In this document: positions 1 through 36,361 of the stretch, in pieces | Numbering within the stretch: the stretch's first letter is position 1 | Layout of the letters: the number at the start of each line of letters is the position of its first letter | IMG/VR virus record: IMGVR_UViG_3300033150_000980 | Location: 1 to 36,361 of that record | DNA length: 36,361 nt | From: a virus | Strand: one strand, 5' to 3' | The notes under the pieces: generated by a model | What the model was told of the DNA's origin: nothing | Databases searched by the model: none | What the model saw: only the letters and a program-made list of their open reading frames with translations | Translations under genes and position numbers: made by a program

Positions 1-96
1 CGTTACTTCTCACCTAAAGAAAATCCTGCTGATGTAGAGGCTGAATATAAAGAATTAAATTACGAACCTCCCATAAGCAATTGGAGATATGCTTAA
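1..96 (+). CDS. C-terminal end of an upstream gene (partial)
   Basis: Frame 1 is open from the left edge to a TAA at 94-96, giving 31 residues ending in NWRYA. The next gene starts inside it, which is typical of this packed cluster. In many related phages a terminase large subunit lies upstream of the portal, but nothing visible here proves that, so no function is assigned. Confidence 0.55.
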   Translation, partial: RYFSPKENPADVEAEYKELNYEPPISNWRYA

Positions 97-280
97 AATG
101 GAAAGAGATGATGTCTGTCTAAAACATTCAGGGATGTGTGCAAAGATTAAAATGTTGGAGGGTGATGTGAAATCTTTATGGCTTAAATGGGATGGAGCAC
201 AAAAGCTCTTGATAGGTACTTTAATATCAACATTATTAAGTTTCTTAGGAGTCATCTTTTTGCTCATTGAGAATCATTAA
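89..280 (+). CDS. Holin-like small membrane protein
   Basis: This 63-residue protein has a charged N-terminal half with a probable amphipathic helix and one C-terminal hydrophobic segment (about residues 40-59) ending in a short charged tail. That arrangement resembles XhlA-type phage holin/haemolysin proteins, which lie in the inner membrane and help release the endolysin. A GGAG at 84-87 region serves either the ATG at 89 or the in-frame ATG at 98; the second has the better spacing. It overlaps the previous gene. The endolysin candidate is about 8 kb downstream, so the lysis genes are not adjacent. The assignment rests on topology only. Confidence 0.6.
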   Translation: MLKMERDDVCLKHSGMCAKIKMLEGDVKSLWLKWDGAQKLLIGTLISTLLSFLGVIFLLIENH

Positions 281-283
281 TTG

Positions 284-306
284 CTTCGTATTTTAATTAA
301 ACAAAG
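284..306 (+). repeat. 23-nt RBS-associated palindrome, copy 1
   Basis: Arms CTTCGTAT and AAACAAAG flank a 7-nt AT-only centre. The right arm runs straight into the GGAG ribosome site of the TTG-started gene at 316. Confidence 0.75.
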
Positions 307-315
307 GAGATAAGT

Positions 316-1368
316 TTGGCTTTAAAGAAGGTGTATTTTGGTTCATTAGGACCTTTTGTCTATGATGATACTGTTCCAGTAAATGACCCTGATGGAGATT
401 TTGCTGGTGAAGATCATAAAGCAATGACTACGGATGGACAGCTCCGTGTGGAACAAGGCCCTGTTGCAGATGAAGAAGTTCTTCGTCTTGTTGATCTTGG
501 GTTTAGGCTTATGCCACCTGTGTCTGTTGTGGATATAGATAACCCAACTGAGCTAAATGTATTAACAGGTGACCTAGGTGCGCTTGTCCTTGCTTATCAA
601 ATAATTGGTGCTACAGTACAAAATGAGTACACAATCTACGCCTATGATGCTTCAGGACCTGCAGTAAATGCACCTTACATAGTAGATGCATCTGGAGTAG
701 GTGATGAAAGATGGATAGCAATAGGTGGAAAATATACTGCTCAGTTATTTTATGCTTCAGGAGGTATTAGAGTAGGTGGAGCCTTAAATTATTTATCTAT
801 TGATAATTCTGGAGTTATATCTTTACATGGCACAGCTGAGCGAAAATTAACCCTTCGTCCTGAAATAGACTACACAGCTCAACTTGCTCATGCAAAACCT
901 ACTCAGGTAACAATAGGGATATTTAAAGGATTTTCATTTCCTATCTACGCTGCAGATAATGAAGAATTATTTTTTAGACAGAGAGTCCCAGGTAGGTGGA
1001 ATGGAACATCTGATATTATGTTCTATGCAGGTGTTTGTTTATCAGCAGCTGAGGATGTAGGAGACTATTTTAAATTTCGTTTCTCATGGGAGCATACAAT
1101 TGTTGGAGAAGAAGTTCCAATAACCTCTAATAATGTAGATATAGAACAAGCAGTGCTTGTAGGAAGAAATGCTCAATATGATTTATATAGACTTGATTTC
1201 ACTATTGACTATGATATTGATGGAGTAGGTAACGAAATAAAGGCTGGTGAATTAATTGCTGGACGACTTTATCGAATAGATGCTACTGACCCAGATGTGT
1301 CTAATGAGATAATTCTTTTAAATTGGGCTACTGAATATACAGTAGATAAAATGTTTAAGACACTTTAG
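316..1368 (+). CDS. Predicted virion structural protein
   Basis: The 350-residue protein starts with TTG, chosen because AAAGGAGA lies 7 nt upstream and no ATG is nearby. It has no membrane segment or catalytic motif. A segment near residue 130 (DASGVGDERWIAIGGKY) resembles the short beta-rich modules of phage head-fibre, decoration or tail-fibre proteins, and the C-terminal half is beta-rich with many Asp, Ile and Tyr residues. Its place directly before the portal gene, 10 nt away, supports a structural role. Which part of the particle it forms cannot be told from sequence alone. Confidence 0.6.
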   Translation: MALKKVYFGSLGPFVYDDTVPVNDPDGDFAGEDHKAMTTDGQLRVEQGPVADEEVLRLVDLGFRLMPPVSVVDIDNPTELNVLTGDLGALVLAYQIIGATVQNEYTIYAYDASGPAVNAPYIVDASGVGDERWIAIGGKYTAQLFYASGGIRVGGALNYLSIDNSGVISLHGTAERKLTLRPEIDYTAQLAHAKPTQVTIGIFKGFSFPIYAADNEELFFRQRVPGRWNGTSDIMFYAGVCLSAAEDVGDYFKFRFSWEHTIVGEEVPITSNNVDIEQAVLVGRNAQYDLYRLDFTIDYDIDGVGNEIKAGELIAGRLYRIDATDPDVSNEIILLNWATEYTVDKMFKTL

Positions 1369-1378
1369 GAGATAATTA

Positions 1379-3328
1379 ATGCCCTATACCGTATCAGGTG
1401 AACCAGGACAGGGGAGTACAACAGATTTCTCAGATAAATCTTACGATTACGAGTACCCTAATGGTCTTAATCTTAAGCCAGATTCAGAGTTTCATAAAGA
1501 GCTTAAGGGAAAGATCTTAACTCGTGCTAGGGAGTCTCGTAATGAAATGTCTAAGCGCTATCCTTCCTGGAATGAAGTAGATAAGGTTCTAACAACCTAC
1601 ATTCCTCTCAAAGATAAGGAAAGACAACTTAAGCAAAAGGATACTGCAAAACCTGTATCAATCGTCTTCCCTTATACTTATGCAATGCTTGAGGCACTTC
1701 TAACCTATCTTTCAATGGCTTTTTTCCAAGACCCTATGTTTCAATATGAAGGTGTTGGACCTGAAGATGTACAGGGTACTATGTTGCTTGAACTACTTGT
1801 CCGTCTTCATTGTATTAAAACTAAAGTCCCTCTCGCTGTACACACTGTCTTACGAAACTCCCTTGCATATGGAATAGGGCCTGGTGCACCTGGGTGGACA
1901 AAATTGCTTGGAAAGAAACCTATAAATTCTGAGGTAATCACTTTAGACAAATTCGGTAGAAAATCCATAAGTAGAAAAGTTACCTTCGTTGAATCTATGC
2001 TATTCGAGGGGAATAAACTAGATGCAATCGATCCTTACATGTACCTACCAGACCCATCTGTAAGTGCTCACGACACTCAATCTGGTGAATTCGTAGGTTG
2101 GGTTGTGCGTGATAACTTAATGAATATGCTATCTGAAGAACTCTCTAGCGATGGAGAAATCTTCAATGTGAAATATCTTAAGGCAATAAGGAATAAAAAA
2201 TCATCTTTTTCAATAGACCAATCTAGTCGCAACTTAAAATACGGAGGTCAAGATCCAAGAAATGTAACTGCAGCTTCTACAAATCATGTAGATACAATCT
2301 ATATGTATGTAAATCTAATCCCGAAAGAATGGAAACTTGGAGAAAGTGAATATCCAGAAAAGTGGCTCTTTGCACTCTCTTCAGATGAAGTAATAACATC
2401 TGCTTCTAAAGTTGACCATGCTCATGGTATGTTTCCTGTTGCAGTTGCTGCACCTGAGTTTGATGGTTTTTCACCTACACCTATTGGTAGATTAGAAATC
2501 CTACATGGTCTTCAACATACATTAGATTTTCTTTTCAACTCACATGTAAGTAATGTTCGTAAATCTATCAATGATATGTTTGTAGTTGATCCTTATCTAA
2601 TCAACATAAATGACCTTAAAGATCCTGAGCCTGGCAAACTTATTAGACTCAGAAGGCCTGCATGGGGAAGAGGAGTTGATAAGGTTGTACAGCAACTCCA
2701 GGTAAACGACATCACAAGGAATAATATAGCTGATTCTGCTTACATAACACAGTGGATGGATAAAATCTCTGGCGCTGACCAATCTATGATGGGCTCACTT
2801 CGACAAGGAGGTCCTGAGCGATTAACAAGAGGTGAATTTCAAGGGACTAGAGGAAGTGCTATTTCACGTTTGCAAAGGATTGCTTCAATCATAGGTATGC
2901 AGTTTATGCAAGATATAGGTTACATGTTTGCTGTTCATACACAGCAGTATATGTCACAAGATACTTATGTAAAAACCATTGGAAGGAATCAAGAAAAGCT
3001 AACCGAGATGTTTGGGAAACAGGAAAGAGTTCCAGTAACTCCTTTTGATTTATCAATTGACTATGATGTAATCGTTAGAGATGGAAGTATTCCTGGAGGA
3101 AACTTCAGTGAGATCTGGGTACAACTGTTTCAAATAATAGGTGGTTCTGAACAACTTTCTCAAGAATTTGATGTATTCAGATTGTTTAGTTATATAGCAA
3201 CTGAACTTGGAGCTAAAAATATCGAGGATTTTAAAAGGAATGTTAATAGAATCCAACCAACAGTAATGGGTAATGAAGAGACAATGAATGAAGTAGATAA
3301 AGGGAATTTAGTACCTACAGGAGTTTAA
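1379..3328 (+). CDS. Portal protein
   Basis: The 649-residue length and composition fit podovirus-type portal proteins, which form the dodecameric ring at one capsid vertex through which DNA enters and leaves. Supporting features are the N-terminal helical segment, the central DPYMYLPDPSVS region (near residue 220), the helical 'HVSNVRKSINDMFVVDPY' stem-type segment (about 390-406), and a Gln/Gly-rich loop with GSLRQGGPERLTRGE (about 475-490). It is followed by scaffold and capsid genes, the usual order. The ATG at 1379 follows AGGAG. Residues 398-432 are matched without gaps by the early 77-aa protein at 30772-31005. Confidence 0.88.
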   Translation: MPYTVSGEPGQGSTTDFSDKSYDYEYPNGLNLKPDSEFHKELKGKILTRARESRNEMSKRYPSWNEVDKVLTTYIPLKDKERQLKQKDTAKPVSIVFPYTYAMLEALLTYLSMAFFQDPMFQYEGVGPEDVQGTMLLELLVRLHCIKTKVPLAVHTVLRNSLAYGIGPGAPGWTKLLGKKPINSEVITLDKFGRKSISRKVTFVESMLFEGNKLDAIDPYMYLPDPSVSAHDTQSGEFVGWVVRDNLMNMLSEELSSDGEIFNVKYLKAIRNKKSSFSIDQSSRNLKYGGQDPRNVTAASTNHVDTIYMYVNLIPKEWKLGESEYPEKWLFALSSDEVITSASKVDHAHGMFPVAVAAPEFDGFSPTPIGRLEILHGLQHTLDFLFNSHVSNVRKSINDMFVVDPYLININDLKDPEPGKLIRLRRPAWGRGVDKVVQQLQVNDITRNNIADSAYITQWMDKISGADQSMMGSLRQGGPERLTRGEFQGTRGSAISRLQRIASIIGMQFMQDIGYMFAVHTQQYMSQDTYVKTIGRNQEKLTEMFGKQERVPVTPFDLSIDYDVIVRDGSIPGGNFSEIWVQLFQIIGGSEQLSQEFDVFRLFSYIATELGAKNIEDFKRNVNRIQPTVMGNEETMNEVDKGNLVPTGV

Positions 3329-3329
3329 A

Positions 3330-3638
3330 ATGAAAGAAGATCAAGAGGTCATAGTTAATGCTACAAAAGATCAAATTGAAACTTTTAAAGCATCAATCTT
3401 ATGGAAAGATATTAAGCGTGAGTTAGAAATGTGGAAAGATGGATGTAAAGATGAATATGGACAGACCGTTGGAGATTCCATAACTTCCGGCGCAAACATC
3501 TTGACACACTTAGGAGACATACATGGGCGAGAGATGGCGATAGATTACTTCACATCCATGCCAGATGTATTCTTAGAAATTTTAAAAGATAAAGATGAGA
3601 ATAAAGAGGAGATAGAAAATGAGTCTAGATCCAAATAA
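3330..3638 (+). CDS. Conserved-type small protein after portal
   Basis: This 102-residue, highly charged and probably helical protein starts one base after the portal stop, with CAGGAG as ribosome site. It has no membrane segment or motif I recognise. The C-terminal 25 residues are almost all charged (Asp/Glu/Lys). Its stop overlaps the start of the next gene by about 20 nt, suggesting translational coupling within the head-gene operon. Function unknown. Confidence 0.7.
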   Translation: MKEDQEVIVNATKDQIETFKASILWKDIKRELEMWKDGCKDEYGQTVGDSITSGANILTHLGDIHGREMAIDYFTSMPDVFLEILKDKDENKEEIENESRSK

Positions 3639-4083
3639 ACCAACTGATCAAGAATTAGTAAGCATGTGGCCTTATTGGGTTAGAAAATTAGTATCTTCTA
3701 TAAATAATTTAGAGGCTGGGGTTGTTGATATAGTTTTTACTGACCTTACTATATTAGGTGGAGCTACAACATTAGTTATTGGAACTGATCTTAGTACAGC
3801 TACTAAAGAATATATTAAAATTGATAGTTCAGGAGCTGCACTTATTAATCAGATAGAAGGCGGTGCTGAAGGACAAACGAAAACCTTTATATTTCAAGAT
3901 AATGATATATCATTTGTAGATGGACCTAAAGATACTGGACAACTTTATCTAAACCAACTACCTGCATTATCAACCTTTAATGCACAGCAAGATGATGTAA
4001 TCACTTTAATAAACATAGGTGGGAATGGTACAGATGAATATGGATATTGGAAGGAAATTTCAAGACAATTAAGTGTTAAATAG
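3619..4083 (+). CDS. Predicted virion structural protein
   Basis: A 154-residue protein with a short helical N-terminus (WPYWVRKLVSSINNLE) and a beta-rich, Gly/Thr/Asp-rich remainder ending in a WKEISRQL segment. The pattern (N-terminal anchor followed by a beta domain with repeated short strands) is common in small phage head-fibre or decoration proteins, but I see no diagnostic motif. GAGGAG lies 8-12 nt before the ATG, inside the previous gene. It lies between portal and scaffold, so a head role is the simplest inference. Confidence 0.65.
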   Translation: MSLDPNKPTDQELVSMWPYWVRKLVSSINNLEAGVVDIVFTDLTILGGATTLVIGTDLSTATKEYIKIDSSGAALINQIEGGAEGQTKTFIFQDNDISFVDGPKDTGQLYLNQLPALSTFNAQQDDVITLINIGGNGTDEYGYWKEISRQLSVK

Positions 4084-4094
4084 AGGAGGAACTC

Positions 4095-4919
4095 ATGCCG
4101 GAAGAAATTAAAGATCAGATTGATGCAATGCTAAACATTGGTGAACCAACAGCTACAGATGCTCCATTTACTGAAAGTGTTGTTACAAAAGCACCTGGAA
4201 CGGAAGCTCCAGGAACAGAGGCACCTTCAACAAAAAGTGTAACAACAGATGCTCCAGGAACAAGTGCACCTGCTACGGATGCTCCAACAACTGAGGCACC
4301 TGTAGATGATGAACTTGAGAAAATGAAAAGGGAGATTGAAGCACTTCGTACAAAACTAAATGAGACTCAGGAGAAAAAACCTCCTGCAACTAAATCACCG
4401 ACAACAGAAGTACCTTATAAAGAAATAGACTTCCTCGGTAAAGAACTTGACCTTGATGATTTAACGAGAGACCCAGATATTCTTAATAAGATTCTTAACA
4501 AGGTATATAAGATGGGCTCTGATGCTTCAAAACAGTTTCAGGAAACTACCTTAAAAAACATCCCTGACATTGTTAAGAGCAATGTAGTCGCACAAGCAAC
4601 TTTGAAAAAGAAGGTTGATGAATTCTACACTGAAAACAAAGATCTCAAACCATTCAAGAAAGCTGTCGCTGCTGTATATGAAGAGCTTGCTTCAGAAAAT
4701 CCTGATTGGAAACTTGATAAGATCTTCAATGAGACAGAGAAAGAAACTCGAAAACGTCTTGAACTTCAAAAGAAAGCTGGAGCAACTTCTGCTCCATCAA
4801 CTGAGGCACCTAAAAGGAAATCACCAAGATTCCCTGGGACAAAAAGTTCCAGGTCAAGACAGAAACCTAATACAAACTCTCTCCTCTCGGAGATTGATAA
4901 GATGAATGAAATAATTTAA
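4095..4919 (+). CDS. Scaffold-like protein with Thr-Ala-Pro repeats
   Basis: The 274-residue protein lies between portal and capsid, where the scaffolding protein is expected, and its composition fits: highly charged, helical and coiled-coil-like after residue 75, with a basic C-terminus (KSPRFPGTKSSRSRQK). Unusually, residues 17-70 consist of repeats of the type T-x-AP (APGTEAP, APSTKS, APATDAP, TTEAP), with further copies near 98-106 and 233-240. Such a segment is likely extended and disordered. The scaffold call rests on position, charge and helicity, not on a motif. GAGGAGG precedes the ATG. Confidence 0.65.
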   Translation: MPEEIKDQIDAMLNIGEPTATDAPFTESVVTKAPGTEAPGTEAPSTKSVTTDAPGTSAPATDAPTTEAPVDDELEKMKREIEALRTKLNETQEKKPPATKSPTTEVPYKEIDFLGKELDLDDLTRDPDILNKILNKVYKMGSDASKQFQETTLKNIPDIVKSNVVAQATLKKKVDEFYTENKDLKPFKKAVAAVYEELASENPDWKLDKIFNETEKETRKRLELQKKAGATSAPSTEAPKRKSPRFPGTKSSRSRQKPNTNSLLSEIDKMNEII

Positions 4920-4933
4920 AGGAGGTAACTAAA

Positions 4934-5329
4934 ATGCGTGAAGATAGATTTTGGGGACAGGATACAGTTGTTGATAAGTATCATGCTCCCAATGCAGATT
5001 ATGTAATGAATACCAGGGATTATGTCTTACGGCCTTCAGCAGATCCTACATCAGGTCCTATAGTCATAACTCTCCCACCTGTCTCTGAAGCTAGAGGCAG
5101 ATTCTATTCTATTGTATGTAGAAATGCAGACCCTGTGAATACTATCACTATTGAAGACTTCAAAGATGATAGTGAGTGCTGGGCAGGTGATATAACATTG
5201 GATGGTAAGTGTGATGAAGCACTTCTTTACTCTGATGGAATGAAGTGGTTTGTACTTGGTAAGGTATTAACTTATACTGGAACAACTACACCACCGACCT
5301 CTGCTGCACCTACAACTGCTGCACAATAA
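4934..5329 (+). CDS. Putative capsid decoration or head-fibre protein
   Basis: 131 residues, beta-rich, located immediately before the major capsid gene, which is where decoration proteins often lie. The core ('IVITLPPVSEARGRFYSIVCRNAD', about 43-66) resembles the strand patterns of phage fibre and decoration modules. The last 15 residues are Thr/Pro/Ala-rich (TTTPPTSAAPTTAAQ), echoing the T-x-AP repeats of the scaffold-like protein next door. AAAGGAGG lies 7 nt before the ATG. There is no enzymatic motif; the role is inferred from position and composition. Confidence 0.6.
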   Translation: MREDRFWGQDTVVDKYHAPNADYVMNTRDYVLRPSADPTSGPIVITLPPVSEARGRFYSIVCRNADPVNTITIEDFKDDSECWAGDITLDGKCDEALLYSDGMKWFVLGKVLTYTGTTTPPTSAAPTTAAQ

Positions 5330-5343
5330 GATAAATATTTAAC

Positions 5344-5366
5344 CTTCGTTTTATAAATAAACGAAG
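5344..5366 (+). repeat. 23-nt RBS-associated palindrome, copy 2 (perfect)
   Basis: Arms CTTCGTTT and AAACGAAG are exact reverse complements around a TATAAAT centre. It lies in the leader of the capsid gene, 8 nt before the AGGAGG that serves exon 1. Confidence 0.85.
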
Positions 5367-5388
5367 CAATTTATAGGAGGAAATAATT

Positions 5389-7549
5389 ATGTTTTTAGGA
5401 ATGCGTACTGTATAAACTTTGCGCATGTAAAACTACTCAAAATCGGGGAACATCTCATTGAGACAATCCCGAGCCAAACTGATACAGGAGGTGTAACGAT
5501 CATGACTAATATAGAGGAAACTATGGATAAAATGAGAAAGATGATTGATGATGTACTAACATTCGATAAAAAGCAAATTATGGAGGCTCTTTATTGGATG
5601 GCTTTAGGTGATGGGCATGTTGAGAAACCTTTGCGAGGAGACTGTCTATTGACTGTATCTCATTCTATTGAACATCAAGATTATGTATATTGGAAGGGTT
5701 CAATTGTAGGAAGAATATTAAGATATTCTATTAATCCTATGACTGTTAAAAGTGGATTTGCTGGGTCTCATAATATGGTTAGGCTTAGGACTCAACATCA
5801 TCCCTGGTTCACTAAGATTAGAGAAAGAGTATATGAAACTATAGGTAGAAAATGTATAGATCCTTATGCCTTATCATTATTAGATAGATTAGGACTTGCT
5901 ATACTCTATCAGGATGATGGAAGTTATCACTATACTCCAGCAGCTGGACATAATATATTAATCCATAAATTATGCTTCAGTAAATTCGAGCTTGAAGCAC
6001 TCGCTAAAACCATAGTTGATAAATTTGGAATTATATTTAGAATTAACAGAGTTAAAAATAAAGGGCTTGGGTACAGACTTAGACTTCGTGCTAAGGATAG
6101 AGAAAAGTTCTTTGCATTAATAGATCCTTATATAGTTCCGTCAATGCTCTATAAAGTTGGAAGGGGTGGCACTTCAATTTGAAGTGGTGAGATGATCTGG
6201 TCTTCATGGCGACATGAAGAGGCTGACAGAAATGATCAGCCCATTGCTGATAAGCAATAGTAACAACTACGGGAACCGGAGATTGGGTTGCAGATCAGCG
6301 TCCAATGTCTTGGCGTCAAAATATACTTTATTTATACCCTAACGGAATGACTCCGTTAACAGCTATCCTTTCCATGATGGGAAGTAAGAAGGTAACTGAC
6401 CCTCAGTTTCATTGGTGGACAGAGCAAATCGGTTCTGTCTCCGGAGCTGTCAATGGTATCTTTACCGTGCCAGATCTTTCAGTTGCTTATGCTAATGGTG
6501 GAGTTGCTGGAGATGTAGTCTATGTTTCAGTAGCTGCAACCCTCGCTAATCGTATCCGTGCTGGGCATCAGATTCTACTTCGTGATGCTAGTGATTATCG
6601 TGTAGATGTTGTTGGGAAGGTGAGTTCAGTTAGCACTTCTGGTGCTATATCAGTTCTTGCAATCATTCTGCTTGAAGACGATGATAATAGTCCAGATCAT
6701 GATCTTTCAGATGTTGATAATCTTTTAGTCATAGGTAATATTAATGCTGAGGGCGCTGAGATGCCTAATGCTATTGCATTGAATCCTGTAAAGCATTATA
6801 ATTACACTCAGATCTTTCGTTCACCCTTGAGCATCACCCGTACGGCTCGAAGTACCAGTCTTCGCACTGGAGATGATTATCAAAAAGCTAAGCGAGAATG
6901 TTTAGAAATGAACTCTATTGAAATGGAACTTGCATATCTCTGGGGAATCATGACTGAGCGTATAGGTGATAATGGTAAACCTGAGAGAACAACTCAGGGT
7001 ATTATCAACTTCATTCGCAACAACGCTCCAGGTAATGTAGATGATTATACACTTAATCCTGCTTACTCTGGTCAATCCTGGACAGCTGGAGGTGAGACTT
7101 GGTTAAAGGCTATGCTTGAACTCATCTTTCGCTATGGTGCTGAGGATAAACTCTGTCTCTGCGGTTCAGGTGCATTGTTAGGAATCGACGCACTTGCACA
7201 ATCCTCCGGACAGATTCAACTTGCTCCGGCGCAGAAAACCTACGGTATGCAGATCAAAACATGGATAACTCCATTCGGAACTATCCATCTGAAGACACAT
7301 CCACTCTTCTCTTTTGATGCTACCACCCGTAACATGATGGTGATTCTTGAGCCTAAAGAACTTGAGTATAAATATATCCAGGACACTACATTTTATGGTG
7401 AGTCTAGTGCCAAGCAGCATCCTGAGGGCTACGGACATCGTAGAATTGATGGGACTGAAGAGGAGTACCTTACTGAGTGTGGTCTTGAGTTTGGATTCCC
7501 ACTTAAGTGCGGTATTTTGAATGGTGTAGGTCTTCCAAATAACATTTAA
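5389..7549 (+). CDS. Major capsid protein, split by a group I intron
   Basis: Exon 1 is 5389-5406 (ATG, reading MFLGMR, with AGGAGG upstream). Exon 2 is 6272-7549, giving a joined protein of 431 residues. After joining, the N-terminus reads GMR-GTGDWVADQRPMSW followed by YLYPNGMTPLTAIL, which matches from memory a family of podovirus-type capsid proteins. Without splicing, exon 1 would end after eight codons at TAA 5413-5415. The splice point after U5406 is supported by pairing of exon AUGCGU with intron GCGCAU (5421-5426), ending in the U-G wobble required by group I introns. The 3' end at G6271 was chosen because it keeps frame and restores the conserved N-terminus. The ATG at 6305 has no ribosome site and is not the true start. 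Confidence 0.87.
5407..6271 (+). mobile_element. Group I self-splicing intron
   Basis: This 865-nt intron lies in the capsid gene. Visible elements: internal guide GCGCAU (5421-5426) pairing with the 5' exon; a P4-type pairing of UCGGG (5443-5447) with CCCGA (5468-5472) inside sequences that look like the P and Q elements; a short P5 stem (5453-5463); an 8-bp hairpin with a GCGA tetraloop (6201-6220), probably P8; a GGCUGA/UCAGCC pairing (6221-6226 with 6236-6241); and a perfect 6-bp hairpin (6243-6258), probably P9. The last base is G, as group I introns need. The homing endonuclease lies in a peripheral loop. Helix names are my inference; the P1 and P4 pairings are seen directly. Confidence 0.85.
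5502..6182 (+). CDS. LAGLIDADG homing endonuclease (intron-encoded)
   Basis: This 226-residue protein carries two LAGLIDADG-type motifs: ALYWMALGDGHV (about residues 29-40) and LGLAILYQDDGSY (about 130-142), each ending in the acidic residue that binds catalytic metal. The C-terminal segment DPYIVPSMLYKV is typical of the PF03161-type family. Such enzymes cut intronless copies of the host gene so that the intron is copied in by repair. It has its own ribosome site (AGGAGG, 10 nt before the ATG). A hairpin with arms CACTTC/GAAGTG covers its stop codon. Confidence 0.9.
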   Translation: MTNIEETMDKMRKMIDDVLTFDKKQIMEALYWMALGDGHVEKPLRGDCLLTVSHSIEHQDYVYWKGSIVGRILRYSINPMTVKSGFAGSHNMVRLRTQHHPWFTKIRERVYETIGRKCIDPYALSLLDRLGLAILYQDDGSYHYTPAAGHNILIHKLCFSKFELEALAKTIVDKFGIIFRINRVKNKGLGYRLRLRAKDREKFFALIDPYIVPSMLYKVGRGGTSI

Positions 7550-7559
7550 CCTTTAACCT

Positions 7560-7589
7560 CGAAGGTGAGTAATAAACTGCCCACCTTCG
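7560..7589 (+). terminator. Hairpin after capsid gene, terminator-like
   Basis: CGAAGGTG (7560-7567) pairs with CACCTTCG (7582-7589) over 8 bp, followed by TTTTAT. It lies 11 nt after the capsid stop. Its right arm contains the left arm of the palindrome at 7585-7607, so the two hairpins cannot form together. Confidence 0.6.
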
Positions 7590-7607
7590 TTTTATAAATA
7601 AACAAAG
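7585..7607 (+). repeat. 23-nt RBS-associated palindrome, copy 3
   Basis: Arms CTTCGTTT and AAACAAAG flank TATAAAT. It differs from copy 2 by one base. The right arm plus the next two bases (AAAGGA) is the only ribosome site for the ATG at 7615. Confidence 0.85.
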
Positions 7608-7614
7608 GATTCAT

Positions 7615-8343
7615 ATGAATCTACTTCAACTCCGTCAGCAATTCAGAACAATCTCAGGTCGTAACGACCTCGTAAATGAAGATGGTTCTGACAATGGTGC
7701 TAATTTTTACATCAATGCAGGACAACGTCATCTAGATCGTTTAGATACTAATCAGAAATCTTATGGAATTTGCTATAGATTCTGCAATATAGGTTTTCAT
7801 GCAGTAACATTTCCATACTGCCGTGCGGTTAAAGAGGTCTGGGCATCTACAACTACTGCTCGATGGCAGCTTGAGAAGAAGAATCTTGCGGACTTAATTG
7901 CAGGATACCTTACAAAACTACCTTCATCTATAGACAAAGGGAATCCTCTTTACTATGCACCTACAATAACTCGTGCTGTACCAGAAACCTTCAACTCTGA
8001 ATCAAGTGATTTTGAAGCTTACTCCGGCTATGTAGATGTAATAAGTGCAAATCACTTTGCTTACAATTGTGTTTTAATAGCACCTCCTGTTAAAGAAAAA
8101 ATCCTTATTGAAACCAAAGGACTCTTTTACACAGATGAACTCATAAATGATGATGATAAAAGTTATTGGTCTGAAGTGCATCCTGACATCTTGATAATGG
8201 CAACTATGCGGCATATTGAGATTATCAATAGAAACACTCAAGGTGTAAATGATTGGAATGCTTCAATAAAAACTGAGGTTACTAACATTGGTAAAGATCT
8301 TGTCGAAGAAGAAATTGCAGAAGTTACTCAAATAGAGGATTAA
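7615..8343 (+). CDS. Putative head-tail adaptor / virion protein
   Basis: 242 residues. The N-terminus (QLRQQFRTISGRNDLVNEDGSDNGANFYINAGQRHLDRL, approximately) has the helix-loop-helix pattern seen at the start of several small phage connector or adaptor proteins encoded just after the capsid gene. The rest is mixed alpha/beta with an acidic C-terminal helix. There is no enzymatic motif. The start is fixed by AAAGGA and the palindrome upstream. Position after the capsid gene and before small tail-type genes supports a connector role, which is inference. Confidence 0.6.
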   Translation: MNLLQLRQQFRTISGRNDLVNEDGSDNGANFYINAGQRHLDRLDTNQKSYGICYRFCNIGFHAVTFPYCRAVKEVWASTTTARWQLEKKNLADLIAGYLTKLPSSIDKGNPLYYAPTITRAVPETFNSESSDFEAYSGYVDVISANHFAYNCVLIAPPVKEKILIETKGLFYTDELINDDDKSYWSEVHPDILIMATMRHIEIINRNTQGVNDWNASIKTEVTNIGKDLVEEEIAEVTQIED

Positions 8344-8541
8344 ATGGAAAAGTTATATAACCAGACTAATCAACTTGTAAAAGATTTACAAATGATTGCT
8401 GATAATATCTTTGATTATAATTCTGGACTTTGTAAAAAAAGAATCCCACTAAATATTATACAGTATGATATTGCAACTTTAGCAAGGGATCTTGCTAAAC
8501 TTCATGGAGAAATAGGAGAAAAAATAAGAAATGACCCTTAG
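8344..8541 (+). CDS. Small helical protein of unknown function
   Basis: 65 residues, starting at the base after the previous stop and using AGAGGA as ribosome site. It is predicted to be helical and charged, with no membrane segment. The gene overlaps the start of the endolysin candidate by 11 nt. I recognise no family. Confidence 0.65.
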   Translation: MEKLYNQTNQLVKDLQMIADNIFDYNSGLCKKRIPLNIIQYDIATLARDLAKLHGEIGEKIRNDP

Positions 8542-8827
8542 ACAGAAACAATCTAAATTTGCAAAGATGATACCTTTACTAATTCTCTTTGCTTATGAAA
8601 AAGGTTATGAAGTAACATTTGGAGATTTCTATGCAAAAGCAGGTCACCGTAGATGGAGTTTCCATTATAAGAAATTAGCTGCTGATCTTAACTTATTTAA
8701 GAATGGAAGATATCTAAGAAGTACTAAATCTCATGAACCTTTAGGTCTATTTTGGGAATCTATTGGCGGCACATGGGGTGGTAGATGGGGAGATGGTAAC
8801 CATTATTCCTTAGGAGAAAGTCGATGA
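8531..8827 (+). CDS. Endolysin, M15-type peptidase
   Basis: 98 residues. The segment FHYKKLAADLNLF (about 44-56) supplies a His and Asp in the spacing of VanY/M15 zinc peptidases, and WGGRWGDGNHYSL (about 81-93) matches the second metal-binding region (D-x-N-H). Phage members of this family cut the peptide cross-links of peptidoglycan (for example L-alanyl-D-glutamate peptidases). It is close to a bare catalytic domain: no wall-binding domain and no signal peptide, so it would need a holin. The N-terminal hydrophobic stretch (MIPLLILFAYEKG) is the first helix of the fold rather than a clear membrane anchor. Confidence 0.72.
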   Translation: MTLRQKQSKFAKMIPLLILFAYEKGYEVTFGDFYAKAGHRRWSFHYKKLAADLNLFKNGRYLRSTKSHEPLGLFWESIGGTWGGRWGDGNHYSLGESR

Positions 8828-9324
8828 AGATGATAAAAGGTGATACTTTAGAAAAACAGATTAAGCATATAGATAGAATCCTCAAATTGCAATCACGGAG
8901 ACTTCACAAAACAGTAACTGGTGTTATCACACCTTTTCCAATATCTGGTTATTGTGAGTATCCAAAAGAAGATGTTGTTTTACGTTATATGTTTCCTGCT
9001 AGTGGTAAAATAACTGTTGGAGGGATGTTTGTTGAGAATATGCCTAAGCATGGAATAAATATTGAGACTATTGTGTATCAAAAACTTACATATATTAGTA
9101 AAACAGCATTCTCTAAAAGACAATCTATTATGATAGAGCCTAATGCCAATGTGGAGGCAGGAGATAGATTATTAATAAAAGTTGCTTCTATGAATGAAGA
9201 AGAAGTTGTCTCAGGAATCTGGATTGCTTTCCTCTGGACTCCGGCAGTTAAAGATTCTGAAATTAGACCCTTTCTGATAGATGCTTTGAAAAAAGGAGAT
9301 ATGGATGCCTTGTATCAAATGTAG
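8824..9324 (+). CDS. Unknown probable virion protein
   Basis: 166 residues, starting in an ATGA overlap with the endolysin stop, with AGGAG upstream. A basic N-terminal helix (about residues 8-29) is followed by a beta-sandwich-like stretch (FPASGKITVGGMFVEN, ANVEAGDRLLIKVAS) and a short C-terminal helix. The pattern recalls small trimeric phage head or tail accessory proteins with an N-terminal coiled coil, but no family can be named. Confidence 0.55.
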   Translation: MKMIKGDTLEKQIKHIDRILKLQSRRLHKTVTGVITPFPISGYCEYPKEDVVLRYMFPASGKITVGGMFVENMPKHGINIETIVYQKLTYISKTAFSKRQSIMIEPNANVEAGDRLLIKVASMNEEEVVSGIWIAFLWTPAVKDSEIRPFLIDALKKGDMDALYQM

Positions 9325-9481
9325 TAATGGTAAATGGAAAATTGGAACAGGTAAATGTATGTATCCTTCTAAAACTGTCTGTGAACGTGCTTTGAAAGGT
9401 TATCAAGTTGCTAAACATATACATCACTCTGCAGATAATGGAAAGTTTCTTGAAGATAGAAAAAGGAAATTTAATGTATGA
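9305..9481 (+). CDS. Small zinc-ribbon-like protein
   Basis: 58 residues, too short for most gene callers. It begins MPCIKCSNGKWKIGTGKC and has Cys at 3, 6, 18 and 26, a plausible zinc knuckle. GGAG lies 7 nt before the ATG, the start lies inside the previous gene, and the stop forms an ATGA overlap with the next gene, all supporting real translation. Small phage proteins of this Cys-rich type recur in structural clusters; function unknown. Confidence 0.7.
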   Translation: MPCIKCSNGKWKIGTGKCMYPSKTVCERALKGYQVAKHIHHSADNGKFLEDRKRKFNV

Positions 9482-10878
9482 GAGAATTTTATACTAAAAT
9501 TGATGAAGCTTTAACAAAAGGCCTTAGGTCTGAAATTAGAACTCCAAGGAATTCACCTGTTTTACATGAATGCCTTGGCTTTAGAATTGGAAAGAAAGCA
9601 CTTGAGGAAACTGAGTTTCTTTATAATCCTTTACCTTCAAGCCTTGATATGCACTACAGTTGGCCTTTTCCTCAATTTCTTAAGCAAGAGAAATATAAGA
9701 TTCTCATTGTTAGAGATAGCATTACCAATATGGAAGATGTTGTTTATTCTTTAGATAATCATTATAATGCTACACAAATATTTGCTATAGATGAACTTAC
9801 ATATGACAAAGGTTCTTTAATGGAATTAGCTGATTTTGGTTCTTACGCATTTATGACCAATGGAGTTATAATGATCTATTGGGATGTAGGAATTAATGAT
9901 TGGCAAGAAGTAACATCTCATGCAAACATTCCTATGATGCGAACTGTGTGTAACTTTAAAGGGCAAATGATAGGTGGATGTGTCCTATCTGACTGGCATA
10001 GTTGCGATGAAAAGTTCATTGTCTGGTCTAAAATTGGAGATGTTGATTTCACTCCTGGTTTGAAAAACGAAGCAGGTTTTCGTCGTGATCCTTTTGGTGG
10101 CGAAGTCTACCATGTGCGAAGGTTAGGTGATAATGTAGTTGTATACAGTTCAGGTGGTGTAACCTTAATGAGTCCAGTAATGTCTCCTGCTGCAACTTTT
10201 GGGTTTAAAGAGATTCATAATGTAGGTCTTAAAAACAGAGGTGCTATGAATGGAGATTTCAAACGTCATGTGTTTGTAGATCTTGAAAACACTGCATGGT
10301 ATTTGAGTGAAGAAGGTTTGAAAGAGCTTGACTATAGTGAGTATGTAAAAGAACTCAATGCAGGAGATAACATTGTCAACTTCAATTCATATAAAGGAGA
10401 TTTTTACATCTCTGATGGTATGAAGAGTCTTCTTCTTTCACCACAAGGAATGACTAACTATCCTGACCCAGTAAACGCTGTCTGGTATGATAATGAAGAT
10501 GGTCATGGTTTATGTGGCTTACCTGAAACTCCAGAAGGAACATTTGAGCATTTGATAGTTTCACATATCATAGACATGGGTTACAGAGCTCAGAAAACAA
10601 TCTTCTCAATTGAACTAGGTTCTACAGCAATGGATGCGGAAGTAGCTATTGATTGGAGAATGCATCACACAGTTGACTTTCAACGAACTGCATTTGTTCC
10701 TGTTAATTCAGAAGGTATTGCATCATTAATTATTGCAGGGACTGAATTTAGAGTCTGTGTGAGATCTAATTACTTCGTAAATGAATATTCATCTTTAGAT
10801 TATATAATCTTAAGATGGAAAATGACTGACTTAAGAGGTTTGAGAGGTGTGTATGCAGCTCCGCCGAGAGGACAATAA
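9478..10878 (+). CDS. Predicted tail/stopper structural protein
   Basis: 466 residues, beta-rich, with repeated blocks of aromatic-ended strands (for example NGVIMIYWDV, DEKFIVWSKIGDVDF, NVVVYSSGGVTLMSP, RHVFVDLENTAWYLSEEGL), consistent with a beta-propeller-like fold such as podovirus tail stabilisation or nozzle proteins. No membrane segment or enzyme motif. It is coupled to both neighbours (ATGA at the start; last base shared with the next start). It is the largest protein between capsid and internal proteins, where podoviruses encode tail-hub components. The propeller idea is inference from the strand pattern. Confidence 0.6.
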   Translation: MREFYTKIDEALTKGLRSEIRTPRNSPVLHECLGFRIGKKALEETEFLYNPLPSSLDMHYSWPFPQFLKQEKYKILIVRDSITNMEDVVYSLDNHYNATQIFAIDELTYDKGSLMELADFGSYAFMTNGVIMIYWDVGINDWQEVTSHANIPMMRTVCNFKGQMIGGCVLSDWHSCDEKFIVWSKIGDVDFTPGLKNEAGFRRDPFGGEVYHVRRLGDNVVVYSSGGVTLMSPVMSPAATFGFKEIHNVGLKNRGAMNGDFKRHVFVDLENTAWYLSEEGLKELDYSEYVKELNAGDNIVNFNSYKGDFYISDGMKSLLLSPQGMTNYPDPVNAVWYDNEDGHGLCGLPETPEGTFEHLIVSHIIDMGYRAQKTIFSIELGSTAMDAEVAIDWRMHHTVDFQRTAFVPVNSEGIASLIIAGTEFRVCVRSNYFVNEYSSLDYIILRWKMTDLRGLRGVYAAPPRGQ

Positions 10879-11327
10879 TGTTAACTAAACTAATGCCCGA
10901 TCAAATATCTAACTTTTGGGATATCATTAAATATGCTATTGAGGAATCCCTACCTCCAATTGTAGGTGAGAGTCCTGATAAGATGAATAAGATCCTCGCC
11001 GCACTTCTCTGTGGCAAAGCACAGTGTTGGACTAGTTATGATAAAACAGAAGGTGAGAATAAGTTTGAAGGTATCGTAGTTACAAGGGTTACTTATGATG
11101 ATGTAAGTGATACAAAGAATTTATTAATATACTGCTTATATGGTTATGAGACAGTGAATAAATCTAATTGGTTAAGTGGCTTTAAAACCTTGGTAAAGTT
11201 TGCTATAGGTCAGGGATGTAGTCAAATCGTAGGTTATTCAGATGTACCTTTAATACTTAAGATGGTTGAGAGACTTAAAGGTGAGACTAAATATACCTTT
11301 GTCAGGTTACCTTTGTTTAATAAATAA
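10878..11327 (+). CDS. Small protein, possibly GNAT-like fold
   Basis: 149 residues. The order of elements (helical start; central strands such as LLIYCLYGYE; the helix WLSGFKTLVKFAIGQGC; then QIVGYSD and a final RLPLF strand) is similar to acetyltransferase-like proteins often found among phage tail genes, but the acetyl-CoA loop (RxxGxG/A) is not evident, so an enzymatic role is doubtful. The ATG overlaps the preceding TAA by one base. The 3' end lies inside palindrome copy 4. Confidence 0.55.
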   Translation: MLTKLMPDQISNFWDIIKYAIEESLPPIVGESPDKMNKILAALLCGKAQCWTSYDKTEGENKFEGIVVTRVTYDDVSDTKNLLIYCLYGYETVNKSNWLSGFKTLVKFAIGQGCSQIVGYSDVPLILKMVERLKGETKYTFVRLPLFNK

Positions 11328-11333
11328 ACGGAG
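11311..11333 (+). repeat. 23-nt RBS-associated palindrome, copy 4
   Basis: Arms CTTTGTTT and AAACGGAG flank AATAAAT. The GGAG in the right arm is the ribosome site for the ATG at 11343. The left half encodes the last residues of the previous gene. Confidence 0.75.
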
Positions 11334-11342
11334 CATTGAATT

Positions 11343-12242
11343 ATGCTAATATTTACAAATGACTGGAAAAACTTTGAAGCTAAGATTCATAAAAAAGGTG
11401 GTGGAGGTGGAGGTGGTGCTGGTGTAGTTGATTATCCAGCACATATGAAAACTTGGCACTCAATGGCTCTTGATGGTTCTGGTGTAGATACACTTACATC
11501 TAGTATGACAGATATGATGAATATAGCATTTGGTGCTGACCCTTATACAGGTGAATCTGCCTATGACCCAGATACAGAACTTACATCAATGCTTGCTTCT
11601 GTAAGTGATCTTGATACATTAGTTGCATTGCTAAGTTCAGGAAACACTTTGGACACAGTTATTGCAGACGTTCTTTCTGACACAAGGATTGATGATGCAG
11701 TTGATGAATATTCACTTGATCTTGGAGATAGATTAACATCCGAAGTTCTTCCAAGATTCGAATCAGGGATGAGAGATATCAATGCAGTTGTTTCATCAGC
11801 CTTCGTAGTTGGAAGGGGTATTATTGAAGCTAGCCAAACACGACAAGTTGCTAAATATAGTGCAGATTTACATATGAAAGCATTTGGCGATGATGCTTTG
11901 AGGTTGATAGCGCTTAAACTGGAGTATCAAAAATCTCTAACTCATATAGCTGTTGAAGCAAATCGAATAAAGATAGTTGCTAAGAAAGAAGAAACTGATA
12001 TGAATCTTGATATAGATGAATCTGCAGCTACTTGGGACTTAAATGTATTCCAACATGGTGCTAATTTGTTAGCATCTATTGGTGGCGGTACCTATATACC
12101 CAATGAAAAGAAAAAGAGTGCTCTTAGTTCCGCTTTGGGTGGAGCATTGAGTGGAGCTGCTGCAGGATATATGGTATCTGGTGGTAATCCTATGGGAGCT
12201 GCCATCGGTGGAGCACTTGGTGCTGCATCTAGTTTTTTATAA
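11343..12242 (+). CDS. Internal virion / ejection-type protein with glycine zipper
   Basis: 299 residues. A run of seven Gly follows residue 19. The middle is helical and acidic. The C-terminus (about 260-299) is a Gly/Ala-rich hydrophobic stretch with small residues at regular spacing (SALGGALSGAAAGYM, GAAIGGALGAASSFL), the pattern of a glycine-zipper membrane insertion segment. Podovirus internal proteins that leave the capsid with DNA and form a channel through the envelope often carry such segments. The gene heads a cluster of internal-protein candidates. There is no catalytic motif. Confidence 0.62.
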   Translation: MLIFTNDWKNFEAKIHKKGGGGGGGAGVVDYPAHMKTWHSMALDGSGVDTLTSSMTDMMNIAFGADPYTGESAYDPDTELTSMLASVSDLDTLVALLSSGNTLDTVIADVLSDTRIDDAVDEYSLDLGDRLTSEVLPRFESGMRDINAVVSSAFVVGRGIIEASQTRQVAKYSADLHMKAFGDDALRLIALKLEYQKSLTHIAVEANRIKIVAKKEETDMNLDIDESAATWDLNVFQHGANLLASIGGGTYIPNEKKKSALSSALGGALSGAAAGYMVSGGNPMGAAIGGALGAASSFL

Positions 12243-12263
12243 ATAACTTAAGGAGGAAAATAA

Positions 12264-13187
12264 ATGCCTATAGACCCTAATATGTTAGCATATTTTGCTG
12301 CTTCATTTGGTCAAGGTTTAATGAATCCAGATGACCCAATGCAGCAAGTGGCGGGTGCAACTAAACAAACTATAGCTACTAAAAGCTATATGGATATGGT
12401 TAAGCAGATGCTTGCAGGCGGTGGGAAATTTTCTATGGACAAAGATAAATTCAAACTTGATGCACCATCTGCTTTACTTGGAGATGATCTATTTAAAGAC
12501 GCTCCTGCAGGAACGGCTATGAATGCTCCAACAGGAACAGGGACTGCATCTACTCCTGGAGGTGGAGATGGTACAGGTATGGATATGTCTAAGTTGATGA
12601 TGCTTAATTTATTAGGAGGTGGTACATTAAACCCTTCCGCTAGCCCACTAAATATAAGCGGCGTTAGTTTAGCTGGGCTGACACCTGAGAATATTTCGCA
12701 AGCGCTGCAATTAAAACTTATGAGTGAAGAAGTTGGGCGAAAGAAACTTTCTGACATTTATAAAATGATGCAACCTACAAAAGTTGAAGATCCTCGAACT
12801 ACAAAGATTAAGAATTATGAATACTACAAAACTCAAGAAGAACTTGCTGGGAGAAAGGCTAAATCAATAGAGGAATGGGATGCTGGATTGGTTAGAGAGA
12901 GACGTCTCTATGATGAAGCAGTAGCCTCCGGTATGATTAAGGAAGAAAATCCTTTCCATGAGTGGTTGTTTGATCTTAGGAAAGCTGGTCGTGATGTGAT
13001 TAGCATTGGTGAACAAGCTGTCCAAAGAGGTAGAGGTAAAGGTCAAGCTGAAGTGATGGCTCCTGGATTTGCTCAAAGTGTTAAAGTAGATCTTATGAAA
13101 GATAAAGCTAACTGGCCAAGTGACACACTAATTAAACAGTATACAGATAAAGGTCTTCCATCGTGCTCAGAAGCGAATGATTCTTGA
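12264..13187 (+). CDS. Internal virion protein, coding frame broken near the 3' end
   Basis: The open frame is 307 residues, starting after a strong AAGGAGG. The N-terminal half is Gly/Met/Asp-rich and low in complexity; the C-terminal half is helical (SIEEWDAGLVRERRLYDEAV and onwards). The frame ends with an unconvincing LPSCSEANDS tail, while the +1 frame from about 13153 continues with a typical charged helix to a TAA at 13288-13290, exactly where the next gene starts. The real protein probably reads through a +1 shift, by error, mutation or recoding. It lies between two other internal-protein candidates. Confidence 0.62.
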   Translation: MPIDPNMLAYFAASFGQGLMNPDDPMQQVAGATKQTIATKSYMDMVKQMLAGGGKFSMDKDKFKLDAPSALLGDDLFKDAPAGTAMNAPTGTGTASTPGGGDGTGMDMSKLMMLNLLGGGTLNPSASPLNISGVSLAGLTPENISQALQLKLMSEEVGRKKLSDIYKMMQPTKVEDPRTTKIKNYEYYKTQEELAGRKAKSIEEWDAGLVRERRLYDEAVASGMIKEENPFHEWLFDLRKAGRDVISIGEQAVQRGRGKGQAEVMAPGFAQSVKVDLMKDKANWPSDTLIKQYTDKGLPSCSEANDS

Positions 13188-13290
13188 GGCAATGGATAAG
13201 CAGATTCGACAAGCGTTTAAAGGTAAAGAAATAACACTTGGAGAGGAAGGCTGGGAAGTTGATGGAGAGTTAAAGGTGAGGTATCCTTAA
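13153..13290 (+). other. Downstream part of the preceding gene in the +1 frame
   Basis: The +1 frame encodes VFHRAQKRMILEAMDKQIRQ and then an acidic stretch ending in VRYP. It has no start or ribosome site of its own before 13177. The stop TAA overlaps the next ATG by one base, as expected of a true gene end. A possible recoding site is TCT TGA at 13182-13187, which a +1 slip would turn into GAG GCA. Confidence 0.6.
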
Positions 13291-15206
13291 TGGATTTTGA
13301 AAGTATATTAGATAGAGATTCTAAATTTGAACATCTCTTAGGTGAGGTTAGTCCTAAGGATAGTCCTTTTGAAAAAGTCTTAGGTGAGATTGAATCTATA
13401 CATAAGGATCCTTTTGCCGATCTTAAACCTGCACCTAAGATTTCTCTTCAGTCTAAGAAATATCCTCAATCTTTCTTAGGCAGGCAAATGAAAGGAATGG
13501 AGGCATCTTTAGGATTATCTGAAGAGGAATATGATACCCTTGAAACTGAGATGATCTCGCAAGAGAATAAAGACTCATTCATGGAATCTATTGGTGAGGT
13601 AGCAACTCTTGCTGGTCAACCTTATGATGTTGCTAAAGGTGCAGGTAGTTTCATAATGGCTGGAATTCCTACTTTCTTAATTGGCATAGGTGGAGCCGTT
13701 AGTGAGATGAATAAGGAACTTCCTCAATTCATAGCTGGATATTCTAATCTTCTAGACATGGCTGATGCTGCAGAGAGAGGGTTTACCAAAGTTGGTAAGT
13801 ATATGCAGCCTGGAAAAGAAAAGGTTGAGGATTTTCTAGAGTTTCCTAGAGAAACATTTAAAGGTGCTTTTGGTGAACCTTTGTCTGAATTGCTTCTTGG
13901 TCGTCCTGAAGATGTAGATCCTGATTTAGCTGGTGAAATAGCAATGGTTCCTATGACTGTTGCTGAAGCTCCTTTCAAAGCAGCTTCTGAAAGTGAGAAA
14001 ATAAAAACAGTTGCTAAGGTAGCTAAAAAACTTTGGTTAGACAAAGTATTTGTTACTGAAGATAATATTAGAGGTGCACTTAAATTTGCTGGATTCTTTG
14101 CAGGGCTTGCTGCTTTACATAAGGTTTACAGGGGCAAACCTGGCGTTGTTAAGGATGTTCCTAAGAGAAGTGTAATTAAAGATGTTAAGGAAGTTGCTGA
14201 CAAAGCTGAGAAAATTGCTGAGACAGAAATATTGATTGAGAAGACTCCTAATGAAGCAATTAAATCTGCTCAAGAAAAAATTCTTAAGATGGAAAAGATT
14301 CAACTTGAACTTGAAGCGAAGAAAATTGCTGAAGATTTAAAGAAAGAAGCTGATGTAGAAAGTGTTGTGAAGAAAGATCTTAAGAAGAAAGGGAAGAAAG
14401 TTGAAGAGGTTAAGAGTGATCTGAGGACTGCTGAGGAAAGACAGGCTAAAATTGAGAAGGTTTTTAAAGAGGAAGTTAAAAAGGCACCTGAGAAGAAAGT
14501 TGAACCTTCTAAACCTTCCCCTAAGACTGAGCCAAAGATGAGTAAAGATATTAAAATTATCTATGACGAAGTTATATCTGAGCTCCCTGACTATATCAAG
14601 AAAGATATAGATGTTGAATCTATTCGTACAGCTATTTTTCCTGCTGAGCATCAAGGAGAAGGTGGAAAGACTAAAATAACTGGAAAACTTAAAGACCCTG
14701 AAAAGTATCATATTATATTAGAGAAGGGAGAAGAAAATATAAAGAAAACTTTAAAGCATGAACTATTACATACTTATGTTTTAAAGCATCGTGAGCTAGT
14801 AAAAAAAGAACATGGAATGTTTGGAGATGAAAAAGCTGTTGAGTTGTTGGAGAAAGAACTTACTCCAGAACCTATCACCCCTTTAGATCGTCAAACAGGA
14901 GTCTCAATTCCTGAGTTTGAAGGTGAGAAGAGTCCCTTCTTTCAAAATAAAGAAGAAACAACTGCATTTAAGAAGGTTTATGAAGAGAGGAAGAAGTCAG
15001 TTTCTGAAGATGTGGAGATTGCTACTCAAAAGCTAATCAATGATGTGAATAGATGGTATCATGGAGATGAGACAGTTGACATTGTTAAGGTTAGGAATAG
15101 TCTAAGGAATCTTGCATCAAGTGGTGATGAGTTAAGGATGGAATTTCTTACAGGTACAGATCATCTTAATTGGTTAGATACTGTTGGAAGCTTCTACTTG
15201 GGCTAG
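13290..15206 (+). CDS. Giant polyvalent virion protein, N-terminal part with zincin motif
   Basis: 638 residues in this frame. The N-terminus has short acidic repeats (HLLGEVSPKDSPF, KVLGEIESIHKDPF); residues about 110-160 and 260-275 are hydrophobic and small-residue-rich and may contact membrane; residues 290-420 form a long Lys/Glu coiled coil. H490-E-L-L-H494 is a zinc metallopeptidase signature (HExxH) preceded by KKTLK, as in zincin domains of phage 'polyvalent' proteins that enter the cell with DNA. The frame ends without a domain boundary, and the following frame continues the protein, so this is the first third of a protein of roughly 1,800 residues. Confidence 0.72.
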   Translation: MDFESILDRDSKFEHLLGEVSPKDSPFEKVLGEIESIHKDPFADLKPAPKISLQSKKYPQSFLGRQMKGMEASLGLSEEEYDTLETEMISQENKDSFMESIGEVATLAGQPYDVAKGAGSFIMAGIPTFLIGIGGAVSEMNKELPQFIAGYSNLLDMADAAERGFTKVGKYMQPGKEKVEDFLEFPRETFKGAFGEPLSELLLGRPEDVDPDLAGEIAMVPMTVAEAPFKAASESEKIKTVAKVAKKLWLDKVFVTEDNIRGALKFAGFFAGLAALHKVYRGKPGVVKDVPKRSVIKDVKEVADKAEKIAETEILIEKTPNEAIKSAQEKILKMEKIQLELEAKKIAEDLKKEADVESVVKKDLKKKGKKVEEVKSDLRTAEERQAKIEKVFKEEVKKAPEKKVEPSKPSPKTEPKMSKDIKIIYDEVISELPDYIKKDIDVESIRTAIFPAEHQGEGGKTKITGKLKDPEKYHIILEKGEENIKKTLKHELLHTYVLKHRELVKKEHGMFGDEKAVELLEKELTPEPITPLDRQTGVSIPEFEGEKSPFFQNKEETTAFKKVYEERKKSVSEDVEIATQKLINDVNRWYHGDETVDIVKVRNSLRNLASSGDELRMEFLTGTDHLNWLDTVGSFYLG

Positions 15207-16380
15207 TAGGATTGGAGCAAAATCATCAATAGGTTATCATGGAACTAGTACAAAGTTTCTACCTGGAATTGAGCAAAGAGGATTAAGACCCATCAGTTTA
15301 AAACAGATAGTTGAAAATGTTTTAGATGAATTAAATTTAAAAGGAAAAGAAAGAGAAGAAGTTAGAAAGACTATAGAAAGTTATGACTACTTTGAATATT
15401 CTATTAAAGAGGGAGAAGGAGCTAGACCATATGACAAACCTGATTTATATATAGCTAAGGATATTGAGTCTGCTAGAGGATATGCAGAATGGGCTGGAGA
15501 AGCTTATGATAATGCTTTGATAGCTGCTGGCGCATTTGATAAACCTGGTGGTAAATTTAATCGTGCAGTTTCAAAAGACATAGCTAAAAAAGTTAAATCT
15601 TTGTATGAAAAGAATAGAGCAGCAGAACCAGTTGTTCTTGAAGTTGAGGTTCCTGGAGGATTAAAAAAGGGAGATAATATATATAGAGACCAACTTAAAT
15701 ATAAAGTTGTTGAACCACTTCGTTTAATAAAAAAACGAAGGGAAGGTATAGAACTATTTACAGGAATTGATCCTACACAAGTAAAGAAATTAATTAAATC
15801 TATCAAACCTAAGTGGGATAGGGATAGTCAATCATGGAAATTTGATGTTAGAGGGATGCTACAGGAAATATATAAAGATCCAGAATCTGGATGGTGGATG
15901 GATGCACAAAGATTAACACCAGGTACTAATAGACCTCTGTACTTAGGAGATACAAAGATAGAGGCGATAAAGAAATCTACTGAATTAGCGATTGAAAGTA
16001 TTAGGGATTTACCAGGTGTTCAACTTTACTCCGGTCTCCCTCTTGACAAAGCATCTAAATTAATAATTGAAGGTGCTAAGCGGGCAAAAGAATACATGGA
16101 TGATGCTAGACATGCAAAAAGAATTAGACCCTTCAGGGCTGCAAAGATTGGTTATGAAGCAGCTATTCGTGAACTTGTTGATAAATCTGGAAATATCAAG
16201 TGGGATTTTATTGATAAGTTGGGTCTTAAAGGTTATGAAATAGTCCAAAAATTAGTCCTCACTAAAGGTGCTAACACCATTGCTGCTAATAAATTAAAAC
16301 AGATGCAGAGAGAAGTCTATGGAGGTCTCTCTCGTAATGAAAAGAATGTGTTAGACAATCTAATAGTGGTAAGCAATTAA
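15184..16380 (+). CDS. Giant polyvalent virion protein, ADP-ribosyltransferase-like part
   Basis: The +1 frame continues the protein for 398 residues. There is no ribosome site before the nominal TTG at 15184, so it is best read as the middle of the same protein. IGYHGTSTKFLPGIEQRGL (about 16-34) is the Y-H-G-T-S start typical of ADP-ribosyltransferase-like folds, and DLYIAKDIESARGYAEWAG (about 86-104) fits the second conserved block. Such domains in phage polyvalent proteins are thought to modify host targets after injection. The frame closes at 16380, but coding continues in the original frame from about 16365 (SGKQLTPSDAISY). Confidence 0.68.
   Translation: MEASTWASRIGAKSSIGYHGTSTKFLPGIEQRGLRPISLKQIVENVLDELNLKGKEREEVRKTIESYDYFEYSIKEGEGARPYDKPDLYIAKDIESARGYAEWAGEAYDNALIAAGAFDKPGGKFNRAVSKDIAKKVKSLYEKNRAAEPVVLEVEVPGGLKKGDNIYRDQLKYKVVEPLRLIKKRREGIELFTGIDPTQVKKLIKSIKPKWDRDSQSWKFDVRGMLQEIYKDPESGWWMDAQRLTPGTNRPLYLGDTKIEAIKKSTELAIESIRDLPGVQLYSGLPLDKASKLIIEGAKRAKEYMDDARHAKRIRPFRAAKIGYEAAIRELVDKSGNIKWDFIDKLGLKGYEIVQKLVLTKGANTIAANKLKQMQREVYGGLSRNEKNVLDNLIVVSN
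15718..15740 (+). repeat. 23-nt palindrome, copy 5, inside a coding region
   Basis: Arms CTTCGTTT and AAACGAAG, perfectly complementary, flank AATAAAA. Unlike most copies it lies inside an open frame (coding LRLIKKRR) with no start codon after it. Confidence 0.7.
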
Positions 16381-16487
16381 CACCTTCAGATGCTATAAGT
16401 TATATAGAAACATTTGCTCAATTAGAAGGAATAACATCAAAGCGAGCAAGTATCATTCGTAGAAGGGTAAAGGGATACTTTGAATGG

Positions 16488-18707
16488 ATGAAGACACCAT
16501 TAGATGATATGTTAAAAGCTGAGTTAATACCCAAATCTGAATATGATGACTTAATCAAACACAAATATCGAAGGATTAAGTTAGTAGATATCTTTGATAA
16601 AAAGTATGAATCTAAAAGAGGTAGGAAACCTTTAACTGTCTATGACTCAGGTGTTCAAGAATTAGCTAGAGGTAGAAAGACAGACATTTATGAACCTAGT
16701 TCAGAAATTATGGCTTTAGAAGTATTCAATCGTGCTTATGGTCGCATCATGAGACAGGAAGCTAATAAAGCTCTTCTTGGATTATCCAAGAGTGACCCTA
16801 AGAATCCATTTGTTAGATCGAAAGATGGCAAAGAAGGAATTCCTTCAGGTTGGCAAAGGATCTTTGTGTTTGATAAGGGTGAGAGGAAAGCTCTTTACAT
16901 TTCACCTAAGATGAGTAAAGAATGGTTAACCTCTTCATCAGAACTACCTTATAAATATGGAAGGTTTATACAGTATATTTCTGGTTCAGCTGTACTTCGT
17001 ACGTTTGCTACTGGCATTGAATGGGGATTTGCAATGGCTAATATCCCAAGAGATGTTATGCATATATATTATGCTGCAAGAGTTTGGGAAGATGGACAAT
17101 GGAAGAGTGCATACAGTCCTCATTTACCAATCTTTCTACCACAAATAGGTATGGACATTGCAAGAGTATTTCCAGATGTTGTTGTTAGAGGGAAGAAAAC
17201 TCAGAATTACTTCGACTACGGTGGTGGAATGGAGTTCTTAGTTCATCAAGGGTTAATGCTTAGAAAAGGTAAACATCTAGAGCCAGGACTTGCTAAGCCA
17301 TTGAAAGCATTAAGTTGGTTTGGTGAGACGTCTGAACTTACAACAAGGGTTGCTATTAAAGAACATATGATACGTAGAAGAGCAAGAGAAAAGGGAATTA
17401 CAGTTGAAGAGGCAAGGAAAGATAAGGACATTCAACGTGAAGCTTCTTTCGTTGCTAGAGATTACATGGACTTTGGTCAAGGTGGAGGAATTACAAAAGC
17501 AGCTGATAATGCTATGCCTTATCTAAATGCAGCTGTTCAAGCAACAAGAGGTTTATGGAGAACTGCTAAAGACAATCCTAAAGAGTTTGCTTATAAGACA
17601 GCTGAGATTGGGCTTGCAACAACTTTGATTTATTCAGCAATGAGAGAACAATGTCCTGAGACAGCAAAAGCATTGCAAGGATCTATGGCACTGCAGAATA
17701 ATTTATGTATTCCAGTTGGTGATAACTTTGGGTTTGAGGATGAAAAGGGACAGACAAGATATTGGGGATTTAAAGTCCCTTTAGACCCAAGTCAGAGATT
17801 TTTCAAAACTTTCTTTGAAGCAGCTTATGATAAGTCTATGGGATATGATGTAGATGTAGATAGGGTAACTAACAATATGTTAGAGCTTTCTCCTGTTGGC
17901 GTTTCTAGTATGTCTCCTACAGTATCAGGTGCTATTGGTTATCTTTATAACAAAGATCTTTGGAGAGATGAAGATGTTTGGAAGAAAACAAAGCCATTTA
18001 GTTATGGTCTCACAGTTGATGGTAAGTGGGTAGGTAGAAGTGAGGAGTATGATAAAGATACTCATGAATTCTTTAAAGATATAGGTAAACCTACAAAGAT
18101 ATCACCAAAGGGAGCACAATTTGTTGCTGGAGAACTTTTCACAAATAACTCTACCTGGGCTTATTTAATGGGCAAAGGTTATGAAAAGTTATTTGCAGAT
18201 GCCCCTAAGGAAAAAGTGGAACAGCATTGGGCTATGACTTTGAGTAAAATGCCAATCACTGGTAGATTCATTTTTGTAACTAATCCTTATTCAAAACATG
18301 CTGGAAAGATTGAGGAAGATGTAGAAGCTTATGCAGTGAAAAGATGGGTTGAGACAAGAGAACTTGATCGGCTTACTGAGGGTTATTTATTTGAGAAAGC
18401 ATTTGAAAAAAGTGATGTTATTAAGTATATTAAATCTTTCAAAGATATAGATACCCGTGAGCGATTGAGGGAAAGGTTTGATTTTCAAGTTGCTATAAGG
18501 AAACTTCCTGAACGCTCCTTCTGGCTTCGATTGAGGAGTTTAGCTCCTGAAATTAGAGCCAGTCGTTATTATGATAGATTGAATAGTGCTACACCTAAAG
18601 AACATGAGCAACTTATGAAAGAGAAAAGCATTGTAACTAAAGCCGGTGGATTCTTCACAGATAATTTTTGGTTAGAGCTTAAAAAAATTAGAAGAGAAAA
18701 AGAATAA
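16488..18707 (+). CDS. Giant polyvalent virion protein, C-terminal part
   Basis: 739 residues from the first ATG, but the frame is open back to about 16365 and there is no ribosome site at 16488, so translation probably comes from upstream. Residues about 155-420 (RTFATGIEWGFAMANIPRDVMHIYYAARVW, VARDYMDFGQGG, NAAVQATRGLWRTAKD, all approximate) resemble the C-terminal helical domain of large phage virion proteins of the LPD38 type. The remainder is mixed helical and ends in a basic WLELKKIRREKE. It is the last plus-strand gene, 2 nt from a convergent gene. The family link is from memory of the sequence pattern and should be treated as moderate. Confidence 0.68.
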   Translation: MKTPLDDMLKAELIPKSEYDDLIKHKYRRIKLVDIFDKKYESKRGRKPLTVYDSGVQELARGRKTDIYEPSSEIMALEVFNRAYGRIMRQEANKALLGLSKSDPKNPFVRSKDGKEGIPSGWQRIFVFDKGERKALYISPKMSKEWLTSSSELPYKYGRFIQYISGSAVLRTFATGIEWGFAMANIPRDVMHIYYAARVWEDGQWKSAYSPHLPIFLPQIGMDIARVFPDVVVRGKKTQNYFDYGGGMEFLVHQGLMLRKGKHLEPGLAKPLKALSWFGETSELTTRVAIKEHMIRRRAREKGITVEEARKDKDIQREASFVARDYMDFGQGGGITKAADNAMPYLNAAVQATRGLWRTAKDNPKEFAYKTAEIGLATTLIYSAMREQCPETAKALQGSMALQNNLCIPVGDNFGFEDEKGQTRYWGFKVPLDPSQRFFKTFFEAAYDKSMGYDVDVDRVTNNMLELSPVGVSSMSPTVSGAIGYLYNKDLWRDEDVWKKTKPFSYGLTVDGKWVGRSEEYDKDTHEFFKDIGKPTKISPKGAQFVAGELFTNNSTWAYLMGKGYEKLFADAPKEKVEQHWAMTLSKMPITGRFIFVTNPYSKHAGKIEEDVEAYAVKRWVETRELDRLTEGYLFEKAFEKSDVIKYIKSFKDIDTRERLRERFDFQVAIRKLPERSFWLRLRSLAPEIRASRYYDRLNSATPKEHEQLMKEKSIVTKAGGFFTDNFWLELKKIRREKE

Positions 18708-18709
18708 GA

Positions 18710-18940
18710 CTATTTTTTAATATAAATACCTGTAACTTCCCATATCTTCATCCTAGCAATTTCTTTAAGGCTTTGTTTTGAGGTTTTACACAAAGGGCTT
18801 GATAGATATATCTCTTTATCATATGCTGAGGCTATAAAACTTCCATTACTGTATAAGCCTCTATAAAATTCTATATCAATATTTCTTAATTTATCATGAA
18901 TAGTAAATCCAAGTCCTTTACTTTTATCTATTTCAGGCAT
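18710..18940 (-). CDS. Small protein of unknown function
   Basis: 76 residues from the ATG at 18940, chosen over an upstream in-frame ATG because GAAGGGA, part of the adjacent palindrome, lies 5 nt before it. Mixed alpha/beta, with YRGLYSNGSFIASAYDKEIYLSS in the middle; no membrane segment. It is the last gene of the minus-strand block and converges on the giant virion gene. No family recognised. Confidence 0.65.
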   Translation of the reverse strand: MPEIDKSKGLGFTIHDKLRNIDIEFYRGLYSNGSFIASAYDKEIYLSSPLCKTSKQSLKEIARMKIWEVTGIYIKK

Positions 18941-18946
18941 ATTTCC

Positions 18947-18969
18947 CTTCGTTTTATAATTAAACAAAG
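18947..18969 (-). repeat. 23-nt RBS-associated palindrome, copy 6
   Basis: On the minus strand it reads CTTTGTTT, AATTATA, AAACGAAG and then GGAAAT before the ATG at 18940; the right arm forms the ribosome site. Confidence 0.8.
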
Positions 18970-20181
18970 TTATACATCAAGATTTAATATTTTAATAACG
19001 TCATCTGCTTGAGGTCTATGAACAACCTTAGCCATTTTCATTGCTTCCACTGTTGATAAAACTCTATCCATTGTCAACTTATCCATATCATTTCTAAAAT
19101 GTTGAGCTAATTGCCATATAGGAACTTCACTTGTCTTAGACATTCTTAAGAATGCAATGACCCTCTGTAAAATATCAGCTGTATCACTTCTTCCATATCC
19201 TTTAAAAACACCTTGCATTTTAAGCTCAACCTCTTCCAATACATCAACTGCTCTTTTTATATCAGCAGTAGTAAGGGTCATTTGGTTCTCATCACTATCT
19301 CTTGAAACAGACATAATCATTGAAAGTTTCATAATATGATTAGCCCTCCTCGATATGTAGCCGTCAAATCTATCATCATAGAAAGGTGGATTCTCTTCAG
19401 CTTTAACCCTCCAGTCAGACCAATAGTTTAAGAATCCCTTTGTATATTTAAACTGTCCTGAGAGTAAAGTTATCTTATCTAAATCATGGAGAAGAGATTT
19501 CTTCAACTCTTTCTCCTCTTCAGTTTCCATAGGGAGGAGAACTATCTTTTCCATCTTCTCTTCATAAACATAGATGATTCTACTTGTAAGTCCACCACCT
19601 ATAGCATCTATAGGGAGGGAACTTCTAATTAAGGAAGGAGTAGTTGCGCCAAAAAGATTCACCCAAACACCTACAATTTCCTCCTTCTTCCTAGCAATTG
19701 TTTCATAAGCCCACTTCCTATCACAGTCATACCAGTCACATAAAGCAGACATCATTTCTTTATTATGGTATCCTAAGAATACAGTGAATTCTTTAGAGAA
19801 GATAGTCATTGAAGAATGAAACTGCATCTTACCTGAATTTAAATCAGGGTCTTGATAGTTAGTTTCCTTAAGACGTCTGATTAATGCTTGGAGGGAAGTG
19901 GCCTGTGCAGCCACTTTAATCTTACCTATTTCTTCAATTAAATCAAGTCCAGGATTCATGGCTGTTCCTTTACGGACTCCTGAAGGGCCTACAAGGACAA
20001 TGTAAAGATTGGGGTAGAATAGTAGGGAAGAACCCCACTGTACAAAGCACTTACGTTGGAGAGCAGATGCAAGTACAGAGATAGCTGTCCAAAAGCGGAA
20101 GAGTCTTGGAGGTTCTGTGTTCTCGGTGAACTGCATATAAGCATCTATCCAGTCAGGAAGCTTTCTGTTTAGTTTTATCAT
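18970..20181 (-). CDS. DUF3987-like replicative helicase/ATPase
   Basis: 403 residues. G65-P-S-G-V-R-K71-G-T73 is a P-loop of the type found in DUF3987/primase-helicase phage ATPases, preceded by FYPNLYIVLV, the usual strand. The N-terminal PDWIDAYMQF and PPRLFRFWTAISVLASAL are typical of that family, as are the FSKEFTVFLG and FGATTPSLIRSSL blocks that correspond to the motor motifs. The C-terminus has a winged-helix-like end. A separate primase domain is absent. It would unwind DNA for the polymerase encoded upstream. The start forms an ATGA overlap with the previous small gene and has no ribosome site of its own, so it is probably translationally coupled. Confidence 0.75.
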   Translation of the reverse strand: MIKLNRKLPDWIDAYMQFTENTEPPRLFRFWTAISVLASALQRKCFVQWGSSLLFYPNLYIVLVGPSGVRKGTAMNPGLDLIEEIGKIKVAAQATSLQALIRRLKETNYQDPDLNSGKMQFHSSMTIFSKEFTVFLGYHNKEMMSALCDWYDCDRKWAYETIARKKEEIVGVWVNLFGATTPSLIRSSLPIDAIGGGLTSRIIYVYEEKMEKIVLLPMETEEEKELKKSLLHDLDKITLLSGQFKYTKGFLNYWSDWRVKAEENPPFYDDRFDGYISRRANHIMKLSMIMSVSRDSDENQMTLTTADIKRAVDVLEEVELKMQGVFKGYGRSDTADILQRVIAFLRMSKTSEVPIWQLAQHFRNDMDKLTMDRVLSTVEAMKMAKVVHRPQADDVIKILNLDV

Positions 20182-20393
20182 ATGGAAGAAGCTACTATTA
20201 TATTATGGTTTGTAGTAACTTTTTGTAACTTATTAAAGTACATTGTACCACTTGGACTATTTACAAGTTCATTATGTTCCTTCTCTGTTAGTATTAATAT
20301 ATCTGGTCTGGTGTCCTTATATACAATTCCCTTTAGACTAGTCCATAATTTACGGTGTTCAGCATATTTTTTGTTTATCCAAAGTAAGACCAT
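20178..20393 (-). CDS. Small protein between polymerase and helicase
   Basis: 71 residues. A perfect AGGAGG lies 6 nt before the ATG although the start is inside the polymerase gene (35-nt overlap), and its stop overlaps the helicase start, so translation of this gene probably feeds the helicase. Sequence is mixed alpha/beta (PDILILTEKEHNELVNS), with no motif I recognise. Its place suggests a replication role. Confidence 0.72.
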   Translation of the reverse strand: MVLLWINKKYAEHRKLWTSLKGIVYKDTRPDILILTEKEHNELVNSPSGTMYFNKLQKVTTNHNIIVASSI

Positions 20394-22884
20394 TATAAAC
20401 CTCCTTTAATTTATCCGCTAAAGTTTCAATATCATTAGGAATATTTTTACTTTTAAATTCCTTCATTAAATCCTTACACATGTTGAATCCTATACATAAG
20501 TCTGCAGGAACTTTTATTTTGGTACTTCTCCAATACATAGGAGTCTCCAGGCTATTTTTAATCCTAATCAATATTTCAGCATGCTGTTTCCAAGGAAGAG
20601 ATAAAGGTATTTGAAAAACCACTGAATCATGCACTTGGGTTAATAATTCTACAGGTTTAAACCACTGCTGATTATCATAGATAAATTCAATACCTTGTTC
20701 ATTAATCTTATCAGCAGTTGTTGATTGAGGAAGTTGTGCATAGCCTTCACGATATGTAGCTTCACATGAAGCTTTAGTAACTTTTGGAGGATTAGGAATG
20801 ATAGGTCCCATGAAGATTCTTTTGCGCCCAAAGAGGTTTGTAACAGTTCTATCTTTCTTAAGCATAGACTGAATCAATGCTTGATAACCTTGTCTGATTT
20901 GAGGATAAGCTTGGTGAAGTTTATCTAATATATATTTAGATTCTTTTTCAGTTATCTCATTTACAAGTGCAAACTTTTTATATCCTGTATCGTAATTAAC
21001 TGCGTGATTGCACTTTTTACCGAAGTACCTTTCAGAATGTGTTCCATCACCTAGAGAACATGTTCCATCTTCATCTGTTACTTCATTATAAGACTTTCCA
21101 AAGATCATTGAAGCAGTAAGTCGGTGCATGTCTTTACCGGATTCAAAAGCTTCAATCATAGGAATTATTCCTCCAACGTAGGCAACAATTCTATTCTCGA
21201 TCTGGCTAAGGTCGAAACTGTACCCGATATATCCTTCATCAAAAAGGAAAAATCGTAGGAGATCATGTGGCCAGTTTTGTTGATTACCTCCAGTTCCAAA
21301 GATAGTTTCACCTGATGATAGTCTTCCTGTTTCAGCTCCAACTGGTTTATACGAACTACGATACCTTCCATCTTTATCTACCTTTCCTATGTTCAAATAA
21401 GTCGATTTACGTTTATTAGCATGTCTTAAGGCAAGGATAATTTTTGCTTCACTATGTCCTTTCCTTGCCAATCTTTTCATTGCATCTACATCACAAGTTG
21501 TAACCCACTGACCTTTAGAGTTTCGTTTTTTATAAGGTTTAAGACCAAGTGAATTATAGAAATATTCTTGAAGTTGATTCGGAGAGTTATAATTAAGTTC
21601 AAAGCCTACTTTTTTATTTAAAAGTTCTGCATTTTCCTCTATATAAATATCTATCTTTTTCTGCTCCTCCAACATCCCACTTACATCGACTTTAATTCCT
21701 CTCTCCATCATATAAAGTAAAGGTGGAATTAACTTCCTTTGGCGGTCATAAGTTTCAATATTCCCTTGACGTTTTAGATCTTCAATTTGCATAGGATGTG
21801 CAGCAGAGGTTGCAATAGCATCCATTCCATTATAAGTCCACCAGTTTTCCCAAGTTCCTCCACCAGCTGCCTTCATCCATTTCTTTCCATCTTCCTTATA
21901 ATAAGGTATATCAGTATGCATTGAGGTTACGAAGTCAAGACCTGCACGGAAATCTGGGAAAGAAATTTTCTGAGCAATCTGTGTGCAGTGTATTTCACCT
22001 AATGGCCGCATACCATATTTATGAAGAAGAAATTGACAATCGAAGATGAAATTAGCACCCCTTTTGGAAATTCTTTCTTCCTGCATAATTGCAGTAATTA
22101 ACAGCATTATTTCATATTCTTGTTCAACATTAAAGTAATCACCTTGAGAACAGCGAAAAGGGACACAAAAAGCATTGTTAGGATTAGTTGCAAAAGCAAT
22201 ACAGTCAAGTTCTTCATTAATAACTTCAATATCAATATCGAGAGTTGTACCTCTAAGGCCTTGTTCATAAGCATTCTTTAACAATGCTACAGATTCATTA
22301 TAAGATGGTTTAATCTTTACATTCCTCTCTTCACGTCTAAGTTCATGAAATTGAGATTCATGTTTAGCTCTTTTTAAATCAAAGCAGATTAAGGGTTTAT
22401 TCATGAAGTTGAACTTTGGTGGGATGAAAGTTGCAGGATGGAAGGTAGGTACTATCTTTAATCCAGGGATAAGGGTTGATTCTAATATAGACCCTCTCCA
22501 TTTAGTTATTCCCACACGGTTTGTTAGAGCAATTAAGGGTATATTGCCATAAGCTACAACAACATTTAGATTTGGAAGTGCTTCTAATTCCCTCTTTAGT
22601 TCATTAATATAGGTCCATCCATCTTCAGAGATAGTATACTTTCCATAGGAACCTATGTTTATATAATGAGAGATTGGGGCATCTAAATCTTTAATTACAT
22701 TTGTTAGATAGCATTCTCGTCTAATAAGTCCAGCTATTTGCATACAGGAATCTTGACCTTTTCCGGCAGGGCCTACAAATGGAGTTGGAGGATTCCATCT
22801 TATTTCTTGAACTCCTGGTTGCTCACCACATATAGCAAGAGTTGCATCTTTAGGACCTCTAGGTGGGACGTAGGTGTGTTTCAT
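20359..22884 (-). CDS. DNA polymerase I-type with N-terminal uracil-DNA-glycosylase domain
   Basis: 841 residues in three parts. Residues 1-185: family 4/5 uracil-DNA glycosylase, with GEQPG (20-24), the FVGPAGK loop (36-42) and HPAT (149-152). Residues about 210-370: 3'-5' exonuclease with D216/D218/E220, D282 (NFIFDCQF) and D355 (YNGMDA). Residues about 385-810: family A polymerase with motif A FDLSQIENR (D558), motif B K623/K624 to Y631 (KKCNHAVNYDTGYKKF) and motif C VHDSVVF (H752, D753). All catalytic residues appear intact. It is the replicative polymerase of this phage; the glycosylase part may check template uracil. A glycosylase-polymerase fusion is known in SPO1. The start shares ATGA with the preceding small gene. 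Confidence 0.93.
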   Translation of the reverse strand: MKHTYVPPRGPKDATLAICGEQPGVQEIRWNPPTPFVGPAGKGQDSCMQIAGLIRRECYLTNVIKDLDAPISHYINIGSYGKYTISEDGWTYINELKRELEALPNLNVVVAYGNIPLIALTNRVGITKWRGSILESTLIPGLKIVPTFHPATFIPPKFNFMNKPLICFDLKRAKHESQFHELRREERNVKIKPSYNESVALLKNAYEQGLRGTTLDIDIEVINEELDCIAFATNPNNAFCVPFRCSQGDYFNVEQEYEIMLLITAIMQEERISKRGANFIFDCQFLLHKYGMRPLGEIHCTQIAQKISFPDFRAGLDFVTSMHTDIPYYKEDGKKWMKAAGGGTWENWWTYNGMDAIATSAAHPMQIEDLKRQGNIETYDRQRKLIPPLLYMMERGIKVDVSGMLEEQKKIDIYIEENAELLNKKVGFELNYNSPNQLQEYFYNSLGLKPYKKRNSKGQWVTTCDVDAMKRLARKGHSEAKIILALRHANKRKSTYLNIGKVDKDGRYRSSYKPVGAETGRLSSGETIFGTGGNQQNWPHDLLRFFLFDEGYIGYSFDLSQIENRIVAYVGGIIPMIEAFESGKDMHRLTASMIFGKSYNEVTDEDGTCSLGDGTHSERYFGKKCNHAVNYDTGYKKFALVNEITEKESKYILDKLHQAYPQIRQGYQALIQSMLKKDRTVTNLFGRKRIFMGPIIPNPPKVTKASCEATYREGYAQLPQSTTADKINEQGIEFIYDNQQWFKPVELLTQVHDSVVFQIPLSLPWKQHAEILIRIKNSLETPMYWRSTKIKVPADLCIGFNMCKDLMKEFKSKNIPNDIETLADKLKEVYNGLTLDKQKIC

Positions 22885-23051
22885 TCATCCCACCCTTCTG
22901 TAAAAGTATAATTACACCTTTCACATTTCCACCCAGTGTAAGAAGAACCTGACCCACTAGGATTATCTCGATCATGAAGATAAAAATGTCTATGTAGGCA
23001 TATAGATCTATGCCCGAATATCCAGCATATAAGTTTTCTAAATCCTTTCAT
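22881..23051 (-). CDS. Small zinc-binding protein, DUF1660-like
   Basis: 56 residues. It begins MKGFRKLICWIFGHR and ends with WKCERCNYTF, so Cys 9 and His 14 can pair with Cys 43 and 46 to bind zinc. This matches small prophage proteins of the DUF1660 type. GGAG lies 7 nt before the ATG and palindrome copy 7 just upstream. The stop overlaps the polymerase start (ATGA), so the two are probably co-translated. Confidence 0.75.
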   Translation of the reverse strand: MKGFRKLICWIFGHRSICLHRHFYLHDRDNPSGSGSSYTGWKCERCNYTFTEGWDE

Positions 23052-23059
23052 CAATTCTC

Positions 23060-23082
23060 CTTTGTTTAATTTTGAAACATAG
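23060..23082 (-). repeat. 23-nt RBS-associated palindrome, copy 7 (diverged)
   Basis: On the minus strand it reads CTATGTTT, CAAAATT, AAACAAAG followed by GAGAATTG and the ATG at 23051. Confidence 0.6.
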
Positions 23083-23086
23083 TTGT

Positions 23087-24409
23087 TTACATCTTATACG
23101 TCTTCACCAAGAATGAATCTCTATACTCCTTGCTCAATTCAAACCCTGTACCAGCCATACCAAGTTCTTGTGCAGCTATTAATCCATTACCACTTCCCAA
23201 GAATGGGATAAGCACCCTCGAGCCTGAGAAAGCAAAAGTTTCATAAATCTCTTTCATCAGTTCAATAGGGCGTTCAGTTGGATGAGTTTTATATTGAGGT
23301 GGGACTGGAGAGAAATTGAAGATGTTACTTCTTCCTGGTTTAGCTAGTGCCGGACGTCCTTTCCATGCATAAAAGAACATTTCATAGGAATTAGCAAGAT
23401 GAATTTCAGGTCTTTTAGATTGACCTGAAGATTTAGTCCAAATGCCACACATTCGGTGAGCATTAAATCCTGCTTTAATAATTGCTTGATATATAGTTTC
23501 AAAGTGAGGCTCTGGAGCAAACCAGAATATAAGCCAGGAGTGTTCAGCCATCTTTGTGTAGACAGTTGATAACAATCTCTGTAAGAATCCTGGATAGTCT
23601 TTTTTAGAGACTTCATTATATGATTTTCCATAAGCATAATCTTTCTTTGCTGAACTCCCTTTATCAGAACCATCTATGTTAATGGCATAAGGTGGGTCTA
23701 TCTCCACAAGATGGAAGTATTCATCTGGGAGTTCTTTAGAACCTTCAAAGAAATCCTTTAAAACAAAGTTATTCATCAACTGCTGCTTATCAGGTGCAAT
23801 GCTTTCTTGTTCAATCTTCTTTGCAAGAACATCCTTAATTATAGTCTCATTCATTTTATCGAGAATCTTACTTGCATCTTTTTGTGTCTTGCATTTGTCA
23901 AAGATTCCAGGGAAAGCATCTCTTGCATCAGCTCTTCTAATTGCAGATGATACATAACCTTTAGATTTACCTATCATTTCTGCTGTCTCTTTCATTCCCC
24001 ATCCTGGACTATCAGATAATGTTGAAATCTTCTCACCATGAACCTCTTGTTTGAGCTTATGTATTTTACGAGTAAGTTCATCATTCTCATGAAATTCGAG
24101 ATCTTTTCGATGAAGATTTTCAGCTAGCTCAATACTCTTTATTTCAAGTTCTGTGATATCAGGTGGATATATTCTAACTGGTATTTCAGTGATATTGTTC
24201 CTAATTAATACAGTAAGCCTACGTTCTCCAGCAAGTAGTAAATAAGGTTTTTCCCCGTTGTTTTCTTTTACTGCTAAGGGAGAAATCAGACCTGATTCTT
24301 TCAAACTTATCTCAAGTCCATCTAGATCACCGAATTCTTTACGTGCTCTTTCGCTAATTTCTATTTCTGAAATAGGTATCATAGATACCTTGCCAATGTT
24401 GATAGTCAT
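23087..24409 (-). CDS. ParB-domain / DNA N-methyltransferase fusion
   Basis: 440 residues. Residues 1-100 are a ParB/sulfiredoxin-like nucleotide-binding domain with G61-E-R-R64, and about 135-160 (GMKETAEMIGKSKGYVSSAIRR) is its helix-turn-helix. From about 225 it is a DNA methyltransferase of the beta type: D238-P-P-Y241 first, then the SAM-binding F403-L-G-S-G, with HPTERPIELM before it. DPPY indicates amino-group methylation, N6-adenine or N4-cytosine. No restriction enzyme is adjacent, so it is probably a protective or regulatory orphan enzyme, with the ParB part possibly giving specificity. GAGGT precedes the ATG. An HNH gene lies immediately upstream. Confidence 0.88.
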   Translation of the reverse strand: MTINIGKVSMIPISEIEISERARKEFGDLDGLEISLKESGLISPLAVKENNGEKPYLLLAGERRLTVLIRNNITEIPVRIYPPDITELEIKSIELAENLHRKDLEFHENDELTRKIHKLKQEVHGEKISTLSDSPGWGMKETAEMIGKSKGYVSSAIRRADARDAFPGIFDKCKTQKDASKILDKMNETIIKDVLAKKIEQESIAPDKQQLMNNFVLKDFFEGSKELPDEYFHLVEIDPPYAINIDGSDKGSSAKKDYAYGKSYNEVSKKDYPGFLQRLLSTVYTKMAEHSWLIFWFAPEPHFETIYQAIIKAGFNAHRMCGIWTKSSGQSKRPEIHLANSYEMFFYAWKGRPALAKPGRSNIFNFSPVPPQYKTHPTERPIELMKEIYETFAFSGSRVLIPFLGSGNGLIAAQELGMAGTGFELSKEYRDSFLVKTYKM

Positions 24410-24412
24410 TAT

Positions 24413-24910
24413 TTACCTCATAATTTGCCGTTTAAATACTGTTATATTTCCATACAATACATTATAGATGACACTTCTAGACACACTGAAGAGTTCAGCT
24501 AACTGTGTTTGACTAAGGTTCTTATATTTACGTAAGACCTTTACCATTTCAGCTTCATTTGAAGTAAGTCTTGAATGAAAACATCCCACTGTAGGATTCT
24601 TAGACCTCTTGATATAATCCTTCATATTATCTGAATTAGTCCCTAAGTACAAATGTGCTGGATTGATACATCTTTTATTATCACATCTATGAAGCACTAA
24701 TTTTCCTTCTGGAATTATTCCATAGTATATCTCCCATGAAATTCTATGTGCTCGACATCTTTTACCTAAACACCAGAAATCCCCATATCCATGATCTGAA
24801 ATTGTTCCATCCCAGTTCCAACACTCACCAGCTTGCATACTATCTACTTTGTCAAAGAACCGATGTTTAACTGACTGACTATGTATGCCATTCATAGTTA
24901 TAAATTCCAT
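24413..24910 (-). CDS. HNH endonuclease with C-terminal helix-turn-helix (copy A)
   Basis: 165 residues. ECWNW (near 30), AHRISWEIYYG (near 55) and VLHRCDNKRCINPAHLYLGT (about 72-91) form an HNH_3-type nuclease with a Cys-rich zinc site. Residues about 113-155 (LSQTQLAELFSVSRSVIYNVL) are a helix-turn-helix for DNA binding. Such free-standing homing endonucleases spread by cutting relatives at or near the insertion site. AAGGA precedes the ATG. It sits exactly between the gene for a 71-aa protein and the methyltransferase, with 1-3 nt gaps. Copy B is at 32393-32869. Confidence 0.88.
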   Translation of the reverse strand: MEFITMNGIHSQSVKHRFFDKVDSMQAGECWNWDGTISDHGYGDFWCLGKRCRAHRISWEIYYGIIPEGKLVLHRCDNKRCINPAHLYLGTNSDNMKDYIKRSKNPTVGCFHSRLTSNEAEMVKVLRKYKNLSQTQLAELFSVSRSVIYNVLYGNITVFKRQIMR

Positions 24911-24912
24911 AA

Positions 24913-25128
24913 TTATCCTTCTAATAATTTAAGTAATTTCTGTGCCTGTAATTTAGATAATTCCTTAGTTTTAACTTTTGCTTCTTTTTTCTTATATTTC
25001 TTTGTGTATTTTTTAGAGGATACCTTCTGTATCCTTCTTGAAAGACGAATAGTTCGAAGAAGTTCTATGGCTTCATCTGTGGACATTTCTGAGATTGACT
25101 CCTGAGGGAGGTCTTCTATAGTTGACAT
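24913..25128 (-). CDS. Small basic protein of unknown function
   Basis: 71 residues: acidic N-terminus (IEDLPQESISEMSTDEAIELL), then a strongly basic Lys/Arg/Ser-rich centre (RRIQKVSSKKYTKKYKKK) and a Leu-rich helical end. It may bind nucleic acid or a partner protein, but no family is recognised. GGAGA lies 7 nt before the ATG, and it follows the tiny membrane peptide gene with a 13-nt overlap. Confidence 0.7.
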   Translation of the reverse strand: MSTIEDLPQESISEMSTDEAIELLRTIRLSRRIQKVSSKKYTKKYKKKEAKVKTKELSKLQAQKLLKLLEG

Positions 25129-25220
25129 TGATCAGTTCTCCATTTATATATTATTTGATGTATTATGAGGCCTATAAGGAATATTAAAGATAACCACCAT
25201 AAAATCTTTAGAGCTAACAT
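25116..25220 (-). CDS. 34-residue single-span membrane peptide
   Basis: MLALKILWWLSLIFLIGLII is a clean membrane span, followed by a short charged tail. GAGGAGA lies 8 nt before the ATG, and the gene begins 3 nt after the previous stop. Short membrane peptides in early phage regions can act in membrane disturbance or exclusion; here that is only a possibility. Confidence 0.62.
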   Translation of the reverse strand: MLALKILWWLSLIFLIGLIIHQIIYKWRTDQCQL

Positions 25221-25223
25221 CGG

Positions 25224-25445
25224 TTATTCTCCTCTATATGTTATCTGCGAAAGCACTTCTTTTTCATTATCTGTAAGGTCTTTTGAAACACTAGCTAATT
25301 GAACACCCACTTGATAAGATGTCCCCCAAGATTTACATTCCTTTACAAAATGTTTAAAGAATGCTATTTGAGAAGTTTCATCCTCATTTGCTAATAGTGC
25401 TCCAACATACTTCCAGTCTATTTCCTTCATAATTCCAAATTTCAT
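25224..25445 (-). CDS. Small protein of unknown function
   Basis: 73 residues starting in an ATGA overlap with the previous gene; an in-frame ATG at residue 6 is an alternative start. Helical, with KEIDWKYVGALLANEDETSQ and a SYQVGVQLASVSKDL segment. No membrane span or catalytic motif. The arrangement of tiny coupled genes here is typical of phage early regions. Confidence 0.65.
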   Translation of the reverse strand: MKFGIMKEIDWKYVGALLANEDETSQIAFFKHFVKECKSWGTSYQVGVQLASVSKDLTDNEKEVLSQITYRGE

Positions 25446-25684
25446 CTTTTAACTCTCCTTTCTGCATTCTTCAAAATAGGCATGATTTCTTTAGACTTTA
25501 CCTTTTTAGACATAATAACTCCTGCGATTATTTGACCATGCTCTTCGAGGAGGTCAAGAAGATCATCTAAGATAGGCTGGAATAGAGCTTTTCTCATACC
25601 ATGAGTTGAAATTAGTCTATCACAACGAGACTGTTGTGAATCAGTTATGTCAAATGAAAATCTTGGTCTGTATTCTGATGGCAT
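25442..25684 (-). CDS. Ribbon-helix-helix-like small protein
   Basis: 80 residues from the ATG at 25684. A longer frame begins at 25699, but its first codons contain the GGAGG that sits 8 nt before 25684, so the later start is the real one. RPRFSFDITDSQQSRCDRLI followed by two helices resembles ribbon-helix-helix DNA-binding proteins (a strand then helix A and helix B). It could be a regulator; the fold is inferred from pattern only. Confidence 0.65.
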   Translation of the reverse strand: MPSEYRPRFSFDITDSQQSRCDRLISTHGMRKALFQPILDDLLDLLEEHGQIIAGVIMSKKVKSKEIMPILKNAERRVKR

Positions 25685-25689
25685 CTTAA

Positions 25690-26880
25690 TTACCTCCAAT
25701 TAACAGTTGGCATTATCACATCCTTAATTATTCTATCTTTATAAGGAAGAATATCTCTTATAAGATTCCTTATGAATTCATAAGTATTTCTTGAAGATTT
25801 GTAACCTAGATCAAATAGTTTCTGATGTGCTGGATTGTAGTAATGTTCTTCCTTTTCCTTACGAGGATTTTTAATGTGGGAAATACCTACATTTAAATCA
25901 AGTTCTTTTGCTGCCCTTGCTACATTGTATGCAAGTTCATTGATTGTATAGGTGTTTTCAAATTGATTAAGAGTTCTATATTCACCAATTTCAGGTGGAT
26001 TCTCGAGAGCAATAGTCATACATTGAATGCTATCTTTTAAAGGAAGATAACCTCTTATTTGATTACCTTCTCCATATACTGTCAGAGGATGTTCGATGAT
26101 AGCTTGAGTACAGAAACGGTTGATGACAGTACCAAAACATTCATCGTAGTCAAAGCGAGTTAGTTCAGTCTCTTTTTCATCACCTGTAACTTTAACTCCG
26201 AATACAGGACCTTGCATAATGTCAGTTGAACAAAGGTTCCAGTTTTTACAAGCGAAGATGATGTTGTTAGTATCATGGACTTTAGAAAGGTGATAGAAGG
26301 AACCTGGAGATTTAGGGAAAGGTAGTCCCTTCATTGGACACTCATATTGAAATCCATCTGCAGCAGGTTCTTTATAACTATCCAAACAATATCTGGGAAT
26401 CCTTCCCTCAGGTATATCACAATTAGGTGTGCCATACTCCCCCATAGTTCCTAGTTTTAACAAATGTGCTTTGGGACAGACTTCTTTCATTGCCCAGAGG
26501 AGATTTAAAGTGCCTATTACATTCTCCCACTGGGTTATTACTGAGTGTCGAGCATCTATCATACTCCAAGGTGCAGAAGGCTGTTCAGCAAGATGAACAA
26601 TTGCATCTGGTTTAATCTCGGATAGGAATGTAGTTATATAATTAGGATATTCATGTAGACCGAATTCAGCCCTTTCTTTGATATAGTTTGGAAAATTCCT
26701 AAGAATCATCCTTCTATCTATAGGGCCTTGGATAGGTGTAAGTGAATTACTTCCACAATCCTTCACCCTTTCTCTTCTTATATAAGAATCGAGACAAGCT
26801 ACTTCATGACCCTTTTTTAATAAGTGGAGTGTCAAAGGCCAACCAAGATAGCCGTCTGCACCCAGTATTAATATTCTCAT
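25690..26880 (-). CDS. UDP-sulfoquinovose synthase-like NAD-dependent enzyme
   Basis: 396 residues, short-chain dehydrogenase/epimerase fold. G7-A-D-G10-Y-L-G13 binds NAD. The sequence matches the SQD1/SqdB type in many places: EQPSAPWSMID, KLGTMGEYGTPN with T145, SFYHLSKVHD with Y196 and K200, FGTVINRFCTQA, LTVYGEGNQIRGYL, NPRKEKEEHYYNP. SQD1 enzymes convert UDP-glucose and sulfite into UDP-sulfoquinovose, the head group of sulfolipid; in archaea a relative makes sulfo-sugar for surface glycans. All catalytic residues seem present. No glycosyltransferase was seen in the window. It lies among nucleotide-metabolism genes. A related sugar epimerase activity cannot be excluded. Confidence 0.85.
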   Translation of the reverse strand: MRILILGADGYLGWPLTLHLLKKGHEVACLDSYIRRERVKDCGSNSLTPIQGPIDRRMILRNFPNYIKERAEFGLHEYPNYITTFLSEIKPDAIVHLAEQPSAPWSMIDARHSVITQWENVIGTLNLLWAMKEVCPKAHLLKLGTMGEYGTPNCDIPEGRIPRYCLDSYKEPAADGFQYECPMKGLPFPKSPGSFYHLSKVHDTNNIIFACKNWNLCSTDIMQGPVFGVKVTGDEKETELTRFDYDECFGTVINRFCTQAIIEHPLTVYGEGNQIRGYLPLKDSIQCMTIALENPPEIGEYRTLNQFENTYTINELAYNVARAAKELDLNVGISHIKNPRKEKEEHYYNPAHQKLFDLGYKSSRNTYEFIRNLIRDILPYKDRIIKDVIMPTVNWR

Positions 26881-26883
26881 ATT

Positions 26884-27054
26884 TCAAATCTCCTTAATAG
26901 ATACATTTAATTTATTGTTAATACTTTCAGCAGTAGGTATATAATTACTCCATCCTATAGGAGCATTATCATTGAACCACTCTGACATAATCCAAGCCAT
27001 AAGATATATAGGATTTTGTTCTATTTCTTCTATTATATAAGTTGGATCTTTCAT
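26884..27054 (-). CDS. Small protein of unknown function
   Basis: 56 residues, acidic and aromatic (YLMAWIMSEWFNDNAPIGWS). GGAGG lies 8 nt before the ATG, and the start forms an ATGA overlap with the deaminase stop. The leader sequence (GGAG, TTTGAAATATGA) is nearly repeated in front of the next gene. No motif recognised. Confidence 0.65.
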   Translation of the reverse strand: MKDPTYIIEEIEQNPIYLMAWIMSEWFNDNAPIGWSNYIPTAESINNKLNVSIKEI

Positions 27055-27578
27055 ATTTCAAACCTCCTTAACTTAATATCGCAGTGTTCATAAATAAATT
27101 CAGAATACTTATCATAATAAGTTATATCCTCAACAATTATCTCTCTTATCCCTGCATTGATTAGTAAAGTGATACAATTCTTACATGGTAAGACACAGTT
27201 CATATAGAGTCTAGTATCCTTTGTAGATATTCCAAGACGTGCTGCAGATGCTATACAGTTTCGTTCGGCATGTTCCGCATGACAAAGATGAAGACCCTCT
27301 CCTGATTTATAATCTAAGAGATGACGGGGGCAAGTTGTTGCAATGAGAAGTACTGATTCAGGAAGTATATCCTTCATTGCCCATCGAAGGGTTTCATCCT
27401 TTTCAAACCTATCCTTACCACAATGGGGGATTCCTCTTGCAGGACCGTTGAATCCAGTTGCAACAACTATTTTATCTTTCACTAAGATTGCTCCTATCTT
27501 ACGTGATAAACATGGAGATTTAGATGCAACTGATTCACAGATTTTATGAAAGTAAGTGTCCCACTTTTGATTGTTCAT
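27051..27578 (-). CDS. dCMP deaminase-like enzyme
   Basis: 175 residues from the ATG at 27578, chosen over an upstream frame start because GGGAG lies 9 nt before it and the previous stop is 1 nt away. CHAEHAERNCIA gives the zinc ligand His and the proton-shuttling Glu (H-A-E), and PCKNC gives the two Cys ligands, as in deoxycytidylate deaminases. The product, dUMP, feeds thymidylate synthesis, so it adjusts nucleotide pools for phage DNA. The neighbouring 103-residue protein may act on nucleotides too. A thymidylate synthase is not seen in this window. Confidence 0.88.
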   Translation of the reverse strand: MNNQKWDTYFHKICESVASKSPCLSRKIGAILVKDKIVVATGFNGPARGIPHCGKDRFEKDETLRWAMKDILPESVLLIATTCPRHLLDYKSGEGLHLCHAEHAERNCIASAARLGISTKDTRLYMNCVLPCKNCITLLINAGIREIIVEDITYYDKYSEFIYEHCDIKLRRFEI

Positions 27579-27579
27579 T

Positions 27580-27891
27580 TTATTCAACTCCCATCTCCCT
27601 AATAAGGGCATCTAAAAGGTAGGTGTAATTACGAAGGTCTGTTATTTTTTCATTCCACTTTCTTAAATTATACTGTCTTGGATCTTTAACCATATCAAGA
27701 ATGGAAGTAATATGTTTAACAGCCATTCCCATAAGAGCTTCTGCCGGTGAGATATCTTGCATAACACCAGCTTTGTGAAACTGGATTAAACGATCTTGAT
27801 TATCGGAGTATTCTATAGCTTTTTTGATTAAGAGTTTCTTACTTCGATTGTGAGAGTTTTCTACTTCAATTAAAAATTCCTCGTTAGTCAT
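27580..27891 (-). CDS. MazG/Nmad1-like small helical protein
   Basis: 103 residues from the ATG at 27891 (AAAGGAGA upstream; an earlier in-frame ATG overlaps the palindrome). All-helical, with EYSDNQDRLIQFHKAG, SPAEALMGMAVKHITSILDMV and KITDLRNYTYLLDAL, a pattern shared by small phage proteins related to all-alpha nucleotide pyrophosphatases (DUF1599/Nmad1-like). The E-x-D/K-H/D-x-x-N residues that could bind metal are present. It adjoins dCMP deaminase, supporting a nucleotide role. The family is recalled from pattern and is tentative. Confidence 0.6.
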   Translation of the reverse strand: MTNEEFLIEVENSHNRSKKLLIKKAIEYSDNQDRLIQFHKAGVMQDISPAEALMGMAVKHITSILDMVKDPRQYNLRKWNEKITDLRNYTYLLDALIREMGVE

Positions 27892-27901
27892 TGCTTTTCT
27901 C

Positions 27902-27924
27902 CTTTGTTTTATTATAATACGAAG
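27902..27924 (-). repeat. 23-nt RBS-associated palindrome, copy 8
   Basis: On the minus strand CTTCGTAT, TATAATA, AAACAAAG, followed at once by GAGA and the ATG at 27891. Confidence 0.78.
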
Positions 27925-27929
27925 TGTCA

Positions 27930-28208
27930 TTAATTATCAGTAACAGGTTGTTCATAACGTTCGTATTCTTTATGTTTCTTCTGTCTTATCATCTCTGTAA
28001 CTGCTTTTAATCGAGCTAATTGTAGTGGAGTTAATAATTGCTCCATTGCAGGAATATAATCATTGAATTCTTCTAGCTGAAATAGTTTATTTTGAAGATG
28101 GTTACATTCAAATCTACAATCATCAAGTTGTTTTTCAGCTGATATCCAAGAAGATAGAATGAAGATAATCATGATGATTATAACTATTATCATTGATAAA
28201 GTTTTCAT
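27930..28208 (-). CDS. Membrane-anchored small protein
   Basis: 92 residues. Residues 4-22 (LSMIIVIIIMIIFILSSWI) form a membrane span followed by a soluble helical domain with three or more Glu/Gln-rich heptads (QNKLFQLEEF). This shape fits an inner-membrane spanin or other small phage membrane protein, but its place next to tRNA-like and nucleotide genes does not favour either. AGGAG lies 7 nt before the ATG. Confidence 0.65.
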   Translation of the reverse strand: MKTLSMIIVIIIMIIFILSSWISAEKQLDDCRFECNHLQNKLFQLEEFNDYIPAMEQLLTPLQLARLKAVTEMIRQKKHKEYERYEQPVTDN

Positions 28209-28229
28209 CTTATTCTCCTAATAATTAAA

Positions 28230-28292
28230 AGCGAGCTGTCCGAGCGATTTGACCTAGAGGTTATCTACTCCCACCTTCTATCCTTGCTCGCT
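28230..28292 (-). ncRNA. Candidate structured RNA
   Basis: On the minus strand AGCGAGC at the 5' end pairs with GCTCGCT at the 3' end (7 bp), and an inner TAGAAGGT/ACCTCTA hairpin (7 bp with one bulge) can form. It is followed by TTTTAATT and lies directly after the tRNA-like gene. A T-loop is not convincing, so I do not call it a tRNA. It could also be a processing or termination element. Confidence 0.35.
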
Positions 28293-28310
28293 ACTTTTCA
28301 CTCTTTAGAT

Positions 28311-28457
28311 TGCTGGGAGCAGGATTCGAACCTGCATAACAAGTCCATTCTTGTTACTCATCGGTTTCGTAAGTGCGTCTACCTAATATGACAAGCTCTG
28401 TCTCTTTCAACAGCTTCGTGAAACTCTTTATGCCTGCCTAAATTCCGCCACCCCAGC
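28311..28457 (-). tRNA. tRNA-like gene (long variable arm, Leu/Ser type) with about 55 extra nt in the D arm
   Basis: On the minus strand the 5' GCTGGGG pairs with 3' TCCCAGC plus discriminator A. The T arm is perfect (GCAGG, TTCGAAT, CCTGC). A 7-bp variable-arm hairpin TAACAAG/CTTGTTA marks a type II tRNA, and TGGCGGAAT at positions 8 onward is leucine-like. Between GGAAT and TTAGGTAGACGC lies an additional segment, which itself starts with a similar TTAGGCAGGC and can fold on AAGCT/AGCTT. Without it the length is about 92 nt. I could not find an anticodon loop with U33, so identity and function are uncertain; it may be a pseudo-tRNA or intron-bearing. Confidence 0.55.
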
Positions 28458-28466
28458 AAGTTTCAT

Positions 28467-28895
28467 CTACCTCGGAACTATATACTTACGAATAGTATTC
28501 TGCTCTCCATAGGTATCATCTGTCTTTGTCCCAAGAATTGCCCAACCTTCAAGTCCAGGTAGATCATCTTCATAATCTATCGGACGTGCAAGATCAAGAT
28601 CGAAGGCTTTGGCAAATACCTTGATTGCATAAAGTGAACGTTTGTACTGCTTTTCAGTCATATTTCCCTTGTTAGGAATGTCGAAGAAGCCTGAAAATTC
28701 CTTTACCATAGGTGCATCAGCAATCTCGAAAAGTGGAGAGAAATATTTAAGGTCATTTCCAGTGTTTTTATCCACTCGTTCACCTTCTCTACATCCAATG
28801 ATGCGAAGTTTGTATTCTTCTCCAGCCTCAGCAACTGTAGGTTCTTCTGCACCTTCAATATCATCCATCTGTTCTGTTAAGTCTAGCATTGACAT
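28467..28895 (-). CDS. Single-strand DNA-binding-like protein (DUF669-like)
   Basis: 142 residues: acidic N-terminal tail (about 1-25), then an OB-fold-like core (EEYKLRIIGCREGERVDKNT, YFSPLFEIADAP, FFDIP) and a conserved type of end with LEGWAILGTKTDDTYGEQN. The pattern resembles phage DUF669-type proteins, which usually lie next to recombination ATPases and are thought to coat single-stranded DNA. Here the Sak4-like ATPase gene is immediately upstream in the operon. AGGAG lies 9 nt before the ATG; its leader contains a short tandem repeat and palindrome copy 9. Confidence 0.65.
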   Translation of the reverse strand: MSMLDLTEQMDDIEGAEEPTVAEAGEEYKLRIIGCREGERVDKNTGNDLKYFSPLFEIADAPMVKEFSGFFDIPNKGNMTEKQYKRSLYAIKVFAKAFDLDLARPIDYEDDLPGLEGWAILGTKTDDTYGEQNTIRKYIVPR

Positions 28896-28915
28896 AATTT
28901 GTTTCTCCTTTTTCT

Positions 28916-28947
28916 GAATTAAGTTGAATTAAAGTTGAATTAAAATT
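28916..28947 (-). repeat. Three tandem 10-11-nt units in the leader of the SSB-like gene
   Basis: Read on the plus strand: GAATTAAGTT, GAATTAAAGTT, GAATTAAAATT in direct succession. It lies 21 nt upstream of the start codon at 28895. Confidence 0.6.
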
Positions 28948-28982
28948 GGATAGTTATTTATTTAAAGTCTTTTATCACCTCC

Positions 28983-29005
28983 CTTCGTTTAATTTAAAAA
29001 CAAAG
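28983..29005 (-). repeat. 23-nt palindrome, copy 9
   Basis: On the minus strand CTTTGTTT, TTAAATT, AAACGAAG, followed by GGAGGTG. A strong ribosome-like site follows, but no long frame starts there; the next gene starts about 90 nt on. Confidence 0.75.
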
Positions 29006-29008
29006 CAT

Positions 29009-29794
29009 TTACAACTTCTCTTTATCCTGATAAGGCATCCCTGCTTTCTTCAAAATATGCTTTATGTCGGTCTTTTCATAAGTATCAAGCAATCCATCTG
29101 CTGAGAGTCTTGAGCGTGCAAGAAAAGTGCCAGTTGACTTTGTTAAAAGTCGATACTCAATTCCACTTGATGTTTCCTTAGGTGAGGTTACATAGATCTC
29201 ATCAAACATGAGAGGAATAGTTACCATACCTTGACCTGTTGTCATAAAGCGGAAGACAGTTCCTTTATCAGGATCTTCAACGAGTTTAAGATGGCCTTCA
29301 AAGATGAAATCACAAGGTAGATTTAGCATCTTTGAAATGTAGTTACGAATCATTGTTTTCTGTGGTGTGTAATCTTTTGTAAATCGAGGAGCTTCTCCAA
29401 CAATGCCAGCTTTTGCGAGAATATAATTCATTATTGCATCACTCCAGGAAGTTCCTGAACTTAACCAATAAGTGCCGAAGTGGTTGAAGTAACCGGAGGA
29501 AAGACGATATTCAAATTCTTTCTTCCAACATTTAAATTCAGATGGCTTTAAAGGGTCTTCAATTTCCCATCTTGTATCAGCAACTATCTCTCCTTTGTTT
29601 ATCCACTTTCTCACACACTTAGTCCCACCTATATCAAAAGAGTCAATATGTACAGGTTTACGAGCGGTGTGAGACATGAAAGTTTTTCCTGAACCACTTT
29701 CTCCAACGAGAAGGAGGTTAAAGGTTTTCTGCTTCTCATCTTCTTCATAGTATTTTCTTATCTTAGCAATTTCTGTTTTAATATCTAAAGGCAT
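29009..29794 (-). CDS. Sak4-like / AAA_24 recombination ATPase
   Basis: 261 residues. G31-E-S-G-S-G-K-T38 is a Walker A motif following FNLLLV; PCDFIFEGH (about 160) is the likely Walker B-type strand. The compact RecA-like core without a C-terminal DNA-binding extension is typical of phage Sak4 annealing or strand-exchange proteins, which work with an SSB. Here the SSB-like gene follows and a Cas4/RecB-like nuclease precedes, giving a complete recombination/repair module. The ATG follows AAGGAG. Confidence 0.82.
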   Translation of the reverse strand: MPLDIKTEIAKIRKYYEEDEKQKTFNLLLVGESGSGKTFMSHTARKPVHIDSFDIGGTKCVRKWINKGEIVADTRWEIEDPLKPSEFKCWKKEFEYRLSSGYFNHFGTYWLSSGTSWSDAIMNYILAKAGIVGEAPRFTKDYTPQKTMIRNYISKMLNLPCDFIFEGHLKLVEDPDKGTVFRFMTTGQGMVTIPLMFDEIYVTSPKETSSGIEYRLLTKSTGTFLARSRLSADGLLDTYEKTDIKHILKKAGMPYQDKEKL

Positions 29795-29797
29795 TAG

Positions 29798-30778
29798 TTA
29801 CTCCTTCCATTCTAAATTCATCTTATTTGTAGTCTCTATCTCTGTAGGATTCCAAAACTCTTGACGAAATCCAATAGGTGGCTCAAAGCAATGATGTAAA
29901 GGATTACTCCATGTTAGGCAGTAATCATGGAAAGGGCATCCCCAGTAATTAGTACAGCTCTTAGGGTTCTGTCTAAAAGCCATCATTACTGCATCTTCTT
30001 CTTTACAATCGAAGAGTCTTTCCATATCATTATCGAGGTCATCCAGAAGATCTACAGTGTTCCATAACCAAACACTCATTGCCTTATTATTCTTCCAAGC
30101 AGGAACACGTTGGAATCCTATGTTATAACCAGCAGGACGGAGTTTACTTGCACGCTTAAGGAAATTAAATTCAGTTCCGCAGAATTCAACGCCCTTGATT
30201 AATCCTGCTTTCATTTCCTCAGGATACATACAGTAAAGGCAATGTGTGTAAGTACCATTTTGCATAGATAGATGAAACTGTTCTTCCCATTGCCTTGAGA
30301 AGCGTTTTGTAGTCTTGTGGTCCCAAGAGAAGATAAATCCTTTTTCTTTATTCCTTAAAACAGAGTCCATTCGGAAGTAAAGAACACGCTTCTCATCAAT
30401 AGGAACTGAACCAGAAATTTCAGTGTAGAGAAGTTCATTGTCGATTAGGTCTTCTCCATACTTTCCGGCAAAGTTAGCTATCGCAAGGAGAACAGCGTCA
30501 GGAGTTTTTGGGAGGTAGAGTTCATCTGTGTCTTCAGAATATTCCTTACGATAATAACTTAAGAATGCATCGTAAGCACCTTGTATATTTTCATAGCCAT
30601 TAATTAGCATGTATTCACGAGCAATATGCCAAGATTGGCCGAAGTAGAGGTCATGTGTAGGTGTATCAATGCGCCAGCCTAAGATATGTTTGAAGAAATA
30701 AAGGCGTGGGCAAGAAAGATAATCATCTAATTTCGATGAGTCTCTAATGTTCCAGGTAGTGTGTGGTTGAATTAGCAT
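29798..30778 (-). CDS. Cas4/RecB-like PD-(D/E)XK nuclease with probable Fe-S cluster
   Basis: 326 residues. YLSCPRLYFF with C23, H51 (GQSWHIARE), D138 (FRMDSVL), D153 and K155 (SWDHKTT) and the Q-x-Y helix near 173-182 form a RecB-family nuclease. C275, C281 and C287 (SCTNYWGCPFHDYC) with C23 give the four-Cys iron-sulfur pattern of Cas4/AddB. It probably resects DNA ends for the Sak4-like ATPase next door. No CRISPR array is present in the window, so a CRISPR role is not implied. It overlaps the end of the portal-like peptide gene. Confidence 0.87.
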   Translation of the reverse strand: MLIQPHTTWNIRDSSKLDDYLSCPRLYFFKHILGWRIDTPTHDLYFGQSWHIAREYMLINGYENIQGAYDAFLSYYRKEYSEDTDELYLPKTPDAVLLAIANFAGKYGEDLIDNELLYTEISGSVPIDEKRVLYFRMDSVLRNKEKGFIFSWDHKTTKRFSRQWEEQFHLSMQNGTYTHCLYCMYPEEMKAGLIKGVEFCGTEFNFLKRASKLRPAGYNIGFQRVPAWKNNKAMSVWLWNTVDLLDDLDNDMERLFDCKEEDAVMMAFRQNPKSCTNYWGCPFHDYCLTWSNPLHHCFEPPIGFRQEFWNPTEIETTNKMNLEWKE

Positions 30779-31005
30779 TTTTTCATATCCTCCAATACTT
30801 TTCTAAGATCTTTTGGATCTATCTTATTAATGAATTCTGATAGTCTACCAGTTCCCCAGAAAGGTTTTCTCAAACGTAATACTCTTTTAATTCCTGCCAG
30901 TTCAATGTCTGACATATTAATAGCATATGGGTCTACTATTAATATATCGTTTTTTCTATCCATGGATAGTACTTCATAAAAGTTTTTATGTTGTACGTTT
31001 TTCAT
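30772..31005 (-). CDS. 77-residue protein resembling a piece of this phage's portal
   Basis: Residues 19-53 align without gaps to residues 398-432 of the portal encoded at 1379-3328. I count 16 of 35 identical, including VDPY, IN, D, RLR, P, WG and G, and many of the others are similar. The nucleotide sequences are well diverged, so this is an old relationship, not a recent copy. The last 25 residues are a charged helix not matched in the portal. GGAGA lies just before the ATG. The gene is in the early/recombination block and overlaps the nuclease start by 7 nt. Possible roles are portal assembly control or interference with a co-infecting relative's portal; both are inference. Confidence 0.75.
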   Translation of the reverse strand: MKNVQHKNFYEVLSMDRKNDILIVDPYAINMSDIELAGIKRVLRLRKPFWGTGRLSEFINKIDPKDLRKVLEDMKKC

Positions 31006-31016
31006 GTTTCTCCTTC

Positions 31017-31181
31017 TTATTTCTTCCGTATTAAGTGTAAATCAAGTAACTCCTGCGTCATTCGGAGGATGCGTTCACAGAGCTCCACAGTAGGTTCTGC
31101 TCCTGTCATATTTATAACATCATCTTTAAATTGCAGTGCTTCTTTTCTCCACTTCTTCAAAGTTCTCTCTGTAATTGACAT
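31017..31181 (-). CDS. Small helical protein of unknown function
   Basis: 54 residues (MSITERTLKKWRKEAL and on), charged and helical, with an excellent GGAGGTG ribosome site 8 nt before the ATG. It starts 7 nt after the previous stop. The N-terminus has the look of a short helix-turn-helix or coiled coil. No family can be named. Confidence 0.72.
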   Translation of the reverse strand: MSITERTLKKWRKEALQFKDDVINMTGAEPTVELCERILRMTQELLDLHLIRKK

Positions 31182-31188
31182 TAGTTAA

Positions 31189-31671
31189 TCACCTCCCCCT
31201 TCTAAAGACAATGTTCCTTTCTATATAATTCCCTTCCTTAAACAGTAAAAGATTAAGTTTCCCATGTTTAAATGCAAGAATTGAACTTGCAACTGAGTTC
31301 ATAACGTTAAGTGAACAAGGAACAAGGTAATCATCTTCGTGTGAATCTTTCATTCTGTCAGTGAACTGTCGGTGCATGTTGTTGACACTATATCGATTCA
31401 TAGGTCCTTCTGATAAGAAAATAATTTCACCAAATCTTTCTGCTGCAGAAAAATCATGGGCTGATCTATTTACAATAAATACCTTAGACATTTTATATCC
31501 TTTCATTTTCTTCCTCAATGTATCATAAGAAATCCCGAGTTTCAGAGCAAGTTCTTCATAACTTCCATAGCGCTTTCTTCCATTTCTAATCATTGCTTGA
31601 AGAGTTTTAAAGTGTAAACCATAGACTCCATTATAAAAATCTAATATTTCATTCCAGTCTGTTTTCTTCAT
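31189..31671 (-). CDS. Helix-turn-helix protein with conserved phage domain
   Basis: 160 residues. Residues about 25-60 (SYEELALKLGISYDTLRKKMKG) look like a helix-turn-helix. The remainder starts with MSKVFIVNRSAHDFSAAERFGE and continues with LVPCSLNVMNSVASSILAFKHGKLNLLLF, a pattern I associate with a stand-alone phage protein of unknown function, here fused to a DNA-binding region. An internal ATG at residue 61 may mark the older start of that domain. GGAG precedes the first ATG. It may be a regulator. Confidence 0.62.
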   Translation of the reverse strand: MKKTDWNEILDFYNGVYGLHFKTLQAMIRNGRKRYGSYEELALKLGISYDTLRKKMKGYKMSKVFIVNRSAHDFSAAERFGEIIFLSEGPMNRYSVNNMHRQFTDRMKDSHEDDYLVPCSLNVMNSVASSILAFKHGKLNLLLFKEGNYIERNIVFRRGR

Positions 31672-31674
31672 TTC

Positions 31675-32082
31675 TTAAGGCTCCACTAAATCATGATTAG
31701 GTGTACTCACAGATGATTTAGCTATATTAAGAACATTCAAAGGTGCAGACGAAGTTACTAATTCCTCACGGAGATGGTTTTTACTCCTTTTGTCTCCACT
31801 TTCCTGAGTTACAACTTCATGTTCTGCGTTTCCTTTGTTTATTTTTTGAACGAAGGGAAATTCATTGAAGAGTTTATCTATCTTCTTATCTATCTTCTTC
31901 TCATTTTCCTCATCAAGTATCTCAAACCCTCCCTTTGTTGAAACTTCCTTTGGTAATTCTGATTCATCACTTCCACAAATATGAGGAATTACCAAGTTCA
32001 TTACAGTTCCTTTACAGGGGTTAGCCTTTTGAATAACTTCAAGTTTCTTACCGCATTTTGCACAATAAAATTTCTTACTCAT
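31675..32082 (-). CDS. Zinc-ribbon protein with disordered tail
   Basis: 135 residues from the second ATG (32082), which has GGAGG at 9 nt; the ATG at 32088 is too close to it. YCAKCGKK, PC and HIC supply four Cys for a zinc ribbon (about residues 6-36). The remainder is acidic, Lys/Glu-rich and probably disordered. Palindrome copy 10 is contained within its coding region. No family recognised. Confidence 0.65.
   Translation of the reverse strand: MSKKFYCAKCGKKLEVIQKANPCKGTVMNLVIPHICGSDESELPKEVSTKGGFEILDEENEKKIDKKIDKLFNEFPFVQKINKGNAEHEVVTQESGDKRSKNHLREELVTSSAPLNVLNIAKSSVSTPNHDLVEP
31833..31855 (-). repeat. 23-nt palindrome, copy 10, inside a coding region
   Basis: On the minus strand CTTCGTTC, AAAAAAT, AAACAAAG followed by GAAACG. 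It encodes FVQKINKGN within the zinc-ribbon gene. An out-of-frame ATG follows after 12 nt but ends within three codons. Confidence 0.6.
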
Positions 32083-32392
32083 TTTCATCTACCTCCTTCA
32101 CTTTAATCCTCAATGCATACCAGGGTTCCTTTTCAAGGTCAATGGAAGCAATTTTTATATCTGAGATTTTCCCCTTCTTTAATCTTACTGCTAACCATTT
32201 CACTCATTGTTGCAGGGACATAACCAAGTATATAAGCATCATCATCTGTAAAGTCATTAAATAGGACTCTTACAGCAAATTTATCATACTTGTTATCAGG
32301 CTCAGGGATTAAGTCTAATTGTGTTCCTTCTTTAAGTCTATCTGTAATTCATAAAACTTGTGATATTTTACACCGGCTACATAGAAATTCAT
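32075..32392 (-). pseudogene. HIRAN-domain gene with two compensating frame breaks
   Basis: The ATG at 32392 follows GGAGG and encodes MNFYVAGVKYHKFYE, the usual HIRAN start. The frame then closes, but the next frame encodes DRLKEGTQLDLIPEPDNKYD and later ILGYVPATMSEM, the conserved HIRAN core (E-P-x-N-x-Y-D, L-G-Y-V-P). After about 210 nt the first frame resumes with SDIKIASIDLEKEPWYALRI and stops at 32075-32077. The total length (318 nt) is divisible by three. HIRAN domains bind DNA ends or stalled forks. Either a decayed gene or a double sequence error near AGATAGA and near GGGGAAAA. Confidence 0.75.
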
Positions 32393-32869
32393 TTAGATTA
32401 CCTCCATAAAATTTGTAGTCTTTCCATTAACAATATGGCTTATTGTAGCTTGATTACATCTAAACATCTTAGATATTTGTTTTTGAGTGAATTTTTTAGA
32501 TCTATATAATCTTTTCATCAACCAAGCTTCACCTTCATAGAAATTACTTGTTTTTATATTTTTACCAGAGCATTTTGAATTTCTGAGAACTGCATCACGT
32601 CTGTTATCAGACTGTGTCCCTAAATACAAATGATTAGGATTAACACATCTTTTGTTATCACATTTATGAAGAACTAATTTACCTTCAGGAATAGGCCCAA
32701 AGTGGATTTCCCAAGATATTCTATGGGCAGAAACTATTCCACAGAATCCATCACATATCTGTCCATATCCATGACCATTTTGAGAAGCTAACCAATTCCA
32801 ACACTCGTTGTTAGAACCTTTATCTACCTTCTCCCAGAATCTATTATCTAATGACATTTTCTTAGGCAT
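32393..32869 (-). CDS. HNH endonuclease with C-terminal helix-turn-helix (copy B)
   Basis: 158 residues, a clear relative of copy A (shared AHRISWEI, IPEGKLVLH, CDNKRC, HLYLGT, SDN). HNH residues are in VLHKCDNKRCVNPNHL; residues about 112-150 (FTQKQISKMFRCNQATISHIV) are the helix-turn-helix. GGAGG lies 9 nt before the ATG. It sits exactly between the ligase C-terminal part and the broken HIRAN gene, whose start codon abuts its stop and whose ribosome site lies within its last codons. It is probably a mobile homing endonuclease. Confidence 0.88.
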   Translation of the reverse strand: MPKKMSLDNRFWEKVDKGSNNECWNWLASQNGHGYGQICDGFCGIVSAHRISWEIHFGPIPEGKLVLHKCDNKRCVNPNHLYLGTQSDNRRDAVLRNSKCSGKNIKTSNFYEGEAWLMKRLYRSKKFTQKQISKMFRCNQATISHIVNGKTTNFMEVI

Positions 32870-32870
32870 T

Positions 32871-33356
32871 TTATAGCCCTCCTTTTATATCTAAAAATAT
32901 AGGAAATCTTGGTACTTTATTCTTAGCTGTTAAATGTTGATATTTAACCTTTACCATTTTACCTATAATAGAATCTTTTTGTGTCCATAGATTATATCTA
33001 TTATCATCAGTCATACCACTACCTACTGAGAATTGATTGCCCTCTTCATCCTCACAGACTAAAGCTCCCATTCTTTCTTTAGGAAAGCCTTCGATAGATA
33101 CTTCTTCTTTATATCCAACTACTTTATATTCATCCTCTTTTTTTCCTTTGAATTTCATTATGTAGGTACTTCTTTTTCGTATATATGGAGCTTCTAAATG
33201 TCTTACTATAATACCCTCGTAGCCCTTATCTATCATCAGATTATAGACCCTCATGATATCTTCAAGGTTTTCACAGATGTAAAAGGGTGCTCTTGTAATA
33301 GGAAATAGATCAGCCTTCTCAGGAACCATTTTGGTTAGATTAGATATCCTTTTCAT
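32871..33356 (-). CDS. ATP-dependent DNA ligase, C-terminal part
   Basis: 161 residues. Y46-E-G-I-I-V-R52 is ligase motif IV, M67-K-F-K70 motif V, and KVPRFPIFLDIKGG near the end corresponds to the motif VI region of the OB domain. It starts in an ATGA overlap with the N-terminal part, which could allow coupled synthesis of a two-piece ligase. The frame is open upstream of this ATG (ADKDQQMKRISNL), which suggests that the two parts were once one gene. Motif IIIa is missing between the parts. Confidence 0.8.
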   Translation of the reverse strand: MKRISNLTKMVPEKADLFPITRAPFYICENLEDIMRVYNLMIDKGYEGIIVRHLEAPYIRKRSTYIMKFKGKKEDEYKVVGYKEEVSIEGFPKERMGALVCEDEEGNQFSVGSGMTDDNRYNLWTQKDSIIGKMVKVKYQHLTAKNKVPRFPIFLDIKGGL

Positions 33357-33694
33357 CTGTTGATCCTTATCTGCTTGTGATCTGGATGGAGGTTTACTGT
33401 TCTTGAAACAATAGAGTGAATTTGTTCAAAGCTCATTCCATGACAGTAGAGTTCTCCATCCAGTTCATCTTTAATACCTAACTTTGACATAGCTTCAGTT
33501 ATGTGAGGTACTGAGAAAAAAGGATTTTCTTGAGAAGATAACAGTATATATCTAGGAGGTTCATTATTCATAGATATATCAACTGCACGACATCTTTCAC
33601 CGTCATACTTTGGTTGAACTATGTACGGAGGTTTCCACTTTGATAATCTCTTTTCCTCAAGAGGATAGCACAACATGATACCATGTCTACTCAT
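33353..33694 (-). CDS. ATP-dependent DNA ligase, N-terminal part
   Basis: 113 residues. K29-Y-D31-G32-E-R34 is the adenylation motif I with the nucleophile Lys; DELDGELYCHG is motif III. It ends after SIVSRTVNLHPDHKQIRINR, just before the place where motif IIIa (aromatic-x-x-F-D-I) should be. AGGAGG lies 6 nt before the ATG. With the next gene it accounts for nearly all of a small phage ligase, but activity is doubtful without motif IIIa and with the break. Its role would be nick sealing after replication. Confidence 0.82.
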   Translation of the reverse strand: MSRHGIMLCYPLEEKRLSKWKPPYIVQPKYDGERCRAVDISMNNEPPRYILLSSQENPFFSVPHITEAMSKLGIKDELDGELYCHGMSFEQIHSIVSRTVNLHPDHKQIRINR

Positions 33695-33929
33695 TAACTT
33701 CCTCCTTCATCACCTTGTGATAGAAAGTTAGAAGTTCTTGCCAAGAATTGAAATACTTACAATGTTTATCTTCTACATAAAATAAATATTCTATTTTAGT
33801 ATCTTTATGTAGATGGGTAACACAAGATATTTCTATGGATGTATATGTTTTGAATATTTCTTCTATATTATCTGATATAGAAGACATTTGCTTCAAGGTA
33901 GGATATTTAGTATCTTTTACTTTTTTCAT
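33687..33929 (-). CDS. Small protein of unknown function
   Basis: 80 residues, mixed alpha/beta with TSIEISCVTHLHKDTKIEYLFYVED and a helical end. AAGGA precedes the ATG and its stop overlaps the ligase start by 8 nt. No motif recognised; ligase adjacency hints at a replication-linked role. Confidence 0.65.
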   Translation of the reverse strand: MKKVKDTKYPTLKQMSSISDNIEEIFKTYTSIEISCVTHLHKDTKIEYLFYVEDKHCKYFNSWQELLTFYHKVMKEEVNE

Positions 33930-33969
33930 TTCCTTATTTTCCTTTCATTCTGTCTTTTGACAGGTTAAT

Positions 33970-34137
33970 CTATTTGATTCTATGCAATGTGCCTTCTTCT
34001 GATACAAAGAATTTATCTGATTGTTTTTCAGCCCATTCAAATACTCGATCCATTTCAAGAGTTCTAGCATGACCACCTGTACTTTTGTCATAAGTATTTG
34101 CTAACTCATTCCATGTTAATGCTTTACTAATATTCAT
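33970..34137 (-). CDS. Small protein of unknown function
   Basis: 55 residues (MNISKALTWNELANTYDKSTGGHARTLEMDRVFEWAEKQSDKF and so on), charged, with an N-terminal WNELANTYD helix. AAGGGA, from half of a palindrome-type sequence (AAACGAAGGG at 34144-34153), lies 5 nt before the ATG. Too short for common gene finders. Function unknown. Confidence 0.68.
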   Translation of the reverse strand: MNISKALTWNELANTYDKSTGGHARTLEMDRVFEWAEKQSDKFFVSEEGTLHRIK

Positions 34138-34189
34138 TTTATCCCTTCGTTTATCTGTCTTCTGGTGTCATTTTAAAGTTTTAAAAAAA

Positions 34190-34216
34190 GGTGGAGAGTT
34201 CATAACGCTCTCCACC
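34190..34216 (-). terminator. Strong intrinsic terminator
   Basis: GGTGGAGAG (34190-34198) pairs perfectly with CTCTCCACC (34208-34216), with a 9-nt loop. On the minus strand the stem is followed by seven U. It closes the unit of the 118-residue gene; on the plus strand only UUU follows. Confidence 0.88.
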
Positions 34217-34257
34217 TTTGGCTAAATTTCTAAACATTGGAGGATGTTATGGAAACT

Positions 34258-34614
34258 TTACTCAGCTGCAGCTGCTTTCAATTTCTCAAGGAAAGCTGCT
34301 CTCTCATCTTCATTCATAGTTTTGAACTTAGCAAGAGAAGCCTGAATAGGATCTACTCTCCCACCAGAAACAGCAACACCCATCTTTGCATTTCCAAGAA
34401 GGTCCTGAATCTCATCATCTGTTTTACCTGCAGTGTGAGCACGCCGGATTCCAGCTTGGAGTGTTACAATCCAATTAGCTAAGGCATTACTGTTTACAGC
34501 ATCTCCACCGAACATCTCAATGGACTCATCTACATCTTTACCATAGTCCACCATAATAACTGTTTCTCTCTTTAACTTAGGACTCTTTGCGCTTACTTCT
34601 TTAACATCTGGCAT
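34258..34614 (-). CDS. Probably abundant early protein of unknown function
   Basis: 118 residues. Lys/Glu-rich N-terminus, centre with strand-like TVIMVDYGKDVDESIEMFGGD and helix NALANWIVTLQAGIRRAH, and an Ala/Lys/Glu-rich C-terminal helix. The order is similar to small phage proteins that act as DNA- or RNA-binding factors, but I cannot name a family. AAGGAG lies 7 nt before the ATG. It has a consensus promoter (34680-34708) and its own terminator (34190-34216), unlike its neighbours, so it should be made at high level as a single-gene unit. Confidence 0.75.
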   Translation of the reverse strand: MPDVKEVSAKSPKLKRETVIMVDYGKDVDESIEMFGGDAVNSNALANWIVTLQAGIRRAHTAGKTDDEIQDLLGNAKMGVAVSGGRVDPIQASLAKFKTMNEDERAAFLEKLKAAAAE

Positions 34615-34679
34615 TTTCTTTCTCCTTTCTAAATTAAAAGTTTTTGGTTGTTAAAGGTTAATATTGATTAATAAATACC

Positions 34680-34708
34680 ATTATACATGAAGTATATACC
34701 ATTGTCAA
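34680..34708 (-). promoter_or_regulatory. Consensus sigma70 promoter
   Basis: On the minus strand TTGACA (34708-34703), a 17-nt spacer, then TATAAT (34685-34680): both boxes are perfect. Transcription should begin near 34673, giving a leader of about 60 nt for the 118-residue gene. Confidence 0.85.
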
Positions 34709-34730
34709 ACCATTTTTTGGTAAATATGCT

Positions 34731-34889
34731 TCACCTGATTGCAAAGAGTGAAGATATAAGCTTTTTGAAATCAGGAATTTCGGGTAGCTTTGGAAAATGT
34801 GCTGTACCTCTTCCAAGCATATACTTAGGCCCTCCAGACTTCCTTTTGAAGATCTTTCTCTTTCTATACGGTTTAAGTCCTTGTCTCAT
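34731..34889 (-). CDS. Small basic protein
   Basis: 52 residues, very basic at the N-terminus (MRQGLKPYRKRKIFKRKSGG), with a proline-containing middle and a short hydrophobic helix at the end. It could bind nucleic acid. GGGAGGTG lies 8 nt before the ATG, and the start shares ATGA with the previous small gene. The sigma70 promoter begins within 25 nt of its stop. Confidence 0.68.
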   Translation of the reverse strand: MRQGLKPYRKRKIFKRKSGGPKYMLGRGTAHFPKLPEIPDFKKLISSLFAIR

Positions 34890-35008
34890 TGTTCAATCAC
34901 CTCCCTCATTTCTTTATATGTTCTATATCTTTTATCACCTTCTTTTATTGATATAGCTTCTGTATCTATATCAGTAGATCTAATCAATTTTTGCAAGACT
35001 TTCTGCAT
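34886..35008 (-). CDS. Very small protein, 40 residues
   Basis: MQKVLQKLIRSTDIDTEAIS and on, charged and helical. AGGAAAG is close to the ATG and the stop overlaps the next start (ATGA). It may be the distal part of a longer gene whose start is at 35091, since that frame closes 9 nt before this ATG and the two join by a single shift. Confidence 0.5.
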   Translation of the reverse strand: MQKVLQKLIRSTDIDTEAISIKEGDKRYRTYKEMREVIEQ

Positions 35009-35016
35009 GATCTTTC

Positions 35017-35091
35017 CTAAACGTCCTGTGACTTAAGAACGCCTGTTCAATCCCTTTATACTTGGCTGTTAAGACTATTTCATACTGCATT
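35017..35091 (-). CDS. Possible 24-residue peptide or frame-shifted gene start
   Basis: MQYEIVLTAKYKGIEQAVLK with GGGAAGTG about 9 nt upstream; the start overlaps the preceding gene. Coding strength is hard to judge at this length. It could be the N-terminus of the 40-residue gene. Confidence 0.35.
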
Positions 35092-35406
35092 TAAATCACT
35101 TCCCTCATCTTCAAGTAATTTAATAAAAGCCTTGAGTTTATCTTTATCTTCAAGGATTTTCTCAAGGGATTTAACAATCCCTTCTTTTTTCCTCTTACTT
35201 TTCTTAATAACACTAACCTTTGTTGCAAAAGCGAGTTTCCTATCCGCTCTTTCATGCCGCTCTTTCCATATAGAGATATCATTGATAAGATTATTTTTTA
35301 CATCTGTTGCGATGCTTAACTTTGCAACAAGAGATTTTAAATTCTCTCTACACCAGAAGATTTCATCTTCTAAATCTGCTTTTTCTTCTTCCGTTAATTT
35401 ATACAT
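35080..35406 (-). CDS. Coiled-coil protein of unknown function
   Basis: 108 residues, almost wholly helical and strongly charged, with heptad-like Leu/Ile/Ala spacing (LTEEEKADLEDEIFWCREN, VKSLEKILEDKDKLKAFIK). No membrane span. GGAAGGA lies 6 nt before the ATG. Such proteins are common in phage early regions and often act as scaffolds or inhibitors of host factors, which cannot be shown here. Confidence 0.7.
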   Translation of the reverse strand: MYKLTEEEKADLEDEIFWCRENLKSLVAKLSIATDVKNNLINDISIWKERHERADRKLAFATKVSVIKKSKRKKEGIVKSLEKILEDKDKLKAFIKLLEDEGSDLNAV

Positions 35407-35419
35407 TTTAGTTCCTTCC

Positions 35420-35644
35420 TTATACGCTTAAGAGTTTCTTCGTATCTCTAGCCTCTTCACCTCTCCAAGTTTGAAGATTACCGAGAATGTATAAGATTTG
35501 TACTGAAATTACATCTGCAGAATATATATACAGACCAGCTTTTGCATAGGCTTTTGCATAGTTTAGCATACTCCCTTCTTTAGTCTTTACATTAAGAATG
35601 GTTTTACAAGCATCTTTAAATTCTTTCAATATCTTTGTACCCAC
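35420..35644 (-). CDS. Small protein with GTG start
   Basis: 74 residues. The GTG at 35644 is preceded by GAGGAGGTG, so the start is secure. Helical, with YAKAYAKAGLYIYSADVISVQILYILGN in the middle, resembling tightly packed small phage proteins encoded near terminase or replication genes. No motif recognised. Palindrome copy 11 lies directly upstream. Confidence 0.7.
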   Translation of the reverse strand: MGTKILKEFKDACKTILNVKTKEGSMLNYAKAYAKAGLYIYSADVISVQILYILGNLQTWRGEEARDTKKLLSV

Positions 35645-35659
35645 AGTTAATCACCTCCT

Positions 35660-35682
35660 CTATGTTTTTTAATTAAACGAAG
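35660..35682 (-). repeat. 23-nt RBS-associated palindrome, copy 11
   Basis: On the minus strand CTTCGTTT, AATTAAA, AAACATAG, then AGGAGGTG and the GTG at 35644. Confidence 0.72.
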
Positions 35683-35704
35683 CACCTTTTAGTTTAAACT
35701 TCCC

Positions 35705-35896
35705 TTATCTTTTCAAAAATCTATAAAATCCAGGATATGTTGAAAAGTTCAATCTTACAAGACCATCTTTAAGGGCTTCTTGTACAGAACCTTCATAATT
35801 TAATACTATATCTGTGAGCTTTATTTCAAGCTCCCGTTTTTCAGATTTGATCTCATTAATACGTTCAATAACACTGGTTATTTCTTCTTTTTCCAT
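35705..35896 (-). CDS. Small helical protein
   Basis: 63 residues. A coiled-coil-like N-terminal half (EEITSVIERINEIKSEKREL) is followed by a compact part ending YPGFYRFLKR. AAGGAG lies 10 nt before the ATG; palindrome copy 12 supplies that site. Function unknown. Confidence 0.7.
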   Translation of the reverse strand: MEKEEITSVIERINEIKSEKRELEIKLTDIVLNYEGSVQEALKDGLVRLNFSTYPGFYRFLKR

Positions 35897-35907
35897 TTCT
35901 TTTTCTC

Positions 35908-35930
35908 CTTTGTATTTTAATTAAGCGAAG
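35908..35930 (-). repeat. 23-nt RBS-associated palindrome, copy 12
   Basis: On the minus strand CTTCGCTT, AATTAAA, ATACAAAG followed by GAGAAA and the ATG at 35896. A much weaker relative is at 36179-36199. Confidence 0.72.
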
Positions 35931-35937
35931 CATCAAG

Positions 35938-36096
35938 TTACTCCTTTCCAGTCTTTAAAGATAACTTTCCAAGAAACCTATTGATTTCATCTCTGGCTAA
36001 ATCTTCAAGGGCTCTATACTCTCTTGTTTGACTATTACCTGTGATTTTTTCTGGCTTCATACGCTTTTTTATAAGTTTTTTCTGTTTCTCGCTCAT
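35938..36096 (-). CDS. Small basic protein
   Basis: 52 residues, basic N-terminus (MSEKQKKLIKKRMKPEKITG) and a helical end. GGAGGTA lies 7 nt before the ATG. The stop lies 7 nt from palindrome copy 12. Function unknown. Confidence 0.68.
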   Translation of the reverse strand: MSEKQKKLIKKRMKPEKITGNSQTREYRALEDLARDEINRFLGKLSLKTGKE

Positions 36097-36113
36097 CCTG
36101 TACCTCCAGGTTA

Positions 36114-36254
36114 TTAGACATTCTTTAATTTCTTCCTTATATTTTGAGGGTTATCTTTGTATTTTCTGGCCTTTTCACCTATTTCATAATTAAATAAAGC
36201 ATTTGTCGTATCTCTTGAGTTTAAACAAGAATATCTCTTCCTCAGAAAATGTCT
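36114..36254 (-). pseudogene. Frame-shifted continuation of the right-edge gene (possible)
   Basis: This frame is open for 46 codons and includes LFNYEIGEKARKYKDNPQNI, which looks like real protein, but it has no start codon or ribosome site. It may be the end of the gene at the right edge after a frame break near the TTTT run at about 36247-36250. Confidence 0.4.
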
Positions 36255-36361
36255 TTACTTTGCCTGGTATCTGTGCCCTTGCAGTTACACGCTGTTTCTT
36301 TAATGGTAAAGGTGGTTTGTAAATAGTTTTCTTTAATCTCCTTATACTTTCCATTTCATCT
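36190..36361 (-). CDS. Partial gene at the right edge
   Basis: The frame is open from the edge to TAA at 36190-36192. It is basic at first (IRRLKKTIYKPPLPLKKQR) and acidic at FSEEEIF. An ATG at 36354 is possible as start, but no ribosome site can be seen, so the gene may extend beyond the window. No family recognised. Confidence 0.5.
   Translation of the reverse strand, partial: DEMESIRRLKKTIYKPPLPLKKQRVTARAQIPGKVKTFSEEEIFLFKLKRYDKCFI

Follow-up and report, generated by a model that had tools for sequence, protein, structure and literature searches.

What is a gene for a UDP-sulfoquinovose synthase (USS) homologue doing in a phage? The question was raised by one open reading frame in a 36,361-nucleotide stretch of viral DNA (IMG/VR record IMGVR_UViG_3300033150_000980), hereafter the window. 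The original prediction had recognized a USS-family homologue in a phage, considered it unusual cargo and proposed three uses for it: sulfolipid for the host membrane, a sulfo-sugar for surface or virion glycans, or DNA modification. Genes for a portal protein, a major head protein, a primase and PolA in the window confirmed that the DNA belongs to a phage, and a large terminase (named by sequence and position) was located on the overlapping contig G001. The USS-like protein had no match in 50,697 GenBank phage records (E 1e-5). One viral USS, from 2020, is already in print. Among the matches listed in a literature search for UDP-sulfoquinovose synthase and viruses, judged by titles and abstracts, only this report (PMC7785012) concerned a virus gene. 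It describes a putative USS in a Mu-like virus from the Cariaco Basin, which its authors discuss under glycosylation (Mara et al., 2020, PMC7785012). That protein is known here by its description rather than its sequence, and in the account of it we found neither a clade nor a partner transferase nor an analysis of residues. We found no paper that counts sqdB among the auxiliary metabolic genes, and no earlier report of the clade, cargo slot or glycosyltransferase partner described below in the literature outside subscription papers and preprints.

Family, fold and active site of the window protein

The open reading frame (25690..26880, minus strand) is real and intact, with an ATG start, no internal stops and 396 codons for amino acids. 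Contig G001, which comes from another sample and is 99.9% identical to the window, encodes the same USS-like protein (100% identity). The protein matched the NCBIfam family NF041015 (UDP-sulfoquinovose synthase) over its full length with 480 bits, compared with 38 bits for the runner-up family. A PDB search returned Arabidopsis SQD1 (1qrr/1i24/1i2b) with 352-355 bits over residues 2-396, while the next match scored 43 bits; in an alignment the window protein is 46% identical to SQD1. An AlphaFold model built from 67 aligned rows (pLDDT 94.0, pTM 0.93) superposed on SQD1 with a TM of 0.92-0.93 and an rmsd of 2.1-2.2, whereas GalE, RmlB and other sugar enzymes in a list of 50 structures reached a query-normalised TM of 0.60-0.70. 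The model was thus nearer to SQD1 than to any listed epimerase or dehydratase. These comparisons place the predicted protein on the USS branch rather than among the ordinary epimerases, the affiliation that would have spoken against the original prediction; the placement rests on scores and fold because our quick USS tree had no epimerase outgroup. The gene is under purifying selection, with dN/dS values of 0.175 against L003 and 0.141 against L021.

A scan of IMG/VR with a three-row alignment as the query found 94 contigs encoding relatives, of which the best 80 were analyzed together with the best 80 of at least 588 GTDB matches (top identity 52%). There were also 30 matching plasmid records, with a top identity of 41% among the matches listed. 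A quick tree of 162 rows placed the window protein inside an all-viral set of 44 rows (clade A, SH-aLRT 99). A second all-viral set comprised 15 rows (clade B, SH-aLRT 98), and the remaining viral rows were dispersed among cellular ones. Because the window protein sits in an all-viral clade of this tree, the gene is an old phage gene and not one recently taken from a host.

The nucleotide-binding motif GxxGxxG described for SQD1 (PMC4388408) was present as G7, G10 and G13 and was kept in 44/44 clade A rows. The USS active-site signature [ST]MG...YxxxK (PMC8987622, Table 1) was represented by T145, M146 and G147 with Y196 and K200, in agreement with the NAD motif, T145, Y196 and K200 originally read from the sequence, and every other point of that observation that was checked also held; T145, Y196, K200 and the TMGEYGTP block are shared with SQD1. 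Comparison with the published positions of Agl3, a USS from Sulfolobus acidocaldarius, showed that H95, M145, E147, Y148, S180, Y182 and K186 correspond to H96, M146, E148, Y149, S194, Y196 and K200 of the window protein. All Agl3/SQD1 signature positions checked were therefore kept except two: T185 of Agl3 is replaced by Ser199, and Arg101, also an arginine in SQD1, by Pro101. The second change matters, as alanine mutants of His95, Arg101, Met145, Tyr182 and Lys186 of Agl3 are reported as inactive (PMC4388408). A further difference was the loop G159-S194, with 34 residues in the window protein against 20 in those 78 cellular rows of the Pro or Arg type that were counted.

Pro101 is not peculiar to the window. 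It was found in 79/81 viral rows (clade A 44/44, clade B 13/15, other viral 22/22), and arginine occupied the position in SQD1 and, on the viral side, in the two rows L067 and L068. Among the cellular rows (best 80 of at least 588), 55/80 had proline, 23/80 arginine and 2 alanine. The state of this position changed at least five times on the USS tree. The NF041015 model is blind to the distinction. Its curated cut-off is 575 bits, above the score of the window protein, and 15 non-archaeal Arg101-type (SQD1-like) cellular rows also fell below it (469-498 bits), while three Thermoplasmata rows with arginine (626 bits) and four rows with proline (576-595 bits) lay above it. Since SQD1-like rows fail as well, the cut-off is not diagnostic, and the missed cut-off was dropped as an argument against function. 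We label the protein USS-like, and not a proven USS, because Arg101, a catalytic feature of the characterized enzymes, is replaced in it.

Could the Pro101 subfamily make another sugar, as a UDP-glucose 5,6-dehydratase or other C6-modifying enzyme that adds no sulfite? The inactive R101A mutant of Agl3 and the release of UDP-glucose-5,6-ene by Agl3 when sulfite is left out (PMC4388408, PMC8987622) point that way, as does the prevalence of proline in the rows above; our search of the USS literature found no characterized Pro101-type enzyme. On the other hand, the change from arginine to proline spans a whole subfamily instead of being the loss of a single copy, the protein retains most of the conserved blocks, TMGEYG and YH..K among them, and archaeal Pro101-type rows pass the NF041015 cut-off (588-595 bits). 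We regard a different product as unlikely, though it is the main rival to the reading given below, while noting that the coupling to a glycosyltransferase described below would stand in either case. Judged from its sequence, the window protein, one of the USS-like enzymes of a Pro101 subfamily, probably works like a USS.

The cargo slot and its phage lineage

The USS-like gene lies in a conserved module whose gene order is common to the clade A contigs. The features of the window are as follows.

20359..22884, minus strand: DNA polymerase of family A that carries a uracil-DNA-glycosylase (UDG) domain at its N terminus; marker for the phage tree
23087..24409, minus strand: fusion of a ParB N-terminal domain and an N4/N6 DNA methylase, a conserved feature of the lineage
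25442..25699, minus strand: conserved 85-aa ORF directly downstream of the USS-like gene; borders the cargo slot on the right and occurs whether or not USS is there
25690..26880, minus strand: USS-like protein (Pro101 type), 396 aa, assigned by NCBIfam, PDB and model
26887-27054: 56-aa ORF between the dCMP deaminase and USS-like genes
27051..27611, minus strand: dCMP deaminase; borders the cargo slot on the left
27580..27930, minus strand: phrog_6802 protein of the conserved module
28467..28895, minus strand: conserved 142-aa ORF of the module
29009..29794, minus strand: AAA_24 ATPase of the module
29798..30778, minus strand: PD-(D/E)XK nuclease of the module

Among 32 dereplicated clade A loci, some of them short, the 142-aa ORF was found in 30, the AAA_24 ATPase in 29, the 85-aa ORF in 28, the PD-(D/E)XK nuclease in 26, the ParB-methylase fusion in 25, the dCMP deaminase in 22 and the UDG-polymerase nearby in 21. 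The longest clade A contigs measured 43-52 kb, and at least one of them, G005, looks like a complete permuted genome, judging by a gene split across both contig ends. The nearest named phage was Desulfofustis phage LS06-2018-MD01 (OP947158; polymerase 46% and portal 44% identity), which has the same replication module order as annotated and gave no USS match. Its host was predicted as Desulfofustis from CRISPR spacers (PMC10370329), and sulfur bacteria may by extension be the hosts of the whole lineage. PAPS reductase was detected in 0/23 clade A contigs and in 2/50 contigs overall, and was rejected as a phage source of sulfite. Any sulfite must consequently be derived from the host, and sulfur-bacterial hosts would explain its source.

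To sample the lineage free of any bias from a USS search, we scanned IMG/VR with the polymerase and obtained 56 loci, 55 of which were examined (L254, with 23% identity, was left out). USS was present at the slot in 26 loci, both flanks were there with no USS between them in 24, and the slot was cut or uninformative in 5. No USS was found elsewhere on the 24 USS-less contigs nor on 4/5 of the cut ones. In the USS-less phages the deaminase gene often runs straight into the 85-aa ORF, as in L209, where the former spans 7561-8190 and the latter follows at 8190. On the polymerase tree, the presence or absence of USS changed at least 10 times, and 6 of these changes were forced by well-supported branches. 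USS is thus an optional cargo at a fixed slot in the early replication operon. A role in DNA replication, suggested by this operon position, was rejected because half of the lineage cleanly lacks the gene.

Other features of the window were recorded along the way. The ATP-dependent DNA ligase at 32871-33694 (minus strand) is split into two overlapping ORFs (113 and 161 aa) and corresponds to a single 291-aa ORF in G005. About 70 bp are missing at 16362-16365 relative to the 99.9% identical G001. In relatives, a single ORF of 1,700-2,500 aa encodes a giant late protein that in the window is distributed over three ORFs. Three endonuclease genes, one LAGLIDADG and two HNH, are located at 5502-6182 (plus strand), 24413-24910 (minus strand) and 32393-32869 (minus strand).

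Coupling of the cargo to a GT2 glycosyltransferase

Glycosyltransferases of family GT2 (PF00535) were found in 18/23 clade A contigs over 20 kb. With the GT2 of G005 (13799-14794) as the query, an orthologue was present in 17/17 USS-bearing and 1/8 USS-less contigs of at least 42 kb (Fisher 1.7e-5). When 56 gene families were screened over 15 USS-bearing and 8 USS-less genomes, this GT2 (14/15 versus 1/8, p 2.5e-4, 0.014 after multiplication by 56) was the only associated family besides USS itself, all others being at 0.07 or above. Among genomes whose contig includes both edges of the slot, GT2 occurred in 16/16 USS-bearing and 1/11 USS-less genomes (p 1.3e-6), counts that include a transferase in G010 (478 bits) and contigs whose slot wraps the ends; the automatic family count, which excludes both, gave 13/14 versus 1/10 (p 7.2e-5). 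Descent was accounted for with a model of dependent evolution of USS and GT2, which fitted better (LR 26.7, p 2.3e-5) on one tree, under a flat prior at the root and with rates that ran into their bounds. Well-supported branches provided 4 independent pairs, three or four in favor and none against, too few for significance (p 0.125-0.25). One exception was the USS-less L246/G101, which carries a 40% identical GT2. Taken together, the coupling of USS and GT2 is statistically shown.

In G005 the two genes are about 14 kb apart, with USS in the replication operon and GT2 by the tailspike, in a variable cassette of glycan genes that has the terminase on one side and a regulator-like ORF on the other. 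The window and G001 both end short of this slot, so that GT2 was not seen in the window's phage. The original prediction had looked to a glycosyltransferase elsewhere in the genome; a coupled one exists in the lineage, and the window's phage itself shows a partial PF11316 transferase that lies with a beta-helix protein beside the terminase of G001.

A DxH metal motif and a WGG motif are marks of polypeptide GalNAc-transferases (ppGalNAc-T). In the GT2, D97-S98-H99, W198-G199-G200 and H226 were invariant in 18 rows. The top 37 PDB fold matches of its structure model (pLDDT 87) were ppGalNAc-transferases with a query TM of 0.53-0.67, while a profile search of the PDB returned chondroitin synthase, TarP and TarS first, followed by ppGalNAc-transferases (E 1.5e-4 and weaker). 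The modelled GT2 therefore resembles ppGalNAc-transferases in catalytic fold and DxH/WGG motifs, and transfer to serine or threonine of a polypeptide is a prediction from this likeness.

The cassette neighbors of GT2 included an epimerase, methyltransferases and other transferases, and in relatives sulfotransferases (G020, 2.6e-5; G113, 7e-5) and an APS kinase (G113, 4e-20). The polymerases of G113 and of the USS-bearing L004 are separated by zero distance. The APS kinase gene of G113 (L344:6892-8304, minus strand) adjoins sulfotransferase-like genes in the glycan cassette. We also noted a single protein that unites a B12-binding, a radical SAM and a GT2 domain in contig G010 (L184:4046-6061, plus strand), and long GT2 proteins (700-940 aa) in the USS-less G097, G098 and G110. 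Relatives of the coupled GT2 near cellular USS genes were also considered and rejected: its profile gave 7 matches in the first 161 loci, and only two were strong, both in the viral locus L037.

Possible roles of the USS-like enzyme

Family, fold, signature residues, cargo behavior and the statistical coupling to GT2 are the observed parts of a pathway for which we infer the substrate, the reaction product, the use of sulfite, the acceptor and the benefit. The NAD-dependent, Pro101-type enzyme would combine UDP-glucose and sulfite, both from the host, into UDP-sulfoquinovose, an activated 6-sulfonated glucose. The GT2 encoded elsewhere in the same phages would use this product as its donor. 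The acceptor would probably be a virion or host-surface protein or glycan, because the GT2 resembles polypeptide GalNAc-transferases in fold, and the benefit may be receptor masking, escape from defence, or adsorption. By analogy, Agl3, a USS for protein glycans, is likewise an NDP-sugar enzyme that feeds surface glycans. We find it fairly probable that the USS-like enzyme and the ppGalNAc-T-like GT2 attach an unusual and perhaps sulfonated sugar to an acceptor on the virion or the surface of the host. Several points count against this pathway: Pro101, the GT2 not seen in the window's phage, the exception L246/G101, the distance between the two genes, the lack of a PAPS reductase in clade A, the small number of independent pairs and, in cells, the many Chloroflexi Pro101-type genes that adjoin amino-acid biosynthesis genes and not glycan genes (read from the sequence rather than by Pfam).

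The original interpretation was supported in part; it had missed Pro101, the optional presence of the gene, its occurrence in many phages and the published viral USS. Of the three uses first proposed, the surface or virion glycan was best supported, by the GT2 coupling, the cassette and the neighbors of USS in clade B and in the inspected Pro101-type cellular loci given below. In DNA hypermodification, the sugar would be put on a modified base of the phage DNA, and the position of USS in a replication operon, beside a dCMP deaminase and a ParB-methylase fusion, would suit it. Yet the same operon lacks USS in 24 loci, thymidylate synthase/hydroxymethylase (PF00303) was found in 0/50 contigs, and the coupled GT2, located by the terminase and tailspike, is similar to protein transferases. 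With nothing positive gained from these searches, we consider this use improbable.

SQD1 and SqdB serve the synthesis of the sulfolipid SQDG, and a phage enzyme of their family might remodel the host membrane during infection. This use was less supported, as GT4-type transferases (PF00534) were found in 0/23 clade A contigs, which led us to reject a GT4 partner for USS. The window gene is phage cargo for which no SQD2-type partner was found, in contrast to SQD1. Among cellular genes, an SqdX-like GT4 was seen only beside three of the Arg101 type (L125, L142, L153). We inspected 14 Pro101-type cellular loci and ran Pfam on chosen neighbors, which were an epimerase, a GT2 and an APS kinase in L135, a NusG-like protein and a flippase in L096, a flippase in L106, a sulfotransferase in L101, a GT4-like protein in L104 and a GT2 in L107. 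These few neighbors are mostly glycan genes and not a sulfolipid transferase. Host sulfolipid remodelling is accordingly very improbable. A functionless captured gene on its way to being lost, which its optional presence might suggest, was refuted as far as sequence can do so by a dN/dS of 0.14-0.18, an old and diversified all-viral clade and the coupling to one GT2, and hardly deserves credence.

Within a few kb of USS, clade B carried NeuB-family and GT2-family genes in 7/10 dereplicated loci each, and Pfam confirmed one NeuB (L080:11024-11971) and one GT2-cytidylyltransferase fusion (L077:3445-4845). Such neighbors are as for a nonulosonic acid glycan.

Decoration of a surface acceptor thus remains our preferred reading. 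A bolder version, which we put forward tentatively, is that a widespread phage lineage, possibly on sulfur bacteria, uses a Pro101 synthase and a ppGalNAc-T-like GT2 to O-link a sulfonated sugar to virion or host-surface proteins. If true, this would be the first phage sulfonate glycan, adjoining sulfate-ester chemistry (APS kinase, sulfotransferases) in one cassette, and Pro101 would mark an uncharacterized subfamily that serves glycans, not sulfolipid, in cells and phages. Pro101-type USS-like enzymes are common in bacteria and archaea, and their product was absent from the literature found. Should such an enzyme make UDP-sulfoquinovose, the rule that Arg101 is essential would fall; should it not, a new sugar nucleotide awaits. 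Viral sulfur genes are mostly treated as metabolic helpers. Here, the putative sulfo-sugar gene would be an optional glycan cargo tied to one transferase, and the proposed two-enzyme pathway is concrete and testable in vitro.

Follow-up and report, generated by a model that had tools for sequence, protein, structure and literature searches.

A stand-alone portal clip domain encoded in the replication/recombination modules of uncultured phages and its possible role as an early decoy for portal-sensing immunity

The phage portal has an exposed tip, the clip, which is described as its docking surface for the terminase and later for the adaptor (PMC7617512; PMC6702177). Bacterial sensors of the portal have also been described, the sensed element being the clip in the SpbK/YonE pair and the stem, clip and wing in the EcAvs4/gp8 pair (PMC12847820). 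SpbK, a TIR NADase, attaches to the portal clip by its N-terminal domain; binding is weakened by the A291P mutation in the clip, and activation of SpbK needs clustering on the portal 12-mer, while EcAvs4 contacts the stem, clip and wing of the portal monomer (PMC12847820). Phage Phi3T is shielded from SpbK by the early counter-defence gene nip; counter-defence genes sit in early operons, and early counter-defence hotspots have been described (PMC11984713). A phage decoy made of the clip was not described in the papers found, and stand-alone portal clip proteins were not described in the open-licence literature searched.

We analyzed a stretch of viral DNA of 36,361 nucleotides (IMG/VR record IMGVR_UViG_3300033150_000980, positions 1 to 36,361), hereafter the window. 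One of its genes encodes a protein of 77 aa, termed here the solo clip, with the translation MKNVQHKNFYEVLSMDRKNDILIVDPYAINMSDIELAGIKRVLRLRKPFWGTGRLSEFINKIDPKDLRKVLEDMKKC. The ORF looks like a real gene: it is preceded by a ribosome-binding site, its 3' end shares 7 bases with the start of the exonuclease gene, and it has orthologues (Table 1). Both the good ribosome site claimed in the initial annotation and the placement of the gene in the recombination block, on the strand opposite to the portal gene, are borne out by the coordinates. Several other features of the replication genes were recorded. The ATP-dependent DNA ligase of the window is encoded by two overlapping ORFs (33353-33694 and 32871-33356), adjoined by an HNH endonuclease gene (32393-32869); in relatives, the ligase is a single ORF (L113:9652-10506, L115:210-1085). 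A ParB-like domain fused to an N6/N4 DNA methyltransferase is encoded at 23087-24409, a gene which adjoins DNA polymerase in most relatives, and DNA polymerase A with an N-terminal domain of the uracil-DNA-glycosylase superfamily (PF03167, E 6e-10) is encoded at 20359-22884.

Table 1. Coordinates of the portal, of the solo clips and of the features around them (positions in the window unless a contig is named).
Feature	Coordinates	Strand	Evidence or remark
Portal protein, 649 aa, SU10_portal family	1379..3328	+	PF23899 E 7.7e-10; 8zkk E 1.7e-66; Foldseek E 8e-29
Portal codons 398-432, copied segment (clip by topology)	2570..2674	+	Between predicted helices; high conservation
Sak4-like ssDNA-annealing protein gene	29009..29794	-	phrog_124 E 1.7e-18
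PD-(D/E)XK exonuclease gene	29798..30778	-	PF12705 E 8.5e-6; phrog_1218 exonuclease E 1e-16
Solo clip gene, 77 aa	30772..31005	-	ORF; orthologues at 61% full-length and 58%
Solo clip codons 19-53, homologous to portal residues 398-432	30847..30951	-	BLASTP; portal-only profile
Ribosome-binding site AAGGAG 5' of solo clip ATG	31010..31015	-	Direct sequence reading
Conserved upstream gene, 54 aa (SITERTLKKWRKEAL...)	31017..31181	-	Homologues beside exonuclease gene in L117, L121, L116
Perfect sigma-70 consensus promoter TTGACA-17-TATAAT	34680..34708	-	12/12 matches; upstream of minus-strand gene block
Solo clip	L113:7829-8083	-	Near exonuclease/Sak4 genes
Solo clip	L122:4995-5240	+	Near exonuclease/Sak4 genes
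Solo clip	L147:419-649	+	Near exonuclease/Sak4 genes
Solo clip	L165:9540-9776	+	Between ParB-methyltransferase and DNA polymerase
Solo clip	L178:9547-9789	+	Between ParB-methyltransferase and DNA polymerase
Solo clip	L181:3707-3973	+	Behind primase gene

BLASTP of the 77-aa protein against the portal of the window gave a gapless alignment of residues 19-53 to portal residues 398-432 with 16/35 identical and 26/35 similar positions (E 2e-10), so that the count and the coordinates given in the initial annotation were right. The ungapped BLOSUM62 score of the two segments was 96, against a mean of 29, standard deviation of 4 and maximum of 56 in 3000 composition-preserving shuffles; the next best among 296 stop-to-stop frames in the window scored 37 in the same comparison with the portal. 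The profile comparison that had been proposed as a check gave a significant portal match: an independent model, made from the clips of portals only, recovered the 77-aa protein with E 5.5e-10, and the match was limited to portal residues 398-445. Chance similarity is ruled out by the shuffled controls together with this portal-only profile match. The protein also matched the portal clip in 35/35 related phage contigs tested. At the nucleotide level, the solo clip and the portal segment share 58/105 positions, with 21, 25 and 12 identities at the first, second and third codon positions, respectively, which places the similarity at the protein level.

Most of the portal residues kept in the 77-aa protein are invariant or nearly so in 63 related portals, namely N398, D399, V403, D404, P405, N409, D412, R423, R425, P427, W429, G430, and G432. 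The conserved P416/P418/G419 turn is lost, in which G419 is invariant and P416 nearly invariant in portals. The portal of the same phage ranked only 35 of 61 portals by similarity to the 77-aa protein; this rank and the diverged nucleotide sequences rule out a recent duplication of the phage's own portal. The description of the protein as a mimic of the phage's own portal is thus justified at the sequence level as regards mimicry, but not as regards its own portal in particular.

The closest solved relative of the portal is that of Vibrio phage VP1 (8zkk), which was also the top Foldseek match. In the predicted portal structure, helices 369-401 and 452-465 flank the copied segment and are followed by a long helix 484-524. 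This order equals the stem–clip–stem–long helix order of the T7 portal (PMC6702177), and portal residues ~400-450 are therefore taken as the clip. The copied segment is, in the predicted model, the portal clip between two stem helices, assigned by topology and not by atomic detail because the confidence of the model inside the clip is low. In 63 aligned portals, few stretches of 35 residues are as highly conserved as this one, with a mean entropy of 0.55 bit vs 1.17 bit overall. A LAGLIDADG homing endonuclease (5502-6182; PF03161, E 5e-22) is inserted shortly before the gene for the major capsid protein (6305-7549; SU10_MCP). In the virion module of the window, one very large gene is represented by three ORFs (13290-15206, 15184-16380, and 16488-18707), at the place of which a single ORF of 1815 aa is found in a relative (L139:3960-9407); either real splitting or assembly indels may account for this.

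The model of the 77-aa protein (mean pLDDT 59) contains strands 12-16, 21-24, and 41-44 and helices 31-37 and 64-76. The clip of T7 is described as three strands and one short helix (PMC6702177); the predicted elements are compatible with it, the model being too weak for a claim on the fold. Comparison with the portal's own clip, modelled below pLDDT 50, likewise sets one weak model against another. Foldseek with the 77-aa model gave no significant PDB match, as expected at this pLDDT. The Pfam portal family (PF23899) matched neither this protein nor six other solo clips described below; PHROG and NCBIfam gave no match for the solo clips except the leader of one of them, and PADLOC, which covers defence rather than anti-defence, gave none for the solo clip. 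The protein lacks stem helices, wing, and crown. As judged from its sequence, it is a domain homologue of SU10-type portals and not a portal. With the SU10/VP1-type clip (PF23899; 8zkk) it shares homology over about 35-50 residues, the same conserved residues and, as far as predicted, the placement of strands and short helix; it differs in being free-standing, in the lost turn, in its own termini, and in its location in the replication/recombination module. At the level of sequence homology, it is well supported that the gene codes for a free-standing portal clip domain, to which it adds N- and C-terminal parts of its own.

A total of 11,042 small ORFs in non-redundant DNA of related phages (~2.6 Mb) were searched with profiles made solely of portals. 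Seven dispersed solo portal fragments were recovered, all within portal residues 376-445 and all in replication/recombination modules. With a clip-only profile, all seven had E <= 0.002, the next candidate having E 0.64. Besides the window, they belong to six phages (L113, L122/L246, L147, L165, L178/L138, and L181/L139). By these profile matches, solo clips are recurrent stand-alone portal clip domains, at least seven of which occur in related uncultured phages. They differ among phages in locus and N-terminus, and that of L181 contains the first helix of the stem together with half a clip, the second half being absent. A twin-arginine-like leader was found in 3/7 solo clips and is absent from the protein of the window; the leader of L181 passes the NCBIfam TAT_signal_seq cut-off, while those of L165 and L178 are below the Pfam cut-off. 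The motifs in these three leaders are RRNFFK and RRSFLK, and a lipobox-like VVSC is also present in L165.

Solo clips may have as few as one to three independent origins, since the members beside exonuclease/Sak4 are interrelated and so are the two ParB/polymerase members. In a tree built on 35-40 clip residues, the solo clips fall together with a support of 0.72; the long branches make this tree compatible with one or several origins. A single metagenome (3300035698) is the source of three of the seven contigs. For 20 other large gene families (TerL, capsid, polymerase, primase, and others), no small fragments were found in another module, a comparison in which clip fragments are easier to detect because of the high conservation of the clip; small fragments of five virion or tail genes do occur, but within or beside the virion module. 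Within the reach of the searches made, we failed to find a solo clip in annotated phage genomes, plasmids, or a species-level genome collection, and no relative was found in cellular genomes by two scans which demand exact short patterns. Plasmid matches at E 3-8 were taken as chance. TerL of G001 and G003 gave a weak clip-like match that comes down to a DLEDPE...R stretch, and a weak match in the huge phage LR756511 fell inside a different frame of 179 aa; both were rejected, and a C-terminal portal fragment of L061 was left out of the solo clips as a split portal gene.

Four of the seven solo clips adjoin exonuclease or Sak4 genes, three of them with overlapping reading frames, as would be expected of a clip fold exapted to serve the neighbouring recombination proteins, e.g., as a small adaptor. 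However, the other three adjoin polymerase/ParB-methyltransferase or primase genes, and exonuclease and Sak4 are present without the clip in most relatives, which makes this explanation improbable.

A full-length orthologue of the solo clip, 61% identical, was found directly upstream of Sak4 in IMGVR_UViG_3300027834_000018, a phage that shares 44%, 43%, and 52% identity with the window in exonuclease, Sak4, and portal, respectively. A syntenic orthologue with the same two neighbours was found in IMGVR_UViG_3300013117_000046 (58% over 50 residues). The initial annotation had named absence from all relatives as a refuting outcome, and the gene is present in related phages. It had also held that the gene looks maintained, and this agrees with an orthologue 61% identical next to neighbours of ~43%, with intact frames, and with a nucleotide sequence diverged from the portal. 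For the pair with IMGVR_UViG_3300027834_000018, the NG86 estimates were dN 0.23 and dS 1.21 (ratio about 0.19); the ratio is indicative only, as saturation is nearly reached at synonymous sites and the bootstrap gives no defined upper bound. Short, patchily spread fragments, one without the second half of the clip, might also be non-functional relics of portal gene fragments shifted by illegitimate recombination. The full-length identity in excess of that of the neighbours, the ratio of about 0.19 (its upper bound being unusable), the intact frames with ribosome sites, and the lack of comparable relics from the 20 other gene families all speak against this, and we regard a relic as the least probable of the explanations considered here.

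The promoter upstream of the minus-strand gene block sits about 65 bp upstream of the gene 34258-34614, and no minus-strand terminator-like site was found in 28000-36361. Judging from promoter and strand, the solo clip is probably an early product of the recombination operon and precedes the late portal. We consider most likely, with a probability of roughly 40%, that it is an early monomeric decoy for portal-sensing bacterial immunity. Made before the late portal, the monomeric solo clip would occupy the clip-binding site of SpbK-like TIR NADases or Avs4-like STAND sensors; a free clip would present no 12-mer ring, clustering of the sensor would be prevented, and cell suicide would not be triggered. 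The clip homology, the recurrence of solo clips, and the promoter with no minus-strand terminator-like site behind it argue for a decoy. About 7 of roughly 50 related contigs with a replication module carry a solo clip, and in relatives without it the same slots are empty or filled by unrelated small genes; this patchy presence in variable slots fits accessory counter-defence genes. Nip of Phi3T is likewise a small early protein silencing a portal-sensing suicide system (PMC11984713), an activity which for the solo clip is hypothetical; Nip binds the TIR domain, and SH3-like domains are predicted in it (PMC11984713), whereas the solo clip would bind the portal-sensing part as a copy of the clip. 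A recurrent class of phage proteins with a single clip domain, blinding portal-sensing immunity as early decoys, is a still more tentative proposal.

Several observations argue against a decoy. The twin-arginine-like leaders would take three solo clips out of the cytoplasm and so away from where SpbK or Avs4 act, and no cytosolic role explains the leaders of L165, L178, and L181. The P416/P418/G419 turn is lost in the solo clip. Avs4 binds monomers, so a free clip might activate it rather than block it. Moreover, the clip also docks the terminase and adaptor, and the same anatomy fits a packaging regulator, which is the main rival to the decoy because the same surface is needed. As such, a free clip would bind the large terminase or the head–tail adaptor early and keep this partner off portals until heads are ready, thereby restraining premature packaging or the terminase nuclease. 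The T7 clip residues Q307, R309, R310, and K313 contact the adaptor (PMC6702177), and the clip docks terminase (PMC7617512). A basic RxRR/K stretch is kept in 6/7 solo clips, and a standard TerL lies upstream of the portal in this phage family. The patchy distribution and shifting location are, however, unlike a core regulator, the leaders in 3/7 solo clips do not fit it, and hhalign of the portals against T7 gp8 alone gave no mapping of the basic stretch onto the T7 belt. Overall, packaging regulation appears rather unlikely, although it ranks next to the decoy.

The T7 clip strands also form inter-subunit contacts (PMC6702177), and a free clip could enter such clip–clip contacts, slowing assembly of its own portal ring or poisoning the portals of co-infecting relatives, roles close to those put forward in the initial annotation. 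Since the solo clip shows no greater similarity to its own portal than to those of other phages, the latter are as plausible a target as its own. On the other hand, the producer would itself be poisoned unless expression ended before the late phase, and the leaders of three solo clips do not fit, so we hold this to be less likely than packaging regulation, if not as improbable as a role for the neighbouring recombination proteins.

The portal is one of a small number of indispensable structures that let bacteria recognise phages. If the solo clip is indeed a decoy, it would be, as far as found, the first phage decoy described that is made from the very structure being sensed, and would point to strong selection by portal-sensing immunity in the hosts of these uncultured phages. 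If it instead binds the terminase or adaptor, it would represent a new way of timing DNA packaging. Under either reading, the solo clip offers a small, testable reagent with which to probe the clip, on which terminase and adaptor dock.
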